A DNA stretch of 64,000 nucleotides from Planctomycetota bacterium. GTDB taxonomy: Bacteria; Planctomycetota; Planctomycetia; Pirellulales; Thermoguttaceae. The notes under the pieces are model-generated. The model was not told where the DNA came from. It worked only from the letters and a program-made list of their open reading frames with translations, and did no database searches. A program made the translations under genes and the position numbers. Below are positions 1-64,000 of this stretch, piece after piece; positions within the stretch are counted from its first letter, which is position 1; each line of letters starts with the position of its first letter. Location of the stretch: positions 1 through 64,000 of the forward strand of contig JAKPGL010000211.1 in NCBI GenBank assembly GCA_029550925.1. The letters run 5' to 3'.

Positions 1-135
1 CAGGGGGTTGTCGGCCAGGGTAAATAGATACACATCCTCCACACCCAGTTCCTGCAACTGGTTTTGGATATATCGGGCCACCCGGTGCGATTCGCCCTGC
101 GGCCGATGACTGCCGGAAATAATGGCTATCTTCAT
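1..135 (-). CDS. NADPH-dependent FMN reductase family protein (N-terminal part)
   Basis: The minus strand is open from an ATG at 135 to the window edge, giving the first 45 residues. They begin MKIAIISGSHRPQGESHRVA: a beta strand followed by the G-S-x-R-x-x-(G)-x-S loop that binds the FMN phosphate in flavodoxin-like NAD(P)H-dependent FMN/azo reductases. The family normally runs to about 180-200 residues, so most of the gene lies outside the window. The next recognisable gene (LRR, 669) is divergent. The fold is fairly sure from the loop; the substrate cannot be told from this fragment. Confidence 0.75.
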   Translation of the reverse strand, partial: MKIAIISGSHRPQGESHRVARYIQNQLQELGVEDVYLFTLADNPL

Positions 136-285
136 CCAGCGCGCTCCTTTCCGTTACCTGCTTAGGGTATTGTATCCCTTTGGGCAACCTGGGCCAATCC
201 GGAGCCACGGGTTGTTTCGAGGTAACCCGTTCGCCAACGGAGTCGAACCGATTGGAAAGAAGTCTATAAGAAGAAGCCGTAACAT

Positions 286-430
286 TTTAGCCGAATGCAG
301 TACCTTGTCATTGCCGCGCAGGCGACGGCGTGTCACTGCCGCGTAGGCGACAGTCCCAAAAATGTCATTCCCGCGCAAGCGACGGCACGCCATTCCCGCG
401 CAAGCGGCAGTCCAGGCTTCCTTTGTACTG
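286..430. repeat. Tandem copies of the TGTCATTCCCGCG repeat
   Basis: Noncoding. It begins with TTTAGCCGAATGCA and continues GTACCTTGTCATT, the same left end as the 181-bp element at 49334-49514. Four degenerate units of the form GTCATTCCCGCGCAAGCGACGGCAC follow at roughly 25-30 bp spacing. No inverted right end is visible, so this is a partial or expanded copy. The short open frames here are artefacts of the repeat. Confidence 0.75.
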
Positions 431-440
431 CCCCCTTGTT

Positions 441-567
441 CCCCTCGCCCCTTGCGGGAGAGGGTGGCCGAGCCGACCAGGCTCGGCCGGGTGAGGGGGC
501 ACATCCACCCTCGCCCCACAGCGGGAGAAGGTGGTTTGGCGCAAGCCAAACCGGCTGAGGGGGGCGC
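441..567. repeat. Two hairpin-tipped intergenic repeats (left flank of the LRR gene)
   Basis: Two units of about 60 bp, each with a conserved frame (CCCTCGCCCC... then GGGTGAGGGGGC or a close variant) enclosing a hairpin tip. The tips differ in sequence but each is self-complementary: CCGAGCC/GGCTCGG at 468-486 and GGTTTGGC/GCCAAACC at 533-552. Inverted copies lie at 1721-1905 beyond the LRR gene. Confidence 0.8.
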
Positions 568-668
568 GACTACCTACCCATCCCCACAAGCTGGCCGATG
601 TGGTTTAATATACTGTAACTACTCTGCCAATTCTGAAACTCTGTTCGGCTTTTTTCAGGAGATCGCCG

Positions 669-1631
669 ATGAACGAAAATGAAATTGTTCGGGCCTGGAA
701 AGAGGCGGGGGCTGAGGTGGGCTGGATGGGTAGAACGAGGTTCGGAGTGCTTGCGTTTGGGGCTACCAAAAAACAAGTGCTCCTAACACTACGTGACTGT
801 TTGAATGGCGAGAGTGTTCTATTTCTCCCGGCGTTTCGATTCTCCTATTGGCAGGAGGGCCTGATCCGGAAGCTTCCGGAGCCACCGGCACCTTTTGGAC
901 TGGAGCTATCTCGCAGCGGGATTACCGATACAGGGCTAGAGGAACTGGCCGGGCTGACCAACTTGCAGTGGCTGGACCTAAACGAAACCCGGATCACGGA
1001 TGCGGGCCTGGTGCATCTGGCCGGGCTGAAAAACTTGCAATGGCTGGACTTAGAGGGAACCCGGATCACGGATGCGGGCCTGATGCACCTGGCCGGGCTG
1101 AAAAACTTGCGGTGGCTGTTCCTTGGGGGAATCCCGATCACGGATAAGGGCCTGGAGTCCCTGGCCGAGCTGATCAACTTGCAGGTGTTGGACCTTCGGA
1201 CAACCCGGATCACGGATGCGGGTCTGGTGCACTTGGCCGGGATGACCTACTTACTGGCGCTAGACCTTTCGGGAACCCGGATCACGGGGGACGGCCTGAT
1301 GCACCTGGCCGGGCTGACAAACTTGGAGGATCTGCTCCTTTTGCAGATCCGGATTACGGATGCAGGCGTAAAGCACCTGGCCGGACTGACAAATTTGCAG
1401 CGGCTGAATCTTTCGGGGCGGGAGGTCACCGGGGAGGGCCTACAGCACCTGGCCAAGCTGACCAACTTGCAGGAGCTAGTCCTTTGGGGATCCCAGATCA
1501 GGGATGAAGACCTGGAGAAGTTGACCGGCCTGACAAAGTTGCAGCGGCTAGACCTTTCGGGAGCCGAACTCACGGTTGCGGGCCTGGAGAAGCTCCAAAA
1601 GGCGTTGCCGGGATGCAAGATTGAAAGATAA
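669..1631 (+). CDS. Leucine-rich repeat protein
   Basis: A 320-residue protein. Residues 1-80 are a non-repeat N-terminal part. From about residue 85 to the end there are roughly nine to ten tandem 24-residue repeats of the kind L-x-x-L-x-x-L-x-L-x-x-T-x-I-T-D-x-G-L-x-x-L-A-x, the cysteine-containing/GALA-like LRR class common in planctomycetes. No signal peptide or membrane segment is seen, so it is probably cytoplasmic and acts as a protein-binding scaffold; the partner is unknown. The start is supported by CAGGAG eight bases upstream of the ATG. The near-identical repeats suggest recent internal duplication. It stands alone and is flanked on both sides by inverted hairpin repeats. Confidence 0.85.
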   Translation: MNENEIVRAWKEAGAEVGWMGRTRFGVLAFGATKKQVLLTLRDCLNGESVLFLPAFRFSYWQEGLIRKLPEPPAPFGLELSRSGITDTGLEELAGLTNLQWLDLNETRITDAGLVHLAGLKNLQWLDLEGTRITDAGLMHLAGLKNLRWLFLGGIPITDKGLESLAELINLQVLDLRTTRITDAGLVHLAGMTYLLALDLSGTRITGDGLMHLAGLTNLEDLLLLQIRITDAGVKHLAGLTNLQRLNLSGREVTGEGLQHLAKLTNLQELVLWGSQIRDEDLEKLTGLTKLQRLDLSGAELTVAGLEKLQKALPGCKIER

Positions 1632-1720
1632 GGTGGGGGGAGTGTGGGCTGGAGAGGGGGCGCGGGCGGAGGGATGCTTTCGGGGAATGAGCAGAGGGGA
1701 GGTGCGGCGGGGTCAAAGGG

Positions 1721-1905
1721 CCCCCTCACCCGGCCGAGCCTGGTCGGCTCGGCCACCCTCTCCCGCAAGGGGCGAGGGTGGATGTGCCCCCTCACCCGGT
1801 TTGGCTTACGCCAAACCACCCTCTCCCGCAAGGGGCGAGGGTGTATATTTGCCTCTCCCCTGGTGGGAGAGGCCGGCGGAGCGAAGCGACGCCGGGTGAG
1901 GGGGA
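1721..1905. repeat. Three hairpin-tipped repeats (right flank of the LRR gene)
   Basis: The same family as 441-567 but in the opposite orientation. Tips are CCGAGCC/GGCTCGG (1734-1752), GGTTTGGC/GCCAAACC (about 1798-1817) and CCGGCG/CGCCGG (1873-1895). The frame sequence is conserved while the tips change in a base-paired manner, so structure rather than sequence seems to be kept. Confidence 0.8.
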
Positions 1906-1917
1906 ACAAGTGAGCAG

Positions 1918-2104
1918 CACAAGGAGCCTGGATTCCCGCTACAGCGGGAAGGACACGCCATCGCCTTCGCGGGGATGACATACTTGGGACTGCCGCTAGA
2001 GCGGGAAGGACACGCCGGCGCGTACGCGGGAATGACAATTTCGGGAGGATTCCCGCTAGAGCGGCTGTGACAATCCTGGGCAAATTCCGCTCTAAGAGGC
2101 TGTA
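1918..2104. repeat. Degenerate GGGAATGACA / GATTCCCGCT repeats
   Basis: Noncoding run of about three or four degenerate units such as GATTCCCGCTA...AGCGGGAAGGACACGCC and GCGGGAATGACA, related in inverse orientation to the TGTCATTCCCGC family at 286-430, 35799-35871 and 49334-49514. The rest of the gap up to the next gene (2105-2304) holds no recognisable gene. Confidence 0.65.
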
Positions 2105-2205
2105 ACAAAACGACCTTTCCTACTCACTTCCTCCAGCGGGGAGAATAGGTCGAATCTTTTGAGGCTTCGTTTTGTTAGAACTTCTACAATCATTCTCCTT
2201 TGCAT

Positions 2206-2232
2206 TTGACCGAAACATGACTCGGGCATAAT
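2206..2232 (+). promoter_or_regulatory. Possible promoter of the CbiX-type gene
   Basis: TTGACC at 2206-2211 and CATAAT at 2227-2232 match sigma-70 boxes at five of six bases each, but the 15-bp spacer is short. The start codon is 73 bp further on. No cobalamin riboswitch features were recognised in the leader. Confidence 0.3.
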
Positions 2233-2304
2233 GACGTAGGATGTCTCCGGCAGGAGCCGTTACCAGACCGAGCCTTAAGCCTTCTGAACAAAGGTACTGT
2301 TACC

Positions 2305-3111
2305 ATGACGTCCGACTCCCGGCGAATACCCCTAGCGGTTCTATTAGTGCTTCACGGTACTAAGGATCGAACCGGCCTAGCCCAGGCAGAAGAGCTCTGC
2401 GGAAAATTGTGCCTTTCCTTGGCAACATGGCGCGGGATAACGGTTCGCATGTATCCGGGTTTTCTCCAGTTCGCTCGACCATCCGCAGAGGAAACGCTCC
2501 GCTCCCTTGTGCAAGGAGGCCACGTTGAGAAAATACTGGTCGTTCCGTTGATGCTCTTACCAGGCAAACACGTGAAGAGGGATATTCCTCAACTTATCGA
2601 AGATTGCTTGCAGCGTTATGGGAAGCAACCGGGAGATATCAGGATCGCGCCGCCGCTAGGAGTCCGGCTCCGCCTGGCGATGCTTGCCCGCTGGCGTTCC
2701 GATGCAGCGATGGAACGGGCTGGATTGACTGGTTTGAAACGTACAGATATCGCCTATATCATGGTGAGCACCGGAAGCCGAGAGCAGGAATATATGAACG
2801 AAATGAAAACTGTGTTTACGATCGCCGCTCTGGCCGATTTCGGACAAAAAAAGTTGTGCTTTTTCTCAGGGGAGCCGAAGGTAGAAGACGCTCTAGAGGA
2901 AGCGGCAGCATCGGGCTTGTCGGCGGCGGTGGTTCAGCCCTATTTGCTGTTCGAGGGAGAAATGACCAACCGATTGCGTCAACTTTTAGATGCCTATCGC
3001 CAGCGATGTCCTCATATCCAGTGGATCCAGGGCGATGTGTTGGGACCGGATGAAATCGTTGTGCAAATTGCCAGTGATAATATCGAAATCTCCCTGGAAG
3101 AGATGTTCTAA
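2305..3111 (+). CDS. cbiX: Sirohydrochlorin chelatase (CbiX family, two-domain)
   Basis: A 268-residue soluble protein built of two CbiX-like halves. CbiX enzymes insert cobalt or, in relatives, iron or nickel into sirohydrochlorin for cobalamin, siroheme or related cofactors. The first half has L-V-L-H-G-T-K-D (His17) and the classic V-V-P-L-x-L-L-P-G-K-H-V-K-x-D-I-P stretch (His89), the two metal-handling histidines. The second half keeps the fold (V-Q-P-Y-L-L-F-x-G) but its first motif reads S-T-G-S-R-E, with Thr156 where histidine is expected, so only one half looks catalytic. The start follows AAAGG. No other tetrapyrrole gene is adjacent (hemA lies 21 kb away), so the metal and pathway are not shown by context. 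Confidence 0.8.
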   Translation: MTSDSRRIPLAVLLVLHGTKDRTGLAQAEELCGKLCLSLATWRGITVRMYPGFLQFARPSAEETLRSLVQGGHVEKILVVPLMLLPGKHVKRDIPQLIEDCLQRYGKQPGDIRIAPPLGVRLRLAMLARWRSDAAMERAGLTGLKRTDIAYIMVSTGSREQEYMNEMKTVFTIAALADFGQKKLCFFSGEPKVEDALEEAAASGLSAAVVQPYLLFEGEMTNRLRQLLDAYRQRCPHIQWIQGDVLGPDEIVVQIASDNIEISLEEMF

Positions 3112-3496
3112 GTGGAATAAAAATTTCGATGGATCTTGTACACTGCCGCCCTTCAAAAAGATCGGGGTTTCTGGGGGGATGGGTTCCGGGTGCCAATACC
3201 TGAATAAAGACCTTTTGCAAAACTTCGGTTCTAAAAAGTCGCGCGGGATATTTTGATCAACCGAGCAAGTACAGGGCAGCTCGTCTGCAGATGGGCTTGA
3301 CTCGGACCCGATTGCCGAACAACCGCTCGTGTAAGTGAAGGTCCTTTATCCGAAAGAGCCTCTGGAACAATGTCCCGGCCCAGGGTATCATTTATTGCAA
3401 CCGGCAGAAAACCAGATTCCTCTCCCCCTATTGTCCTTACGGACCACCTTTCGGAGTGTTATCCCGCCGCTATTTCCCTTGCCAAGAAAGGACCTT
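3112..3496. other. Intergenic region, no gene recognised
   Basis: An open frame from 3335 is in phase with the next gene, but its sequence is Pro/Leu-rich without family resemblance, and a good ribosome site favours the start at 3497. I see no clear terminator, repeat or RNA gene here. Confidence 0.5.
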
Positions 3497-4780
3497 ATGA
3501 TGTTCGATCGAAGGCATCCGGCTCGTCTAAGTCGGCGACGTTTGTTGGCCGCTGGAGTGGCCAGTACGGTTTTCGTTCCTGGTACCTTCGCCATCGGAAG
3601 AAGTAGCATGGCCGCGCAGGAGTATCCTTCCACCGAGCACTTCTGGTATCGGCCCCAGCCGAAGGGCCTTTTTGTCGATTCGCAAAACGGCAATTGGGCC
3701 TTCGCCTATACGGATCGGGAAATCTTGCTCTCGGAGGATAACGGGCGTAGTTGGCCGTACCGGGCCGAGTTTCCCGACGCCCGCCATATTGTGTTCAGTT
3801 GTATCTTTAAGAACGGCAATGTGCTTTTTAGCGCCCTGGCCAAGTTGTACCTGAGCACGGATCGGCTCAAGACGTATCGGCAGATTACGGTGAAACGGCC
3901 GGATGGGTCGGACTACGTGCCGCATCAGCCGAAGGATCCGCGTCGGCCCGGCTGGTATTTTCACAGTCTGACCGGCGTAAACACCTGGGAGATCGACGGC
4001 CGGGAAATGCTCGTCTGGGGCAACTATTGCAATGTGGTGGGCGGGGCCGCTCCGGTAAACATCTATTACTCTACCGATCAGGGCCAGACCGTGAAACTGG
4101 CCTACCAGTTCGGCCAGAATCCGTACTTCCGGGATAACGGTTCCGAAGGCGGCGGCGGGACCGGCGCCCTGCTGGGCAATCCGGATAATCCTCTGATCTG
4201 CCGGCATGTGCACGACGTATCGTACAACCCGGCCGAGCGGGCCTTCTACGCCTGCACCGGAGACGCCAATCGGCCCGAAGGGTTTGAATGCCATTGGCTG
4301 CGCGGGACCTACGATGCGGCCAAAGACCGGTGGGATTGGAAGGTGCTGATTTCCGCACCCTTAAACTCTCGGTATAAATGCGGCGGGATCAATTTTGTGG
4401 ACGGCAAGCTCTACTGGATCAGCGACGCCAACGGTCCGAAGCCGCACGACCGGGGCGTTTTTCGCTGCGATCCACCAGACCTCACCAAACCAGAGAAACA
4501 CGAGCTTTTATACAATCCCGGCGTAGAATCGGGCAATATGATCATCCAGGACGGGGTGATCCTGGCCTCGCACTGTGCGCCGGCTTCGCCGCTGGCGACT
4601 GGGTTTATCGTGTCGCTGGATATGGGCAAAACCTGGGCGCAGCACGACCTGAAAGAGTTTGGCCGACGCTCACCATGCCGATTCCACCGGAAAAACGGCG
4701 AAGGGTGGTTTCGGGTCGATCTCCGGGCCAATTGGGTTACGCCGGCCGAAATGCTCTTCATCAAGCCGAAAACCGGCTAA
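3497..4780 (+). CDS. Tat-exported sialidase-like beta-propeller protein
   Basis: A 427-residue protein. The start chosen (ATG at 3497, after AAGAAAGGA) places a twin-arginine signal at the N-terminus: S-R-R-R-L-L-A-A-G at residues 12-20, a hydrophobic stretch, then an Ala-x-Ala-like site near residue 40. The mature part has Asp-box (BNR) turns of the S-x-D-x-G-x-x-W type, such as SEDNGRSW, STDQGQTV and SLDMGKTW, as in sialidase-fold propellers. Family members act on extracellular glycans or are uncharacterised. A full sialidase arginine triad could not be confirmed, so sialidase activity is not claimed. It is convergent with the lipoprotein gene at 4997-5524. Confidence 0.7.
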   Translation: MMFDRRHPARLSRRRLLAAGVASTVFVPGTFAIGRSSMAAQEYPSTEHFWYRPQPKGLFVDSQNGNWAFAYTDREILLSEDNGRSWPYRAEFPDARHIVFSCIFKNGNVLFSALAKLYLSTDRLKTYRQITVKRPDGSDYVPHQPKDPRRPGWYFHSLTGVNTWEIDGREMLVWGNYCNVVGGAAPVNIYYSTDQGQTVKLAYQFGQNPYFRDNGSEGGGGTGALLGNPDNPLICRHVHDVSYNPAERAFYACTGDANRPEGFECHWLRGTYDAAKDRWDWKVLISAPLNSRYKCGGINFVDGKLYWISDANGPKPHDRGVFRCDPPDLTKPEKHELLYNPGVESGNMIIQDGVILASHCAPASPLATGFIVSLDMGKTWAQHDLKEFGRRSPCRFHRKNGEGWFRVDLRANWVTPAEMLFIKPKTG

Positions 4781-4996
4781 CCCGCCCAGCTTGGGAAAGG
4801 GTGGGATTTCGGCCAATGCAGCGCCCCGATTGCCGGGGAAGGCTTCTTTTCTACATTTCGAAGAAAAGGAGATAGAACCGACTAGAATTGCTGCGCAAGC
4901 GCCAGCGGGCGTCCGTCGGGGCGCCTTTTCACCGACCGTCGGAACGGTGTTTTCCCCCACAACCAGAGGCCCGCTTAGGAAGCGGATAGAACGGCG

Positions 4997-5524
4997 TCAA
5001 GGGGTCTTGGCCTTCGAGACAACCTTCCGGTCGATTTTCAACGTAAATTCCCGCGAGTCTTTGGAGACCTCCACTTCCAACGGAGTGGTCGATACATCCT
5101 GATAGGCGGCCGGCACATGGGCGGTTGGGTTGCCGCGCTCGTCCAAGGACTTGACGACCACCTTGGCCCGACCAATCACCACGCCGTCGCCCGGTTGATG
5201 GCTGGTAACATTGGAAAAGGTCCCATCCTTCGGATTCACATAGGCCAGACCTTGGCGGGGATAGGTTTTCTTATCTGCCGGGGGGATTTGAGGAACGAAG
5301 ATCACTTGCAACTGGGGCGCCGGGATGAGACTGCCGTCTTCATAGACCACCTTTCCGGACACAGGGACCATCGAAAACGGTTCCCCGCTGCCGCAGCCGG
5401 CCAACAGGCCGACACCAACGCCGATGAGGACCACCGCTATTTCCCCCAGACAATGTCGCCGTCGGTTGCAAGGCCCTGCGGGCGAGTGTTTCTTCATCGA
5501 ACTGCTAGCCGCCATCCCGTTCAT
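4997..5524 (-). CDS. Small planctomycete lipoprotein with a carboxypeptidase-regulatory-like domain
   Basis: 175 residues. A hydrophobic stretch ends in the lipobox L-L-A-G-C (Cys44), so it should be lipidated. The mature part starts with V-P-V-S-G-K-V-V-Y-E-D-G, the beta-sandwich opening typical of short planctomycete lipoproteins often found near DUF1559 pseudopilin genes; no such gene is next to it here. The start ATG at 5524 follows AAAGGAG. The function is unknown; a structural or carbohydrate-contacting role at the envelope is a guess. Confidence 0.75.
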   Translation of the reverse strand: MNGMAASSSMKKHSPAGPCNRRRHCLGEIAVVLIGVGVGLLAGCGSGEPFSMVPVSGKVVYEDGSLIPAPQLQVIFVPQIPPADKKTYPRQGLAYVNPKDGTFSNVTSHQPGDGVVIGRAKVVVKSLDERGNPTAHVPAAYQDVSTTPLEVEVSKDSREFTLKIDRKVVSKAKTP

Positions 5525-5599
5525 CCGATCGCTCCTTTGTGTTGTCGCCCATGGAAGCCAGTCGGTGAGATTGGCTTGGTTGCGGGCGGGTTCGTCGCT

Positions 5600-5735
5600 T
5601 CCCGTCTAACAGACAGTGGTACGCAGCTTAGGCTGTCTAGCCTGAGACGCCGTTTGGACTGACGGCGTTCCGGTCCCTGGTATCGTCTTGAAAGCCGGTG
5701 GTACGTAACCGAGTCTGTCCGACGGCGTTTTCCGG
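5600..5735. repeat. Isolated copy of the paired-hairpin repeat
   Basis: Contains GTCTAACAGAC, AGGCTGTCTAGCCT and GCCGTTTGGACTGACGGC, each a small stem-loop, together with ACGCAGCTTAGGCT, the reverse complement of the motif found many times at 17940-18345. The rest of the gap before the oxidoreductase (5525-5999) shows no gene. Confidence 0.6.
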
Positions 5736-5999
5736 CGAAGAGTCCAAGCCCCTGCGCGCCCAACCCCTGCCCTAGCGGGCGAGGCTCGGCCTGGACCGCC
5801 GCCTCCTTCACACACTTCTTTTTATAACATAGTTTGGGGAGATTTCCAGAGGGCTGAGGCAACCGGGAAACCGTCGTGGGGGCTTGCTGAATGCCGGGCC
5901 GGACTTTATGTTGACGGCAAAAGAGATCCTTTTTTCAGCCGATTCTCCTGGGCAGACAGGAGAGGGGTAAATCCTTTGTCGTTTTGGGAGGTATTGGAG

Positions 6000-7043
6000 A
6001 TGGCCAAGCGCGTACAGTTCGGCGTGATTGGGGCGGGGGGGATTGCTCGGCGGCGGACGATTCCTGGGATGTTGAAAGCTCGGCATTGTCGGCTTGCGGC
6101 GGTGATGGACCCTGTGGGGATAGAGGAAGTGGCGGCCCAGTTTGGCGTATCGCGGTATTACAAAACGGAACGGGAACTTCTCCAGGACCCGGAAGTGGAG
6201 GCGGTCTATATTGCGTCGCCGGTGGCGATGCACGCACGGCAGATCATCATGGCGGCCGAGGCGGGAAAACATATTTTATGTGAAAAGCCGCTCACTCGAA
6301 CCCTGGCCGAGGCCAAAAAGGCCGTGGCCGCCTGCCGCCGAAACGGCGTCTTCTTGCAAGAAGGCTATATGATGAAGTTCCACGGCGCCCATCGGCGAAT
6401 CAAAGAGCTGATCGACCAGGGGCGGATCGGCAAACCGGTCTATCTTCGGGCGCAGCTTTCCTGCTGGTATCCGCCCATTCCCGGCGCCTGGCGACAGGAC
6501 CCGAAGACCGGCGGCGGGGGTGCGCTGATTGACATGGCTACCCATTTGTATGATCTGTTGGAGTATTTTGTCGGGCCGATCCGCCGGGTGGCGGCAATGG
6601 TGGGGCGACTGGTCCAGGCGTACCGGTCCGAAGACGCTTCGACGACCCTGGTGGAATTTCAGTCCGGCGCCCACGGCACGATCGACTGTTTCTATTGCAT
6701 TCCGGACGAGGCGAGCCGAACTCGGCTAGAAATCTACGGCTCTGCCGGCGCGATTCTGACCGAGGGCACCATCGGCCAAAGCAGCGGCGGCGTCATGGAG
6801 GCGTATTTTGCGGAGCAGGCGGCCGGTTATGATGCGGCCCAAAGCAAAGATGTCCAGCGAAAGTTCCAGCGGGTCCCCTTCCCCAAGGTGAATCCCTACA
6901 CCGCCGAATGCGAATACTTTGCCGAGTGCATCCTCCAGGGCCGACCGCCCGAAATCAACGGCCCCAAGAACGCCCTGCACATCCTGGAACTCACGGAGAA
7001 GGCGTACGCTTCCTACCGACAGAAGAAGATGCTGTCGGTCTGA
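6000..7043 (+). CDS. Gfo/Idh/MocA family NAD(P)-dependent oxidoreductase
   Basis: A 347-residue cytoplasmic enzyme. The N-terminal Rossmann fold shows F-G-V-I-G-A-G-G-I-A (residues 7-16), followed by the H-I-L-C-E-K-P-L motif whose lysine is the conserved catalytic/cofactor residue, and a C-terminal domain with G-G-G-A-L-I-D-M-A-T-H containing the usual substrate-site histidine. The length fits the family. The start ATG at 6000 is preceded by GGGAGGT; an upstream in-frame start at 5976 lacks a ribosome site. Such enzymes oxidise or reduce sugars, inositols and their derivatives; the convergent sugar isomerase at 7112 suggests sugar catabolism, but the substrate is not evident. Confidence 0.88.
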   Translation: MAKRVQFGVIGAGGIARRRTIPGMLKARHCRLAAVMDPVGIEEVAAQFGVSRYYKTERELLQDPEVEAVYIASPVAMHARQIIMAAEAGKHILCEKPLTRTLAEAKKAVAACRRNGVFLQEGYMMKFHGAHRRIKELIDQGRIGKPVYLRAQLSCWYPPIPGAWRQDPKTGGGGALIDMATHLYDLLEYFVGPIRRVAAMVGRLVQAYRSEDASTTLVEFQSGAHGTIDCFYCIPDEASRTRLEIYGSAGAILTEGTIGQSSGGVMEAYFAEQAAGYDAAQSKDVQRKFQRVPFPKVNPYTAECEYFAECILQGRPPEINGPKNALHILELTEKAYASYRQKKMLSV

Positions 7044-7073
7044 ACGGAAGTTTATTGCCGTTCGGCTTTTGTT
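7042..7073 (+). terminator. Possible rho-independent terminator after the oxidoreductase gene
   Basis: GAACGG and CCGTTC can pair around a 10-base loop and are followed by GGCTTTTGTT, beginning at the stop codon. The U-run is imperfect. Confidence 0.45.
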
Positions 7074-7111
7074 GCCGTTGGTCTGGGGATAGACGCCCGG
7101 AACCGCTCCGG

Positions 7112-8008
7112 TTATCCCTTTCGGCCGAGCATCCAGTCCAGGGAGTCGGAGGTTTGATAGATGAGTGCTTCGGGCCAATACTGCCAGGGCTGGAAGTATT
7201 CGAATATCAGATGCCCTCGGTAGCCGACCTGGTCCAGGGCCTCCAGCACCGCCGGCCAGTTCGTGCTTCCATCCAAAAGCGGCCGGAACGTGTTCAAGTT
7301 GAACTCATGGACCTTTTTCGAGGCCTCCTTGAGGTGGACGTTTTTGATCCGTCGGCCCAAAAGCCGAATCCAGTGTTCCGGAAAATGATATTGCATGATG
7401 TTGCCGGTGTCGAAATGCACCCGGACCCGATCCGACTGGAACGAATCGACAAACTGGATCATCTCCTGCGGACTGTGGAGGAAGCCGTTGACGAAGATGT
7501 TTTCGATGTTGAGATAGACGCCCGCTTTTTCGGCCTCCGGCAGGAGTTGGCGAATGGCTTCCTTGGCCCGGCGTTCGCACACGTCGAACGGCACCGGCGG
7601 CGCATCCGGCACCCAGGGCGCATAGACCGAACCGGCCACCACCAGCAGGTTCTCCGTGCCCAACGCCTTGCAGGCCCGGACCATCTGCGAGGCCAGTTCC
7701 AAGCCCCGCTGGCGTTTTTTCGGGTCTTCATGGGTGAGCGAATAGGGCCAAAACAGAAATGAACACAACCCGCTGATCTGCAGCCCAATGGCCCGGGCCA
7801 TCTGGCCGATGGCGTGCAGGTCCCGTTCGCTGGCTTCGGGCGAGATCTCTCCCTTTTCGTCGAAGTTCAGTTCCACGCCGTCGAACCCGGCGTCTTTGCA
7901 CAGTTCCAGGGCCTGCCGAAGGGTCATTTTGTCCGGATAGGGCAAGGCCCAAAAGTTGATCGCCTTTTTCATCTCATACCGTTTTGTCGGGGTTACAGAC
8001 CGCGGCAT
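7112..8008 (-). CDS. Sugar phosphate isomerase/epimerase-like TIM-barrel protein
   Basis: A 298-residue protein of the xylose-isomerase-like TIM-barrel superfamily (AP endonuclease 2 fold). Metal-site landmarks are D-G-V-E-L-N early, Y-L-N-I-E-N (glutamate) in the middle, V-H-F-D-T-G-N, K-N-V-H-L-K-E, and I-F-E-Y near the C-terminus. Members isomerise or epimerise keto sugars, often acting with Gfo/Idh/MocA oxidoreductases such as the convergent neighbour at 6000-7043. The start at 8008 is chosen because GGAGG lies eight bases upstream; a GTG at 8023 lies ahead of that site. Confidence 0.82.
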   Translation of the reverse strand: MPRSVTPTKRYEMKKAINFWALPYPDKMTLRQALELCKDAGFDGVELNFDEKGEISPEASERDLHAIGQMARAIGLQISGLCSFLFWPYSLTHEDPKKRQRGLELASQMVRACKALGTENLLVVAGSVYAPWVPDAPPVPFDVCERRAKEAIRQLLPEAEKAGVYLNIENIFVNGFLHSPQEMIQFVDSFQSDRVRVHFDTGNIMQYHFPEHWIRLLGRRIKNVHLKEASKKVHEFNLNTFRPLLDGSTNWPAVLEALDQVGYRGHLIFEYFQPWQYWPEALIYQTSDSLDWMLGRKG

Positions 8009-8138
8009 AGCAGAATCCTCCACAAAAGCGTAACTAGGCGTACCGAGAACCTTTCCTACTGCGAGCGAGCAGCGACTCCCCTGGGACCCGGCCCGAAGGG
8101 GTTTTTCCTATTGTCGCCTCCCTGGTGAGGAATAGCAA

Positions 8139-8819
8139 TCACTGGCCCGGGCCGTCGTCGGATGGGCCGTATTGGTGGCGGGCGATGCGGCCTTCCATGA
8201 GATAAAGGGCGTCCTCGGCGATGTTGGTCGCATGGTCGGCGATACGTTCCAGGTTTCGGGCCGCAGCGGCCAAGGCCAATAGGGGCCGGGTTTGTGCAGG
8301 ATTCTGTTGGATAAGCTCTTCGGCCAAAAGGCGAATCCGCCGCTTCTGCTCGTCGATCTGGGCGTCCCGGGCGCAAACCTCATGGGCCAACTTCGCATCA
8401 AGCCGAACCATCGCATGGACGCTGTCCCGAAGCATCGTCTGCACTTGTTCCCACATCCGGCGCAAATCAAACGGATTTTCCACTTCCGGAAACTGAGCAA
8501 AGGTGCGGGCCTTGTGGGCCAGGTTGACCGCCAAATCGCCGATCCGCTCCAGATCGTTGTTGATCTTCAGGGCCGAGATGATAAACCGTAGATCGCTCGC
8601 CACCGGCTGATAGAGGGCCAGGATTTTCAGGCACTCTTCTTCGATTTCCACTTCCCGGTGGTCGATCTCGATGTCGCGCTGTTCGACCTGTTGGGCGGCC
8701 TCGGCGTTCCGGCTGACCAGGGCCTGCACCGCCCGCTGCACCTGGTCTTCCACCAGGCCGCACAACGTAAGAAGCGAACGTTTCAGTTGTTCCAGTTCCC
8801 GCTGCAAGTGGACCGACAT
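8139..8819 (-). CDS. phoU: Phosphate transport system regulatory protein PhoU
   Basis: A 226-residue all-helical protein with two PhoU domains. The acidic metal-cluster signatures are visible as V-E-x-x-V-x-x-A in the first repeat and N-N-D-L-E-R-I-G-D and N-L-E-R-I-A-D-H-A-T-N-I-A-E, one per three-helix bundle. PhoU links PstSCAB transport to the PhoR/PhoB-type kinase and represses the regulon when phosphate is plentiful. ATG 8819 follows AGAGGG. It is the last gene of the pst operon. No PhoR/PhoB pair is next to it. Confidence 0.95.
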   Translation of the reverse strand: MSVHLQRELEQLKRSLLTLCGLVEDQVQRAVQALVSRNAEAAQQVEQRDIEIDHREVEIEEECLKILALYQPVASDLRFIISALKINNDLERIGDLAVNLAHKARTFAQFPEVENPFDLRRMWEQVQTMLRDSVHAMVRLDAKLAHEVCARDAQIDEQKRRIRLLAEELIQQNPAQTRPLLALAAAARNLERIADHATNIAEDALYLMEGRIARHQYGPSDDGPGQ

Positions 8820-8900
8820 GAGCAAACCCTCTTGCCAATTCTCGCTGCTAAGTGAATATATGGCCTTTTCCGCCGGGGGAGAGGGAAGAATGTCATCTGC

Positions 8901-9908
8901 TTAGCCGAATCGGCCGGTGATATAATCTTCGGTTTCTTTCTTTTCCGGTTTGGTGAATATCTGGGTGGTCCGGCCGAACTCGATCAGCCGTCCCTCGTAC
9001 AAAAACCCCGTATAATCCGACACACGGGCCGCCTGCTGCATGTTATGGGTAACAATGACGATCGTATATTCTCCGCGCAGCTCGGCAATCAGGTCTTCGA
9101 TCCGCGTGGTCGATCGGGGGTCCAGGGCCGAGCAGGGTTCATCCATCAGGATGATTTCCGGTTGCACGGCAATGGCCCGAGCAATGCACAGGCGTTGGTG
9201 CTGGCCGCCCGAAAGCCCGAGGGCCGATTCGTGCAGCCGGTCTTTTACCTCCTCCCACAGACCAGCCCGGCGCAAGCTCCGTTCGACGATTTCATCCAGC
9301 GCCGCCCGTTGCCGGATGCCAGCCAGCCGCAACCCATAGGCCACATTTTCATAGATGCTTTTCGGAAAAGGCATGGGCTTTTGAAAGACCATGCCCACCC
9401 TGCGGCGGAGGGCGATCACATCGAGGGTCGGGTCCAGGATGTTTTGCCCGTCCAGTTCGATGACGCCTGTGGTGCGCACGGCGTCGATCAGGTCGTTCAT
9501 TCGGTTGAGGCATCGCAGAAGCGTCGATTTGCCGCACCCCGACGGCCCAATCAGCGCCGTAACCAACCGGCGCGGAATATCCATCGTAATCGCCACAAGC
9601 GCCTGCACCGGGCCGTAGTACAGATTCAAATCCCGGATGCGGACGATTGGGTTGGCCAGGTCGGCCTCCGTTTGCAGTTCACAGCGGTGGGCAATCGCCC
9701 CAGCCACAAGCGATCGGGGCTCCCCGGTTGCGGCGGTGGGCCGAGGGTCTGGAGAATTGCTGCGTCCCATGCTGGCTGACAGTTCCCCCGCCGCCGGGCT
9801 GCCGTCTTTTCCCACCGATTTTCCGCTGGGGTTTGCGGCGGCCAGCTCGCTGCGGGCTAAGGGGCGGGCTTTGCCGCCCAGCCAGGTCGTCTCATATCGC
9901 TCGGACAT
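8901..9908 (-). CDS. pstB: Phosphate ABC transporter ATP-binding protein PstB
   Basis: 335 residues. The core (from about residue 85) is a complete ABC ATPase: Walker [10 protein letters not shown]-loop, signature L-S-G-G-Q-H-Q-R, Walker B I-I-L-M-D-E-P, D-loop S-A-L-D-P and an H-switch in V-T-H-N-M. The residues N-R-M-N-D-L and F-Q-K-P-x-P-F-P-K-S-I are PstB hallmarks. It powers uptake of phosphate through PstC/PstA. PstB proteins are usually about 250-270 residues; the roughly 85-residue Pro/Ser/Gly-rich N-terminal extension is unusual. Its start overlaps the end of pstA by 17 bp, suggesting translational coupling; an internal start near the core cannot be excluded. Confidence 0.95.
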
Positions 9909-11688
9909 AATATCGCTTTCGCATTCGATTCCGAAGCCAAATCGCCGTGCTGGTAAGCACGAGCACCACGGCCAAAAGCAACAGGGTGGTTACATAAACC
10001 AGCCCCTTCGTGGCCTCCACATTGGGCGATTTGCAACTGATATCTAAAATATGATACCCTAAATGCATGAATTGGCGATCCAGGCGGATAAAAGGAAACT
10101 GGGCGGTAATCGGCAGCGGGGCGCTTTTGACCGCACCGGTGATCATCAGCGGCGCCACTTCGCCCACCGCACGGGCCATCGCCAGGATAAAACCGGTCAT
10201 CACGCCCGGCGAGGCCATCGGCAAAAGCACCCGCAGGAGCGTCTGCAATTTGGTTGCTCCCAAGGCGTAGGAGCCTTCGCGGATTTCCCGTGGGATTTGC
10301 CGAAGCGCCTCTTCCGTAGAAACAATCACCACCGGCAAGGTGAGAAGTCCCAGCGTGAGGGCGGCCCAGAGGATGCACGGCTGGCCGAAGACCGGCTCCC
10401 TGGCCTCCACCCTGGCCGGGTAAAACCAACTGTCCAACGTTCCCCCGCACAGATAAATGAAAAAACCCAGCCCAAAAATGCCATAGACAATGGACGGAAT
10501 GCCTGCCAGATTGTTCACCGCTACGCGAACCCATCGGACCAGCAAATTGTCCCGGGCGTATTCCCCCAGATACACCCCGGCCAACACCCCCAACGGAAAC
10601 GCAACGATCGCCATCAAAAACACCAAAAGCACTGTGCCTAGAATGGCCGGGAAAATGCCGCCGTCCTGGTTGGCTTCCCGAGGCGGGTCCGTCAGAAGCT
10701 CCCACCACTTGGCCAGATAAAACTGGCATTTGGCCGGCAGGCTCATCGCATTCGGACGGCTGGACCGGACAATATCGACCAGGGGTATCTGTTTTTCCCG
10801 GCCCTGGACATCGAGGAAGACGGCCACATTGTGCCGGAGCTTGGTTTCCTGCTCGGCCCGGCGGGCGGCCAGTTGATGGGCCTCGGCCTTCAGACGATTT
10901 TCCTCCTGGGTAAGCTGGGCGATCCGATCGGTCAGGGCCTGGCAGGCAGGATCGCTCTGGGACCGGCCCGCCCGAAGAAGCTGCTGAAGCTGGTATCGGG
11001 CTTCGATCAGGGCGTATTTGATCTGGTCGTTGAGTTGCTGGGCCAGTTGGTTTTCCTGCTGACGCCAGGGGGCCACCTCGGCCGCCTCCCACCGTTTGGC
11101 CCATCGGATGGCCCAGGCCAATTGCTCCGGCCCAGAAGGGGTCGTTTCTTCAGGAACATCGTCCGCCGGATCAGCCGAAGCGGCGTTTTGGTTCCTCGGA
11201 CGGCTTGAAAGCCGAATTTCTTTCAAATAGCCGATATAGTGCAAGTTGGCGGCCCGATCCAGCTTGAGCACTTCCGTCGGCTGCTCCTGGTGGACAATCT
11301 CATCGGCGTAGATCCATCGGAACGGCGGCATATCTTCCATGTTGGCGCAGTAGAACTTGATCCGTTGCCGTCCGCTGAGCGGATCGATCTCCTCCTCCCG
11401 CCATTCGCCCAGGAGTTTCGATCCGTCGGCTAGGGTGATTTCATAAATCGGCTGGGGCCAAAAGACTCCTAGCCCGTTGGCAAAGACGACATATAGGGCC
11501 GTCAGCGTAACCAGGAGCACCAGGGCCAAGGCCGCACCGGCCGCCCAGACCCAGGGTTCGCCCTGCTTCCAGAACCGCCGGGACCGCTGAGCGTCTAGTA
11601 CTGGCCGTAGCGCTTCCTCAGCCGAAGCCGCACCAGCTCCGCCGCCGTGTTCAACAGAAATGTCATCAGAAACAGAACGACTGCACAT
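9892..11688 (-). CDS. pstA: Phosphate ABC transporter permease PstA with extracytoplasmic insert
   Basis: 598 residues from the ATG at 11688. One membrane segment near residues 45-68 is followed by about 250 residues outside the membrane containing beta-rich and coiled-coil (Gln/Glu/Arg-rich) parts, then the permease domain with several membrane segments and the EAA-type loop [21 protein letters not shown]. Typical PstA is about 300 residues, so half the protein is extra. The start is uncertain: the open frame extends further upstream but only as a shadow of pstC, and no clear ribosome site precedes 11688. It overlaps the end of pstC by 94 bp under this choice. Confidence 0.88.
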
Positions 11689-14084
11689 AAAAACAGCACC
11701 CGATATAACGTGCCATCCCGCGGATGTTCGGAAATTTCCACGGCGATATTGGCCGACAGGGTCCGAAACCCGTTCAATGGGCTGGGGTCCAGCACTGGGG
11801 TATTTCCGGCGGCCATGAAGACGATCATGGTTTCGCCGACCGCCCGGCCCAGGCCGATCATCACCGCTGCAAAGATGCCCGGACTGGCCGACGGCAGCAC
11901 GACCCGTCGGAGGGTTTGCCATCGGCTGGCACCCAGGGCCAAGGAGGCCGCCGTCAAACTGTGCGGCACGCTCGACAGAGCGTCTTCCGAGATGGAAAAA
12001 ATGATCGGAATAATCGCAAACCCCAACCCCAACGCCACCACCAGGGCGTTTAGTTGATCGTACCGAAGATGGATTTGTTCATAGAGCCATTGGCGGAAAT
12101 TGCCGCCGAACCAGGCATGTTCGATCGGCCCGCTCAGCCAAACAACCAGGAGCACCCCGAGCACAAGCGGCGGCAGGACGGCCAGAAACTCATATCCGTC
12201 TTCGATCCGCCGCAGCCAGCGCCGCCGTCGCACCAGTTGCCAAACCAGCATCCACAGCACAAAGGTTACCGGCAGGGCCAACAGGCTTAGCAGCACGGCC
12301 ATCAACCATCGGGCCACCAGCGGCGCAGCCCAAAGCAGAATCAAAAATCCAATCACTACCGTCGGAATGGCCGCCATGACTTCCACGGCCGGTTTGATCG
12401 CCCGTCGGATGGCCGGCTTGGTAAAATGGCTCACATACACCGCACTGCCCAGGCCCAACGGCAGCGCAAAAAGCATGGCATAGAAGGTGGCCTTCAAGGT
12501 GCCGAAGACGAGCGGGACCAGGCTCATTTTCGGTTCATCCGTGCCGCTGGATTGCCAGAGGAACTTCGACTCCTGATGGCCTTCGTACCAGAGCCGACCG
12601 AAAAGGGCCGACCAGCTTACATCGGCATGGGGGGCGGCGATCTGCCACAGGTACATTTGATTATCTTCGCCGATCCCCAGCACCGCATTGCCCCGGCTCG
12701 AATAGGCCGCCTGTACCAGCGCCGACGGCCCCGCCAACCGCAGCAGATGCCGTCCCGTCGTTCCGTAGTCTAAATGCACTCCCCCTTTGCCGCCCAAACT
12801 GAGAAAGGCTTTATTTCGCTGCGACGGCAGAATCACGAGGACTTCCCCCTCCTGGGATCGGAAGGACCGAATCGGCGTCAGCCGGTCTGGCCATTCTCCC
12901 GGAGCAATCGGCCCCTCTTTACGAACCGGAAACCACAGGCTCAGACCTCCATACGCACTGCCAACCACCAACGCCCCCTGGCCCAAAAGAAGCCCCATCG
13001 CCGTAACCGGCGCCCGCTCCGGGGTCCAGGTGGCGTCCAATCGGCGGGCCTGGCCCGACGGCTCAATGGCAAACCGCACCAGGTATCCGTTGTGCGTGCC
13101 CAGATAAAGCCGATCTCCCTCCCCGCTGAGCGTCATGGCGGTAACCTGGCCGGGCAGGCCGGCGTCGATCCAGAACTCCGTAACCTTCTTCTCCCCGCCT
13201 TCGCCGAAAAGATCCGTCTGGACGCTCTGCCGGCGCAGAAGGATTCGGTTGTCGGCCAGCAGCATCACGGCCAAACAGCCGCCGTTTTCCTCCGCATGGA
13301 CCAGGGCCTGCACGGGCCGGGCCGAAACCGAAACCGGCGGCAGCCAGGCCAATGGTTCACACCGCAGTTGCACACTGCGTCGGCCCAACGGGTCGAACCG
13401 AATCTCCGGTTTGATCTCCACCAGTTGGACGCTCCCGTCGGACCAAAGGAGCGACCACTGGCCGGGCCGAAGACTCCGGGCCGAGAGAATCCAGACGCTT
13501 TCTGCCGCCGACTTAGTACCTTCTTCCGCCGACGGGGCTTTCGAGACGCCTGGAGCGTCTGAGCCGACTTCGGCGCTATGGGCTGCTCGGGCCGATTGCC
13601 CCGATTGGGCCGATTCGTTCGACTGTTTCGGTTGGCCCGATTGCTCCCCTTCGGCGGGCCGAAGCTGCTGCTGAAAGATCACCTGGGGCCGGACAGCTTC
13701 GGGGTCTTGGCTGTCCGCCCCAGGTGGGCCAACCAATTCAAAGCCCACTAACTGGCCGGAGCGGCGCACCAGATAGCCTGTCAAGAGGTCTTCCTGGCCA
13801 GAGCGGCCAATTTCGACCAGTTCGACCCCGACGGCCACAGGCGATTCCAGATCGGTGGATGCGGACGCTGCGTCCATCCTGCCAGCCGGGGCCACGGGCA
13901 TGGCACAGACAGCCCGGAGCGGTGCCTTTGCCTCTTGAAAAAGCGGCAAAACCACACTGACCAGGAGCACCAACATCCCGATCACCGCACCGATGACCAC
14001 CAGGCCGCCGGCCGTGATCACCCATCGGGCCAATCGGTCCGCCCATCGGATAAACCAATACCGTCTTGGGGCGACTTCCAACAT
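11595..14084 (-). CDS. pstC: Phosphate ABC transporter permease PstC with beta-propeller-like domain
   Basis: 829 residues. A first membrane segment (about 22-50) is followed by roughly 450 residues outside the membrane with repeated strand patterns resembling a WD40-like propeller, including a low-complexity Gln/Ser/Ala run, then the C-terminal permease domain with about six membrane segments and the loop S-A-S-P-G-I-F-A-A-V-M-I-G-L-G-R-A-V-G-E-T. The longer PstC form known from some proteobacteria has a comparable inserted domain; simple PstC is about 320 residues. It forms the phosphate channel with PstA. The gene begins nine bases after pstS ends. Confidence 0.9.
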   Translation of the reverse strand: MLEVAPRRYWFIRWADRLARWVITAGGLVVIGAVIGMLVLLVSVVLPLFQEAKAPLRAVCAMPVAPAGRMDAASASTDLESPVAVGVELVEIGRSGQEDLLTGYLVRRSGQLVGFELVGPPGADSQDPEAVRPQVIFQQQLRPAEGEQSGQPKQSNESAQSGQSARAAHSAEVGSDAPGVSKAPSAEEGTKSAAESVWILSARSLRPGQWSLLWSDGSVQLVEIKPEIRFDPLGRRSVQLRCEPLAWLPPVSVSARPVQALVHAEENGGCLAVMLLADNRILLRRQSVQTDLFGEGGEKKVTEFWIDAGLPGQVTAMTLSGEGDRLYLGTHNGYLVRFAIEPSGQARRLDATWTPERAPVTAMGLLLGQGALVVGSAYGGLSLWFPVRKEGPIAPGEWPDRLTPIRSFRSQEGEVLVILPSQRNKAFLSLGGKGGVHLDYGTTGRHLLRLAGPSALVQAAYSSRGNAVLGIGEDNQMYLWQIAAPHADVSWSALFGRLWYEGHQESKFLWQSSGTDEPKMSLVPLVFGTLKATFYAMLFALPLGLGSAVYVSHFTKPAIRRAIKPAVEVMAAIPTVVIGFLILLWAAPLVARWLMAVLLSLLALPVTFVLWMLVWQLVRRRRWLRRIEDGYEFLAVLPPLVLGVLLVVWLSGPIEHAWFGGNFRQWLYEQIHLRYDQLNALVVALGLGFAIIPIIFSISEDALSSVPHSLTAASLALGASRWQTLRRVVLPSASPGIFAAVMIGLGRAVGETMIVFMAAGNTPVLDPSPLNGFRTLSANIAVEISEHPRDGTLYRVLFLCAVVLFLMTFLLNTAAELVRLRLRKRYGQY

Positions 14085-14093
14085 GGGAGAAAA

Positions 14094-15101
14094 TTATTGC
14101 AGTTTTTGCCGTTCGCGCTGGATGATCTTGAGCGGCAGCGGGCCGAAACCGTCCTTTACGACAATCTGCTGGCCCTGCTTGGAAAGGACAAACTTCAAGA
14201 ACTCGGCCACCAGCACCGGCAACGGCTCGTTGGGCTTTTTATTGACATAGATGTAGAGCGACCGGGCAAGCGGATACTGGCCTTTGAGCGTGTTTTCAAA
14301 CGTCGGTTCCACAAAGGCCCCGCCTGCCGACTTGGCCAACGGCACGCTGCGCACATCGGCGGTCCGGTATCCGATGCCGGAGTACCCGATGGCGGCCCGT
14401 TCGTTGGCTACGCCGTGGATCACGCCGGCCGAGCCTGGCTGCTCTTTCACCGTATCCTTAAAATCGCCCTTGCCCAGGGCGTGTTCTTTGAAGAAGGCGT
14501 AGGTGCCGCTGACGGAGTTTCGGCCATAAAGGCTGATCGGCAGATTGGCCCAGGCCGGGTCCGTTAGCCCCGCTTCGCCCCAGGTGCGGATATCCGTCGA
14601 ATGGCCCAGCTTGCGGGTCGAAGAGAAGATGGCATCCACCTGGGGGAGCGTCAGCCCCTTGATGGGGTTGTCTTTATGGACATAGACGGCCAGGCAGTCG
14701 ATCGCCACGACGATCTGCAGAGGTTTATAGCCGAAGCGTTTTTCAAACTTATCGAGTTCCTCCGGTTTCATGGCCCGAGACATCGGCCCCAACTGGGCGG
14801 CGCCTTCGATCAGGGCGGGCGGAGCCGTGCTGGAACCTTCGCCCCGATACGCCCCGGTTACCGTCGGATAGATTTTCTGAAACTCTTTGAGCCACATGTC
14901 CATCATGATATTGAGCGTATCCGAGCCGATACCGACCAGGTTGCCCGATACGCCCGACACCTTCTCGTAATCAGGCAACTTCGGATCCACTTGCTCCGTC
15001 TGGGCCTGGAGCACGCCCCCAGCCAAAATCGCCAGAATCCACACCCCGGCCTGCACCCAACCCCCTTTGGCGGTCCAGAACACCTTACCGCTGCGATCCA
15101 T
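14094..15101 (-). CDS. pstS: Phosphate-binding protein PstS
   Basis: 335 residues: a signal peptide (hydrophobic V-W-I-L-A-I-L-A-G-G-V near residues 20-30, likely cleavage after A-Q), then a type II periplasmic binding fold. Phosphate-contacting segments typical of PstS are present: G-S-D-T-L at the first loop, G-E-G-S-S-T-A and G-R-N-S-V-S-G-T-Y. It captures phosphate for PstC/PstA. The start at 15101 is chosen because AAAGGAGG ends six bases before it; the in-frame ATG at 15107 abuts that site. It is the first gene of the operon, under the Pho-box-like promoter at 15190-15243. Confidence 0.95.
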   Translation of the reverse strand: MDRSGKVFWTAKGGWVQAGVWILAILAGGVLQAQTEQVDPKLPDYEKVSGVSGNLVGIGSDTLNIMMDMWLKEFQKIYPTVTGAYRGEGSSTAPPALIEGAAQLGPMSRAMKPEELDKFEKRFGYKPLQIVVAIDCLAVYVHKDNPIKGLTLPQVDAIFSSTRKLGHSTDIRTWGEAGLTDPAWANLPISLYGRNSVSGTYAFFKEHALGKGDFKDTVKEQPGSAGVIHGVANERAAIGYSGIGYRTADVRSVPLAKSAGGAFVEPTFENTLKGQYPLARSLYIYVNKKPNEPLPVLVAEFLKFVLSKQGQQIVVKDGFGPLPLKIIQRERQKLQ

Positions 15102-15189
15102 AGACATCCTCCTTTCACAAAACACAGGAAAATAGGTACCAAAGGACATACGGTTGGCTGGACCGAGTCCCAGAGCCGACGTTTCTCCG

Positions 15190-15243
15190 ATTCTAGCCGT
15201 CGTTTGTTAGGAGGATGTTGGCGAATTGTAAATGTTTTGTAAG
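15190..15243 (-). promoter_or_regulatory. Pho-box-like operator and promoter of the pst operon
   Basis: On the minus strand the hexamers CTTACA, TTTACA, CCAACA and CTAACA (plus-strand positions 15238-15243, 15227-15232, 15216-15221 and 15205-15210) repeat at exactly 11-bp steps, ahead of the -10-like TAGAAT (15190-15195, five of six). The last hexamer ends nine bases upstream of the -10 box, where PhoB/PhoP-type activators replace a -35 box. The spacing and hexamer resemble TT(A/T/C)ACA PhoP boxes. Confidence 0.7.
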
Positions 15244-15433
15244 GATCGGGACGGCCCAAAGACCGGCCGATAAGGGGTTACTGACAAGACAAAGCCCCAG
15301 ACGATTTTCCAGAGGTGGTAACAGTTCCGGCAAGTGAAGAAGTGCGGTTTCTCGTGCAGGACGGATTGCGAACGGTTCCTTCACACCTGCCGGAATCGGT
15401 GCGAGAGAAAAACAAAAACCTTGCCCAGAGGGT

Positions 15434-15706
15434 TTAAACCCGGTGGATTCGAGTGAATTCGTCCAGGCAGACGGTGGTACGTTCGCCGTCGGGCCGCTCC
15501 AGCACGATCAGATCGCAGTAGGTGGTTTCATCCGGGGTGCGGGCAAAGTGTAGGCCCTGCGCCCGCCGTTCCGTCCAAAGCACCCGGCCTCGCACGTTTA
15601 CGGTCCAGGACCGCACGCCGACGGTTACCCGATGGACTAGCTCCACGTGATCGCCCGGTTTCAATTGGCCGAACTCAACCACATTGCCGCCCATAGCGGT
15701 GCTCAT
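15434..15706 (-). CDS. Small conserved-looking protein of unknown function
   Basis: 90 residues from ATG 15706, which follows AAGGAGG by seven bases; an upstream extension to 15772 is not needed. The sequence is soluble and mainly beta-rich, with V-E-F-G-Q-L-K-P-G-D-H-V-E-L and V-R-G-R-V-L-W-T-E-R-R-A-Q-G-L-H-F, reminiscent of PilZ-like or other small beta-barrels, but I cannot assign a family. It lies between ilvC and pstS on the same strand, with gaps that suggest an independent unit. Confidence 0.6.
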   Translation of the reverse strand: MSTAMGGNVVEFGQLKPGDHVELVHRVTVGVRSWTVNVRGRVLWTERRAQGLHFARTPDETTYCDLIVLERPDGERTTVCLDEFTRIHRV

Positions 15707-15890
15707 CGCGGCTCCTCCTTGTATACTGGGCGCTGAACGTTCTGGAGTTTTGCCTGCCGGATCGTTAAACAAACATACCTACCGCCCGCCCCGCCTTCCT
15801 AGGACCAATTATGTCCAGCCTGGCCTTTAGGTAAGCAGCAGAAGGTTTGCGAACGGGCGTGGGCCGATTGCATCTTTCTATTCGACGCCG

Positions 15891-16895
15891 TCAGACCTCT
15901 TTGGCGTCGATCCATTTCATCATGCGTCGGAGTTGTCGGCCTACTTGTTCGATCAGGTGCTCTTTTTCTCGGCGGCGTAGGGCCTTGAAGGCCGGCGCAT
16001 TGGCCTTATTTTCCAGGATCCATTCCTTGGCGAACTGGCCGTTGCGAATCTCTTCCAAAATCTTGCGCATTTCGGCCCGGGTTTGGTCCGTGATAATGCG
16101 GGGACCCCGGGTATAGTCGCCGTACTCGGCGGTATTGGAGACGCTGTAGCGCATGTAACTGAGGCCGCCCTGGTAGAACAGATCCACAATGAGCTTCAGT
16201 TCATGCAAACATTCGAAGTAGGCCAATTCCGGCTGGTAACCGGCTTCGACGAGGATTTCGAAGGCGGCTTTGACCAGGGCGCTAACGCCGCCGCACAGCA
16301 CCACTTGTTCGCCGAAAAGATCGGTTTCGGTTTCTTCGGCAAAGGTGGTTTCGATCACACCGGCCCGCGTGCCGCCGATGCCTTTGGCATAGGCTAGGGC
16401 CACTTTGCGGGCCTCGGGACCGCAGTTTTCGCCCAAGCCCATCAGGCAGGGCACCCCCGCCCCGCGGACAAACTCGCTTCGGACCAGATGCCCCGGCCCT
16501 TTCGGCGCCACCAAAATCACCGATACCCCCTGCGGGATGTCAAACTGCCCATAATGCACGTTGAACCCGTGGGAGCAGACCAGATAATTGCCGGGCCGAA
16601 GATTGTCCCGAACCTGGCTTCGGAACACCTCCGGCTGGATTTCGTCGGGCAGGAGGATGGTAACGATGTCGGCCTGTTTGGCGGCCTCGGCGGCGCCCAG
16701 GGGTTGGAAGCCGTGCTCGACGGCCAGTTGGTAATTAGGGGTGCCGGGCAGCTCCGCCACGATCACCTTCAGGCCGCTATCGCGAAGGTTTTGAGCGTGG
16801 GCGTGCCCCTGGGAACCGTATCCCAAAATGGCGATCGTCTTGCCTTTCAGCACATTCAGGTCCGCGTCTTGATCGTAGTAAATTTTAGCAGGCAT
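15891..16895 (-). CDS. ilvC: Ketol-acid reductoisomerase (IlvC, class I)
   Basis: 334 residues, the class I length. It catalyses isomerisation and reduction of acetolactate or acetohydroxybutyrate, the second common step to valine, leucine and isoleucine. The Rossmann loop is [10 protein letters not shown] (25-34); the metal-binding region has [10 protein letters not shown] and the C-terminal knot has [12 protein letters not shown]. The loop after the second strand reads A-E-L-P-G-T-P-N-Y instead of the usual G-L-R-x-G-S-x-S-W, so the residues that hold the NADPH phosphate are missing. It follows ilvN by 73 bp. Confidence 0.95.
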
Positions 16896-16968
16896 CGGTT
16901 AGACTCCTAGAAAAAATTCAAAGCTCGATTTTCGTTGATCGGCGCAGGAAACAAAGGCTACCCGCCGA

Positions 16969-17493
16969 CTACTTCGCTCCGCTGGCGGGGCTGACGGCGA
17001 CATCTTCTCGGACAGGCCGGTTACCCCGCACCATCGCAATCCGACCCGACCGCACCAGCTCGATGATCCCAAACGGGCGCATCAGTTCGATAAAGGCTTC
17101 GATTTTACTCTCTTTGCCGGCGATTTCGATAATCACCTCCTGCGGGGCCACATCGACAATCCGCGCCCGGAAAATCTCCGTAAGTTCTCGAATCTCGCTC
17201 CGTTTGCCGGGCGGAGAGGCCACCTTGATGAGCATCAGGTCCCGCTCCACGTAATCCTGCGAACTAATATCATCCACCCGGACCACGGTTACAATTTTTT
17301 CCAACTGTTTACGGACTTGCTCCAAGACGCTCGTATCCCCCACCACGACAAACGTCATCCGCGAAAGCCGAGGGTTTTCCGTCTCGCCGACGGCCAAACT
17401 CTCGATGTTATAGCCGCGCGAAGCCAACATGCCCGAAATGTGCGACAGCACCCCAGGCACGTTCTGCACCAAAGCGGATAGCACATGCCGCAT
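16969..17493 (-). CDS. ilvN: Acetolactate synthase small (regulatory) subunit
   Basis: 174 residues from ATG 17493, preceded by AAGGAGCGG. The N-terminal ACT domain shows L-S-A-L-V-Q-N-x-P-G-V-L-S-H-I-S-G-M-L-A-S-R-G-Y-N-I-E-S-L-A-V-G, the valine-binding signature; the C-terminal half is the ALS_ss_C domain with V-A-P-Q-E-V-I-I-E-I-A-G. It activates the catalytic subunit and gives feedback control by valine. The catalytic subunit gene (ilvB) is not in the window, so it must lie elsewhere. It leads the ilvN-ilvC unit. Confidence 0.93.
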   Translation of the reverse strand: MRHVLSALVQNVPGVLSHISGMLASRGYNIESLAVGETENPRLSRMTFVVVGDTSVLEQVRKQLEKIVTVVRVDDISSQDYVERDLMLIKVASPPGKRSEIRELTEIFRARIVDVAPQEVIIEIAGKESKIEAFIELMRPFGIIELVRSGRIAMVRGNRPVREDVAVSPASGAK

Positions 17494-17552
17494 AAACTGC
17501 CGCTCCTTACGTATCACTCCAGCCCAATGGGCCGAATGGGGAGATGCTCCAT

Positions 17553-17597
17553 ATTGTACTGCTGCGATCTGCCGCTACAACATATTGTATATTGTAG
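17553..17597 (-). promoter_or_regulatory. Likely ilvN-ilvC promoter overlapping an inverted repeat
   Basis: On the minus strand TTGTAG (17575-17580) and TACAAT (17553-17558) are 16 bp apart, with the -10 box five of six. The -35 box is one arm of an imperfect inverted repeat, CTACAAyATA...TATrTTGTAG, at 17575-17597, a possible operator. It lies 60 bp upstream of the ilvN start. Confidence 0.45.
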
Positions 17598-17939
17598 GGC
17601 CTGATCTTGGGTAATCCTCCTTCTTCCCCCAGCGAAACCATTCCGCCGAGGAAACCCCACACCCCTTGCCGCTGCCCCACGACCGATGGGTTCTCCATCG
17701 GCAACCCCTTTGACGCTAGGCAACAGACCGGACATCCTCCGCCGTTTGGCGGACGAGTCGGGCAAACCAAACTTCGGCCAGGGGCCGATAAACCGAACCT
17801 TGTCCATAAGCCGAAGGAAACCCACTTATCTTAACTTTTGCCTTCCTTGCCGACAAGGGGCCGTTCCCGCCCAGACGTACCCGTTCCCGGCCTGGCGACA
17901 GTAGCGCCGGCTGTTTAGCCCCCTGTACCGCCGATTGTT
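17598..17939. other. Intergenic region, no gene recognised
   Basis: No coding sequence is supported. A perfect 7-bp stem (CCGATGG/CCATCGG) lies around 17683-17702; no terminator U-run follows on either strand. Confidence 0.4.
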
Positions 17940-18345
17940 AGCCGGCTAGACAGCCTAAGTTACGTAACGCCCGCTGTCTAGCGGGCGAATTGGCTCAGGC
18001 TACACAGCCTAAGCTACGAATTGCTCTTGCTCAGCCTGGACAGCCTAAGTTACGTAACGCCGTAACGCCGGCTGTTAGCCGGCGATTACTCAGGCTGGAC
18101 AGCCTAAGCTACGTAACGCCCGCTGTCTAGCGGGCGAATTAGCTCAGCCTAGACAGGCTAAGTTACGTACCGTCGGCTGTTAGCCGGCGATTACTCAGGC
18201 TAGACAGCCTAAGTTACGTAACGCCCGCTGTCTAGCGGGTGAATTGGCTCAGCCTAGACAGCCTAAGTTACTCAGCCTAGACAGGCTAAGTTACGTACCG
18301 TCGGCTGTTAGCCGGCGATTACTCAGGCTGGACAGCCTAAGCGAC
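17940..18345. repeat. Array of paired-hairpin repeats, unit about 51-59 bp
   Basis: The motif CAG[CG]CTAAG recurs at 17951, 18005, 18041, 18100, 18154, 18205, 18259, 18282 and 18333, mostly 51-59 bp apart. Each unit has a small hairpin (AGCCTAGACAGGCT or AGGCTGGACAGCCT), the link AAGYTACGTA, and a second hairpin (CCCGCTGTCTAGCGGG or CGGCTGTTAGCCG). The two versions of each hairpin alternate. There are no unique spacers and no cas genes. The 18346-18563 remainder shows nothing recognisable. Confidence 0.8.
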
Positions 18346-18563
18346 GCATTGCTCCGGAGGAGTGTCCAGCATGATTTGCCGCTCTTTCTAGAAGCGTCCC
18401 GAACAATTCCTTTCCAAAGTCGTTCTTGATAAATCAACCTAACTCCTTATGAACCAATAGGTTATCGAAAATGTTTCTTTTGGGAGTTTCCCCTGCCCTG
18501 TCTTTACCTGCGTAAGTAGCAGTCCGGTGTTCCGAAGTTTCCCGAAAATGTTTCTTCACATGC

Positions 18564-18592
18564 TTGACATCGCCAGAGGAGGGGGTGATTAT
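18564..18592 (+). promoter_or_regulatory. Promoter of the secreted propeller gene
   Basis: TTGACA (18564-18569, perfect -35) and GATTAT (18587-18592) are 17 bp apart. This leaves a leader of about 140 nucleotides before the start at 18738. Confidence 0.55.
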
Positions 18593-18737
18593 ACTCCTAA
18601 AGAATGGGTGTTTTAGTCCTCCTGGGCTTTGAAGCCGTTTTAGCCTGTCTTCAAAACCTACAAGATGAAAAGCGGAATTATTCAGAGGTTCCGCGGTTTT
18701 TTCGAAGGGATCGACTTTCTCGAGGAAAGGAGAACGT

Positions 18738-20219
18738 ATGGGTGTTCTTCCTAAGCCTGGTAAGAAATGTTGGTTTGTGGCGATGCTCTTCGGGGCGGCC
18801 GGTTGGTTCGGAGGCGTGGTTGGCCCAGCGCCGATCGCCTTGAGCGCCGATGAGCCGATCCAGATCGGCCAACGGCGAGAGCTTTTCGTGGACGACCTGC
18901 TCATCGAACGGATGGAGGGTTGCCGACAGGAGCTTCATGCCCCGCAACCGCAGGAGATCGTCTTCCGATTCGACCAACCCTGGGAGGGCATCTACAGCGG
19001 GTATATTACGATCCTCCGGGACGGCCAGCGGTTCCTCCTGTATTACCGCGGCATGCCGAAGGCCTCTCATGACCAGCAAACCGAAGTTACCTGCTTGGCC
19101 GAGAGCACCGACGGCGTGCATTGGACCCGGCCGAAGTTGGGCCTTTATGAAGTGGCCGGGACGAAAGAGAACAACGTGGTACTAGCACGGCATCAGGCCT
19201 GCCATAATTTTGCCCCGGTTATCGACACTCGGCCGGATTGTCCGGCGGATGCCCGCTATAAGGCTCTGGGCGGCCTCAGCCCGCCGGGGCTAGTGGCTTT
19301 TGCATCGCCCGACGGCGTCCATTGGCGCCAGCTCCAAGAGAAGCCGGTCTTTAGCGACGGCGCGTTCGACTCCCAGAACAACGCCTTCTGGTCCGAAGAA
19401 GAAAAACAGTATGTGCTCTATTTTCGAGTCTTTCGGCAAGCAGTTCGCTGGATCGCCCGGACCACATCGAAAGATTTTCTCCATTGGGAAAAACCGGTGG
19501 ATTTGGATGTAGGCAAGTGGCCAAGAGAGCATCTCTATACGAACCAGATCGTCCCATATCCTCGGGCGCCGCATATTTACATTGGCCTGCCCACACGATT
19601 TTTCCCCAACCGGCGGGTAGTTACCGAAGAGGAAGCCGCCCAGATCGGCACGCCCAAAGAGTGGAACTATGCTAACGATTGTACGGATGGGATATTGGCG
19701 ATTACTCGGGGCGGCAGCCATTTCTACCGCTGGCCGGAGGCGTTTGTGCGGCCTGGGTTGGATCTGCGGAACTGGACTTCCCGGGCCAATTACGCAGTCC
19801 GAGGCGTTTTCGAGGTGGGCCAAGAACTCTGGTTCTACGTCCAGCACCACGTCGGGTACTCGTCGAACCATCTGCGCCGATACACGATCCGGCCCGACGG
19901 CTTTGTATCGGTGCGGGCTGGCGCTAGCGGCGGTTTCCTGGTTACCAAGCCTTTGGTCTTTACCGGTCGGGAGCTACGGATCAATTTTTCCGGCTCGGCG
20001 GCCGGCGGCTTGCGTGTGGAACTGCAAGACGCCCAGGGCCAGCCCATTCCCGGTTTCACCCTAGACGACTGTCCCGAAATCATCGGCGACCGTCTGGATC
20101 ACCCGGTGCGATGGCGCACAGGCGGCGATTTGCAGAAATTGGCTGGCCAGCCGGTTCGCCTCCGCTTCCACCTGCGCGACGCCGATCTATACTCGTTCCG
20201 ATTTGCTTCAGAAAAATAG
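18738..20219 (+). CDS. Secreted five-bladed beta-propeller glycosidase-like protein
   Basis: 493 residues; ATG 18738 follows AAAGGAG. A signal peptide covers about residues 1-36 (hydrophobic core W-F-V-A-M-L-F-G-A-A-G, likely cleavage after L-S-A). The mature protein begins with the R-R-E-L-F-V-D-D-L-L-I-E pattern common to a planctomycete family related in fold to GH43/GH32/GH130 propellers, with repeated S-x-D-G-V-H-W motifs and W-E-K-P at blade ends; the last 100 residues look like a beta-sandwich. A polysaccharide-related role outside the cytoplasm is probable; catalytic residues were not identified with confidence. It is convergent with the GH13 gene. Confidence 0.7.
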   Translation: MGVLPKPGKKCWFVAMLFGAAGWFGGVVGPAPIALSADEPIQIGQRRELFVDDLLIERMEGCRQELHAPQPQEIVFRFDQPWEGIYSGYITILRDGQRFLLYYRGMPKASHDQQTEVTCLAESTDGVHWTRPKLGLYEVAGTKENNVVLARHQACHNFAPVIDTRPDCPADARYKALGGLSPPGLVAFASPDGVHWRQLQEKPVFSDGAFDSQNNAFWSEEEKQYVLYFRVFRQAVRWIARTTSKDFLHWEKPVDLDVGKWPREHLYTNQIVPYPRAPHIYIGLPTRFFPNRRVVTEEEAAQIGTPKEWNYANDCTDGILAITRGGSHFYRWPEAFVRPGLDLRNWTSRANYAVRGVFEVGQELWFYVQHHVGYSSNHLRRYTIRPDGFVSVRAGASGGFLVTKPLVFTGRELRINFSGSAAGGLRVELQDAQGQPIPGFTLDDCPEIIGDRLDHPVRWRTGGDLQKLAGQPVRLRFHLRDADLYSFRFASEK

Positions 20220-20280
20220 CAGCCCGATAAGCCGCTGTTCGGCAAATCCGTTGGGTACTTCTCCATATCCGGGCCGGGGG

Positions 20281-21720
20281 CTACTTCTGCCGTTTGGCTA
20301 CAAAATAGTCGAAGGCCCCTAGACGGAGGCGGAGACCTTCGGCGGTGGATTTGGCCTGCCGGTTTTCGTGGAGGAGGTCCTGGAACTGGGCGGCTGTCTG
20401 GTCTGGTAAACGTACCTGCACCTCCAGCGGGCGATTGGAAAGGTTCGCTGCCGCCAGGATCTCCGACTCCGGCAGCCGACGGGCAAACGAGAGGACATGG
20501 TCCGGCTGGTCATTATCGAGCCAAAGCGTCTGGCCCTTGCTGAGGGCCGGTTCCTGGCGGCGGAGTCGGCAGAGTTTTTTCACCAGGGCTAGTCGGCTGG
20601 CCGACTTGGATAAACAGGCTGCCTCCCACCGGATCGGCCATCGGCCGTAGATGCTCTGCGGCGTGGTGTCGCCGATCTCCTGGCCGTTGTAGAGGAACGG
20701 CACGCCGTCGATGGTAAAATTGATCACCAGCAGGGCGGCTGCCCCTGCTTGGCCGCAAACCGCCTCGGCATGTTCCTGGTCGTTGACCAGGTCGTGGTTG
20801 GCGCTAAAGCGGATGAAGCGTGCGCCGGCGGGCCATCGGCTGGCAACCGCTTCCCAATGTTTCCGGATGGCCGAGGCCGATTGGCCACGGGCCGCCACAG
20901 CCCGCACAAGAGCGGACCAGGTAAACTCATAATTGATGTCAAAGGCGTGGAGTTGGTCGGCTGGCCGGTTTTGCCCCTCGGCCAAGATGACCAATTCTGG
21001 TTTGATCTTTTCGAGCCGACGCCGGGCTTCTTCCCAAAAATCCAGCGGGATGCCGTCGGCCACATCACACCGAAAACCGTCCACATCGAATTGCCGAACA
21101 TAATGCTCCATGTTCGCCCAGAGATACTCCCGCAGCTTCTGGCTCTGGAAGTTAAGCAGGGGGAAGTTCCATGGTCCGAGACGCAATTTGCCGGAAGCGT
21201 CTCGCTGGATAAACTCCGGCTCCTTCATCAGCACACTGTTTGGGCCGCAATGCAGATACACCACATCCACGAGCACCCGGAGGCCGAGCTGGTGGGCCTG
21301 CTGAACAAAACGGCGCAAATCTTCGTCGGTCCCATATTCCGGGTCGATCTGCTGATAGTCTTTGATCCGATAGGGATTTCGCGGATTGTTCAGCCCGGAG
21401 GCCTTTTGCCGGGGACTCCAGAACTCAGATCGTGGATCGTCGTCGGCCAGTTGGAGCGGCGGCAGATAAAGAATCGTAGCGCCCACATCCCGCACCCACT
21501 CCAGTCGTTGGGCGGCGGCCTTCAGGGTGCCTTCCGGCGTGAACGACCGCAGCCAAATCTGATAGATCACTCCTTCGGTAAGCCACTGCGGCGATTGCCG
21601 AGCCGACAGGCGAGCCTGCGACGGTCTTTTCGGTTCTGCCGACGGGCTCTGTCTCTCGCTTTCTTTCAAGAAAATCACACCCCATAAGAGGAACACAGCG
21701 ATTTTGAAGAATCGAGACAT
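20281..21720 (-). CDS. Alpha-amylase family (GH13) glycosidase, exported
   Basis: 479 residues from ATG 21720, after AAGGAG. An N-terminal hydrophobic segment (F-F-K-I-A-V-F-L-L-W-G-V-I-F-L) serves as a signal peptide or anchor. The TIM barrel shows the GH13 regions: region I V-L-V-D-V-V-Y-L-H (usual D-x-x-x-N-H, with Asn replaced), region II G-F-R-C-D-V-A-D with the Asp nucleophile, region III I-L-A-E-G with the Glu acid/base, region IV F-S-A-N-H-D with the third Asp. A small C-terminal beta domain follows. It should cut alpha-glucans or transfer glucosyl units. It lies 120 bp downstream of pyk on the same strand. Confidence 0.88.
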   Translation of the reverse strand: MSRFFKIAVFLLWGVIFLKESERQSPSAEPKRPSQARLSARQSPQWLTEGVIYQIWLRSFTPEGTLKAAAQRLEWVRDVGATILYLPPLQLADDDPRSEFWSPRQKASGLNNPRNPYRIKDYQQIDPEYGTDEDLRRFVQQAHQLGLRVLVDVVYLHCGPNSVLMKEPEFIQRDASGKLRLGPWNFPLLNFQSQKLREYLWANMEHYVRQFDVDGFRCDVADGIPLDFWEEARRRLEKIKPELVILAEGQNRPADQLHAFDINYEFTWSALVRAVAARGQSASAIRKHWEAVASRWPAGARFIRFSANHDLVNDQEHAEAVCGQAGAAALLVINFTIDGVPFLYNGQEIGDTTPQSIYGRWPIRWEAACLSKSASRLALVKKLCRLRRQEPALSKGQTLWLDNDQPDHVLSFARRLPESEILAAANLSNRPLEVQVRLPDQTAAQFQDLLHENRQAKSTAEGLRLRLGAFDYFVAKRQK

Positions 21721-21840
21721 AAAGGGTTTCTCCTTAGAAAAAGCGTCGGGGAAATTCCATCCAGAACAACGATCAACCGGACCTGAGCGTATTATCCGTG
21801 TGGGCGTCTGTAGGTCCGAGTAGCCGGGGAGCATTGTTCG

Positions 21841-23301
21841 TTAAGGAACGGTATGGACCTGGATCATGTTATGGGTTCGGCCGGTAACGTCCGAGCCGGT
21901 CAGCAGGACGATGCGGTCGCCCGGTTGGAGTTGGCCGATCTGGCGGCCCTTTTGGATGGCATAGGCCAGCAGGTCCGCAATGTTTTCTGTCGGGGCGGTG
22001 GGGAGCGGTACAACGCCCCAATAGAGGCACATTCGGCGCAAGGTAGCTTCGGAAGGGCTGGCCCCCCAGACCGGCGTCCGAAAACGGTATTTCGATAGAC
22101 ACAAGGCGGTCGCCCCGGTGGCTGTGGCGACTAGCAACATCTTGGCCCCAAGCTGCTGGGCCAACTGTCCGGCGGCCCGAGCGGTGGCTTCGGTAACCGG
22201 GTCTAGTCCTTCCGTCGGAGTTTCCTCGGCCACCGGTTCTCCAAGGGATGGCAGATAAGGTCGCTCGAACGGCTCGGTAGCCAAGGCGATCCGGTGCATC
22301 ATCTGGACCGCAGCGACCGGATGCTCGCCCACGGCGGTTTCCGCCGAAAGCATACAGGCGTCGGCGCCGTCGAGGATGGCGTTGGCCACGTCGGTGGCCT
22401 CGGCTCGGGTGGGCAGTTGCTCATGGGTCATGCTTTCGAGCATCTGGGTGGCAATGATCACGGGCCGGCGCCAACGTCGGCAAGCGGCGACAATCTGCTT
22501 TTGGACGACGGCAATCTGGGCAATGTCGGTCTCCACGCCCAGATCGCCCCGGGCGACCATGACCGCATCCGCCGTCTGGACAATGGCCTCCAGATGCTGG
22601 AGGGCTTCGGGTTTTTCGATCTTGGCCACGATCTGCGGCGCCGACGGATACGGCTGGAGCAATTCCCGCAGCATGGCCACATCCTCCGGACGACGCACGA
22701 AACTCAGCCCCAGGAAATCGACGGCTTGTTGGGCGGCCCAGCGGGCGTTGGCCGTATCCGCCTCGCTCAGCGCAGGCACGCTGAGTTTCACTCCGGGCAG
22801 ATTCACGCCCTGTCGGCTTCGGAGCACGCCGGGCTGCACCACTTCGCACTCGACATAATCGGCTGATCGGCTTCGGACCACCATGCTGACCGTGCCGTCG
22901 GCCAGCATCAGGCGGTCGCCGACTTGGAGGTCGTCGATCAGACGGGGATACGAGGTCGTCAGTTCCCCTGGCAATAAAGGGCCGTTGGAGCGGACGAATC
23001 GGACCAGTTGGCCGGCCTGACAGTGGAGTTGGCCTCCGGGGATTTCGCCCAGACGGATTTTCGGCCCGGCTAGATCGACCAAAACGGCGACCGGCTGTCC
23101 CACCTGCTGGCTGGCCTGGCGAATCCGGGCCAACGTCTCCGCATGTTCCTCTCGCTGGCCGTGGGCCGTGTTGATCCGAAACACATCCACCCCCGCTTCG
23201 ATCAACTGGGCCAAACATTCCGGGGATCGGGAAGCCGGGCCCACGGTGGCCACAATCTTCGTGTGCGACGCGGCGGTGCGATGTGCAGGAACCTCGACCA
23301 T
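21841..23301 (-). CDS. pyk: Pyruvate kinase
   Basis: 486 residues, normal length. It converts phosphoenolpyruvate and ADP to pyruvate and ATP, the last step of glycolysis. Landmarks: K-I-V-A-T-V-G-P-A-S at the N-terminus, the catalytic lysine segment I-V-A-K-I-E-K-P-E, M-V-A-R-G-D-L-G-V-E for substrate and Mg binding, T-R-A-E-A-T-D-V-A-N-A-I-L-D-G in the ADP site, and a C-terminal regulatory domain ending L-L-T-G-S-D-V. Residues around the monovalent-cation site differ from the potassium-dependent type: N-T-A-H-G for N-F-S-H-G and D-L-A-G-P-K-I-R-L for D-T-K-G-P-E-I-R-T. Confidence 0.95.
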   Translation of the reverse strand: MVEVPAHRTAASHTKIVATVGPASRSPECLAQLIEAGVDVFRINTAHGQREEHAETLARIRQASQQVGQPVAVLVDLAGPKIRLGEIPGGQLHCQAGQLVRFVRSNGPLLPGELTTSYPRLIDDLQVGDRLMLADGTVSMVVRSRSADYVECEVVQPGVLRSRQGVNLPGVKLSVPALSEADTANARWAAQQAVDFLGLSFVRRPEDVAMLRELLQPYPSAPQIVAKIEKPEALQHLEAIVQTADAVMVARGDLGVETDIAQIAVVQKQIVAACRRWRRPVIIATQMLESMTHEQLPTRAEATDVANAILDGADACMLSAETAVGEHPVAAVQMMHRIALATEPFERPYLPSLGEPVAEETPTEGLDPVTEATARAAGQLAQQLGAKMLLVATATGATALCLSKYRFRTPVWGASPSEATLRRMCLYWGVVPLPTAPTENIADLLAYAIQKGRQIGQLQPGDRIVLLTGSDVTGRTHNMIQVHTVP

Positions 23302-23338
23302 GATCCGTGGTCCTTTCGGGAAATAGGGGTATTTCTAG

Positions 23339-23470
23339 GTGCGCCCCGCCGTCTCGACAGACGGCGTTAGCATCTGACGGACGGCGATACTCCGGGGGGT
23401 TCCATCCAGGAGGAACCAAGGGGAAAAAAGGACATTTTTTGTTATACCTGTTTTGTTATACCTGCCCCGC
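23339..23470. repeat. Intergenic hairpin repeat and short direct repeat
   Basis: GCCGTCT-CGAC-AGACGGC (about 23348-23365) is a perfect stem-loop akin to those at 5600-5735. Further on, TTTTGTTATACCTG occurs twice in tandem (about 23437-23466). A perfect -10 hexamer TATAAT stands at 23507-23512 ahead of the next gene but lacks a convincing -35 box. Confidence 0.5.
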
Positions 23471-23551
23471 CGTTGAGAAGTCTAGGCCCCTGAACGTCCC
23501 AAGGAGTATAATAGAAAGGCAACAGAGCATATCCAATCGGGGAAAAAGTCG

Positions 23552-24535
23552 ATGAGTCGTATGGGGATCATCTGTTTTGCGGCGAGTTATGGGATCGCCT
23601 TGCTGCTAGAAGTTTCGCGCCTGTGGTTTCGCAGTCGGTTGCGCGGGGTGGTAATTTTAGGTTGTACCGCGGCGGGACTGATAGCCCATACGCTTTTTTT
23701 GGGCTATCGGGCGTTTACAGTAACCGGCTCGCCGCTATCGAGCGAGATGGATTGGTGTTTGTTGGCGGCGTGGGTATTGGTGGCTCTTTATTTAATGCTT
23801 CTTTTTGCGTATCCGCGCACGCCGTTCGGGCTGGTGCTTTTGCCGTTGGCCTTGGGGCTGATAGGGGCGGCCGGTTGGTGGGCCAGTCGAGAACCTTATC
23901 CGCAGGCCCCTGCCTCGCGGGTGTGGGGCCTGATCCATGCGGGGGCCATTTTGGCGGCCACGGTGGCCGTGCTAGTGGCCTTTGCCGCCGGAGTGATCTA
24001 TTTGTTCCAGGCCTATCGGCTCAAACAGCGTCGCGGCCCGTTGGGCGGGTTTTGGGTGCCGAGCTTGGAATGGCTGGACCGGATGAATAGCCGATCTCTG
24101 GGGGCGGCGGTGGTCGCTTTGGCCGTCGGACTTTTCGCCGGGGTGATGCTCAATTGGATCAACTACCAGCAACATGTCCCGCCGCTGCCGTGGAGCGACC
24201 CGCTGGTGATGACCACCTTGGCCATGTTCTGGTGGTTGCTGGTGGCCTTGGTGCTGGCCGTTTGGTATCGACCGGCCGATGAGGTCCGCAAAGTGGCGTT
24301 TATCACCATCATTAGTTTTATTTTTTTGCTGACCGCATTGGCCGCCCTGCTGCTGATGAATACGTCCCACGGCCGAAATCGCAATCCCTGGCAGGAGCAA
24401 AGCGGGCAGGCCCCCCAGGTATCGGTGGAGCCATACGTTTGGCAGGAAAGCTCCCTCCGAGGCGGCATCTGTTTGTGGGGGCCAGCCGGCCATGGTCGAA
24501 GCCGCCCACCCTTCGTCGCCCAACTCCGAACCTAG
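23552..24535 (+). CDS. HemX/CcsA-type cytochrome c assembly family membrane protein
   Basis: 327 residues with about eight predicted membrane helices (for example G-I-I-C-F-A-A-S-Y-G-I-A, W-C-L-L-A-A-W-V-L-V-A-L-Y, F-I-T-I-I-S-F-I-F-L-L). The arrangement and the position directly ahead of hemA match the HemX/CcsA superfamily, in which HemX tunes glutamyl-tRNA reductase level and CcsA/CcmC handle heme export for cytochrome c. The tryptophan-rich heme loop W-G-x-x-W-x-W-D of true CcsA/CcmC was not seen, which favours the HemX type. hemA starts seven bases after its stop, so the two form an operon. Confidence 0.75.
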   Translation: MSRMGIICFAASYGIALLLEVSRLWFRSRLRGVVILGCTAAGLIAHTLFLGYRAFTVTGSPLSSEMDWCLLAAWVLVALYLMLLFAYPRTPFGLVLLPLALGLIGAAGWWASREPYPQAPASRVWGLIHAGAILAATVAVLVAFAAGVIYLFQAYRLKQRRGPLGGFWVPSLEWLDRMNSRSLGAAVVALAVGLFAGVMLNWINYQQHVPPLPWSDPLVMTTLAMFWWLLVALVLAVWYRPADEVRKVAFITIISFIFLLTALAALLLMNTSHGRNRNPWQEQSGQAPQVSVEPYVWQESSLRGGICLWGPAGHGRSRPPFVAQLRT

Positions 24536-24542
24536 ATCTGCT

Positions 24543-25814
24543 ATGAATCTTCTTTTAGTCGGTTGCAGTCATCATCAGACGCCGTTGGCGGTGCGGGAGC
24601 GGTTGGCCTTTAACGAAGCGCAAACCGTAGCGGCCCTTTCTGCGATGCGCCATTGTTGGCCGCAAACCGAGGCCGTGCTGCTTTCGACCTGCAACCGAGT
24701 GGAGCTTTATCTGGGCGGGGAAAAGGAGACCCTCCCATCGGCGGAAGAAGCAGGCGCCTTTCTGGCCCAATTCCACGGCCTGCCGCACAACCTGATCCAA
24801 CCGTACCTTTATGTCTATGAAGACGAAGAGGCGGTTCGGCATTTGTTTGCGGTGGCCAGCAGTTTGGATAGCATGGTGCTGGGCGAGGCGCAGATTCTGG
24901 GCCAGGTGAAGGACGCCTACCAGTTGTCGGCGGCGCAAGGCGCCGCCGGCCCGATCTTCCATGCGACGTTCCAAACCGCCGTGAAGGCGGCCCGCCGGGT
25001 GGCTACGGAAACCACCTTGCACCAGCGGCGGGTGAGCATTCCCAGCGTGGCTGTGGCCGATTTCGCCCAACAGGTCTTCGACCGATTCGACGATAAACAG
25101 GTGCTGGTCATCGGCGCGGGCGAAATGGCCGAGGAAACCCTCAAATATCTCCAGGACCAAGGCGCCCGGCAGATCACGGTCGTCAACCGGAGTGCGGAGC
25201 GGGCGGAGGAGTTGGCCCGCCGCTGGCAGGGACGGGCGGCAACGTGGGAAGAGCTGGTAGAGGCGGCCGCCTCGGCGGATGTGATCATCAGCACCACCGG
25301 CGCCCAGCAGCCCATTCTTACGGCGGAGCGGTTTGCCCAAGTAACGGCCCAGCGCCGCCGCTGGCCAGTCTTCATCCTCGATCTGGCCGTCCCGCGAGAC
25401 GTCGAGCCAACCGTCGGCGACCAGCCGGGGGTCTATCTCTTCTCGATCGACGATCTCAAAGCCGTCTGCGACGCCAACCGCCGCCAACGAGACGCCGAAC
25501 TGCCCTTGGCCATGCGGATCGTGGAAGAAGAAGCCGCCCAGTTCATGGCCGACCTGCACCATAAGGCCAGCGCCCCGCTGATCATCCAACTTCGCCAGGG
25601 TTGGCAAAAACCGAAAGAAGAAGAACTCCAACGCCTGTTCAACAAATTGCCTCAGTTAGACGACCATGCACGGGCCGAAATCCGCCAGGCGTTCGACCGA
25701 CTCGTCAATAAACTGCTCCACCTGCCGCTCGACACCCTGCGGAACCACGCCCGCCAAGGCGTCCCGCACAGCCTGATGGACGCCCTGGCCAAGCTGTTCC
25801 GCTTGAAAGAGTAA
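24543..25814 (+). CDS. hemA: Glutamyl-tRNA reductase
   Basis: 423 residues. It reduces the glutamate on glutamyl-tRNA to glutamate-1-semialdehyde, the first committed step of C5 tetrapyrrole synthesis. The catalytic domain shows S-H-H-Q-T-P-L-A-V-R-E-R and S-T-C-N-R-V-E-L-Y with the active cysteine; G-E-A-Q-I-L-G-Q-V-K is the tRNA/glutamate loop; the NADPH domain has V-L-V-I-G-A-G-E-M-A; a helical dimerisation domain ends the protein. The start is set at 24543 (M-N-L-L-L-V-G-C-S-H-H); the longer frame from 24492 overlaps the HemX-like gene. The ribosome site is weak, which suggests coupling to the upstream gene. Confidence 0.95.
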   Translation: MNLLLVGCSHHQTPLAVRERLAFNEAQTVAALSAMRHCWPQTEAVLLSTCNRVELYLGGEKETLPSAEEAGAFLAQFHGLPHNLIQPYLYVYEDEEAVRHLFAVASSLDSMVLGEAQILGQVKDAYQLSAAQGAAGPIFHATFQTAVKAARRVATETTLHQRRVSIPSVAVADFAQQVFDRFDDKQVLVIGAGEMAEETLKYLQDQGARQITVVNRSAERAEELARRWQGRAATWEELVEAAASADVIISTTGAQQPILTAERFAQVTAQRRRWPVFILDLAVPRDVEPTVGDQPGVYLFSIDDLKAVCDANRRQRDAELPLAMRIVEEEAAQFMADLHHKASAPLIIQLRQGWQKPKEEELQRLFNKLPQLDDHARAEIRQAFDRLVNKLLHLPLDTLRNHARQGVPHSLMDALAKLFRLKE

Positions 25815-25816
25815 CA

Positions 25817-25853
25817 GGTGCGCCGTTTCGGTAGAAAGTAGCGGACGGCGCCT
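25817..25853 (+). terminator. Hairpin just after hemA
   Basis: GCGCCGT (25820-25826) and ACGGCGC (25845-25851) pair over an 18-base loop starting a few bases after the hemA stop, with flanking CAG/CTG extending the stem. There is no U-run, so a transcript-end role is uncertain; it could be another palindromic repeat. Confidence 0.35.
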
Positions 25854-25931
25854 GGCCTGCTAGGGTAAGACGCCAGATAACCGGGGACGGGATTTCCGTC
25901 GCCCAGCTATCCGGGCCGAACGGAAACTTCG

Positions 25932-26555
25932 TCAGGGCGCATTCAGACGGTTGCGGGGGCAGTCGTCTGGCAAGGGGAAAAGATAGGGCTTGATCTGCTC
26001 CAGCTTTTTCGGCCCGATGCCGCGAACCTCTTCCACATCTTTCCAGCAGCGGAAGGGGCCGTAGGTCATGCGGTGTTCTACAATCCGGCGGGCTAAGGGG
26101 GGACCAATGCCGGGCAGTTGGGCCAGTTCCGGCCAATGGGCCTGATTGATATCGACCCGGAAATCGGCCTTCAAGGGCGATGCATGGTCAATATCGACCG
26201 GCCGGCCTTCAGAATCCGCTTGAAGGCGCCACCATAAGAACATCCCCCCGGCTGCCAGTAGCACTAGCCCGGCAATCGCCGCCTGATCCGCTGGCTTGAG
26301 AAGCCACAAGGGGCGGGAATCCCCCCGGAGAGTAACCGACGACTTTTGGGCCGGATCATCAGGCCGGGAGGACTCCGCGGGAAGGGCGGATGCGGGGGGA
26401 ACGGCGCTATCCGTGTTTGCTATTGGGGCGTCTGCCGGGGATCGGACGGAGGAGGTTGGTTCCGGGGGCGGCAGCCCGGTCGGCTCGGCCCCCGCCGCTG
26501 GAGGCGGGGACTCGCGAAGACCCGAAAATTTTCCGAAAACCGATCGCCAATCCAT
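25932..26555 (-). CDS. ComEA-like helix-hairpin-helix protein with one membrane segment
   Basis: 207 residues. Residues 1-90 are Pro/Ser-rich and disordered, a membrane helix lies near 93-111 (I-A-G-L-V-L-L-A-A-G-G-M-F-L-W-W), and the C-terminal third carries the helix-hairpin-helix pair: I-N-Q-A-x-W-P-E-L-A-Q-L-P-G-I-G-P-P-L-A-R-R-I and V-R-G-I-G-P-K-K-L-E-Q-I-K-P-Y. ComEA uses this fold to bind DNA outside the membrane during uptake; the long cytoplasmic-looking N-terminal tail is not typical of ComEA. It is divergent from nadC. DNA binding is likely; a role in transformation is only possible. Confidence 0.75.
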   Translation of the reverse strand: MDWRSVFGKFSGLRESPPPAAGAEPTGLPPPEPTSSVRSPADAPIANTDSAVPPASALPAESSRPDDPAQKSSVTLRGDSRPLWLLKPADQAAIAGLVLLAAGGMFLWWRLQADSEGRPVDIDHASPLKADFRVDINQAHWPELAQLPGIGPPLARRIVEHRMTYGPFRCWKDVEEVRGIGPKKLEQIKPYLFPLPDDCPRNRLNAP

Positions 26556-26789
26556 ACCTGATAAGGGACATTCCTGCTGGAAGACTTTCTACCCGGAAGA
26601 AGGTTAAATCGCCCTGGGCTTGGCAGAAAAACTCCTCAGAGAGTATCCTTGTAGTATTCCATAAAAAAGGAAAAACACAATCGCCTAAACCGTGTTCTCG
26701 GCGGTGTGCCGCTTACCCGAACTGCTATCTCACGCCGCCGATGTCAGGTAGAAACAAGGGGCCAGCAGGCCCTAAACGGAGTCCACCCA

Positions 26790-27692
26790 ATGGAGCGAGA
26801 TTTTCCCCAGATTTCATGGGACGCCGAGACGGAGGCCCAGTGGCGACAATTGGTTCGGCTGGCTTTGGCCGAGGACCTGGGTCGGCGTGGAGACCTGACC
26901 ACCTTGGCCCTGGTGGCGCCGGACCAGCAAGGTCAGGCGGTGATGGCGCCCCGACAGGCGGGCGTATTGGCCGGGCTGCGCGGCGTGCCGTTGCTTTTGC
27001 AGGAAGTGGACCCTCGACTCCGATGGACGGCGATGGTGGAAGACGGTCAGGCGGTAAGTGCTGGCCAGGTGGTTGGTCGGATCGAAGGCCCGGCCCAAGG
27101 TATTTTGGCATGTGAACGGATATTGCTCAATCTGGTGGGTCGGCTTTCGGGGATCGCCACGCTCACCCGGCAATATGTGGAGGCAGTGGGCGGCGCCGGA
27201 GCGGCCATCTACGACACCCGGAAAACCACGCCCGGCTGGCGGCGGCTGGAAAAATATGCCGTCCGATGCGGCGGCGGGCGAAACCATCGCACCGGGCTGT
27301 TCGACGCCGTCTTGATCAAGGACAATCACCTGGCTTTCTGCCGGGGCCGACTCAGCCCGGCTCAAGCCGTCCACCAGGCGAGAAACTACCTTCAACGAAT
27401 CGGCCGACCGGACGCGCTGGTGGAGATCGAAGTGGATCGGCTGGATCAGTTGGAGGAGGTATTGCCCGCCGGGCCGGATGTGGTGCTTTTGGACAATATG
27501 GCGCCAGCGGAGCTTCGACAGGCGGTCAGCCGCCGCAATGCGCTGAATCCCCAGGTAGCGTTGGAGGCGTCGGGCGGGGTTCGGCTGGAGACGGTTCGGC
27601 AGATTGCCCAAACCGGGGTGGAGCGGATCAGCGTGGGCGCCCTTACCCACTCGGCCCAAAGCCTCGATGTGGGGCTGGATTGGGTCGCATAA
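26790..27692 (+). CDS. nadC: Nicotinate-nucleotide pyrophosphorylase (quinolinate phosphoribosyltransferase)
   Basis: 300 residues. It makes nicotinate mononucleotide from quinolinate and PRPP in de novo NAD synthesis. Recognised by E-D-L-G-R-R-G-D-L-T-T near the N-terminus, L-N-L-V-G-R-L-S-G-I-A-T, the active-site run Y-D-T-R-K-T-T-P-G-W-R, G-G-G-R-N-H-R-x-G-L-F-D-A-V-L-I-K-D-N-H, and L-D-N-M. The start at 26790 is preferred because it lies about 12 bases after GGAG and the protein then has family length; an open frame from 26706 would add 28 unrelated residues. nadA and nadB are not nearby. Confidence 0.95.
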   Translation: MERDFPQISWDAETEAQWRQLVRLALAEDLGRRGDLTTLALVAPDQQGQAVMAPRQAGVLAGLRGVPLLLQEVDPRLRWTAMVEDGQAVSAGQVVGRIEGPAQGILACERILLNLVGRLSGIATLTRQYVEAVGGAGAAIYDTRKTTPGWRRLEKYAVRCGGGRNHRTGLFDAVLIKDNHLAFCRGRLSPAQAVHQARNYLQRIGRPDALVEIEVDRLDQLEEVLPAGPDVVLLDNMAPAELRQAVSRRNALNPQVALEASGGVRLETVRQIAQTGVERISVGALTHSAQSLDVGLDWVA

Positions 27693-27962
27693 GAGTCTCC
27701 AAAGGGCCGCCATTGGGGGACACCTAGGGGCGGCAGAAAAAGGGGCTTTCTCCCAGAGGGATCGCTCTCTAATAGTCGCGGCGTATGTCCTTTTTCTCTT
27801 TTCTCTTCCCCCGCGAGGAGGGTCCGTTTTTGCTGGCTTTAGGCCGTTTGACGTTCCCCTGGGGCGACCTATATTTGTGGGGGGATTTTGCAGCTCGTAC
27901 AAGGGGGCTGACTTCTAACAATCCCCTGTCGTATCCAACTTTTATCCAGCAGAGGGTGTTCC

Positions 27963-28574
27963 ATGGTCCAAAGGATATCCATGCGTCGGATCGCTCCGGC
28001 GGGCGGTTTTACCCTGTTGGAGGCGTTGGTAGCCATTGCACTGACGGCCATGTGCGGGGCGGCGGTGCTTTGGGGCCTGCAAAGCGGAGTGCAAAACGCC
28101 CAGTCGGCCCTGGAGCAAACGATCGCCTTGGGATTGGCCCAACAACTGATGGACGAAATCCTGGGCGCCAAATACTGCGAGAGTTTGAGCAATCCTTATG
28201 AATCGCCATTGGGGCCTACGGGTTGGGAATCCGGCGGCCAGGGACGGGAACGCTACAACGACATCGACGACTATAACGGCTTTGTGCGAAGCCCGCCGGT
28301 CGATCCCTGGGGGATTGCCCTGGGGGAGGATAACGGCGACGGCGCAAGCCGACATCCTATCTTCCGGGTCGCGCCGACGTTTCTGGAAGGTTGGACCCAG
28401 GAGGTCGAGGTCTATTATGTGAGTCCCAGCGATTTAAGCAGTCGGTTGCCTGCCGGACAGGTGAGCGACTTTCGGGCAGTGGAGGTGCGGATCGTACACC
28501 AGACGACGGATCGAGGGCGTCGAGAATTGGCCAAGTTGCGGGAGATCGTCGCTTATGTACCGCCGATCCAATGA
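27963..28574 (+). CDS. Type II secretion pseudopilin, GspI-like
   Basis: 203 residues. A short basic leader is followed by the prepilin site G-G|F-T-L-L-E-A-L-V-A-I-A-L, with the conserved Glu5, and a single hydrophobic helix. Only about 170 mostly beta residues follow, fitting minor pseudopilins such as GspI. After cleavage and methylation by a prepilin peptidase (not in the window) it would join a pseudopilus tip. The next gene overlaps its end by 20 bp. A second ATG at 27981 after AAAGGA is an alternative start. The 270-bp gap before it holds no recognised gene. Confidence 0.75.
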   Translation: MVQRISMRRIAPAGGFTLLEALVAIALTAMCGAAVLWGLQSGVQNAQSALEQTIALGLAQQLMDEILGAKYCESLSNPYESPLGPTGWESGGQGRERYNDIDDYNGFVRSPPVDPWGIALGEDNGDGASRHPIFRVAPTFLEGWTQEVEVYYVSPSDLSSRLPAGQVSDFRAVEVRIVHQTTDRGRRELAKLREIVAYVPPIQ

Positions 28575-29448
28575 AAGAGGTTCTGAGGGATTAGGTAGGA
28601 AGGCGTCGGCCTATGGGGCAACGAGCGTGGGATCACGTTGTCCCGGGAACTGGCCTAGTGGGACAAAGAGCAAAAAGACACGGACCAGTTTTACACTCTT
28701 AGAGGTCCTTTTGGCCCTGGCGGTGGCGGTCATGGTGGTTGGGGCGTTGATGGCCTTGTCGCGGGCGGCGGCCATCGGGGCCGCCTATACGGACGGGGTG
28801 GGGCTGACGACCCAACACGCCCGAGTGGTCCTGGACCGAATCGCCCGCACGGTGCGCGAGGCGACGGCCAACGAACAGTTTCCCGGCTTTATCGTGGTTG
28901 CGGATCAGGTGGGGCCGTGGCGGTTTCCAGACACGCTGGTCGTTTGGCATCCGGAGTCTGCGCCGGCCGATCCGACCGGGTTGCCTCGGTTTTCAGAACT
29001 AGTAATTTATTGTTCCTATCCCACGGAACCTGCTTGGTTGATGGAGATTCGGGTTCCCGACGATACCCGCACCGTACCGGCGATTACGGACACGTCGGCG
29101 TGGCAGGCGGAATTGGCGGCGATCAAGGCGTCGGCCTCTCCGACGGCGGTTCGGCTGACGGATCGGATGCGGACCTGCACGAGCGGGGAATTGGGCGAGC
29201 AGCCGCGGGCGGCGTTGCGGTTCGAGGCTCGCTACCGGCCCAGCTTGGAAGAATACGCCGCCTACAAGGCCGGGACCACCGCCTGGACGGCCTTGAGTTG
29301 GCCGCAAAGCATGTACGGTCCTAACGTGGGCTTGCGCCAGGCCTGGGTGCGGATCGAACTCCAACTGGCGTCCGAAGAAGAAAACTCGCAGGAAATCAGT
29401 TATCCCTTTTTTGGTTCAGCCGCCTTGTATTATCCCTTGTCGAAATAG
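28555..29448 (+). CDS. Type II secretion pseudopilin, GspJ-like
   Basis: 297 residues. After a leader of about 44 residues comes T-S|F-T-L-L-E-V-L-L-A-L-A-V-A-V-M-V-V-G, the prepilin signature with Glu5, but with Ser rather than Gly before the cleavage point. The remainder has V-V-L-D-R-I-A-R-T-V-R-E-A, typical of GspJ-type pseudopilins, and F-Y-S/Y-C-S strand patterns. It overlaps the GspI-like gene, implying coupled translation. The leader is unusually long; an internal GTG could shorten it. Confidence 0.72.
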   Translation: MYRRSNERGSEGLGRKASAYGATSVGSRCPGNWPSGTKSKKTRTSFTLLEVLLALAVAVMVVGALMALSRAAAIGAAYTDGVGLTTQHARVVLDRIARTVREATANEQFPGFIVVADQVGPWRFPDTLVVWHPESAPADPTGLPRFSELVIYCSYPTEPAWLMEIRVPDDTRTVPAITDTSAWQAELAAIKASASPTAVRLTDRMRTCTSGELGEQPRAALRFEARYRPSLEEYAAYKAGTTAWTALSWPQSMYGPNVGLRQAWVRIELQLASEEENSQEISYPFFGSAALYYPLSK

Positions 29449-29467
29449 ACGCGGAGGGAGAATACCC

Positions 29468-31057
29468 ATGAGAAATGTCCGAGCAGCCCACTTTGGCAAA
29501 CCTACCGGCGTAGCGGTAGTGATGGTGCTGATGGTGCTGGCCATGACGTTGGCCGTCTGTTACGCCATGCTCCGTACCCAATCGACCACCCTGTTGATCC
29601 AGGAGAACGAGCAGTTGCAGAACCTGGCCCGACAGGCGGCGATGAGCGGCCTGCGAGCGGCCTTGCAGCGGATGCACTCGGCCGATTGGTCCGGAGGAAG
29701 CAGTTCCTTTCAGGAGACGATCTCTTCCAATCAGAGTTTTCAGGTGAGCTATACGCCGGGGGATAGTTTGCTGACGGCGGCAGACCCGGCGTACCGGGAA
29801 CTCCCTTTTCGGGTTACGATCGTTACCACAGGCCGGGCTGTGGACCCCAAATCGCCGCAACGGGTAGTCGTCTATCCAATTCGGGTGGTGGTTCGCCTGA
29901 TACCGCGCAATTTCTCCCTTACACCGACTAGTTGGGGAACGATACAAAACTACACTATTTTCCAGACCCATAGCGAAAACGTGGAACTGGACATCCCCTG
30001 CCAGCTTCGAGGTCGAACGCGCATCCAGGGCAAACTATACATTGCGCCTCGCTATCCCACCTATCTGTCGGCCTGGTGGACCTATTTGGAAGATTTAAAC
30101 AATATGCGGGGGGCCGGCTACGCAGATTGCCGACCTCTGGTAGGTCCAGTTTTTCTCCCCACCAGTCAACAGGAAGCCTTGCATTTCTGGGCGTTGGCGT
30201 ATGCATTGCGGGCCCCTTATTCCAACTTGGCCGCTTCGCCGGTAGGGGCCGATTGGACCAACCCCACCCCGCCGCCCACGTACCAACTTTATCCCGGCGG
30301 GCCGTATTATACAGTTATGCAGCTTCCCGATCAACTGGAAAACGCCTCCTACCAACCCGACCCCATAGAAAATCCCCTGGGTATCTACTATCGGAACGGA
30401 AGCTTGCAACTGCGAAGCAACGTCTCTTTGCAAGGGGCCGTTTTATGTAGGGATACGTTCAGTATTGAGCAATCCAATGTGCGTATTACACCGGCAACCT
30501 TGCCTCCAATGTATCTGAGCGGATATTCTCCTGGCGCCATTGCCCGCTTGCCGTCGGTCGTTTGCCAGAATTTTTATGTCCGGAACACCGGCGGCGGTCA
30601 AATCGAAGGCCTAGTAGCCGTCTTCAACCAATTCCAGATCGATAAAGGGTCGGAAAATGTCGCCTTTACCCTCACCGGACGCCTGATTGCGCGGAAAATC
30701 ATCGTCCGCGAACGCCAACCTTGGGACACCCTCCCCTGGGAGAACCTTTATAACCAATATCAGGCGGAGAAGGCCGGTCTCCCGGCTGCGGAGCGGTACT
30801 TTCCGGTGTGGTTGGGCAAAAAGGGGCGGGACCCGACGCCCCGGTTGACCATCGGCCCGGATCCCGATCCGGCGGCGGTAACCTATCATTGGCCCCGATG
30901 GGACCAGCCCATCTTCCAGCCGCATCCGGACGACGCCACCCCTTTGGACCCGGATCAGCCGGGCTTGCGCTGGGAACTAGTCCGCTGGATCGAACAACCC
31001 AGCACCTCCCAAACGGCCTCAAAAAGTACTAGCAAGAGCCCAAGCGCTAAGAAATAG
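29468..31057 (+). CDS. PilX/GspK-like protein
   Basis: 529 residues from ATG 29468, after GGAGGGAG. The N-terminus is a short basic stretch, then G-V-A-V-V-M-V-L-M-V-L-A-M-T-L-A-V-C-Y, one membrane helix, and a helical continuation rich in Gln/Asn, as in PilX/GspK N-terminal regions, but without a Phe-Thr-Leu-Ile-Glu site. The long extracytoplasmic part includes a strand-rich segment with regularly placed short repeats (C-Q-L-R-G-R-T-R-I-Q-G-K, S-N-V-S-L-Q-G-A-V), suggesting a beta-helix-like surface. The position after I- and J-like genes supports a tip-complex role. Confidence 0.65.
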   Translation: MRNVRAAHFGKPTGVAVVMVLMVLAMTLAVCYAMLRTQSTTLLIQENEQLQNLARQAAMSGLRAALQRMHSADWSGGSSSFQETISSNQSFQVSYTPGDSLLTAADPAYRELPFRVTIVTTGRAVDPKSPQRVVVYPIRVVVRLIPRNFSLTPTSWGTIQNYTIFQTHSENVELDIPCQLRGRTRIQGKLYIAPRYPTYLSAWWTYLEDLNNMRGAGYADCRPLVGPVFLPTSQQEALHFWALAYALRAPYSNLAASPVGADWTNPTPPPTYQLYPGGPYYTVMQLPDQLENASYQPDPIENPLGIYYRNGSLQLRSNVSLQGAVLCRDTFSIEQSNVRITPATLPPMYLSGYSPGAIARLPSVVCQNFYVRNTGGGQIEGLVAVFNQFQIDKGSENVAFTLTGRLIARKIIVRERQPWDTLPWENLYNQYQAEKAGLPAAERYFPVWLGKKGRDPTPRLTIGPDPDPAAVTYHWPRWDQPIFQPHPDDATPLDPDQPGLRWELVRWIEQPSTSQTASKSTSKSPSAKK

Positions 31058-31145
31058 CGCCGCCAGTTTCGTCCGTTAAAGAATAAAAGCGTAAGTCTTT
31101 ATTTTGGAAGAAGTTATATCTTGCAAACCTCCAGGAGATCCGACG

Positions 31146-31412
31146 ATGCAAAAAACGAGTAAAAGCCATGGGTGGATGGTGTTTTTGTGGATTTTTGTAC
31201 TTATCTGCGGCGTGCTAAGCTTGTATAGGACTTCCGGCACCGCTGCGCCGGCTCCGGTCGAACCGTTTGCCAACGCCGTGGCCCAGCGCAGCGAGATGAT
31301 CGCCCATTTGAAGGAAATCCGGGACTTGCTCAAAGAACAGAACGCTCTTTTGAAGAGCGGCGAGCTGCGAGTGGTCCTGGTGCAACCAACCTCAAAATCC
31401 GGCAAACCCTAA
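31146..31412 (+). CDS. Small membrane protein with coiled coil, pilus locus
   Basis: 88 residues from ATG 31146, after AGGAG. One membrane helix (W-M-V-F-L-W-I-F-V-L-I-C-G-V-L, about residues 9-27) is followed by a charged amphipathic helix (M-I-A-H-L-K-E-I-R-D-L-L-K-E-Q-N-A-L-L-K) suited to coiled-coil pairing. The family is not recognised. Because it sits between the K-like and H-like pseudopilin genes in the same direction, a structural role in the assembly platform is plausible. Confidence 0.6.
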   Translation: MQKTSKSHGWMVFLWIFVLICGVLSLYRTSGTAAPAPVEPFANAVAQRSEMIAHLKEIRDLLKEQNALLKSGELRVVLVQPTSKSGKP

Positions 31413-31427
31413 CTCAAAGGGTGGAGT

Positions 31428-32162
31428 GTGTCCGACGGGAATCGCCCATTAAGAAAAGCAATTTTCCGTCCCATAGGCCGAGGCTTTGCCGCCAAAGCCG
31501 CCGGTGCGCCCCCGGTATGGACTTTGGTCCCCGGCGTTCCGAGGCCCGGTCTGGATAGACCGATCTACGGCGAACGATCCCAAGGGGCCGATAAGAGGCG
31601 TTTTGGGTTTCCTCGCACCGCCTTTACACTCATCGAACTGTTGATTGTCCTGGTGGTGATCGGCCTTTTGGTTAGTTTCGCATTGCCTTCCAGCAATCCT
31701 TCCATCTATGAGCAGCTTCGGGCGGTCGGCCAGATCATCAGCGCCGATTTAGCGTACGCCCGCAGCTTGGCCATTTCCCATGGCAGCACGTATCGAGTCC
31801 GTTTTGAAACGACCCAGAACCGATATGTGCTTCAGCACACCGGCGCCGATCCGACGTTGAACACGTTGCCCGACTCGCCTTGGCGCAACCCGGATGATCC
31901 GCCGGACCAACACATTGTTCGGTTGGACCAGTTGCCGCAGGTGGGCGTTCCGGTCCGATTGAAGGCCATCCGCCCCAGCAGTTCCTCCGACGAAACCGTA
32001 GGCGAAGTGGAATTCGGCCCATTGGGCGGAACCACCAACAACACGGCGGTGGTGATCTGGCTTTCGGCCGGGCAGGGTAAGACAGAACGTTTTTTGAGTA
32101 TCACGGTGGACCCGATTACTGGTTTGGTCAGCTTGGCAAAGGTAACCGCCGAAACTCCTTGA
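31428..32162 (+). CDS. Type II secretion pseudopilin, GspH-like
   Basis: Up to 244 residues from a GTG at 31428. The prepilin signature R-T-A|F-T-L-I-E-L-L-I-V-L-V-V-I-G-L-L starts near residue 65, so the leader is extraordinarily long if this start is right; no better internal start with a ribosome site was seen. Ala precedes the cleavage point. The region after the helix (L-R-A-V-G-Q-I-I-S-A-D-L-A-Y-A-R-S-L-A-I-S-H-G) is the GspH/FimT pattern. It lies directly ahead of pilM. Confidence 0.7.
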   Translation: MSDGNRPLRKAIFRPIGRGFAAKAAGAPPVWTLVPGVPRPGLDRPIYGERSQGADKRRFGFPRTAFTLIELLIVLVVIGLLVSFALPSSNPSIYEQLRAVGQIISADLAYARSLAISHGSTYRVRFETTQNRYVLQHTGADPTLNTLPDSPWRNPDDPPDQHIVRLDQLPQVGVPVRLKAIRPSSSSDETVGEVEFGPLGGTTNNTAVVIWLSAGQGKTERFLSITVDPITGLVSLAKVTAETP

Positions 32163-32206
32163 CCCCCCAGAGGTCTTTCCGCTGAACCGATAGGAATAGA
32201 CAGACC

Positions 32207-33265
32207 ATGATCAGTTTTCTTCGTTTTTCCCGTACAGGCCCCATTGGAGTGGATATTGGTTCCAGTGCGGTCAAACTCCTCCAACTCAGTGCGGATCGCC
32301 GCCAGGTGGTCGATTCGGTGTGTTGGGAGTTGCCGCGGGGGGAAGACGGTTTGCCGGTGCGCACCGAAGAGGCCGTCCTGCAGACCATTTGCCGAGCACG
32401 AGAGTCCCACAACTTTCGGGGTCGAGAAGCCGTGCTTGCCCTGGGCGCCGAAGAACTCTTTGTCCAAAACATTCGGCTGCCTCAAAGCAGCGGAGAGTCT
32501 TTGGAAAAACTCGTTTGCAGCGAGGCGGCCAACCGACTTCCTTTCGACGCCGCCGAAGCGGAAATCCGATTCCTCCAAACGGAAGCGGTTCGTCAGGGAG
32601 ATACCCTTCGGTTAGAGGTCGTCGTGTTGGCCTGTACGCGGGCGATTATTCAGCAGAAGGTGGCCTTGGCCGAAAAGGCCGGTTTCGTCCCGGTGGCGAT
32701 GGAGCCTCAGCCGTTGGCCCTGCTCCGTTGCTATAGCAAACAATATCGCCGGGAATCGGACCAGCAGCGGCGAACCATGTATGTGAACATCGGCGCCGGC
32801 GCCACCACCGTGCTCATCGCCCGAGGAAACGACCTCATGTTCATCAAGCCGGTGTCCTTGGGCGGCCGAGATATGGACGCAGCCGTAGCCCATCATCTGG
32901 AGATGAGCGCCGCGGAAGCCAGCGCCCTGCGCCGCCATCACGGCGACCGACGCGCCGACCAACGGGACCCCGAAATCAGCCGCGCCATCCAAGAGGCGGT
33001 GCGCCCGGTGTGGGAACGCCTGGCCAATGAATTGGCGATGTGCATCCGATACTTCAGCATCACCTTCCGGGGCGACCCGCTGTCTTGCCTGGTGCTGGGC
33101 GGAGGCGAAGCCGCCAAAGACTTGGCCGACTGGCTGGCCAACCAACTCAACCTCCCCTGCGAACTGGCCGACCCGTTCCGAGCGTTTGACAACCGTCCCG
33201 CCGCCGGCCGAGTAGGCCAGTGGGATGTGGCGGCCGGATTGGCCATGCACGAGACCACCCAATAG
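32207..33265 (+). CDS. pilM: Type IV pilus assembly protein PilM
   Basis: 352 residues, an actin-like ATPase-fold protein at the inner face of the membrane. The phosphate-1 motif is I-G-V-D-I-G-S-S-A-V-K-L-L-Q-L, the second is Y-V-N-I-G-A-G-A-T-T-V-L-I, and the adenosine motif L-V-L-G-G-G-E-A is near the C-terminus. PilM binds the N-terminal tail of PilN and links the platform to the PilN/O/P complex; the following genes are those partners. A second PilM copy, fused to a PilN-like region, lies at 50122. Confidence 0.88.
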   Translation: MISFLRFSRTGPIGVDIGSSAVKLLQLSADRRQVVDSVCWELPRGEDGLPVRTEEAVLQTICRARESHNFRGREAVLALGAEELFVQNIRLPQSSGESLEKLVCSEAANRLPFDAAEAEIRFLQTEAVRQGDTLRLEVVVLACTRAIIQQKVALAEKAGFVPVAMEPQPLALLRCYSKQYRRESDQQRRTMYVNIGAGATTVLIARGNDLMFIKPVSLGGRDMDAAVAHHLEMSAAEASALRRHHGDRRADQRDPEISRAIQEAVRPVWERLANELAMCIRYFSITFRGDPLSCLVLGGGEAAKDLADWLANQLNLPCELADPFRAFDNRPAAGRVGQWDVAAGLAMHETTQ

Positions 33266-33411
33266 ACCGCACGAAATAGCAGGACCAATATGAAAATATC
33301 TCCCATTCTCCAAACGGGAACCTTCCTGAGCCGACTTGGCCCTCCAAGCGTCGGCCAGGGCAGACAGAACAAATAAGACAGCCTGGAAACACTTTGCCAA
33401 CGGTAACGACG

Positions 33412-34398
33412 ATGTACCAGATTGACTTCCTGCCAGAAGAATATCGATATCGACGAGCGGTTCACCGACAGCAGCTCCGCCGACTGATTTTGTTGGCCTT
33501 TGCCGCTGGCGCGATGGCAGGGCTCTCTTTTTTGCTTCATGTGCATCGGCTCCGGTTGGAAGGGCAATTGGACCTGATTCAGCCGGTGCATACCAGTTTG
33601 GCCGCCCAAAATAAACAATTGCACACTCTCCAGACCCATCTCCAAACCGTCCGCTCCATGGCCGAACTGCTGGCATACCTCAGACATCCCTGGCCGCGGA
33701 CGCAAATCCTGGTGCAACTTTTCCAGCCCCTGCCCGGGGCCTTGATCCTAGAGCAGGTCACCATCGACCGCCAGATGCCGGAAAACCAACCCCCGCAACG
33801 CCCCTTGTCCCGAAGCGAACAGGAAGCGGAAAAGGCCCGATTGGCGGCTATGGCGCCTCCCAGCCGGGACCTCCATCGATTCCGGCGTGAATGCGACCCG
33901 ATGCAGACGGTGGTTCGGCTGAGCGGCGTCGCCCTAGAGGCGACGGCCTTGCACCAATATCTGGCCGCCTTGGAAAAAGCAGATTTATTTACAAAAGTCC
34001 AGTTGATGAACCTAGAAAAGAGTGGCGACCAAGAGGGACTCCGGTTCCAGGTGAGGTTAATCGTTCGGCCAGGATATGGGCAGGCAGGCGGGCCGAAAGC
34101 ATCTGGGAGTTCTAGCGCCGTGGGAGGCCCGCCTGCTTTGCCTTCCTCAGCGCCCAAACCAGGCCAAACCAGTTATGATTTCCCAGCAGTTCCGCTCCCC
34201 CAATATGGTGATTTCGACATTCTTCCACCCTCCGATGGTTTCCAAAGCGTCCGTTTTCCTCCGTCGTGGCCTTTTGGGCGATCCTCTGTGGCGCCACCTT
34301 CTAGGAAATCGAATTTAGGACTGGGTTTTGCCTATTTTTTGTACACATCCCAGCTTTTTTGCATTGCGCATTTTGACGACCTGGAGAATCTTCCATGA
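33412..34398 (+). CDS. pilN: Type IV pilus assembly protein PilN-like
   Basis: 328 residues from ATG 33412 (M-Y-Q-I-D-F-L-P-E-E-Y, a typical PilN opening whose I-D/N-L/F-L-P segment binds PilM); a TTG at 33394 would add six residues. One membrane helix lies near residues 24-42, followed by a coiled coil and a ferredoxin-like domain (V-V-R-L-S-G-V-A-L-E-A-T-A-L-H-Q-Y-L). PilN is normally about 200 residues; about 110 extra C-terminal residues are Pro/Ser/Gly-rich and end in a hydrophobic stretch, so the 3' part may be frameshifted or a true extension. Its stop overlaps the pilO start (ATGA). Confidence 0.8.
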   Translation: MYQIDFLPEEYRYRRAVHRQQLRRLILLAFAAGAMAGLSFLLHVHRLRLEGQLDLIQPVHTSLAAQNKQLHTLQTHLQTVRSMAELLAYLRHPWPRTQILVQLFQPLPGALILEQVTIDRQMPENQPPQRPLSRSEQEAEKARLAAMAPPSRDLHRFRRECDPMQTVVRLSGVALEATALHQYLAALEKADLFTKVQLMNLEKSGDQEGLRFQVRLIVRPGYGQAGGPKASGSSSAVGGPPALPSSAPKPGQTSYDFPAVPLPQYGDFDILPPSDGFQSVRFPPSWPFGRSSVAPPSRKSNLGLGFAYFLYTSQLFCIAHFDDLENLP

Positions 34399-34970
34399 GT
34401 ATCCGAACCGATCGAGGCAACGTATGGATTTTGGTAACCATTTTGATAGGGCTGGGAGCATACGGGTATTTTATTATCTACCCCCAATATAAGGGGGTTA
34501 AAAAATTAGAGGCAGACCTTCGAGAGCTTCATCAGATGGTCGATCAGGCCGGAGATGTGCTGTCGGCCATTCAAAATACGCAAAAAGAACTCGAAAAAGC
34601 CAATAGCTATGTGCAGACTTGGCAAACCGATGCCCCCAATCTGAACGAATTGGCGCCTTTGTTTGGCCAGATTACCCAGCTTGCCAAACAGGCTGGCCTC
34701 ACCCCTACCCGTTTTAGCCCAGGCAACCGAACACCCTGTGATCGGGTGGCTAAGATACCTTTGAGTATCAATTGCCAGGGGAGTTTCACTCAAATCTATG
34801 ATTTTTTATACAAGTTGGAATCTCTTGCCCAAATTGTCTGGATTGAGCGTTTTACCATTGAAAAAAGCCGGGAAGACTCCCAGCAGCTTCAGTGCGAGAT
34901 AAACTTGGTGATTTTTACCGACAATTCTGGAAATTCCGATCAGACAAAAGATTCCCAAAAGCCGATATAG
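34395..34970 (+). CDS. pilO: Type IV pilus assembly protein PilO-like
   Basis: 191 residues. A membrane helix (V-T-I-L-I-G-L-G-A-Y-G-Y-F-I-I-Y-P) near residues 13-30 is followed by a coiled coil (K-K-L-E-A-D-L-R-E-L-H-Q-M-V) and a ferredoxin-like domain with G-S-F-T-Q-I-Y-D-F-L-Y-K-L-E-S-L, which closely matches PilO (G-x-Y-H-x-L-x-x-F-x-x-x-L-x-x-L). It pairs with PilN across the periplasm. It starts within the end of pilN, indicating translational coupling. Confidence 0.85.
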   Translation: MSIRTDRGNVWILVTILIGLGAYGYFIIYPQYKGVKKLEADLRELHQMVDQAGDVLSAIQNTQKELEKANSYVQTWQTDAPNLNELAPLFGQITQLAKQAGLTPTRFSPGNRTPCDRVAKIPLSINCQGSFTQIYDFLYKLESLAQIVWIERFTIEKSREDSQQLQCEINLVIFTDNSGNSDQTKDSQKPI

Positions 34971-35019
34971 GAGGAGAAGCCGATCCAAAGGCTCGCGCCT
35001 AAAGATCGGCCCGAAAACC

Positions 35020-35775
35020 GTGAACGTACGTCGTTTGTCCCAACAACTCCGCCGTGAGGTGAAAGCCAATCCCGGCAAAGCCGCCCTGTTAGGGGTGTTG
35101 CTGGCGGTGGCCCTTTATTATTGGATTCCCTTGGCAGGCAAGTGGTTAAGCCCAGCCAGTGAGGTGGAGGCAGCCCGGGCGCAACCAGCCGCTTCTGCTG
35201 GCCTGGTCCAGACTGCCGAAAAACCTAGTCCTACTTTATCAGGAGGTCCACCAACTCTCCGAGGAACTTTCAGTCCCTCGGAAAAAAGTTCCGAGGCATT
35301 CCCGGCCTGGGATCAATTGGTCCAGCAGCGGCAATCCGACCCTCGGACCCAACCTGTCCCATGGCCCCCAAACCGACGGAACCCCTTCCAGCCATATGAA
35401 GAAGAAAACCTTTCGGAAAGAAATGACCAGGGAGGAGTTCTTTCGGCAGCCCAATCCGCTCGGAAAGGAAAAACACCGTCAGGGTCTGAATCTCAGGGGC
35501 TCCCGGAACCGCCGGAGTCCTTGGAATTGGAATTGACCAGCATTGTCGTAGGCCCTGACCGCCGGGTCGCCCTGATTAACGGCCGACCCTACCAAGAAGG
35601 AAATACCTTTGTTTTCACTAAAGACGGTCAACAATGGAAGTTTCGGCTGAGCCGGATACTTCCTACCGGCGTCTTCCTGGAGTGGAACGATCGCCGGTAT
35701 GAGGTCCAACTGCCTCGAGCCCCATCGAATGTAGAGATACAAGTCGATTCCTCTGCAAAGAACGAAGGCCCGTAA
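35020..35775 (+). CDS. PilP/GspC-like pilus assembly protein
   Basis: 251 residues from GTG 35020. A membrane helix near residues 21-36 is followed by a long Pro/Ser-rich linker, the landmark R-R-N-P-F-Q-P-Y seen ahead of PilP/GspC domains, and a small beta-barrel (L-T-S-I-V-V-G-P-D-R-R-V-A-L-I-N-G-R-P-Y, then G-V-F-L-E-W-N-D-R-R-Y). PilP is a lipoprotein in proteobacteria, whereas here it has a membrane helix as in GspC. It should connect PilN/O to the secretin encoded next. Confidence 0.75.
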   Translation: MNVRRLSQQLRREVKANPGKAALLGVLLAVALYYWIPLAGKWLSPASEVEAARAQPAASAGLVQTAEKPSPTLSGGPPTLRGTFSPSEKSSEAFPAWDQLVQQRQSDPRTQPVPWPPNRRNPFQPYEEENLSERNDQGGVLSAAQSARKGKTPSGSESQGLPEPPESLELELTSIVVGPDRRVALINGRPYQEGNTFVFTKDGQQWKFRLSRILPTGVFLEWNDRRYEVQLPRAPSNVEIQVDSSAKNEGP

Positions 35776-35798
35776 CATTTCCACCGAGTACAGGGACG

Positions 35799-35871
35799 TG
35801 TCATTCCCGGGAAGCGGCAGGCCTGCATTCCCAATCGGCCAACAGGCGGCTGTTGCGGCGCCAGAATGACA
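35799..35871. repeat. Short palindromic element ending in TGTCATTC / GAATGACA
   Basis: A 73-bp noncoding segment bounded by TGTCATTC (35799-35806) and its inverse GAATGACA (35864-35871), placed inside the pilus operon between the PilP-like and secretin genes. It belongs to the same family as the inner part of the 49334-49514 element. Confidence 0.6.
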
Positions 35872-35943
35872 ACAATTTTCCAGACTCCCCTAGTGGGCAG
35901 GCCGGTTATCGATTTCTTTTCCTCGTAAGGTCATGGAAGACCG

Positions 35944-38673
35944 ATGGAAAACGTTCGGCAAAGGATTTTATTGGGCGGGGTTATAGTAGCGGGGGTAGGG
36001 CTGGCCGTCCTGATCGGCTTGACCAACCCGCCCAGTCCCCGGGAATTGGTATTGGCGGCGGTCCAAGCCGCCGGCCTGCTCCCCGAAAACGGTGGTCTGC
36101 CGCACTCTGCCAAAGGTCTTTCCCCCAGTTCTGGACAATCTTCCGACTCTTTCGAGAGGGGGCAAAAGCTGCCTTCTGAGAAGGCAGTGCCGAAATCGGC
36201 CTCGGCAAGCGAACCCCACGTCGTCCCAATCCCTGGGGGGAACAGTTCTCTCCAGGCGGATCGTCCTTTTTCAACGGCAGGTCGCTCCGACGGCCCTTCC
36301 GCTCAGGCCGCCTCTTCGGAAACCCCTCTGTCGCTTTCGGATCCCACCCGGAGAAAACCCCCTTCCGGCGAGGTGCTGGCGACTCCGGCCCCGGCGTATG
36401 GCCTGCAAGCGTCGGAAGGTTCTTCGGCGTCTAACACCACGACCCAAAGCGGCGGTTCCGGCGCCTCCCCAACGTCCCGGCAGCCTTCTGCCGCAAACGC
36501 CCCGGCTTCCCCATCCCAGGAAGAAGTCCCCAAAGAACTCCTGGAACTTTGGAAACTCCTCCACAGAGGCCGACAACCAGCCGACGCTTCCACCGATTTG
36601 CCGCCTAAAACCTCTTCGCAGCAGACGCCGGAAGCTCCATCCCCGGCGAACCCTTCTTTAACCCCCGGAGGGAATGAGGCCGAAGATTCTGGGCGGTCGG
36701 ACGGGGCTGCCTCCGGCGCCGGCAGTCCTCCGAAAGTCCATTCGAGGGTTATTCCTCTTGCAGGTCCAGCCCAGCGAGTCGGTTCGGAAACTTCGTCGTC
36801 TTCCGCCCATGGGAACCAAGCTGGTTCGGGGACTGCTCAAGTTCAGCGCGAAGGCGATGGTCGGCTGATCATCAACATCCGTAATGAGGACATCCGCAAA
36901 GTGCTCGAAATGCTCAGTGAACAGGGCAACCTGAACATCCTGGCCACCAGCAGTGTGCAGGGGAAAGTGTCGGCCACGCTCACCGGAGTCGATTTAGAGA
37001 GCGCTTTGCAGGCGATTTTGCGATCGTCCGGGTTTGTAGCGAAAAGGGAAGGAAAGTTCATCTATGTCGGCGCTCCGGAGGATTTCCTTCGCATGGAGCA
37101 GGCCGCCGATCGGATCGGGACCCGCGTGTATCGGCCCAATTATGTGAAGGCGGCGGACCTGAAGGACCTGATCCAGCCGCTGCTGACGGAAAAAGTCGGC
37201 CTGGTGAGCGTCAGCGCCCCGGCCGAAATCGGCATCGCCTCGGACGACGATAAAGTGGGCGGCAATAACTTCGCCGGCGGCGAAGCGATCCTGGTGCGCG
37301 ATTACGAAACCGTTCTGACGCAAATCGACCAGGTCGTAGCGGAAATTGATGTTCGGCCCATGCAGGTCCACATCCAGGCCATGATTCTGAGCGTCCGGCT
37401 GGACGATACGGACAAGTTCGGCGTGGATTTCAAGAAGCTGATCGAGAATAGTAATTTCACTGTCGGCTGGGGTATGCCGGTCGATAGCCTTTCAAAAGTT
37501 ACATTTACTAACGGGGGGTTAAAATTCGGCTTTATCGACGGCGATGTCGGAGTGTTTCTGGAAGCGTTGGAAAGCGTCGCGGACGCCAGCGTCATTGCCG
37601 CTCCCCGGCTTATGGTGCTCAATAAACACCGGGCCGACATCTTGATCGGACGCCAAGAAGGCTACGTCAACACGACGCAGACCGAAACCGCCACCACGCA
37701 ATCCGTACAATTTTTGGACATCGGCACCCAGTTGCGCATCCGTCCGTTCATCTCGCCGGACGGACTGATCCGCATGGAAATTCATCCGGAGCTTTCCGAC
37801 GGGGCGGTAACCGTCCAGGGCAACTTCACCCTCCCGCAAAAAGACGTTACCAAGGTAACTACCAATATCATGGTCCGAGACGGCTGCACCGTGGTTATCG
37901 GGGGGCTCATGCAGGAACAATCCACGGCCAGCGTCACTCAGATTCCTTTCTTCGGCAATTTGCCGGTGGTTGGGACGCTGTTCCGACGGACCACCGAAGA
38001 ACTCAAACGGGTGGAGATCATTGTTCTGGTTACGCCCCACATTGTGTGGGAACCGGAAGCCTACGCCGAAGGGACGTTAAAGCAATGCGAGTTCCAACGG
38101 CGGCAGGATGTCTATGCGGAGAAGATGAGCCCCTTGGGCAAGCGATCGGTGGCCCGTCGGTACTTGCGGATGGCCCAAGAGGCCTGGAGTCGCCAGGACA
38201 TGGAGCGGGCGTTACGTTTTGCGGAAATGGCGGTCCATTTCGACCCGCTCAGCCGCGAAGCCTTGGAGTTTCGCGCCCAGGTCTGGCAGAGGGTTTCTGA
38301 CGCCCCGTTGCCGGAAGAGGCGATTCGGGCGCCCAACGGACGCAGTTGGACCGCGCCGTTAGACGGGCCTACCGTGGCCCCTTGGATTTTCCAAGAGATG
38401 GAAAACTCTCCTTCCTCTTCTTCAGGACCGGAAAGTCCTTTGCCCGAAGTTCCTCCGCCGCCGGAAAACGGTGGGGAAAAGCCCTCTTGGCCTATCCGCC
38501 CACCTCGCCCTCTTCCTCCCGCACCCAAGGGAAAACCTTCTGAGAGTTCGATGGATAAGGATTCGGCCAATCCCAGCGGTCCGGGCCTTAATCCTGTGCG
38601 AGAGGAAGGACCACCGCGCAAAGAAATCCGTCGGCCTTCGCTGTTTCAGACCACGCCGTTTCGCACCCCATAA
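35944..38673 (+). CDS. Secretin (PilQ/GspD family) with TPR-like C-terminal tail
   Basis: 909 residues. An N-terminal signal or membrane helix (about 8-27) is followed by about 270 Pro/Ser-rich disordered residues, an STN-type domain (I-N-I-R-N-E-D-I-R-K-V-L-E-M-L near 308-322), a secretin N domain with long insert, and the secretin barrel (about 475-700) ending V-I-G-G-L-M-Q-E-Q and P-x-x-G-x-L-F-R, the hallmark of the family, then V-L-V-T-P-H-I-V. It would form the outer membrane pore for the pilus or substrate. After the pore come about 45 residues resembling one TPR (Y-L-R-M-A-Q-E-A-W-S-R-Q-D-M-E-R-A-L-R) and a Pro-rich end, both unusual. Confidence 0.9.
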   Translation: MENVRQRILLGGVIVAGVGLAVLIGLTNPPSPRELVLAAVQAAGLLPENGGLPHSAKGLSPSSGQSSDSFERGQKLPSEKAVPKSASASEPHVVPIPGGNSSLQADRPFSTAGRSDGPSAQAASSETPLSLSDPTRRKPPSGEVLATPAPAYGLQASEGSSASNTTTQSGGSGASPTSRQPSAANAPASPSQEEVPKELLELWKLLHRGRQPADASTDLPPKTSSQQTPEAPSPANPSLTPGGNEAEDSGRSDGAASGAGSPPKVHSRVIPLAGPAQRVGSETSSSSAHGNQAGSGTAQVQREGDGRLIINIRNEDIRKVLEMLSEQGNLNILATSSVQGKVSATLTGVDLESALQAILRSSGFVAKREGKFIYVGAPEDFLRMEQAADRIGTRVYRPNYVKAADLKDLIQPLLTEKVGLVSVSAPAEIGIASDDDKVGGNNFAGGEAILVRDYETVLTQIDQVVAEIDVRPMQVHIQAMILSVRLDDTDKFGVDFKKLIENSNFTVGWGMPVDSLSKVTFTNGGLKFGFIDGDVGVFLEALESVADASVIAAPRLMVLNKHRADILIGRQEGYVNTTQTETATTQSVQFLDIGTQLRIRPFISPDGLIRMEIHPELSDGAVTVQGNFTLPQKDVTKVTTNIMVRDGCTVVIGGLMQEQSTASVTQIPFFGNLPVVGTLFRRTTEELKRVEIIVLVTPHIVWEPEAYAEGTLKQCEFQRRQDVYAEKMSPLGKRSVARRYLRMAQEAWSRQDMERALRFAEMAVHFDPLSREALEFRAQVWQRVSDAPLPEEAIRAPNGRSWTAPLDGPTVAPWIFQEMENSPSSSSGPESPLPEVPPPPENGGEKPSWPIRPPRPLPPAPKGKPSESSMDKDSANPSGPGLNPVREEGPPRKEIRRPSLFQTTPFRTP

Positions 38674-38733
38674 TTTTTTCCTCTCCTGAGCGCGCAAGGC
38701 TCAGGAATTGGAAAAGAATAAGGTACCAGGAAA

Positions 38734-39153
38734 ATGTCCCCGCACAGTAGCCTACAGCGAGTTTTTCGGGTGGGGATGTGGGTGCTGGTCGGGGCGGTCG
38801 CTGGGTGTAGCAGCCTTTCCGGCGGGGCCTCCAAGGAGACGGGATGGGACTTTTCTCGGCCTTATCATACCCTTCCTCCTGCACGTGCCCCCCATGTAAA
38901 GGGCACTCAATCTAATCCACTAGAGGGGTTCTTTGCGTTGTTCTCCCCTAAATGGGGTGATGTTTCTTCCAAATCTCCTTCGCCCACCCCATTAGAGGGA
39001 CCAAAGTCTAAAGAGGGGGCTATTGCCCCTCCATCGGCGGCGGGCTGGACAGAGGCGATTTCTTTAGATGCCGAAAAAGAGGTATCCGGTTACCCCCTGA
39101 ATAGGGAAAAATCTTCGGTTTCTCTGTTTCTTTCTGAGGCCAAGAGGCCATAG
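38734..39153 (+). CDS. Lipoprotein, probable N-terminal half of a PilF/PilW-like pilotin
   Basis: 139 residues. The hydrophobic start ends in the lipobox V-A-G-C-S, so it should be lipidated. The rest is Pro/Ser-rich without a fold. It ends with ...F-L-S-E-A-K-R-P, but shifting the frame by -1 after the Glu codon (GAG, 39136-39138) continues into G-Q-E-A-I-A-H-G-R-N-Q-L-A-W, which completes the first TPR of the next ORF. The two ORFs therefore look like one lipoprotein-TPR gene broken by loss of a single G, or joined by programmed frameshifting. PilF/PilW pilotins have this layout and assist secretin assembly; the secretin is the gene just upstream. Confidence 0.6.
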   Translation: MSPHSSLQRVFRVGMWVLVGAVAGCSSLSGGASKETGWDFSRPYHTLPPARAPHVKGTQSNPLEGFFALFSPKWGDVSSKSPSPTPLEGPKSKEGAIAPPSAAGWTEAISLDAEKEVSGYPLNREKSSVSLFLSEAKRP

Positions 39154-39170
39154 CACATGGTCGTAACCAG

Positions 39171-39548
39171 TTGGCATGGCAGTACTTAGAGCAAGCGATC
39201 CTGTGCGATCCTGAGAATCCGGCTCTTTGGCGGGCAGCGGCCTTGGCAGCCCTCCGGGCCAATGAGCCGGAAATGGCCTCGCGTCTTACCACCCAGGCCC
39301 TGGAACGATTTCCAGAGTCGGCTCTTTTATGGCAGGTGGGGGCCTTGGCACGATACCGAATGGGGGATTTTGCCGGGGCAGAAGAGGCTGCCAAACGGGC
39401 AATTTCTTTGGACAACCGCCATGCCCTATCCTACTTTTTAGTAGGGGCTGCCTTAGACCGGCAGGGCCAACCTGCCCAGGCCGAGGTCTATTTCCATCAG
39501 GCCGCCCGCCTGGATTCCCGATACGCTCCTGAACGCCTGGAAAACTAG
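39171..39548 (+). CDS. TPR protein, probable C-terminal half of a PilF/PilW-like pilotin
   Basis: 125 residues if begun at the TTG 39171; the frame is open from 39138. It contains three to four TPR units (A-I-L-C-D-P-E-N-P; A-L-E-R-F-P-E-S-A; A-I-S-L-D-N-R-H-A; A-A-R-L-D-S-R-Y-A mark helix B ends). There is no signal peptide and no ribosome site for an independent start, which supports the view that it is the rest of the lipoprotein gene at 38734. If expressed separately it would stay in the cytoplasm. Confidence 0.6.
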   Translation: MAWQYLEQAILCDPENPALWRAAALAALRANEPEMASRLTTQALERFPESALLWQVGALARYRMGDFAGAEEAAKRAISLDNRHALSYFLVGAALDRQGQPAQAEVYFHQAARLDSRYAPERLEN

Positions 39549-39636
39549 AAAAATTGGGCAAACAGGGCGTTTTGGGGGTCGGTCGGACAAGGGAGCTGCC
39601 CCCCCTGGTATTCCTTCCCCATGGGAACGTAACAGG

Positions 39637-41166
39637 ATGAGGCGAACCAGTTCCGAAAAAATCCTGGCTTTTGGGATGATGGTTTTGTCGGCTGTCAGTC
39701 TGTTGCTGGGTGCTGGGGCCGCTTGGAGAGGGTTTACGCCGTGGATCGTTTGGCTTGTGGGGGGGTGCCTAGGAGGCATGTGCGGTTTGGCGGCGGGTTG
39801 GCTTCTTTGGAGAAACTTCTGCCAGGACCAAGCCGCCCTCCGATCCTTGAACTATTTGGCCGAGTTGACGACCGAAGGGAGTTCCGGCCAAGAAGCTCTA
39901 GCGAGATTCCCTTCGGGGCCCCACAAGGATGCTTTTTTTGCCGCCTTGAGAAAAGTTGCCGAGGCGGTGAGTCGGCTTCGGGAGCGTTGTCAGGAGGCGG
40001 ATCACCTCCGGACCCGGCAGGAAGTCCGGCTGCGTCGGATGCAAAGCGAATATCAACAGATGAACACCATTTTGTCCGGCCTTGCCGATCCGATGTTGGC
40101 GCTCAACGAGTACGGCGAATTGGTCTGGGTGAACCCATCGGCGGAAGTCTTGTTAGTGCGGAGAGAGAAACAGGACCGGCCGCCGGCGGCCGAAGTGATC
40201 GAATGTCCTAAGTTGGTCGAGTTGCTTCAGACCATGACCCAGCGAAAGACCACGGGGACGCGCTGCGAGGACATTGAATGGACCGATCCGGCGGGGAAGA
40301 CGCATTATTATCGGGCTGTGGTAACAAAATTAGGCGCTGGCAGCGAGCATCCGGATTCGACGGCGCTCAGTGTGGTTGCTGTGTTGCGGGATATCGGCGA
40401 TCAGAAAGCCCTGCAAAAACGCCACGCCGAGTTCGTTTCTTCGGTCAGTCATGAAATGAAGACCCCGCTGGCCGGGATCAAGGCGTATGTGGAGCTTTTG
40501 GCGGACGGCGAGGTGGACGATCCGGAGACGCAGCAGGAGTTTTTCCGAACGATCGCCGGGCAGGTGGAACGGCTGCAACGGCTGGTGGAGAACCTGCTGA
40601 ATTTGGCTCGGATCGAGGCGGGAGTGGTCCAGGTTCGCAAGCAGGCGCAGTCGCTCAATGAGATTTTGGAAGAGGCGCTTCGGGTGACGCAACCTGCGGC
40701 GGAGGGGAAGCAAATCCGATTGGAGGCCGATTTGAGTCCCTTGTATCTGAATGTGTATGTGGATCGGGACATGCTTCTTCAAACGGCCATCAATTTGTTG
40801 TCGAATGCGGTGAAATATACGCCGTCCGGAGGCCAGGTCGTTTTACGGAGTCGGTTGGAAGACCGATACGCCCAATTTGAGGTGGAGGATACGGGGGTCG
40901 GTTTGAGCGAGGAGGATTGTCGGCGGGTGTTTGAGAAGTTTTACCGGGTGCAGAAGGACGCCAATATGGCGTCTGGCACAGGGTTGGGATTGCCGCTGGC
41001 CAAACATATTGTGGAAGACGTACACGGCGGAAGCCTCACGGTGCAGAGCAAGTTGGGCGAGGGGAGCGTGTTTCGGGTGCGGCTTCCGCTTTTGGCCCGC
41101 CATTGGGATAACGAAGCGGGCGGTTCGGCGACGGATTCGGATTTGGCCCCCGCCGCTTCATCGTAA
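39637..41166 (+). CDS. Membrane sensor histidine kinase
   Basis: 509 residues. Two membrane helices (about 9-30 and 36-58) with almost nothing between them, so it probably does not sense a periplasmic ligand. A signalling helix, then a PAS-like domain (about 141-255, L-A-D-P-M-L-A-L-N-E-Y-G-E-L-V-W-V-N-P-S-A). HisKA: S-H-E-M-K-T-P-L with phospho-acceptor His272. HATPase: N-box N-L-L-S-N-A-V-K-Y-T (386-395), G1 D-T-G-V-G (418-422), G2 G-T-G-L-G-L (447-452). This is the PhoR-like architecture. It is followed by a receiver and a STAS gene and lies between the pilus secretin and ATPase genes, so it may control the pilus system. Confidence 0.9.
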   Translation: MRRTSSEKILAFGMMVLSAVSLLLGAGAAWRGFTPWIVWLVGGCLGGMCGLAAGWLLWRNFCQDQAALRSLNYLAELTTEGSSGQEALARFPSGPHKDAFFAALRKVAEAVSRLRERCQEADHLRTRQEVRLRRMQSEYQQMNTILSGLADPMLALNEYGELVWVNPSAEVLLVRREKQDRPPAAEVIECPKLVELLQTMTQRKTTGTRCEDIEWTDPAGKTHYYRAVVTKLGAGSEHPDSTALSVVAVLRDIGDQKALQKRHAEFVSSVSHEMKTPLAGIKAYVELLADGEVDDPETQQEFFRTIAGQVERLQRLVENLLNLARIEAGVVQVRKQAQSLNEILEEALRVTQPAAEGKQIRLEADLSPLYLNVYVDRDMLLQTAINLLSNAVKYTPSGGQVVLRSRLEDRYAQFEVEDTGVGLSEEDCRRVFEKFYRVQKDANMASGTGLGLPLAKHIVEDVHGGSLTVQSKLGEGSVFRVRLPLLARHWDNEAGGSATDSDLAPAASS

Positions 41167-41341
41167 CATGATTTTTCAACCATAACCGGACAAACATAAA
41201 ATACTTCCGATGTCGCAGCATTCCCCATACCAAGCATCGGTGCAAGAGATTTTCCGAAACATCCGCCTTGAAGACAAACTTCCCGGCGTCTCCAAGGATT
41301 TCCATAGCGGATTAGGATTCCATTTGCCGAGGAGATTTTGA

Positions 41342-41827
41342 ATGCCCAAACGGCTGCTATTGTGCGACGACGAAATCGCGATTCTACGGGCGGCGGAGTT
41401 CAAGCTGAAAAAGGCCGGTTATGAGGTCCACATTGCCTCCGACGGCCAGGCTGGTTGGGAGCTAATCCAGCGGCTCCGACCGGACATGGTGATTACCGAC
41501 TGCCAGATGCCGCGGATGAACGGATTGGAGTTGGTCCAGCGGATCCGTTCGGAACCGAGTCTGCAAAATCTGCCTGTGGTCATGCTCACGGCGAAGGGAT
41601 TTGAACTTCGACCGGAGGAATTGGCGCAGAAATGGAATGTATTGGCCGTCGTGGCCAAACCGTTCAGTCCCCGGGAGTTGCTCCAGATGGTGGATCGCAT
41701 CTTGGGCGCTGCGGCCGAGGGCGCCGCCGTGGGACCGATCCCGGCAGAAACGAGTTATCCGGAGTCGGCAGGCCCACGGCCTGATTTGGCCTCCTTTTCG
41801 TCTGCTTGGGATGGGCAACCCCTATGA
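41342..41827 (+). CDS. Single-domain response regulator with C-terminal tail
   Basis: 161 residues. A CheY-like receiver fills residues 1-120: acidic pair D9-D10, phospho-acceptor D53 in V-I-T-D-C-Q-M-P, then V-V-M-L-T-A-K and V-A-K-P-F-S-P with the conserved Thr/Lys. The last 40 residues are Pro/Ser/Ala-rich and carry no output domain, so it must act by protein contact. It starts 175 bp after the kinase gene; its stop overlaps the STAS gene start (ATGA), so they are translationally coupled. The kinase at 39637 is the likely donor. Confidence 0.9.
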   Translation: MPKRLLLCDDEIAILRAAEFKLKKAGYEVHIASDGQAGWELIQRLRPDMVITDCQMPRMNGLELVQRIRSEPSLQNLPVVMLTAKGFELRPEELAQKWNVLAVVAKPFSPRELLQMVDRILGAAAEGAAVGPIPAETSYPESAGPRPDLASFSSAWDGQPL

Positions 41828-42150
41828 ATCTTCCGACGGAAGTATTCGGCGAAGTGGTCGTGGTGCATGCGCCGGAGGAATTCGGCGCCGATCAGGCCGA
41901 CGGCGTATCGGCGTATTTGGGCAGTTTGTCCCAATCGCGCGTGGTGCTCGATCTGGATAATACGGAACTTTTGGATAGCGCAGGGTTGGAAGCCCTGCTG
42001 GACAGCCAAGATCGGCTGCGGGAAGCGGGCGGCGACTTGAAGATCGCCGCAAGCAATCCGGTGAACCGCAAAATTTTGGAAATCACTCGGTTAGACCGGC
42101 ATTTAGAAGTTTTCGACAATGTCCTGGATGCGGTGAAAAGTTTTCGGTGA
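41824..42150 (+). CDS. STAS-domain protein (anti-sigma factor antagonist type)
   Basis: 108 residues, one STAS domain. V-V-L-D-L-D-N-T-E-L-L-D-S-A-G-L-E-A-L-L holds the serine (in D-S-A-G-L) phosphorylated in SpoIIAA/RsbV-type antagonists; the C-terminal strand-helix ends in V-F-D-N-V-L-D-A-V. Start ATG 41824 overlaps the stop of the receiver gene. No anti-sigma kinase lies nearby, so the partner is unknown; the link to a receiver inside a pilus locus suggests a switch for motility or secretion. Confidence 0.85.
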   Translation: MNLPTEVFGEVVVVHAPEEFGADQADGVSAYLGSLSQSRVVLDLDNTELLDSAGLEALLDSQDRLREAGGDLKIAASNPVNRKILEITRLDRHLEVFDNVLDAVKSFR

Positions 42151-42272
42151 TTTTCACGGAAAAGAAACTATCCGAGGGAGCAAAGCGACCCGAGGAGATG
42201 GTGGGGGGCGTCGAAGAAGTTTCCGGCGCCGACCGTCGAAGCGCTAGGCAAATCGGTCCTTAAGGAACGGCA

Positions 42273-44036
42273 ATGAACACCATATCCCCTGCGGCAACCT
42301 CGCTGCGACTGGGAGAGCTTCTGGTGGCCAAAGGCTACCTGAAGCCGGAGGACCTCCAGCAGGCCCTGGAGCGTCAGCGCCAGGAGAATCGGCGTCGGTT
42401 GCTGGGGGAAATCCTGATCGAAGCGGAGCTTTGCACCGAAGAGCAAATCCAGGAATGCCTGGCGGTGGAATGCGGGGTTCCTTTTGCGCGATTGGACGCT
42501 CGGCTCTACGACCCCAGAGTCGTGGATGTACTGCCTCGGGAGTATATCGAACAGAACCTGGTTTTGCCGCTTTTTGTGGTCCGCGGGATGCTCACGGTCG
42601 CCGTGAGCGAGCCGAGCAATCTGTTTCTGATCGACGAAATCCGGAGTCTTACCAATCTCCAGGTGCAGATCGTCGCCGCCACCCCGCGGGACATCCGGCG
42701 GATGATCACCAATCTGCCGAACTCCAAAGTGTTCGTCATCGACGACATTATCGAAGACAGCCAGACGGCCGACGTTACGCTGATCGAAGAGGCCATCGAA
42801 GACATCGGCGACATCGAGGAAGTGGCCGGCCAATCGCCGGTCATCCGACTGGTGAACTACCTGATCTATAGTGCGGTCAAAGAAGGCGCCAGCGACATCC
42901 ACATCGAACCGGCCGAACGCTGCCTGCGGGTGCGATTCCGCATCGACGGCCGACTGCACAAATTCTTGGAAGTCCCTTTGCGCCTGCTTCCGGCGGTTAC
43001 AAGCCGAATCAAAATTATGGCCTCTCTGGACATCAGTGAACGTCGCCTTCCCCAGGACGGCCGGGTGCATGTGATGCTGGAAAGCCGAAAGATCGACCTG
43101 CGCGTCAGCACCTTCCCCACCGCCCGAGGCGAAAAGACCGTCATCCGGGTGTTGGACACCCGAAATGTGTCGCTGAACCTGGAAGAACTCGGTTTTGCGG
43201 AGGACATCCTGGCCGAGTTCCAACGCCATATCCACGCCCCCAACGGAATCATCCTGGTAACCGGGCCGACCGGCAGCGGTAAATCCACCACGCTATATGG
43301 AGCCATCAACGCCATCGCCGCGATGGAAAATAACGTCTGCACCGTGGAAGACCCGATCGAGTACCACCTGCCGCTCATCAATCAATCCCAGGTGCAGGAG
43401 AAGATCGGACTGACGTTTTCCAAGGCGTTGCGCACTCTTTTGCGTCAGGACCCGGACATCATCATGGTGGGCGAAATACGGGACGAAGAGACGGCCCGAA
43501 CGGCCATTCAAGCCGCCCTGACCGGCCATCTGGTCCTGAGCACCCTGCACACCAACGACGCCTGCTCGGCCGTTACCCGATTGGTCAATATGGGCATCGA
43601 GCCGTATCTGATTGCGGCGGCCCTGAACATGGTGTTGGCCCAGCGGTTGGTGCGGCGGATTTGCCCGAAGTGCAAAACCACCTATGATCCCCCTCGCAAT
43701 GTGCGGCGGGCCTTGGAACGGATGGGCTTTGACATTCCGACGTTTTATCGGGGCGTCGGCTGTCGGAGCTGTCGGAACACCGGGTATCGGGGGCGGATCG
43801 GCGTCCATGAACTTCTGTCGATTACCGAACCGATGCGGGACCTGATCATCGCCGATCCGAGCATTACCGCCCTGCGGCAAATGGCCCTGCAAAGCGGCAT
43901 GGTCACCCTCGCCCACGACGGCTTCCGCAAAGTCCGCGAAGGAATCACGACGATCGAAGAGGTGCTTTCCATTGTGGGCGATCTGGGAGGCAGCGCCCCG
44001 GAAACAGCGTCGGAAAAAAGATCATCGTCTGCATAA
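42273..44036 (+). CDS. GspE/PilB-type assembly ATPase
   Basis: 587 residues, the hexameric motor that drives pseudopilus or pilus assembly. N-terminal MshEN/GspE-N domain (L-R-L-G-E-L-L-V-A-K-G-Y-L, about 10-150); the ATPase core has Walker A G-P-T-G-S-G-K-S-T-T near residue 330, the Asp box, Walker B I-I-M-V-G-E-I-R-D-E-E-T-A near 396 and the His box H-L-V-L-S-T-L-H-T-N-D. A zinc-binding tetracysteine is present (C-P-K-C near 463 and C-R-S-C near 495), as in GspE and PilB. It is followed at 21 bp by the GspF/PilC gene. Confidence 0.95.
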   Translation: MNTISPAATSLRLGELLVAKGYLKPEDLQQALERQRQENRRRLLGEILIEAELCTEEQIQECLAVECGVPFARLDARLYDPRVVDVLPREYIEQNLVLPLFVVRGMLTVAVSEPSNLFLIDEIRSLTNLQVQIVAATPRDIRRMITNLPNSKVFVIDDIIEDSQTADVTLIEEAIEDIGDIEEVAGQSPVIRLVNYLIYSAVKEGASDIHIEPAERCLRVRFRIDGRLHKFLEVPLRLLPAVTSRIKIMASLDISERRLPQDGRVHVMLESRKIDLRVSTFPTARGEKTVIRVLDTRNVSLNLEELGFAEDILAEFQRHIHAPNGIILVTGPTGSGKSTTLYGAINAIAAMENNVCTVEDPIEYHLPLINQSQVQEKIGLTFSKALRTLLRQDPDIIMVGEIRDEETARTAIQAALTGHLVLSTLHTNDACSAVTRLVNMGIEPYLIAAALNMVLAQRLVRRICPKCKTTYDPPRNVRRALERMGFDIPTFYRGVGCRSCRNTGYRGRIGVHELLSITEPMRDLIIADPSITALRQMALQSGMVTLAHDGFRKVREGITTIEEVLSIVGDLGGSAPETASEKRSSSA

Positions 44037-44057
44037 CCTGTTTTCCCTCAGGAAACC

Positions 44058-45254
44058 ATGATGACGTTTACCTATCGGGTGCGCGATCCGCTGGGAAAAG
44101 AGCACGAAGGTCAGTTGGAGGCCCCCACGCTGGAGGACGCCGCCCAACAACTGCGCCGGGACGGTTTTCAAGTTCTGGAACTCCATGAGGCCGATTCCTC
44201 CCCGGGGACTCTCTGGCCTCGCCGCGTATCCAGACAAGAATTGATCTACTTCACCACCCAATTGGCCCTGATGGTCGATACCGGCATTCCGTTGGCGACC
44301 GCGATCGGCGGCATCCTCGAACAGGAGACAAACCCCACGTTGCGGAAAGTCCTTAGCCAACTGAAGCGAGACATCGAGGCCGGGGAAGATTTTTCCACTG
44401 CTCTGGCGAAACATCCCAAACTGTTCGACCGGACCTATGTCGCCCTGGTCAAGGCCAGCGAGGCCAGCGGCGCCCTCGGATCCATGTTGGACCGGATCGC
44501 CAGCTATTTGCGCAAGGAGTTGGAAACCCGCGGCAAAGTGCGGGCGGCGATGGCCTATCCGATGGTCATGCTCGTCTTGGCCGTCGGCGTAACCATCTTC
44601 CTGCTCACCTACATCTTGCCAAAGTTCATCCCGCTTTTCGCATCCCGGGGCGTGGAACTGCCCAAAATGACCCGCATGGTCATGGGGGTTTCCGATGTGT
44701 TATTGCATTACTGGTATTTTTGGCTGAGTGGGGCGGTCCTTCTGACGGTGGGGTTCTGTTGGGGCCGACGCACTCCCATGGGCCGACAAATGCTCGATTG
44801 GGCCAAAATCCGAACGCCCATCCTGGGGCCGATGTTCCGCAAAGTGGCCATCAGCCGAAGCCTCCGCACCCTCGGCACCATGTTGGCCAGCGGTGTGCCG
44901 ATGTTGGACTCGTTGCGACTGTCGGCCGAAGTGGCCGGCAACTACCACTACGAACAACTCTGGAACCGCGTGCTGGACCAGGTAACCGGCGGAAAACGGA
45001 TCTGCGACGTGTTGGTTGCCAGTCCTCTGTTTCCACGGGTCCTGGTCCAGATGATCGCCGCCGGCGAAGAGACCGGCCAATTGGATATGATCCTCCAGCG
45101 CGTCAGCAACTACTACGACCAGGAAGTCGAAATGGCCATCAAAACCGCCACCAGCATGATCGAACCGCTGATGATCAGCTTGATGGGCGTGGTGGTAGGC
45201 GGTATCGGCATGGCCCTGCTTTTGCCGATCTTCTCCCTGAGCCGACATCCCTAG
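44058..45254 (+). CDS. GspF/PilC-type inner membrane platform protein
   Basis: 398 residues with two homologous GspF domains. Each begins with a conserved helix (Y-F-T-T-Q-L-A-L-M-V-D-T-G-I-P-L and S-R-S-L-R-T-L-G-T-M-L-A-S-G-V-P-M-L), and three membrane helices are seen near 165-195, 215-240 and 370-395. The N-terminal 60 residues (F-T-Y-R-V-R-D-P-L-G-K) match the cytoplasmic domain that meets the ATPase. It closes the pilus/secretion locus; the next genes are on the other strand or unrelated. Confidence 0.93.
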   Translation: MMTFTYRVRDPLGKEHEGQLEAPTLEDAAQQLRRDGFQVLELHEADSSPGTLWPRRVSRQELIYFTTQLALMVDTGIPLATAIGGILEQETNPTLRKVLSQLKRDIEAGEDFSTALAKHPKLFDRTYVALVKASEASGALGSMLDRIASYLRKELETRGKVRAAMAYPMVMLVLAVGVTIFLLTYILPKFIPLFASRGVELPKMTRMVMGVSDVLLHYWYFWLSGAVLLTVGFCWGRRTPMGRQMLDWAKIRTPILGPMFRKVAISRSLRTLGTMLASGVPMLDSLRLSAEVAGNYHYEQLWNRVLDQVTGGKRICDVLVASPLFPRVLVQMIAAGEETGQLDMILQRVSNYYDQEVEMAIKTATSMIEPLMISLMGVVVGGIGMALLLPIFSLSRHP

Positions 45255-45325
45255 AAACCTATCCCGCCCCAGCGACCTGGCGGGGACCAGGCCTGTTTGC
45301 CTTCGACCGCCAAGGTGGGGCGGAG

Positions 45326-45661
45326 TTATTCGATCAAGGGGATTTTCGGCTGCGGACGGTGTTGAGCCCGGAACTTCCCCGGCCGTATCCCCATCCGTTG
45401 GCGGAAGACCTCGCTCATATACTGAACATATTTAAATCCTGCGCGTTCGGCTACTTCTTCCAGGCTGAGCGACGTCTCGGCCAGCAGGGCCTTGGCCCGC
45501 TGGATGCGAAACTCCATAATCAGATCGTGGATCGTTCGGCCCAGTATCTGCCGAAACCGATTCTGCAACGTGCTTCGGGAAACCTCCACCGCTTGAAGCA
45601 CATCCTCGACGTTGATCCCCTGGCAGGCGTGTATGGGGGACGGCGCCGTGTGGGCGGTGTC
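45326..45661 (-). pseudogene. Remnant of a XylR/AraC-type regulator (DNA-binding domain only)
   Basis: The frame is open for 111 codons after an in-frame TAG at 45662-45664. It encodes H-A-C-Q-G-I-N-V-E-D-V-L-Q-A-V-E-V-S-R-S, then the two helix-turn-helix units of an AraC domain (R-A-K-A-L-L-A-E-T-S-L-S-L-E-E-V-A-E-R-A-G-F). In XylR-like regulators this follows a sugar-binding domain of about 270 residues, absent here; upstream only a degraded stretch is seen. A GTG at 45601 would give a 91-residue protein without a good ribosome site. Residual DNA binding is possible, but it is more likely a gene remnant. The gap 45662-45875 holds no other gene I can support. Confidence 0.65.
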
Positions 45662-45875
45662 CTATTCGATGGACCCGGAAGTGCACCGTCGGCTGGGCAA
45701 CCGCCGGGACGATTTGCCGATCGACTGGGCTGGGCCGTAGTCAGGAATCGCCACTCTTTTTCCCCTGCAAAACTTCCTCCATTACCGCTCCTTAGAATAT
45801 TCTCCTTCCCTATCCCTCCTTAAATGTTTGGAACCTAGCAAGCTCGATACACCTCGCAGAAAGGGAGACCAAAAC

Positions 45876-46871
45876 ATGAGCAGCTGGTTTCGGTCGAGGT
45901 CCCAAATTAATACATGCCGGAAGGGCATGCTTTGGTGGACCGGTATTGGATGGGTTGCGGTGGTCTGCGCAGGATTTACAGGCCTGGCGCGCCCGGTACC
46001 GGTTCTGGGCGGGGAATATCCTTTACAACCCGCCACGTGGACTGAAGTTACCCTTGAAGACCCCGTCTGGGCGCCCAGACAGAAGGCCTGCCGATATGTG
46101 CCGGGCGTCTATCTCTGCTGGGAACTGATGGTGGGCAACTCGAACTGCCGATGGTACTGGGGCACGCCGGAAGGCACGCCGGAACCCACAGTGCCGTGGT
46201 GCGGCCTGCTTTGGCCGGACTGCACCCCGGTTTCGCTGGCTGAGGCCGAGGCGATCCGCCGGTGGACCACCGGCCAAAGCCGAGCCCTGTTTTTCGACGA
46301 TTTCCAGGACCTCCCGCCGCCAACCCGACCGGGCTGGACCCTCTATGGCCCCGGTGCAACAACCGGAAGCCGGGTCCTGCGCCTTGAACCTGGCCAAAAA
46401 ATGATCACCGGCGACCCAAAATGGACCGACTATGTGCTGGAGGCCGTGGTCATGCTCCACAGCGACCAGGGTAATGCCGGCCTGGTGTTTCGAGTGAATG
46501 AACCTGGGTCGGGAGTGGACCAGATGCGTGGGTATTATGTCGGCTTTGATACCAAATGGCTCTACCTGGGCAAGCTCCAGAACCGTTGGCAGGAGCTGGC
46601 CCGCTTTGATCTGAGCAAATTGGATTGCCGGGTTACGCCGGGCGTGTGGAACCAGATTCGAGTGGCCGTCCAGGGGCCGAAAATCCGGGTCTGGTTCAAT
46701 CGGATGCATCCGTCGGCGGATCCGCAAGGAGGGCTTCGACTGGAAGTGGTGGATGAAAAGGAGCCGGTGCTGGCCGGGACCGTTGGCCTACGGGCATTCC
46801 AGACCGCCGCCTCGTTCGATAATGTCATTGTGTTGCCGCTGGAGGCCCTGCCCCAGCCGCAATCAAAATAA
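45876..46871 (+). CDS. Secreted DUF1080-type (3-keto-disaccharide hydrolase/laminin-G-like) protein
   Basis: 331 residues from ATG 45876, after AAGGGAG. A signal peptide reaches about residue 45 (G-I-G-W-V-A-V-V-C-A-G-F-T-G, cleavage near V-L-G-G). Residues 50-135 are Cys/Trp-rich with no recognised family (possibly a small disulfide domain: C-R-Y, L-C-W, N-C-R-W, W-C-G, P-D-C). Residues 145-325 form a concanavalin-like beta-sandwich: F-F-D-D-F-Q-D, Y-V-L-E-A-V-V-M-L, G-L-V-F-R-V-N-E, G-Y-Y-V-G-F-D, and a final T-V-G-L-R-A-F-Q-T-A-A-S-F-D-N, as in DUF1080 proteins. It probably binds or degrades carbohydrate outside the cell. Confidence 0.7.
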   Translation: MSSWFRSRSQINTCRKGMLWWTGIGWVAVVCAGFTGLARPVPVLGGEYPLQPATWTEVTLEDPVWAPRQKACRYVPGVYLCWELMVGNSNCRWYWGTPEGTPEPTVPWCGLLWPDCTPVSLAEAEAIRRWTTGQSRALFFDDFQDLPPPTRPGWTLYGPGATTGSRVLRLEPGQKMITGDPKWTDYVLEAVVMLHSDQGNAGLVFRVNEPGSGVDQMRGYYVGFDTKWLYLGKLQNRWQELARFDLSKLDCRVTPGVWNQIRVAVQGPKIRVWFNRMHPSADPQGGLRLEVVDEKEPVLAGTVGLRAFQTAASFDNVIVLPLEALPQPQSK

Positions 46872-46902
46872 CTCTGGTTTTTAGAAGAGAATCCTCCGTT
46901 TG

Positions 46903-47328
46903 ATGAGCCGCCTAACAACTGCGAAGTTTTCCTGGAATCCCGATTTTGACGAGTGCCTGGCCCGCATCGAGGCCTGGTACGAGCAGAAAGTGCTGGATCG
47001 GCCGCCGGTCCGCTTCTCCCACCACAACATCGAATACGAACGGCATCGGACAGTCCAGGGGCCATGGAAGACGCCGAAAGAACGTTGGCTGGACGTGGAA
47101 TTCCAGGTCTCTGCTTTTGTCGAATCGCTGAAGGGGACCAGATTTTTAGGCGAAACGTTTCTGGTCTTTTGGCACACGTTTTTCCCGAAATGGCATCTTC
47201 CTTCCCGGCCTCGAAAAGGACACAATAAAAGATTCCCAGGGGACGGGGGAATGTTTGGCAGACAGGATTGCTTTCGATTCTTTATACAAAAAGGCAAAAA
47301 CCAATGGCTACATCGCCCAGCACGTTGA
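46903..47328 (+). pseudogene. Truncated uroporphyrinogen-decarboxylase-like gene
   Basis: The first about 90 codons resemble the start of the planctomycete UroD-like family: F-D-E-C-L-A-R-I-E-A-W-Y-E, D-R-P-P-V-R-F, E-R-W-L-D-V-E-F-Q-V-S-A-F-V-E-S and G-E-T-F-L-V-F-W. Complete members are about 350 residues; here the similarity stops at about 47180 and the remaining codons are unrelated. The missing C-terminal part was not found in any frame before the SGNH gene, which starts at 47304 within the open frame. It is most likely a deletion remnant. Confidence 0.6.
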
Positions 47329-48167
47329 GCAAGAAAAAACTTCTGGATGGAGGCCCCGCCACGGCGGTATTCTTCCGTCATACGGTAGCTTTGGTGTTGG
47401 GGTTAGTAGTTGTGGGGGGTGGTTGCCTAATGCGGGAAGGCGTTTGGGCCTCAGAGTCGGGGCTTTCCAAGAACGTTCCGGCCACTGCCCCGGAGCAAAA
47501 GCAGTCTTCCGCCCAGACGCCCGCCGTCCCTCCCCTCGGCCAGGGTTCTTCTCCAACCGCTGCGCCAAAGCCGGAAAACCGTTGGGAAGCAAATATCCGA
47601 AAATTTGAGGAGATGGATCGGCGCAGTCCGCCGAAACCAGGCGGAATCCTGTTTGTGGGCAGTTCGAGCATTGTTGGGTGGGACCTGAAGAAATTTTTTC
47701 CTGATTTGCCGGTGCTCAACCGGGGCTTTGGCGGATCGCAATTGGCCGATGTGGTTTACTTTGCCGACCGGATCGTGCTACCGTATAAGCCGAAGATTAT
47801 TGTCTTGTATGCGGGCGATAATGACCTGGCCGCCGGGAAAACACCGGAGCAGGTGGCCGCCGATTATGCAGCATTTGTCCAAAAAGTGCACGCCGCTCTA
47901 CCTGACGCCCGGATCATCTACATTACGATCAAGCCCAGCGTGGCCCGGTGGCGATTGATCGACAAAATCCGGCAGGCCAATCGCCTGATCCGGGAGCGGT
48001 CGGCCAAAGACGATCGGCTGATCGTGGTGGATATTGAGCGGGCCATGCTCGGGCCGGACGGGCTGCCCCGGGCCGATCTACTCCAAAAAGATGGCCTTCA
48101 TCTGAACGAAGCGGGCTATCAGATTTGGTCCGATCGGGTGCGCCCGCATTTAAAACTTCCGCCGTAG
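47304..48167 (+). CDS. SGNH/GDSL-type hydrolase, exported
   Basis: 287 residues. N-terminal membrane or signal segment (V-A-L-V-L-G-L-V-V-V-G-G-G-C-L-M; a cysteine there could be a lipidation site). The SGNH blocks are complete: block I F-V-G-S-S-S-I (Ser nucleophile), block II N-R-G-F-G-G-S (Gly), block III Y-A-G-D-N-D-L (Asn), block V D-G-L-H-L-N (Asp and His). Such enzymes remove acyl or acetyl esters from lipids or polysaccharides. Start ATG 47304 follows a weak AAAAGG; longer in-frame starts give no better signal. It overlaps the remnant of the UroD-like gene. Confidence 0.82.
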   Translation: MATSPSTLSKKKLLDGGPATAVFFRHTVALVLGLVVVGGGCLMREGVWASESGLSKNVPATAPEQKQSSAQTPAVPPLGQGSSPTAAPKPENRWEANIRKFEEMDRRSPPKPGGILFVGSSSIVGWDLKKFFPDLPVLNRGFGGSQLADVVYFADRIVLPYKPKIIVLYAGDNDLAAGKTPEQVAADYAAFVQKVHAALPDARIIYITIKPSVARWRLIDKIRQANRLIRERSAKDDRLIVVDIERAMLGPDGLPRADLLQKDGLHLNEAGYQIWSDRVRPHLKLPP

Positions 48168-48248
48168 GCCCTTGACCAGGAAAGCCTTGCCCTAGCGGAC
48201 GAGGCGCCGTGCTGCCATTGGCCTGCCCGGCCCTCCGGCTTTGGCGGA

Positions 48249-49220
48249 TTATTCTTCGGCGGTAACTTTGTCGTAGAATTCGACGTAGCGGGCGCGGAGT
48301 TCGCCGTTGCTTCGGGCGGCGATGGCGCTGCGGGGATGCTGGTTGAGCATGCCGGTCATCATGTACTGCGGATAGGGGCCCCATTCGACGGTTTGCCGGA
48401 GCGGCTCGATATAGTCTTGAACGAAAGCCCAGATGGGGCGGATGTGGAACTTCGGGTTTCGCAAGAAGCCGATCAGCAGTTCCATAGGGCAATTGCCTGC
48501 GCCGCGGCCCAGACCGCCCATGCTGGCGTCCAGGCGATTGGCGCCGTGGATGATCGCCTCGATCGTGTTGGCGAAGGCCAATTGCTGGTTGTTGTGGGTG
48601 TGGATGCCGACTTCTTTGCCGGCCGATTTGGCGTATTGGAGATATTTTTTCACGAGCATTTCAACCTGCTCGGTGTACATCGCCCCGAAACTATCGACGA
48701 CCACAATGACCGAGGCGGGCGTCTGAGCAATCAGTTCCAGGACCTGTTCGATTTCTACTTCGGTGTTTCGGGTGACGGCCATGAGGTTGGCGGAGACTTC
48801 GTAACCTTTCTGATAGGCGTCGTGGATCATATCGACGGCCTCGGCCGCTTGGGTGGCATAGAAAGCGACGCGAATCATATCGAGGATGCTTTTGTCTTTT
48901 GGGAGGATGTCGGTATGATAGTCGCTCTTACCGGCGTCGGCCATGGCGGCTAGTTTCAAGGGGGTTGGGTTTTCGTCGAAGACGCGTCGCAGGTCGTCCT
49001 CGTCGCAGAATTTCCAGGCGCCGAACTTGTCGCGGGCGAAAATCTTCTTGGAGGCCTTGTAGCCGACTTCCATGTAGTCGATGCCCGCCTCTACGCAGGT
49101 CTGATATAAGGCCCGGACAAAGGGGTCGTCGAAATGGTGGTCGTTCACCAGGCCGCCGTCCCGCAGCGTGCAATCAAGCACTTTAATTTCTGGTCGATAC
49201 GTAATCCAAGGTGCTGGCAC
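48249..49220 (-). CDS. HMGL-like aldolase (DRE-TIM metallolyase) of unknown substrate
   Basis: 323 residues from GTG 49220, with AAGGAGA eight bases upstream. The TIM barrel opens with V-L-D-C-T-L-R-D-G-G-L-V-N, a DRE-type active site (metal Asp and catalytic Arg), and has the metal histidines in G-I-H-T-H-N-N-Q-Q-L-A. This places it near 4-hydroxy-2-oxovalerate aldolases (DmpG) and homocitrate synthase relatives; the Cys/Trp-free C-terminal part differs from both. No acetaldehyde dehydrogenase partner is adjacent, so a DmpG role is doubtful. It is cytoplasmic. Confidence 0.8.
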   Translation of the reverse strand: MPAPWITYRPEIKVLDCTLRDGGLVNDHHFDDPFVRALYQTCVEAGIDYMEVGYKASKKIFARDKFGAWKFCDEDDLRRVFDENPTPLKLAAMADAGKSDYHTDILPKDKSILDMIRVAFYATQAAEAVDMIHDAYQKGYEVSANLMAVTRNTEVEIEQVLELIAQTPASVIVVVDSFGAMYTEQVEMLVKKYLQYAKSAGKEVGIHTHNNQQLAFANTIEAIIHGANRLDASMGGLGRGAGNCPMELLIGFLRNPKFHIRPIWAFVQDYIEPLRQTVEWGPYPQYMMTGMLNQHPRSAIAARSNGELRARYVEFYDKVTAEE

Positions 49221-49333
49221 CGGTTCAGTCTCCTTAAATCAAGGTGGCAACCAAGGAATACAATCCCAGCTTTTGTAGCAGGGCCATCGCTGGTTGCTAA
49301 TCCCCATAACGAAAGGATAGATTTTAGTGACTC

Positions 49334-49514
49334 TTTAGCCGAATGCAGTACCTTGTCATTCCCACGCAATCGCCCAATTTAGGCTTCTTGGGGTCTCTAC
49401 TTGGGAGAAATAACAACGTAGCCGCCTCACAGGACCCTGGATTGAGAGTTTTCGCGGGAATGACAGTGCCGGGCAAAGTTCGCCTAAAATAAGCCCCCTT
49501 TGCATTCGGCTAAA
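49334..49514. mobile_element. 181-bp palindromic mini-element with 14-bp terminal inverted repeats
   Basis: The ends are TTTAGCCGAATGCA (49334-49347) and its exact inverse TGCATTCGGCTAAA (49501-49514). Inside lies a second pair, TGTCATTCCC (49354-49363) and GGGAATGACA (49456-49465). It has no coding capacity, as in MITE-like elements. The left end recurs at 286-299. No target-site duplication is evident. The remainder of the 49221-50121 gap has no gene that I can support. Confidence 0.6.
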
Positions 49515-49940
49515 ATGTTACCGATTTTTGAACCTTGGTTTTGCGCTTTTGCAGGTAATGACACAATGCCATGGGAAAGGTTTTCGGCCATGCAAGACGG
49601 TTCCCCTGGTTGGGCGGGAAGCCCTCCGGAACCTCATACATGGAAAAATAAGCCGTCGAAGGGGAGCGTATCGGTACTGCTAAGGGAGGAAGGGTTTTCT
49701 ATTACTCCAGCTGTAAAAACTCCGGGAAAAAAGCACAGGCACTTACCGGCTGATGGCAACCGAAAGGATCACTACTACAATTTTCTGTTCTGAAACGGCC
49801 TTTGTCAACGGCGGCCACAGATTCAGGCCATCGTCAGGAGGGGTACTTAAGGAAGGTATGCAGGTGGGAAAGGCCGGTTCTTGGTCATTTACGCCCCCCC
49901 TGTATTGGGGGGCAAGATAGAGAAGGCGGCTTGCTATAGA

Positions 49941-49970
49941 TTGACAATTCTTGAAGAAGATGGGTAAATT
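49941..49970 (+). promoter_or_regulatory. Promoter of the second PilM operon
   Basis: TTGACA (49941-49946, perfect) and TAAATT (49965-49970, four of six) at 18 bp spacing. This leaves about 145 nucleotides of leader before the start at 50122. Confidence 0.5.
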
Positions 49971-50121
49971 AGAAAAGGAGGCATTGAAAGCCAAGAGGCG
50001 GTGGATGGGCTGGGCGTTTCGATAAGGGGCAGAAGGCTCGGCGCAAGGGGCGGGAATGTGAGTCTAGGATAATCGCCCTTCTGGTGGGTCTTGTCTAGCC
50101 GGAACGGGGAAGGAATGAGCT

Positions 50122-52485
50122 ATGGCGAAGTCAGATGCTGTTTGGGCGTTGGATATTGGACAATGTTCGTTGAAGGCCCTGCGCTGTACGCCGGATGAAA
50201 GGTCGGATCGGCTGATTGCCGATGCGTTTGATTACATTGAATATCCAAAAATTCTCAGCCAGCCCGGGGCGGAACCGGCCGAATTGATCGCCGAAGCCTT
50301 ACAACAGTTTCTCTCCCGCAATACGCTGAAAGGGGATATGGTTGCGTTGGGGGTGCCGGGGCAGACGGGGCTTGCACGATTCATCAAATTGCCGCCGGTC
50401 GAGAGCAAGAAGATACCGGCCATTGTCTATTACGAGGCGAAGCAGCAGATTCCGTTCGATCTGGCGGATGTGGTCTGGGACTACCAGCGGATGGGCGGCG
50501 GAAGCGAAGAGGAGGGGTTCACGCTGGAGACGGAGATCGGGCTTTTTGCGATGAAGCGGGAACAGGTCTTCCGAATCCTGGAGCCGCTCACGGAGGTAGG
50601 CATCGAAGTCGATCTGGTGCAACTGGCGCCATTGGCGCTATATAACTTTATGGTATTCGACCAGATGCCCGATCTGGGGTCGCCGGACGAATATGATCCA
50701 GAGAATCCGCCGCCTTCGGTGGTGGTGCTTTCGATGGGCACCGACGCTACGGACTTGATTGTAACGAACGGGTACCGGGTCTGGCAACGAAGCATCCCGA
50801 TCGGCGGCAACCACTTTACCAAGGCGCTTACCAAAGAATTGCGGCTGACCTTTGCCAAGGCCGAACATCTCAAACGCAATGTCTCCGCCGCCGAAGACCC
50901 GAAGGCCCTTTTCCAGGCGATGCGGCCGGTGTTTCACGATTTTCTGACCGAGGTGCAACGGTCGCTGACCTTTTTCAGCAACCTGAACCGCAAGGCGCAG
51001 ATTGCTCGGGTGGTGGCGTTGGGCAATGCGTTCAAATTGCCGGGCCTGCGGAAATATCTTTCCCAAGGGTTGGGCTACGAGGTCCAGCGGATCGAGGCGT
51101 TCCGCGGATTGGCGGGGCCTCAGGTGCTCCATGCGCCGGCGTTTAAGGAGAACATGGAAAGCTTTGGGGTCTGCTACGGGTTGGCGGTCCAGGCGTTGCA
51201 GAAGGGATTGGTCAGCACGAATCTATTGCCCAAGGAGATCATCCAGGATCGCTTGATTCGGGAGAAGAAGCCTTGGGCGACGGCGACGGCGGCTGTATTG
51301 ATGTTGGCAAGCACCTTGAGCTTTGTCAGTTGGACGCGTGCGTTGGGCACGGTGAGAGAAATCGACTGGCAGGAGGCCCACCGAAGGGCCCGAGAAGTCA
51401 AACAGTTTGCCGATAAATGGCAGTCAGAAATCAACGGCCTGCTATCGCAATTCCAATCGACGGACCAAATCGGCCAGAATTTGGTGGGCAATGTGGAGCG
51501 GCGGATCGTCTGGACGGAGCTGCTGTATGCGATCAACCAATGTCTGCCCCAAGATATGTCCATCCAATCTGGCCAACCCCGCCCCGCCGACCCCGCCGAC
51601 CGGCATGAAATCTATATTGAAAACATCGAAGCGCAACGGGTGGAGCGATTGGAGGATTGGTTTGCGGCGGTTCGGCCCTGGTATCTGCCGCCCGGCGGCG
51701 CCGTTTTACCGGGGGGAGTGGCGGCGCCTGCGGGAGGCGCCCCCGGGGCGGCCGGGGCGGCCGGAATGCCTGGCCCGGGCGCTGTTGTCCCCGGGGCAGC
51801 AGTCCCCAGCGCTGCTGGGGCCACGATGCCCTCTCCTGCAACCCCACAGGCCGCCGCCCCGGGAGCCGTTTCCCCTAGCCCGACCGACGCCGCCTCTGCC
51901 CAAGGGGCTGGCGAGACGCCCGCACCAGAGGGGCCGAGCGGGCCGGGCTGGATAGTCCGACTAACCGGATATCATTTCCACAATTACGAGACGCCGGAGA
52001 AAGCGAAAGGCCGGCCTATGGGCCGAGTCTATCTCTATCAAACCCTTATCGAAAATCTTCGGAACAAAACCATCGAACTACCGGCCTTTAGCGCCCACGA
52101 AGGCCAGACACCGGGCCAAAAAGAAAAAGTAACCATGAAAGAGCTAGGCGTCGAGTACCCGGTGCTGGTGGAACCCAAACCCTATCAAAAGGTCGAGGTG
52201 CTCGATCCGAAAGCGGCGTTGGAGGAGATGCTCAACCCGAAGGCAAGCGTTCCCTCGGCAAAACCCGAGGAGTCGCCTTCCCCCGAAGCAGGCGCCAATC
52301 CCGCCGGGAAAGAATCCTCGGTCAAAAAGAAGACCATCGTTTTGTGGAAATATCCGTTTACGGTGGAATTTGTTTGGCGTCCTACGCCTCCCAGTAAACG
52401 GGCGGAGGAGAAGAAAAAAGCCGAACAAGCCCGAACCTCTCAGGAACAACCCACCGCAGCGCCGCCGGCGGCAAAACCCATGTAA
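50122..52485 (+). CDS. PilM-PilN fusion-like protein, first gene of a second assembly operon
   Basis: 787 residues. Residues 1-370 form an actin-like PilM domain: W-A-L-D-I-G-Q-C-S-L-K-A-L, V-V-L-S-M-G-T-D-A-T-D-L-I-V, N-H-F-T-K-A-L-T-K-E-L and V-V-A-L-G-N-A-F-K-L-P-G. A membrane helix (about 386-405) is followed by a coiled coil, then a PilN-like region (E-L-L-Y-A-I-N-Q-C-L-P-Q-D-M) interrupted by an 80-residue Pro/Ala/Gly run and continuing with V-R-L-T-G-Y-H-F-H-N-Y, the PilN-type ferredoxin-like strand. The C-terminus is Lys/Pro-rich. PilM and PilN are separate in ordinary pilus loci, including the one at 32207 here. The start is clear from M-A-K-S-D-A-V-W; GGGGAAGGA lies upstream. Confidence 0.8.
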   Translation: MAKSDAVWALDIGQCSLKALRCTPDERSDRLIADAFDYIEYPKILSQPGAEPAELIAEALQQFLSRNTLKGDMVALGVPGQTGLARFIKLPPVESKKIPAIVYYEAKQQIPFDLADVVWDYQRMGGGSEEEGFTLETEIGLFAMKREQVFRILEPLTEVGIEVDLVQLAPLALYNFMVFDQMPDLGSPDEYDPENPPPSVVVLSMGTDATDLIVTNGYRVWQRSIPIGGNHFTKALTKELRLTFAKAEHLKRNVSAAEDPKALFQAMRPVFHDFLTEVQRSLTFFSNLNRKAQIARVVALGNAFKLPGLRKYLSQGLGYEVQRIEAFRGLAGPQVLHAPAFKENMESFGVCYGLAVQALQKGLVSTNLLPKEIIQDRLIREKKPWATATAAVLMLASTLSFVSWTRALGTVREIDWQEAHRRAREVKQFADKWQSEINGLLSQFQSTDQIGQNLVGNVERRIVWTELLYAINQCLPQDMSIQSGQPRPADPADRHEIYIENIEAQRVERLEDWFAAVRPWYLPPGGAVLPGGVAAPAGGAPGAAGAAGMPGPGAVVPGAAVPSAAGATMPSPATPQAAAPGAVSPSPTDAASAQGAGETPAPEGPSGPGWIVRLTGYHFHNYETPEKAKGRPMGRVYLYQTLIENLRNKTIELPAFSAHEGQTPGQKEKVTMKELGVEYPVLVEPKPYQKVEVLDPKAALEEMLNPKASVPSAKPEESPSPEAGANPAGKESSVKKKTIVLWKYPFTVEFVWRPTPPSKRAEEKKKAEQARTSQEQPTAAPPAAKPM

Positions 52486-52545
52486 CGACGGCCTGAGGTA
52501 GAAGTTCCTTTTACCTCTTTGTTTTTGGCAGAGGCAGATAGAGCC

Positions 52546-54495
52546 ATGGATTATGTAAGAAAAATACTCGCCTTGTTGCGGAAGTATCATTTTTGGGGTT
52601 TAGCGGTGCTGGCGGTGGCGCTGTTAGGGGGGGTTTGGACGGCGGCCAGCGCGAGATTGTCGGACACTTTTGAGAAACGTAAATCGGAGGTGAAACGGGA
52701 TTTTGACGACATGCATCAAGTTGCCGGTCTGCCCGATCCGGTAAATGAACTTGTCTATAACGCCATTCGCGCCGTTCATGAACAGCTCCAGAAAAGTGTG
52801 ATGCGGGGCTGGCGGTATTTGTATGAGCAGCAGAAGGAAAACAATCCTCTCCCCAGCGTGTTGGACGAACGATTCAAGGAGGAATGGGATAAACGAAAAC
52901 CGAACGAAGAACTTCCCGCAGAAATGCTGGAACACTATTGGAACTTCATCCAGCGGTATTTCCCGGAGCTTTTGAAAAATGCGGATATTCGACGGCCCAA
53001 AAACCCGGCACGATTGGCCGGCGGTGGTTTGGGGCCGGGCGGCGTCGGCCTGATGGAAGGCGCTGGGGGGGCCCCGACCGGCGCAGAACAGGTGGAGTAT
53101 GAAGGCAAGGTAGTATGGGACGACGCCAACTACAAACAATTGGTGGCGCGGTTTCAATGGAACCAGCAACCGACCACCCTGCAAGTCCGCCTGGCCCAGG
53201 AAGACCTGTGGGTATATAAAACTTTGCTCGGCATCATTAAAGAACTCAACAAAGGCGCTACCAGCCATTACAATGCGGTGGTCAAGCGGATATTCGCCTT
53301 GGACATTGGTCCGTCTGCAACGAAGGCGTTTTACGAAGCTCGGGATGCCCTAGGACTGCGAGGTTTGACGGGGGCGGTTGCGGCGGGAGGAACAGGTGCT
53401 CCGGGTGAAATGCCTCCTGGTGCGATGCCGGGAGGGGAACCCGGCCTCGGCCCAGGCGCTCCGCCGCCTGGCGGGGTTCCAGGAGCTTTAGGTCCTGGGA
53501 TGCCGCCTGGGATGCCGGAAGGGCCGCCGATGGGGATGCAGGGGCCGGGGATGCCTCCCGGCATGTTAGAAGGCCCTGGAATGCCTCCCGGTCTGCCGAG
53601 CGCCGGCGCACTCGACGCTCTTTACCAATATCGGTATGTGGATCAAAACGAGCAGCCTGTGCCGGTGGAAAACGGTGTACCGAAACATCCGTTTGCCGAG
53701 TTCAAAATGATGCCCATCCGGATGCGTTTGCTGATAGATCAGCGGAAGATTCCGGAATTGTTGGTGTTGTGTGCGAACTCGAAGATGCCGATTGAAATTC
53801 GCCAAGTGCGTTTGAATCCTGGTCGGGCGGCCAAGGTCAATTATGCCGCCGCCCGGACCGCCTCGGCCAGGCCGATGTCGGGGATGGGACCAGGGATGGA
53901 AGGCATGGGGCCGATGGCCCCCGGCCTAGAAACTATGGGTCCCCAACCCACCCCGGGAGGAATTGGAGAAGGACCTGGTATGGGAGGACCTCTGGGCGGA
54001 GAAGCCGCCTACCAAGGGCCGTATGATATGGTCGTGGAAGTCTTAGGGATCATTTATATCTATGAACCGCCAGACGAGACGAAGTTAGGCTCTGGAGCAG
54101 CCACAAGCGGCGAAACGGCGCCGGCCGCCAAGCCGCCGGAAGGGGAAACGCCGCCTCCGGTGAGTCCAGAAACCCCGACTAGCCCGGCAAGTCCCTCCCC
54201 CGCAGCGCCGTCTGTTGTTCCGCCGGCCGCCGCCCCGGCAGTTCCCAAAGGAGTGCAACCCACGGCGCCAGGCGGGACTCCGACTGTACCGCCCGGCAAA
54301 ACGCCGCCGGCACCTGCAAGCGGCGGGGCTACTGCGCCGGATGCACCCCCGGACATGCCCGCTCCGCCTGCGGCAGGCCCCGAAGCAACGCCGCCCGCTG
54401 CTAAGCCAGATGCAAAATCCCCAGCAGCCGCCTCGGAAGCCGACCTGCCGCCGGTCGTCCCAACTCCCCCCACTAGTCCGGAACCCAAACCGTAA
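52546..54495 (+). CDS. Single-pass membrane protein with Met-Pro-Gly repeats (possible PilO analogue)
   Basis: 649 residues from ATG 52546. One membrane helix (residues 11-29, F-W-G-L-A-V-L-A-V-A-L-L-G-G-V-W) leaves most of the protein outside the cytoplasm. Residues 30-250 are helical and charged (Y-V-H-E-Q-L-Q-K-S, W-N-F-I-Q-R-Y-F-P-E-L-L). Residues about 280-350 and 445-485 are repeats of M-P-P-G-M, P-G-M-E-G-M and similar. Between them F-K-M-M-P-I-R-M-R-L-L-I-D-Q-R-K-I-P-E-L-L resembles the central helix-strand of PilO-like domains. The last 130 residues are Pro/Ala-rich. The family is not recognised; its place after a PilM-PilN gene suggests a PilO-like partner. Confidence 0.65.
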   Translation: MDYVRKILALLRKYHFWGLAVLAVALLGGVWTAASARLSDTFEKRKSEVKRDFDDMHQVAGLPDPVNELVYNAIRAVHEQLQKSVMRGWRYLYEQQKENNPLPSVLDERFKEEWDKRKPNEELPAEMLEHYWNFIQRYFPELLKNADIRRPKNPARLAGGGLGPGGVGLMEGAGGAPTGAEQVEYEGKVVWDDANYKQLVARFQWNQQPTTLQVRLAQEDLWVYKTLLGIIKELNKGATSHYNAVVKRIFALDIGPSATKAFYEARDALGLRGLTGAVAAGGTGAPGEMPPGAMPGGEPGLGPGAPPPGGVPGALGPGMPPGMPEGPPMGMQGPGMPPGMLEGPGMPPGLPSAGALDALYQYRYVDQNEQPVPVENGVPKHPFAEFKMMPIRMRLLIDQRKIPELLVLCANSKMPIEIRQVRLNPGRAAKVNYAAARTASARPMSGMGPGMEGMGPMAPGLETMGPQPTPGGIGEGPGMGGPLGGEAAYQGPYDMVVEVLGIIYIYEPPDETKLGSGAATSGETAPAAKPPEGETPPPVSPETPTSPASPSPAAPSVVPPAAAPAVPKGVQPTAPGGTPTVPPGKTPPAPASGGATAPDAPPDMPAPPAAGPEATPPAAKPDAKSPAAASEADLPPVVPTPPTSPEPKP

Positions 54496-54531
54496 TCTTT
54501 ATCCGAGAATGGAATGCGAGGAGGCCAAGCC

Positions 54532-56793
54532 ATGAAATTGAAATTGGATCCCCAAAAAGCCAAAGAGTTTTTGCTGAGCCATATAGAGAAGTTTGTGTTC
54601 GGCTTAGTGGTGTTAGGTTTCCTTTGGTTTGCTCAATATACTTTTTTCCATCGAGAAGGGATTGCCGACACGCCCAGCAAATTGCTGGAGATCACGAATG
54701 ACGCCGAGAAGCGGATCAAAAAGTCGCCCGAAAAACTCCCCGTGGAGGCCAAGGACTATGAAGCGACCATCAAAAAGACAATGGATAGCATCGACCCGAA
54801 GGATTACGCCCATCGGGTGCTGTGGTGTCCGCCGGTGTTTGATCCGCCGCCGAAACGGGGAGAACCTCGGCTGCTGACCGTCCGGGATTTACGGGGATCG
54901 GCTGGATGTGCGAAGGTCTATGTGGCGACGCAGACGCCTACCGGGCCTACCGCTTCGCCGGACGAAACGATGCTGATGGAAGGGGCGCCTCCCACAGGCC
55001 CCATCTCCGGCATGGGAAGAGAGACCGCTAAGGGCGAACGTTGGGTGGTGTTGACCGGGCTGGTGCCTTATAAAGAACAGATCGAGGCCTATATCGAGGC
55101 GTTCCGGGCCGCTTCCCGACAGTCCGCGCTGACCGGTCTCCAACCGGGCGCCGCCCCTGGCGGTATCCCCGGCGCTATCGCCGCCCCGGCGCCAGGATTG
55201 ATGGAAGGTCCAGTTCCCGGCATGATGGGGCCTGCGGGCAGCCCCACTAGCGCCGGCGCTGATATGCCTGTCTATGTCCGCTATCACGTGCAGCGGGTGG
55301 AAGTGAATAGCCCCGGCGACGCCATTGAGGAGGCGGATTGGGAAGCCGGCTCGATCAACGTCCGCAAAGCCAAAGAGGAAGCCACCCGACGCTGGGGGAG
55401 CATCGCCACAGGACCGATCGGCGGTACCCAGCAAACGGACATCGGCATCCATCCCCTATTTTGGGATCAGGTTTTGGATTTCCCGTTGCCTCGGTTTGCC
55501 GACGGTCGGCAGTTGGACGATTCGTTCGCCCATCCGCCGGAAATTCCTCTTTTGAAAAAGTGGACGTACCAGATCGGCCCGGATGGCCGACCGATCATCC
55601 CTACCACGACCACTTCGACCGAAACCGCCGCTTCAGAAAAAATCGCTAAGCCGAAACCTGAGGTGAAAGACATGCCGGATATGCCGGGAGCGTTCCCCGG
55701 CATGGGACCTCGCGGTCCAGGCGAAATGCCGCCCGGCTTTGTACCCGGCGCCATGCCGCCAGGAATGGAAGGCATGGGACCGATGGGGCCTATGTCCGGC
55801 GGCGCACCCGGCTCGTTCTCCGGAACCATGCGACTACCGGATTATAAACTCTTTCGGTTCATCGACCGCACGGTGGAACCGGGCAAACGCTATCGGTATC
55901 GGGTGCGATTGTGGCTGGTGAATCCGAATTATAAACAGAATCCTCGGTTCCTGGAACGTCCGGAATTGGGGAAAGAACCGGATGTAATGACTCCCTGGTC
56001 GGAGCCGAGCAATGTCGTGGAGACGCCGCGGGATGATCGGCTTCTGGTCTTGGGCATGAAGTGGATAGGCGGCGCCCCGGAGGGTAAAGTGGCCCTGCTC
56101 AAATGGATCCCCGACGATGGCGAATTAGCGACTAAGGAAGAAGAAAAAGTCGTCCGCGGCCAAGTGCTCAATTTGCCCAAACAAAAATGGCCGGAAGAAG
56201 ACACCCGGAAAACTTCTCCCGCATCGAAACCCTCGACCAAACAAGCGCCCGGAATGGGCCCCCTGACGGAAGATTATGAATTGCTGATGGGCGCCGCCAG
56301 CCAAAAATCGAAAAAAACCTCCTCCAAAGAAAAACCCTCGGCGACGCCGTCGGGAATCCTGGGACCGGGCTTTGGTCCTCAGTCGAAAGAGCCTTTGGAG
56401 ATCGACTATCAGACCGACTGTCTCGTGGTAGATCTTCGCGGCGGGTATCGGATCGACCTGCGAGGGCAGGGACGCGCGTCGCATTCCGACCCGGCGTATA
56501 ATGCGCCCGGCGAAATGCTGCTCCTGCACCCGGAAGGATATCTCTATGTTCAGTCCGAACTGGAGGACGCCGAGCAGTACGATAAAATCCTCCAGATGCG
56601 GGCGCCCAAGTACGACGAACGGTTCGGCCCTGGTTTTATGGGAATGCCGCCCGGCATGTTGGAGGGCGCTGTGCCGCCGCCTGGAGGCGTCCCCGGCGAA
56701 CTGATGCCGCCGGGCGAAAAAGGCCGACCTAAACCTTCGTCCAAAACCACTCCCAAGACGCCCAAGGGCGCCGCCAATCCCCCTAGAGGCTAA
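54532..56793 (+). CDS. Single-pass membrane protein with Met-Pro-Gly repeats, third gene of the second operon
   Basis: 753 residues from ATG 54532, seven bases after GAGGAGG. One membrane helix (residues 15-34, F-V-F-G-L-V-V-L-G-F-L-W-F), then an extracytoplasmic region. V-L-T-G-L-V-P-Y-K-E-Q-I-E-A-Y and F-R-F-I-D-R-T-V-E-P-G-K-R-Y-R-Y-R-V-R-L appear to be strands of beta-sandwich (fibronectin-like) domains, separated by M-P-P-G-M-type linkers. The end is basic and Pro-rich. No catalytic motif was seen and the family is not recognised. It shares both topology and composition with the preceding gene, so the two probably form one complex. Confidence 0.65.
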   Translation: MKLKLDPQKAKEFLLSHIEKFVFGLVVLGFLWFAQYTFFHREGIADTPSKLLEITNDAEKRIKKSPEKLPVEAKDYEATIKKTMDSIDPKDYAHRVLWCPPVFDPPPKRGEPRLLTVRDLRGSAGCAKVYVATQTPTGPTASPDETMLMEGAPPTGPISGMGRETAKGERWVVLTGLVPYKEQIEAYIEAFRAASRQSALTGLQPGAAPGGIPGAIAAPAPGLMEGPVPGMMGPAGSPTSAGADMPVYVRYHVQRVEVNSPGDAIEEADWEAGSINVRKAKEEATRRWGSIATGPIGGTQQTDIGIHPLFWDQVLDFPLPRFADGRQLDDSFAHPPEIPLLKKWTYQIGPDGRPIIPTTTTSTETAASEKIAKPKPEVKDMPDMPGAFPGMGPRGPGEMPPGFVPGAMPPGMEGMGPMGPMSGGAPGSFSGTMRLPDYKLFRFIDRTVEPGKRYRYRVRLWLVNPNYKQNPRFLERPELGKEPDVMTPWSEPSNVVETPRDDRLLVLGMKWIGGAPEGKVALLKWIPDDGELATKEEEKVVRGQVLNLPKQKWPEEDTRKTSPASKPSTKQAPGMGPLTEDYELLMGAASQKSKKTSSKEKPSATPSGILGPGFGPQSKEPLEIDYQTDCLVVDLRGGYRIDLRGQGRASHSDPAYNAPGEMLLLHPEGYLYVQSELEDAEQYDKILQMRAPKYDERFGPGFMGMPPGMLEGAVPPPGGVPGELMPPGEKGRPKPSSKTTPKTPKGAANPPRG

Positions 56794-56845
56794 CTTCCCC
56801 AAGGCCTCTTGGAACGTAGCCTACGATAGATAAGGGCCTGCTCGA

Positions 56846-56866
56846 ACCGTTCTTTCGAGAACCGGT
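56846..56866 (+). terminator. Hairpin between convergent genes
   Basis: GTTCT-TTCG-AGAAC with flanking ACC/GGT (one bulged C) makes a stable stem with a TTCG tetraloop, placed between the second operon and the convergent lipoprotein gene. There is no clear U-run on either strand, so its role as terminator is tentative. Confidence 0.35.
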
Positions 56867-56874
56867 GGGGGTAT

Positions 56875-59466
56875 TTACCGGTTTGCCGTCGGCGGTTCGA
56901 TCCGCCATGCTTCGACCGATTTGGGCGTAGAAACGATCAAGAGGGGTTGGCCTTGGAGCGTCCCGACGGCCAGGCCGCTAAGCGGCGCCCCATAATAGAA
57001 CATCTCCAGCCGTTTGCCGTCCGGCCCGACGAAGTGGATGGAGCCGTCCGCCCCGGGAAATATCCAACACGCCGGTCCCCCGGACGACATTCGGCCTACA
57101 AAGACCGGTTCGATCGGATGTTCCGGCATTCCCTTGGGCAGTGCATACGTCCAAAGTTCTTTGCCCGTCAGATCAAAGCCGACCATAAGCACTTGACCGA
57201 GAGCCGGGATGTTCATGCCGCACCACTCCGGCTGGCCGTCGCCGGTCAAATCGGCGGCAAAGGCGGCGTACAGAGGCCGATTGGGCAGGGCAAGCTCGGC
57301 CTGGCGCTGGCCCTCGAAGTCCAACGCCAGTAAACTCCCTCGGTCATGGGCGCACCAGAGCAGTCGCTTGCCTTGAGTGTCCGCTGGTCCCACGGCAAGC
57401 CGGGCTACGTTGGCGATCTGCCGGAACGCCCATCGCCGCTCTTTCTTGGCCAGGTCCACTTGGTGCACTCCCACCACGTCCCAGTAGCTGACATACAGTT
57501 CCAACTGGCCGTCGGCGTTCAGATCGGCAAAGGCGGCGTCATAGATTCCGGCGTGCGGATGCTCCAAGGCGTCGGGCGGAAAACGGAACAGCTCCTTGAA
57601 CTGATCGTCGAACACATGGACCCGTTGCTGCTGGACGGCCAGGGCGGCAAACAGACGTTTTTGATCCGCCCCGACGCCGGTGATCAGAAAAGTAGCCACC
57701 TCCTGCGGCTGAAGTCCCAGGTCATAGGTATTAAGGAGTTTGCCTTCCGGCGAAAGTTCCAGGACCTTCTTGAAACGATCGACCACCAAGATGCGGGGCG
57801 TCCCATCCGGTCGATCCACCAGCAGGAGATTGCCCGGCTCGGCGCCCTCCTGCCATTTCCACAAGGGGCTGAGCCGGAAGGCGCTCGGTTCCGTTTTCGG
57901 ATGGATTTCTGCCCGGGGGATTTCTTGCTGCTGGGTTTCTGCGCCTTCGGGGGGTTTGCCTTCCATGGCCCGCTGCAAGGCGGCTTCGTACTGCCGGACC
58001 TTCTCCTGAAATTGGGCCTGGGCGGCCTGATAGATATCTTCGCCCGCCAGGAGTTTTTCGATTTTGGCCGGCAGTTCGGTTTCCAAGTTGGCCTGGAAAC
58101 CGAGCTGATAATCCTGGACTCGCCCATCTTTCCCGATGAGAAAACTGGCCGGGATCGCCTGGACCATAAACAGCCGACCCCCCTGGCCTTCCAGGTCCCG
58201 CACCATGGGAAGGGTTACTTTCAGTTCGGCGAAAATCTGTTCCAATTCTTTATTTTCCATGTTCGGCGGGGCTACGCTGACGGCCAAGAACGCCACGTTG
58301 GGATTGTCCTTGTATTTTTGGAAGACCTTCTCCACCAGAGGCAACATCTGACGGCACGGCTGGCACTGCGGCCCCCAAAGGTCGAGATAGACCACCTTGC
58401 CGGCCAAGTCTTTGGCCGTAATTGGCTTGCCGGAAAGATCGGTAAACTTAAATTCCGGCGCGGGCTTGTTGAGCAATTGGGCCGGATCGGGAAGCGACCG
58501 CGGGTCCGGCGGAATGAAATACTTGACCACCTTGGCGTCCGCCGGCGTTTCAAACGTAAAGGCCTTCGGGTCTTCCGGCGGCGAAAACGTCGCGGAGTGG
58601 AACTCGGCCGCCAAGGAAATCTGCTCTGGCTTGGCGCCTGCGCCCAATTGATCGGCCAACAGGTCGGTGGGATATTCGATCCGTCGGAGCAGGTACGTTT
58701 TTTTATCCACCCAGAACACTTGTTGTCCTTCCGGCCGACGGATGGCCACCCGATAGCATTCCTGGTTGTTGATCGTACCCGGCTCGATCAGTTCTGGTTC
58801 CTGCGCCCGTTGGAGGATTTGTTGGAGGGCGTCTTTTTCCAGCAGGAGCAACGGTTGCGGCGGGCCGCCGACAATACCCCCGGTCAAAACCTCCGCCAGG
58901 ATGGAATCGCTCAGGATGTTTTTCAAACTCAGAGCGGCGGGGGCCGGCAATTCTAACACTTGGCCTGGCAAATCGTCGATGGCCGCCCGCAGACGCTGCC
59001 CGTCGCAGACCAGCTTCACTTGATAGACCTCCATACGAAGGCGGTTCGGCCGGACGAAACTGACCGCAAAATCTACTTTGTTATCCAAAACCTCTTCTCC
59101 CCTTCGGACATAAAATCGCAGTTCGCCGGCGTCCGCATATCGGGGGGCGGATTGGTAGGCGGCGGCCATGGCCTCCAGCACGCCTCGGCCTGTGGTGGGC
59201 GGCTTTTCCGGCAGCCGAACGCCCTGCGGCACTCCCTCCGGCCCAGCCGACGTCGCCGCCGAACCTTCGCCGCCGTCCGGCCCTCCGCCTTGGCCGCCGC
59301 ACCCTAGGATGGCCAACCCCCCGATCCCCATCAGGGCCAACCACCACCAGAATTTTTTCGTCCGAGGTTTTTCCCAGAGACGCCCCGCTCCAGAAAAGCT
59401 CCTTCTTTTTGACGCCACGTCGTGGTTTTGCTCTCTCCAGCCGTAGAGACTGTTTGGCAGACGCAT
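56875..59466 (-). CDS. Lipoprotein with LolA-like, TlpA-thioredoxin and beta-propeller domains
   Basis: 863 residues; ATG 59466 follows AAAGGAG. After a basic leader, W-W-L-A-L-M-G-I-G-G-L-A-I-L-G-C-G-G gives a lipobox near residue 56. Residues 90-310 resemble LolA/DUF2092 outer-membrane-lipoprotein-sorting domains (Y-A-D-A-G-E-L-R-F-Y-V and F-V-R-P-N-R-L-R-M-E). Residues about 330-480 are a TlpA-like thioredoxin with the active site W-G-P-Q-C-Q-P-C and cis-Pro in Q-A-I-P-A-S. Residues 530-863 have repeats such as D-L-N-A-D-G-Q-L-E-L and D-L-T-G-D-G-Q-P-E-W, FG-GAP-like calcium loops in a propeller. It would sit on the envelope and perform disulfide chemistry; the combined role is unknown. 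Confidence 0.75.
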   Translation of the reverse strand: MRLPNSLYGWREQNHDVASKRRSFSGAGRLWEKPRTKKFWWWLALMGIGGLAILGCGGQGGGPDGGEGSAATSAGPEGVPQGVRLPEKPPTTGRGVLEAMAAAYQSAPRYADAGELRFYVRRGEEVLDNKVDFAVSFVRPNRLRMEVYQVKLVCDGQRLRAAIDDLPGQVLELPAPAALSLKNILSDSILAEVLTGGIVGGPPQPLLLLEKDALQQILQRAQEPELIEPGTINNQECYRVAIRRPEGQQVFWVDKKTYLLRRIEYPTDLLADQLGAGAKPEQISLAAEFHSATFSPPEDPKAFTFETPADAKVVKYFIPPDPRSLPDPAQLLNKPAPEFKFTDLSGKPITAKDLAGKVVYLDLWGPQCQPCRQMLPLVEKVFQKYKDNPNVAFLAVSVAPPNMENKELEQIFAELKVTLPMVRDLEGQGGRLFMVQAIPASFLIGKDGRVQDYQLGFQANLETELPAKIEKLLAGEDIYQAAQAQFQEKVRQYEAALQRAMEGKPPEGAETQQQEIPRAEIHPKTEPSAFRLSPLWKWQEGAEPGNLLLVDRPDGTPRILVVDRFKKVLELSPEGKLLNTYDLGLQPQEVATFLITGVGADQKRLFAALAVQQQRVHVFDDQFKELFRFPPDALEHPHAGIYDAAFADLNADGQLELYVSYWDVVGVHQVDLAKKERRWAFRQIANVARLAVGPADTQGKRLLWCAHDRGSLLALDFEGQRQAELALPNRPLYAAFAADLTGDGQPEWCGMNIPALGQVLMVGFDLTGKELWTYALPKGMPEHPIEPVFVGRMSSGGPACWIFPGADGSIHFVGPDGKRLEMFYYGAPLSGLAVGTLQGQPLLIVSTPKSVEAWRIEPPTANR

Positions 59467-59716
59467 CGTGAGAACTCCTTTGGGATTTGGTTTTGGGTTC
59501 GTCTTCCGTTGTTGGATTGTTCCGGCGAAGGAAATCGCCCCTTCGCCGCCTTCTGGACGAAGGAGCGTTCGCTACTATTGTTTCTACCCGAATTGGGCTT
59601 GCGGGGGCTAGAGCAACTTCTTGAGTCAAAGGGCCGGGTGCGATAAGATGGAAAAAGAATCAGAAAAGCGCTTTTTCTGTTTTGTGTGTTTTCTCTATTT
59701 TTAATATTTTACCGAT

Positions 59717-60952
59717 ATGGGCTGCCTCCTTCGCTACGGACTGGATCAGCAGGGGGAGTTGGACCTGGACGATCGGGTCCTGGTTGCCGGGGATGGACCG
59801 GCCTGGGAGGAGGAACCTTCGGAGTTGGCCGCCTCTCTGGCCGCCGCTCTGGAAACGCCGTTAGGATTCCCTCCGCTTCGCCAATCCACCATTCCGGGCG
59901 ATCATGTAACCCTAGCGATGGAGGAAGGCCTGCCCCATGCCGATCAATTGGTTCACGGCGTCGTGGAAGTCCTCCAGAAAGCCGACATCGCCCCTCAGGA
60001 TATTACCATCTTACTGCCGGCCGGCGAGTCTGCTCCCGGCCAGCCGGACCCATGCCGATTGCTCCCCGAACAGGCCCGCCGGCGTGTTACGGTGCTCAGA
60101 CACGATCCGAAAGACCCCGGCTCGTTGGCCTACTTGGCGTCCACCGAAGCGGGGCATCGGGTTCTTTTGCACCGGGCGATTGTGGACGCCGATGTGGTGA
60201 TTCCGATCGGTTGCCAGCAAAGCGATCGGGCGCCGGATTATTTCGGATTGTTCGGAGGGGTTTATCCGGCCTTTTCCGACGCACAGGCCCAGAGACGATT
60301 TCGGGCTTGGGCGCTGCGGCCTCGCCGGACGGCGGAAAAACGCTATCTGATGGCTGAGGTTCGGGAGGTGGCTTGGCTTTTGGGGTCGGCCTTCGCCGTC
60401 CAACTGGTCCCCGGCCCCGGCGATCAGGTTTTAGAGGTCCTGGCGGGGGAGACGGCCCAGGTTTGGCGAGCCGGTCGGCAACGCTATGCGGCTGTTTGGA
60501 ACCGATTCGTTCCGCGGCGTGCCCGGTTGGTGGTGGCGGCCATTCCCGGCGACGCTTCCCAGCAGACGTGGCGAAGTTTGGCGCGGGCCTTGGCGGCGGC
60601 TCGACCCCTGGTCGAACCCGGCGGCGCCATCGCCGTCTGTTGTGCTCTTTGCCAGCCTCCTGGCGAGGCGGTCCAGGCCCTGATCGACGCCAAACATCCC
60701 CCCGCCGCGCTAAAACGCTTCGGCGCCAATCTCCCGGAGGACGCCCTGCAAGCCATCCAACTCCTCCAGGCCCGCCAATATGCACATTTATTTATGCTCA
60801 GCGGCCTGGAGCCTCAATTGGTCCACCAACTTCACTTCACCCCCTTGGCCGATTTCAACCAACTGGTCCAACTCGTCCGCCGCGCCCCTTCGTGCATCGT
60901 CCTTCTGGACGCCCCCCATGCGATGGTTCGCGTTCAACCGCCGAAGGGATAA
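59717..60952 (+). CDS. LarA-family (DUF2088) protein, divergent
   Basis: 411 residues. The N-terminal half follows the nickel-pincer lactate racemase LarA pattern: P-G-D-H-V-T-L-A-M-E-E-G-L-P, a Rossmann-like middle, R-H-D-P-K-D at the place of the conserved H-D, then V-D-A-D-V-V-I-P-I-G. The expected G-x-H (seen as P-A-G-E-S) and the P-H-x-x-A-G-F-S-G-G loop (seen as D-Y-F-G-L-F-G-G) are altered, so racemase activity is doubtful. No larB, larC or larE is adjacent. The start has no ribosome site and may be leaderless: the AT-rich TAATAT lies about ten bases upstream. Confidence 0.7.
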   Translation: MGCLLRYGLDQQGELDLDDRVLVAGDGPAWEEEPSELAASLAAALETPLGFPPLRQSTIPGDHVTLAMEEGLPHADQLVHGVVEVLQKADIAPQDITILLPAGESAPGQPDPCRLLPEQARRRVTVLRHDPKDPGSLAYLASTEAGHRVLLHRAIVDADVVIPIGCQQSDRAPDYFGLFGGVYPAFSDAQAQRRFRAWALRPRRTAEKRYLMAEVREVAWLLGSAFAVQLVPGPGDQVLEVLAGETAQVWRAGRQRYAAVWNRFVPRRARLVVAAIPGDASQQTWRSLARALAAARPLVEPGGAIAVCCALCQPPGEAVQALIDAKHPPAALKRFGANLPEDALQAIQLLQARQYAHLFMLSGLEPQLVHQLHFTPLADFNQLVQLVRRAPSCIVLLDAPHAMVRVQPPKG

Positions 60953-61104
60953 AGGCGGCCCATTGCCATGAATACGAAAGTTCACCTTTGGCAAACAAGC
61001 TCCTATGGTTTTCTGGGGTCTTCCCCAATCCGAGGGAAATCCTCCCGCCTGCTTTCTCTCCAACCCTTTTGCCGGACGCATGTGTTTTTCGGGAAGTCAA
61101 ATCG

Positions 61105-61827
61105 GTGACGGTCTCCTTCGACGAAAAAGCCCGACGCATTCAGGAAAATCTGGCCCAGGTGCGATGTCGGTTGGCCGAGGCCGCCCGTCGCAGCGGTCGA
61201 TCTCCGGACCAAGTCCGCATCACGGCGGTTACCAAATATGTTGGGCTGGAGGAAATTCGCCTTTTGGTCGAGGCCGGTTGCCGGTTGTTGGGGGAGAGCC
61301 GGCCGCAGGCCCTGTGGGCCAAGGCCGACGCCCTGGCCGACCTGCCGATCTGCTGGCACCTGGTGGGCCACTTGCAGCGAAACAAGGTGGCCCGCACCTT
61401 ACCGGTGGTCCAGATGATCCAGTCGGTGGACAGTCTTCGGCTGATCGAGGCGTTGGATGCGGAAGCCCGACGGCGTCAGAAACCGATTCCGGTGCTTTTG
61501 GAGGTCAACATTTCCGGCGAGGCCGCCAAGACCGGGTTGCCGCCGCAGGAAATCGAACCGATCTTGGCCCAATTGCCTAGATTCCCTTATGTACAGGTAC
61601 AAGGGTTGATGACCCTGGCGGGTCTGGAAGGCGGACTGGACCGTGCTCGCCGAGAGTTTGCCGCCCTGCGCAACCTCCGGGACCGGCTCCGAACGGTCTG
61701 TCCCGAAGGCGTTCGGTTGGACGAACTCTCGATGGGGATGAGCGGCGATTTCGAGGCGGCCGTCGAAGAAGGGGCAACCATCGTCCGCATCGGTTCGGCC
61801 CTGTTCGAAGGAGTTCTTCCCGGTTAA
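61105..61827 (+). CDS. YggS-family pyridoxal phosphate homeostasis protein
   Basis: 240 residues from GTG 61105, the usual family length. The alanine-racemase-like TIM barrel has I-T-A-V-T-K-Y-V with the PLP lysine, L-L-G-E-S-R-P-Q-A-L (usual G-E-N-x-V-Q), W-H-L-V-G-H-L-Q-R-N-K, I-Q-S-V-D-S, L-L-E-V-N-I-S-G-E, G-L-M-T-L-A and L-S-M-G-M-S-G-D, all hallmarks; I-V-R-I-G-S-A-L-F-E-G ends the phosphate site. YggS keeps free PLP in balance and has no catalytic product. The open frame extends upstream to 60373 in the wrong phase of the previous gene, so the GTG near GGGAAG is preferred. The YggU gene follows at 28 bp. Confidence 0.9.
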   Translation: MTVSFDEKARRIQENLAQVRCRLAEAARRSGRSPDQVRITAVTKYVGLEEIRLLVEAGCRLLGESRPQALWAKADALADLPICWHLVGHLQRNKVARTLPVVQMIQSVDSLRLIEALDAEARRRQKPIPVLLEVNISGEAAKTGLPPQEIEPILAQLPRFPYVQVQGLMTLAGLEGGLDRARREFAALRNLRDRLRTVCPEGVRLDELSMGMSGDFEAAVEEGATIVRIGSALFEGVLPG

Positions 61828-61855
61828 AGGCGATCCAGTTGGGAGTCATCCAAAC

Positions 61856-62137
61856 ATGAACCTTTGGCGACAACACCCCGAAGGCGTGGTGGTCCCGCTG
61901 CGCGTCTCCGCCGGCGCGCGACGGAACCAGCTCCGATGGGAACCGGACGGACTGCTGCGAGTCTGGCTCACCCAATCGCCGGAAAAAGGTAAAGCCAACC
62001 AGGCCCTGTTGGAATTGGTCGCCAAAACATTGCAGATCCGAAAGTCGCAGTTGGAACTTTTGTCCGGCCACAGTTGCCCACAAAAACGCCTCCTCATCCG
62101 CCTGAATGCAGAGGAACTGGCCCGATTGGTAGGTTAA
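61856..62137 (+). CDS. YggU/DUF167 family protein
   Basis: 93 residues. It matches the small alpha-beta DUF167 fold: V-V-P-L-R-V-S-A-G-A-R-R-N-Q, L-R-V-W-L-T-Q-S-P-E-K-G-K-A-N-Q-A-L-L-E-L-V-A, then S-Q-L-E-L-L-S-G-H-S. The motif P-x-x-G-x-A-N is diagnostic. YggS-YggU neighbourhood is frequent across bacteria; function is unknown. The ATG at 61856 lies 28 bp after the yggS-type stop, in an operon-like arrangement. Confidence 0.92.
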   Translation: MNLWRQHPEGVVVPLRVSAGARRNQLRWEPDGLLRVWLTQSPEKGKANQALLELVAKTLQIRKSQLELLSGHSCPQKRLLIRLNAEELARLVG

Positions 62138-62251
62138 GCTAGAAAGAAAACGAGTCGGGTTTGACTCTCCTAGCCAGATAGAGGCTTGGAACTGTATGAA
62201 AGCATTGCCTCGCTTCGACGTGCAGATCGTTGACCCACCAAGGAGGTTACG

Positions 62252-64000
62252 ATGAGCGAGAAGGACTGGCCTGCTTCGTCCGCACCTACAGAACCCGGCC
62301 TGCCTGCCGGGTTGTCGCCGGAGGGGGAAGCAGAAAAACCGCTGGCCTATGTGCTAGCCCGGAATACGGCGTGGACGGCCGGGATATTCTCGGCTGTTGT
62401 GGCGGCGGTGCTCCTGGGGCATCTGGCCTGGCGCATGACCAAAGACCCCTTTGACTCGCCGGAGTTTCAGGCCTTGAAGGCCCGGTTGGCCCAACGGCCC
62501 GAGGACCCGGAGCTCCAAGCCCAGCTTCGCACGTTGGACCAGGAGCTTCGGCGGCGCTATTTTGGGCATCGGCGGTTTGCCGCCGTCGGAGCGGTGCTGC
62601 TTTTGTGCGGGGCGATCCTGACAACGGCCTCGGCCAAATGGGCCGGTAGTCTTCGGCGTCGGCTTCCTCAGCCGGGGCCTTATCTGGGGCCTTCCGGCCA
62701 GGAACAGGTCGAACGGGAGTGGGCCCGAATGGCCGTGTTCGGCCTGCTGGGCGCTTTTTTCGGGGCGGCGCTGATGGCAGGGCTGGCCTTCCCGACGCTT
62801 TTACCCCGAGAAGACGAGTTGGTAGCCCAATCCCCAGGGAGTTTAGCGGCCCAACCCTCCCAGACCATTTCAACGTCGCCTCCTGACCAACTAAATCCTC
62901 CTCCGCAGGTTCCCCCTGCCCCGCCAAAACCTTCGATCTCTCCAGCACCCTCTGGGCAGGTAACCCAAGAGAAATCGTCCAAACAGCAAGAGAAAACGTC
63001 CAAAGAAAAAGAAACGTCTGCGCCGCCCGCTGCCCCGCCCGCTCCGGTGCCGGAAGGCCCGGACCCCCAGGCCGACCGAACCCCGGGGTTTGCCTCGCTG
63101 GCCGACTGGCAGCAGTATTGGCCTCGGTTCCGCGGACCGGAGGGCAACGGCGTTTCTCCACACCCCGGGGCGCCGACTCGTTGGAACTCGGTAACCGGCG
63201 AAGGGATTTTGTGGAAGGCGGCCGTGCCGCTGCCGGGCCATAATTCGCCGATTGTCTGGAAGGACCGGGTCTTCGTCAGCGGGGCCACGGCGGAACGTCG
63301 GGAGGTGTATTGTTTTGAGGCGGCCACGGGCAAACTCCTTTGGGCCAGGGGGGCGCCTCGCACACCGGAAGGTTCGGTGAAAACCCCCAAGGTGTCCCGG
63401 GACACCGGATTTGCCGCCCCCACGATGACCACCGACGGACGGCGCGTGTTTGCCATTTTCGCCAATGGCGATGCGGTCGCCTTCGACATGGAGGGCCGAT
63501 TGGTCTGGGTGCGTGGCTTGGGCGTGCCGGAAAACCACTACGGCCATGCCGCCTCGCTGGAAATCTGGGAGAACCTGCTTTTTGTCCAATTGGACCAGGG
63601 CATGGTCCAGGAGAAAAAGTCGCGGATATTGGCCCTGGATACGCTAACGGGCAAAACCGTTTGGGAGCAAAAGCGCGACGTGGCCGTCTCGTGGGCCACG
63701 CCGCTGGTGATCCGGCGGGAAAAAGACCCGCAATTGATCGCGGCGGCCGATCCGTGGGTGATCGCCTATCGACCCAAGGACGGCCAAGAAATCTGGCGCA
63801 TCAAGTGTCTGAGCGGCGAACACGGCGTCTCGCCCGCCTATGGCAACGGCCTGCTGCATGTGGGCAGCGAATACAGCCAGTGGTTTGCCCTCCGGACCGA
63901 CGGCCAAGGCGATGTGACGCAAACCCACATCGCCTGGAAAGGCGAAGAAGGACTCCCCGACGTGTGCAGCCCGCTGGTTACGGAGAAATATCTGTTCCTG
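62252..64000 (+). CDS. Membrane-anchored BamB/PQQ-type beta-propeller protein (runs off the end)
   Basis: The frame is open from ATG 62252, preceded by AAGGAGG at eight bases, to the window end: at least 583 residues, C-terminus missing. Membrane segments lie near residues 43-64, 108-125 and 157-180, with a charged helix between the first two. A Pro/Lys-rich linker (about 195-270) leads into a propeller from about 285: W-P-R-F-R-G-P-E-G-N-G-V-S is the standard opening of planctomycete PQQ-like (outer membrane protein assembly factor BamB-like) proteins, followed by repeated blade ends A-A-T-G-K-L-L-W, D-T-L-T-G-K-T-V-W and R-P-K-D-G-Q-E-I-W. It probably acts as an extracytoplasmic scaffold; no quinoprotein residues were verified. 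Confidence 0.85.
   Translation, partial: MSEKDWPASSAPTEPGLPAGLSPEGEAEKPLAYVLARNTAWTAGIFSAVVAAVLLGHLAWRMTKDPFDSPEFQALKARLAQRPEDPELQAQLRTLDQELRRRYFGHRRFAAVGAVLLLCGAILTTASAKWAGSLRRRLPQPGPYLGPSGQEQVEREWARMAVFGLLGAFFGAALMAGLAFPTLLPREDELVAQSPGSLAAQPSQTISTSPPDQLNPPPQVPPAPPKPSISPAPSGQVTQEKSSKQQEKTSKEKETSAPPAAPPAPVPEGPDPQADRTPGFASLADWQQYWPRFRGPEGNGVSPHPGAPTRWNSVTGEGILWKAAVPLPGHNSPIVWKDRVFVSGATAERREVYCFEAATGKLLWARGAPRTPEGSVKTPKVSRDTGFAAPTMTTDGRRVFAIFANGDAVAFDMEGRLVWVRGLGVPENHYGHAASLEIWENLLFVQLDQGMVQEKKSRILALDTLTGKTVWEQKRDVAVSWATPLVIRREKDPQLIAAADPWVIAYRPKDGQEIWRIKCLSGEHGVSPAYGNGLLHVGSEYSQWFALRTDGQGDVTQTHIAWKGEEGLPDVCSPLVTEKYLFL

Follow-up and report, generated by a model that had tools for sequence, protein, structure and literature searches.

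What is a block of pilus-type genes for when it carries an inner-membrane platform and nothing that would drive a fiber or let it out of the cell? Three genes in a planctomycete genome, here called M, B, and C, raise this question. We analyzed a stretch of 64,000 nucleotides (the window) from the 72,987-bp contig that holds the trio. The original prediction had read the trio as a stripped-down second copy of a complete pilus set nearby, composed of a PilM-PilN fusion and two Met-Pro-Gly-rich partners, and at the same time as a candidate for an undescribed machine.

The three genes are co-directional, as had been proposed, and form one block in the order M-B-C with intergenic gaps of 60 and 36 bases (Table 1). 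The start of B was placed at the ATG at 52546 in preference to an upstream TTG at 52519, with homologs beginning at the matching ATG, and C starts at the ATG at 54532. A promoter consensus scan of both strands returned four sites where 0.6 were expected, one of them upstream of the trio. Hydropathy plots gave a single membrane helix per protein, with peaks at residue 386 of M, residue 16 of B, and residue 21 of C, and the linkers are rich in proline, glycine, and methionine (B contains 15% P, 12% G, and 4% M). Hydropathy and composition bear out the picture of two large partners, each with one N-terminal helix and a long Met-Pro-Gly-rich extracytoplasmic part. When the window was compared with one genome of the same genus, dN/dS for the PilM domain was about 0.05, and whole-gene values were 0.13 to 0.2. 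All three genes are clearly under purifying selection, which is strongest on the PilM domain and weakest on the linkers.

Table 1. Positions of the trio and its upstream promoter-like site in the window, with examples of motor gene clusters in relatives
Feature	Position	Strand	Length	Description
M	50122..52485	+	787 aa	PilM-type actin-like domain, PilN-type motif, membrane helix, periplasmic part
B	52546..54495	+	649 aa	Membrane helix at the N terminus; long helices; periplasmic domain, ferredoxin-like, carrying a Gly/Pro/Met-rich insert; predicted PilO/Amuc_1100 fold
C	54532..56793	+	753 aa	N-terminal membrane helix; periplasmic fibronectin-III-like beta domain with inserted alpha/beta part; Gly/Pro/Met-rich linkers
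Promoter-like site TTGACA-18-TAAATT	49941..49970	+		Consensus scan; upstream of trio; no evidence of function
PilB-PilT-PilB cluster examples	L238, L239, L241, L244			Relatives G029, G030, G023, G019

Genes for a secretin, an ATPase, a platform protein, and a pilin were all absent from the trio locus and its flanks, and clustering of open reading frames from the window and 20 neighborhoods of relatives revealed no conserved gene of pilin size next to the trio. The trio does not lie at a contig end; because its contig continues well past the locus, the separation of the trio from a secretin is genuine rather than an assembly artifact. Convergent with the trio, at 56875 to 59466 on the minus strand, is a gene for an 863-aa fusion of a DUF2092-like part, a thioredoxin/AhpC part, and FG-GAP-like repeats. 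Upstream of the trio, many neighborhoods of relatives contain a gene of about 1,000 aa resembling GH38/57 glycoside hydrolases, accompanied in many of them by genes for a cytidylate kinase and an acyltransferase.

The PilM identity of M is certain, with residues 10 to 357 matching PF11104 (PilM) at 95.7 bits. The actin-like domain (residues 1 to 360) is followed by the motif TNLLPKE (366 to 372), a membrane helix (about 385 to 405), and a periplasmic part with an Ala/Pro/Gly linker. The top NCBIfam family for M was NF045709 (Amuc_1101), which matched at 203 bits over residues 1 to 478, i.e., past the PilM domain, against an equivalog cutoff of 650, whereas TIGR01175 (pilM) scored 125 bits. The other PilM in the window showed the reverse ranking, with 135.6 bits for pilM and 74 for Amuc_1101. 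In a PilM tree, the M proteins formed a clade apart from classical PilM with support of 100/100, and the tree broadly tracked taxonomy, a pattern consistent with vertical inheritance.

The PilN half of the proposed fusion required a closer reading. An NLLP motif stands 17 to 20 residues ahead of the membrane helix in 35 of 39 M homologs across the phylum. In addition, the alignment of the M profile with the PilM-PilN crystal construct 5eou runs through its PilN peptide (RINLLP). The classical PilN of the window opens alike (QIDFLPEEY, then a helix). Since the motif and helix are conserved and the alignment extends through the 5eou peptide, these comparisons support M as a PilM covalently fused to a PilN-type anchor, for which we infer a periplasmic PilN domain. 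The Pfam PilN domain was not detected in M or in the 37 M C-terminal homologs scanned, whose few Pfam matches were scattered and at chance level, and a profile comparison of the M C-terminal part with the window PilN gave no match. The predicted fusion therefore stands for the PilM domain, the NLLP motif, and the helix, and its periplasmic PilN domain is putative. A third PilM-containing family, of 740 to 914 aa, occurs in many relatives (e.g., G039:C10:1655658, G038:C414:7593, G007:C748:11703, and G033:C139:9587); its homology covers roughly the first 295 PilM positions and no more.

AlphaFold modeled B with a mean pLDDT of 76.5 and 259 residues above 90. The solved structures that matched this model best were those of Amuc_1100 (6lad, Z of 10.2 over 176 residues; 6laf, 9.6; 6kny, 9.3), and these matches spanned nearly the whole solved chains. 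PilO structures came next (3jc8, 7.5; 2rjz, 7.4; 5uvr, 5.9), and the best unrelated chain reached 5.8. Foldseek also ranked Amuc_1100 first, at a weak E value of 0.18. On the modeled fold, B is a PilO/Amuc_1100-like partner that is nearest Amuc_1100, and the PilO fold that the original prediction proposed to look for in predicted structures is present. Profile comparisons of B with Amuc_1100 and with the window PilO gave no match, and no pilus protein was among the matches when B, C, and the compact B described below were searched as sequence profiles against the PDB. B and C had no Pfam or NCBIfam matches, and 59 B and 58 C homologs produced scattered Pfam matches at chance level.

In the model of C (pLDDT, 73.4), a long alpha/beta insert follows the first strand of a fibronectin-III-like domain. 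A fold search returned fibronectin-III and antibody domains at Z of 7.9 or less, an unspecific result with many unrelated matches, and no GspC-type domain was seen among them. Pfam PilP matched none of the 58 C homologs, and C begins with a membrane helix. It is gene position that argues for C as the putative counterpart of Amuc_1099.

The distribution of the trio does not fit a reduced copy of the neighboring set. M, B, and C were contiguous and in that order in all 20 neighborhoods from relatives of the same taxonomic order and the same held for nearly every named GTDB locus of sufficient length. The M type was found in about 36 of 40 genomes and classical PilM in about half; in G037 (100% complete) and G028 (99%), M was the sole PilM match. 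In a sample of 196 genomes from the phylum, all same-class genomes listed had C (14 besides the genome under study), and about 32 genomes from other classes had weaker matches; the trio was visible in the neighborhoods that we checked. Nine of nine loci from other classes carried a compact version in which M, B, C, and a secretin of about 590, 300, 265, and 730 aa are contiguous. Homology between long and compact B extends along the length of the proteins (hhalign, 97.9%; E = 4e-13), and long and compact C match over the first 60 or so residues, i.e., the membrane anchor. Judged from these homologs, the trio is close to universal within the order, reaches widely through Planctomycetota, and is apparently vertically inherited.

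The neighborhoods of relatives also supplied an outer-membrane partner. A giant secretin of about 950 to 1,560 aa is the next gene after the trio in 20 of the 46 named GTDB loci that had sufficient sequence, 84 to 762 bp downstream on the same strand, and in 6 of the 20 neighborhoods from the same order. The genome under study encodes its orthologue (1,299 aa) on contig C78 (71286 to 75182), unlinked to the trio, and this protein is 47 to 55% identical over more than 1,000 residues to the giant secretins of relatives. Of the 40 genomes searched, 36 (including the one under study) had a strong orthologue. The C78 protein matched a compact-quartet secretin of another class at an E value of 3e-26, versus 2e-7 over 76 residues for the 909-aa secretin that neighbors the trio. 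Two exceptions were seen: G026 (99% complete) has the giant secretin without the trio or a PilM, and G019 has the trio without a strong giant-secretin orthologue. By gene order and homology, then, the trio platform has a dedicated secretin family. The predicted lack of a secretin, ATPase, platform protein, and pilin is true of the locus itself but not of the system as regards the secretin, and the trio homologs often adjoin a secretin and do not lie inside a complete pilus operon.

Nearly every relative also has a second giant secretin-like family (G000:C158:13-1050 and paralogues; frames of about 1,330 to 1,420 aa where complete), which shares about 30% identity with the quartet secretin across residues 447 to 823. 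Near the C78 secretin are genes for BNR/sialidase-like, NPCBM-domain, and polysaccharide-deacetylase-like proteins (L027:11619-16000, minus strand, and 3973-6195, plus strand), which may be there by chance.

Motor genes were found outside the trio locus. The classical pilus/T2SS set that had been reported nearby as complete lies 5 to 18 kb from the trio (32207 to 38673 and 42273 to 45254, with PilM at 32207, PilN at 33394, PilO at 34395, secretin at 35944, PilB at 42273, and PilC at 44058). It shares the PilM and secretin superfamilies with the trio system and differs in that its PilM belongs to a separate clade, its PilN and PilO have no sequence match to the M C-terminal part and B, and its secretin is only distantly similar to the giant secretin. 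The genome has eight T2SSE matches, all outside the trio locus; PilB and PilC lie in the window and PilT on contig C31, and a PilB-PilT-PilB triplet was not seen in this genome. Among 10 relatives chosen mostly because they lack classical PilM, all 10 carried PilB/PilT-type ATPases and 9 had the PilB-PilT-PilB triplet. Where it could be clearly read, the triplet was followed by PilC and genes with an N-methyl pilin motif, in a cluster without PilM, PilN, PilO, or secretin. Because this cluster lacks those parts and the quartet of trio and secretin lacks a motor, the two are complementary and could work together.

Co-occurrence with PilC was uninformative as a test of motor dependence, since PilC occurs almost everywhere (in 44 of 45 genomes that have compact B and in 12 of 14 that lack it). 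In another planctomycete, a T2SSF match lies within a 13,576-aa open frame (G117:C1:488153-488524). The genome under study has 65 matches to DUF1559 (PF07596), and 14 control genomes have none. DUF1559 proteins, which we take to be pilin-like, are candidate fiber subunits or substrates of planctomycete pilus-like machines.

We consider it likely that the trio supplies the inner-membrane components of a trans-envelope complex that resembles a type IV pilus and has its motor and fiber genes elsewhere, and the earlier idea of a trans-envelope platform with no motor in its locus is supported. On assembly, M would couple a cytoplasmic motor to the membrane, the M anchor and B would form a periplasmic alignment ring, and C would probably span toward the giant secretin in the outer membrane. 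A fiber made by borrowed PilB, PilC, and PilT from pilins would pass through that secretin and might catch or import large glycans. The motor would be drawn from the window PilB and PilC and the PilT on C31 in this genome and from the PilB-PilT-PilB-PilC-pilin cluster in relatives.

Other arrangements of the same parts can be imagined. The trio could be a platform for protein export, with M, B, C, and the giant secretin in the places of GspL, GspM, GspC, and GspD and with a borrowed GspE and pseudopilins. The one-chain architecture of M is GspL-like, 7 of 22 M homologs weakly match T2SSL (best E, 7e-4), and there is a second GspE in the genome, on C169 (617 bits as GspE versus 581 as PilB). 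However, PilM_2 matches all 22 of those homologs (best E, 2e-43), the curated top match of M is Amuc_1101, a pilus-complex family, and the matches of C are FnIII-like and include no GspC-type domain. Genomes that have only the quartet carry PilB together with PilT, the retraction ATPase typical of pili. We therefore regard a secretion platform as unlikely.

The remaining two explanations appear more improbable still. In one, the trio would form a substitute inner-membrane ring that docks with the neighboring classical secretin and motor and has no outer-membrane partner of its own. This would suit a trio locus that lacks a secretin and has classical PilMNO, a secretin, and PilB/C 5 to 18 kb away; we disfavor it and give it scarcely any weight, since the trio is accompanied by a giant secretin family of its own, which this genome also encodes, and since about half of the trio-bearing relatives are missing classical PilM. 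In the other, the actin-like M would belong to a cytoskeletal or envelope-spacing scaffold that holds the wall and outer membrane to the cytoplasmic membrane, with no fiber and no transport. Press-stud-like links between the outer and cytoplasmic membranes have been described (Boedeker 2017, PMC5394234), M weakly matches FtsA, and no pilin is linked, but a secretin partner implies a gated channel and a PilN motif with a PilO fold is typical of pilus or secretion machines, so we think such a scaffold very improbable.

As for a role of the pilus-like complex, dextran in planctomycetes binds fibers emerging from crateriform structures that link both membranes, and the same study leaves the polymer uptake system and the composition of these structures unassigned (Boedeker 2017, PMC5394234). 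In Akkermansia, the corresponding locus has been linked to adhesion to mucin or fucoidan and to the uptake of these polymers (PMC13174399). By analogy, the trio and giant secretin are candidates for macromolecule capture or polymer uptake through the envelope. More tentatively, they might build the crateriform structures themselves, the hundred or so press-stud-like membrane links per cell that emit dextran-binding fibers, and so provide an entry route for polysaccharides and proteins to the periplasm with an ancestry shared with the Akkermansia mucin-foraging machine; we see this as possible but doubtful. If true, it would be the long-sought route for whole polysaccharides and proteins into the planctomycete periplasm. 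A near-universal trans-envelope operon with its own giant secretin offers four named genes to delete or tag, and gene deletion is available in Planctopirus limnophila (PMC5394234). Experiments on any member of the planctomycete locus were not found in the open literature, and a search of open-access papers yielded no account of a planctomycete system corresponding to Amuc_1098-1102.

Among named systems, type IVa pili (PilM-PilN-PilO-PilP-PilQ) share with the trio system PilM, the PilN cytoplasmic motif, the PilO fold, and a secretin in the genome. They differ in that PilM and PilN of the trio are one chain, no PilP was recognized among the C homologs, the motor and pilins are unlinked, and C is a large FnIII-containing single-helix protein. 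Type II secretion is approached by the GspL-like chain of M, with its actin-like domain, membrane helix, and periplasmic part, and by the PilO/GspM-like B, but the best families of M are PilM and Amuc_1101, not GspL, and C has no GspC-type domain.

The closest likeness is to the type IV pilus-like Amuc_1098-1102 (MUL2) of Akkermansia muciniphila. The gene order Amuc_1101, 1100, 1099, 1098, as described for Akkermansia (PMC5332112; PMC13174399), runs PilM-Amuc_1100-Amuc_1099-secretin and equals the M-B-C-secretin order of planctomycete relatives. M belongs nearest the Amuc_1101 family and is extended past the PilM domain like it, B shares the Amuc_1100 fold, and the Amuc_1101 and Amuc_1098 models (608 and 805 positions) are near the compact M and secretin in length. 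The planctomycete proteins are larger, as in B with its Gly/Pro/Met inserts and the secretin on C78; the trio lacks a linked Amuc_1102-type pilin, its secretin is unlinked in this genome, M scores under the equivalog cutoff, and B has no sequence-level match. The machine is of a known kind and not the new one first supposed, and its enlarged, split planctomycete form, giant secretin, and phylum-wide reach appear undescribed. Amuc_1100 is widely studied in Akkermansia probiotic research; the comparison would tie it to a machine apparently common to the PVC group and explain its fold as that of the PilO position. Because the B fold is nearest Amuc_1100, M is nearest Amuc_1101, and the compact M-B-C-secretin set is contiguous in nine of nine loci, we read the trio, by protein family, modeled fold, and gene order, as the planctomycete counterpart of the Amuc_1098-1101 apparatus, enlarged with Pro/Gly/Met-rich linkers.
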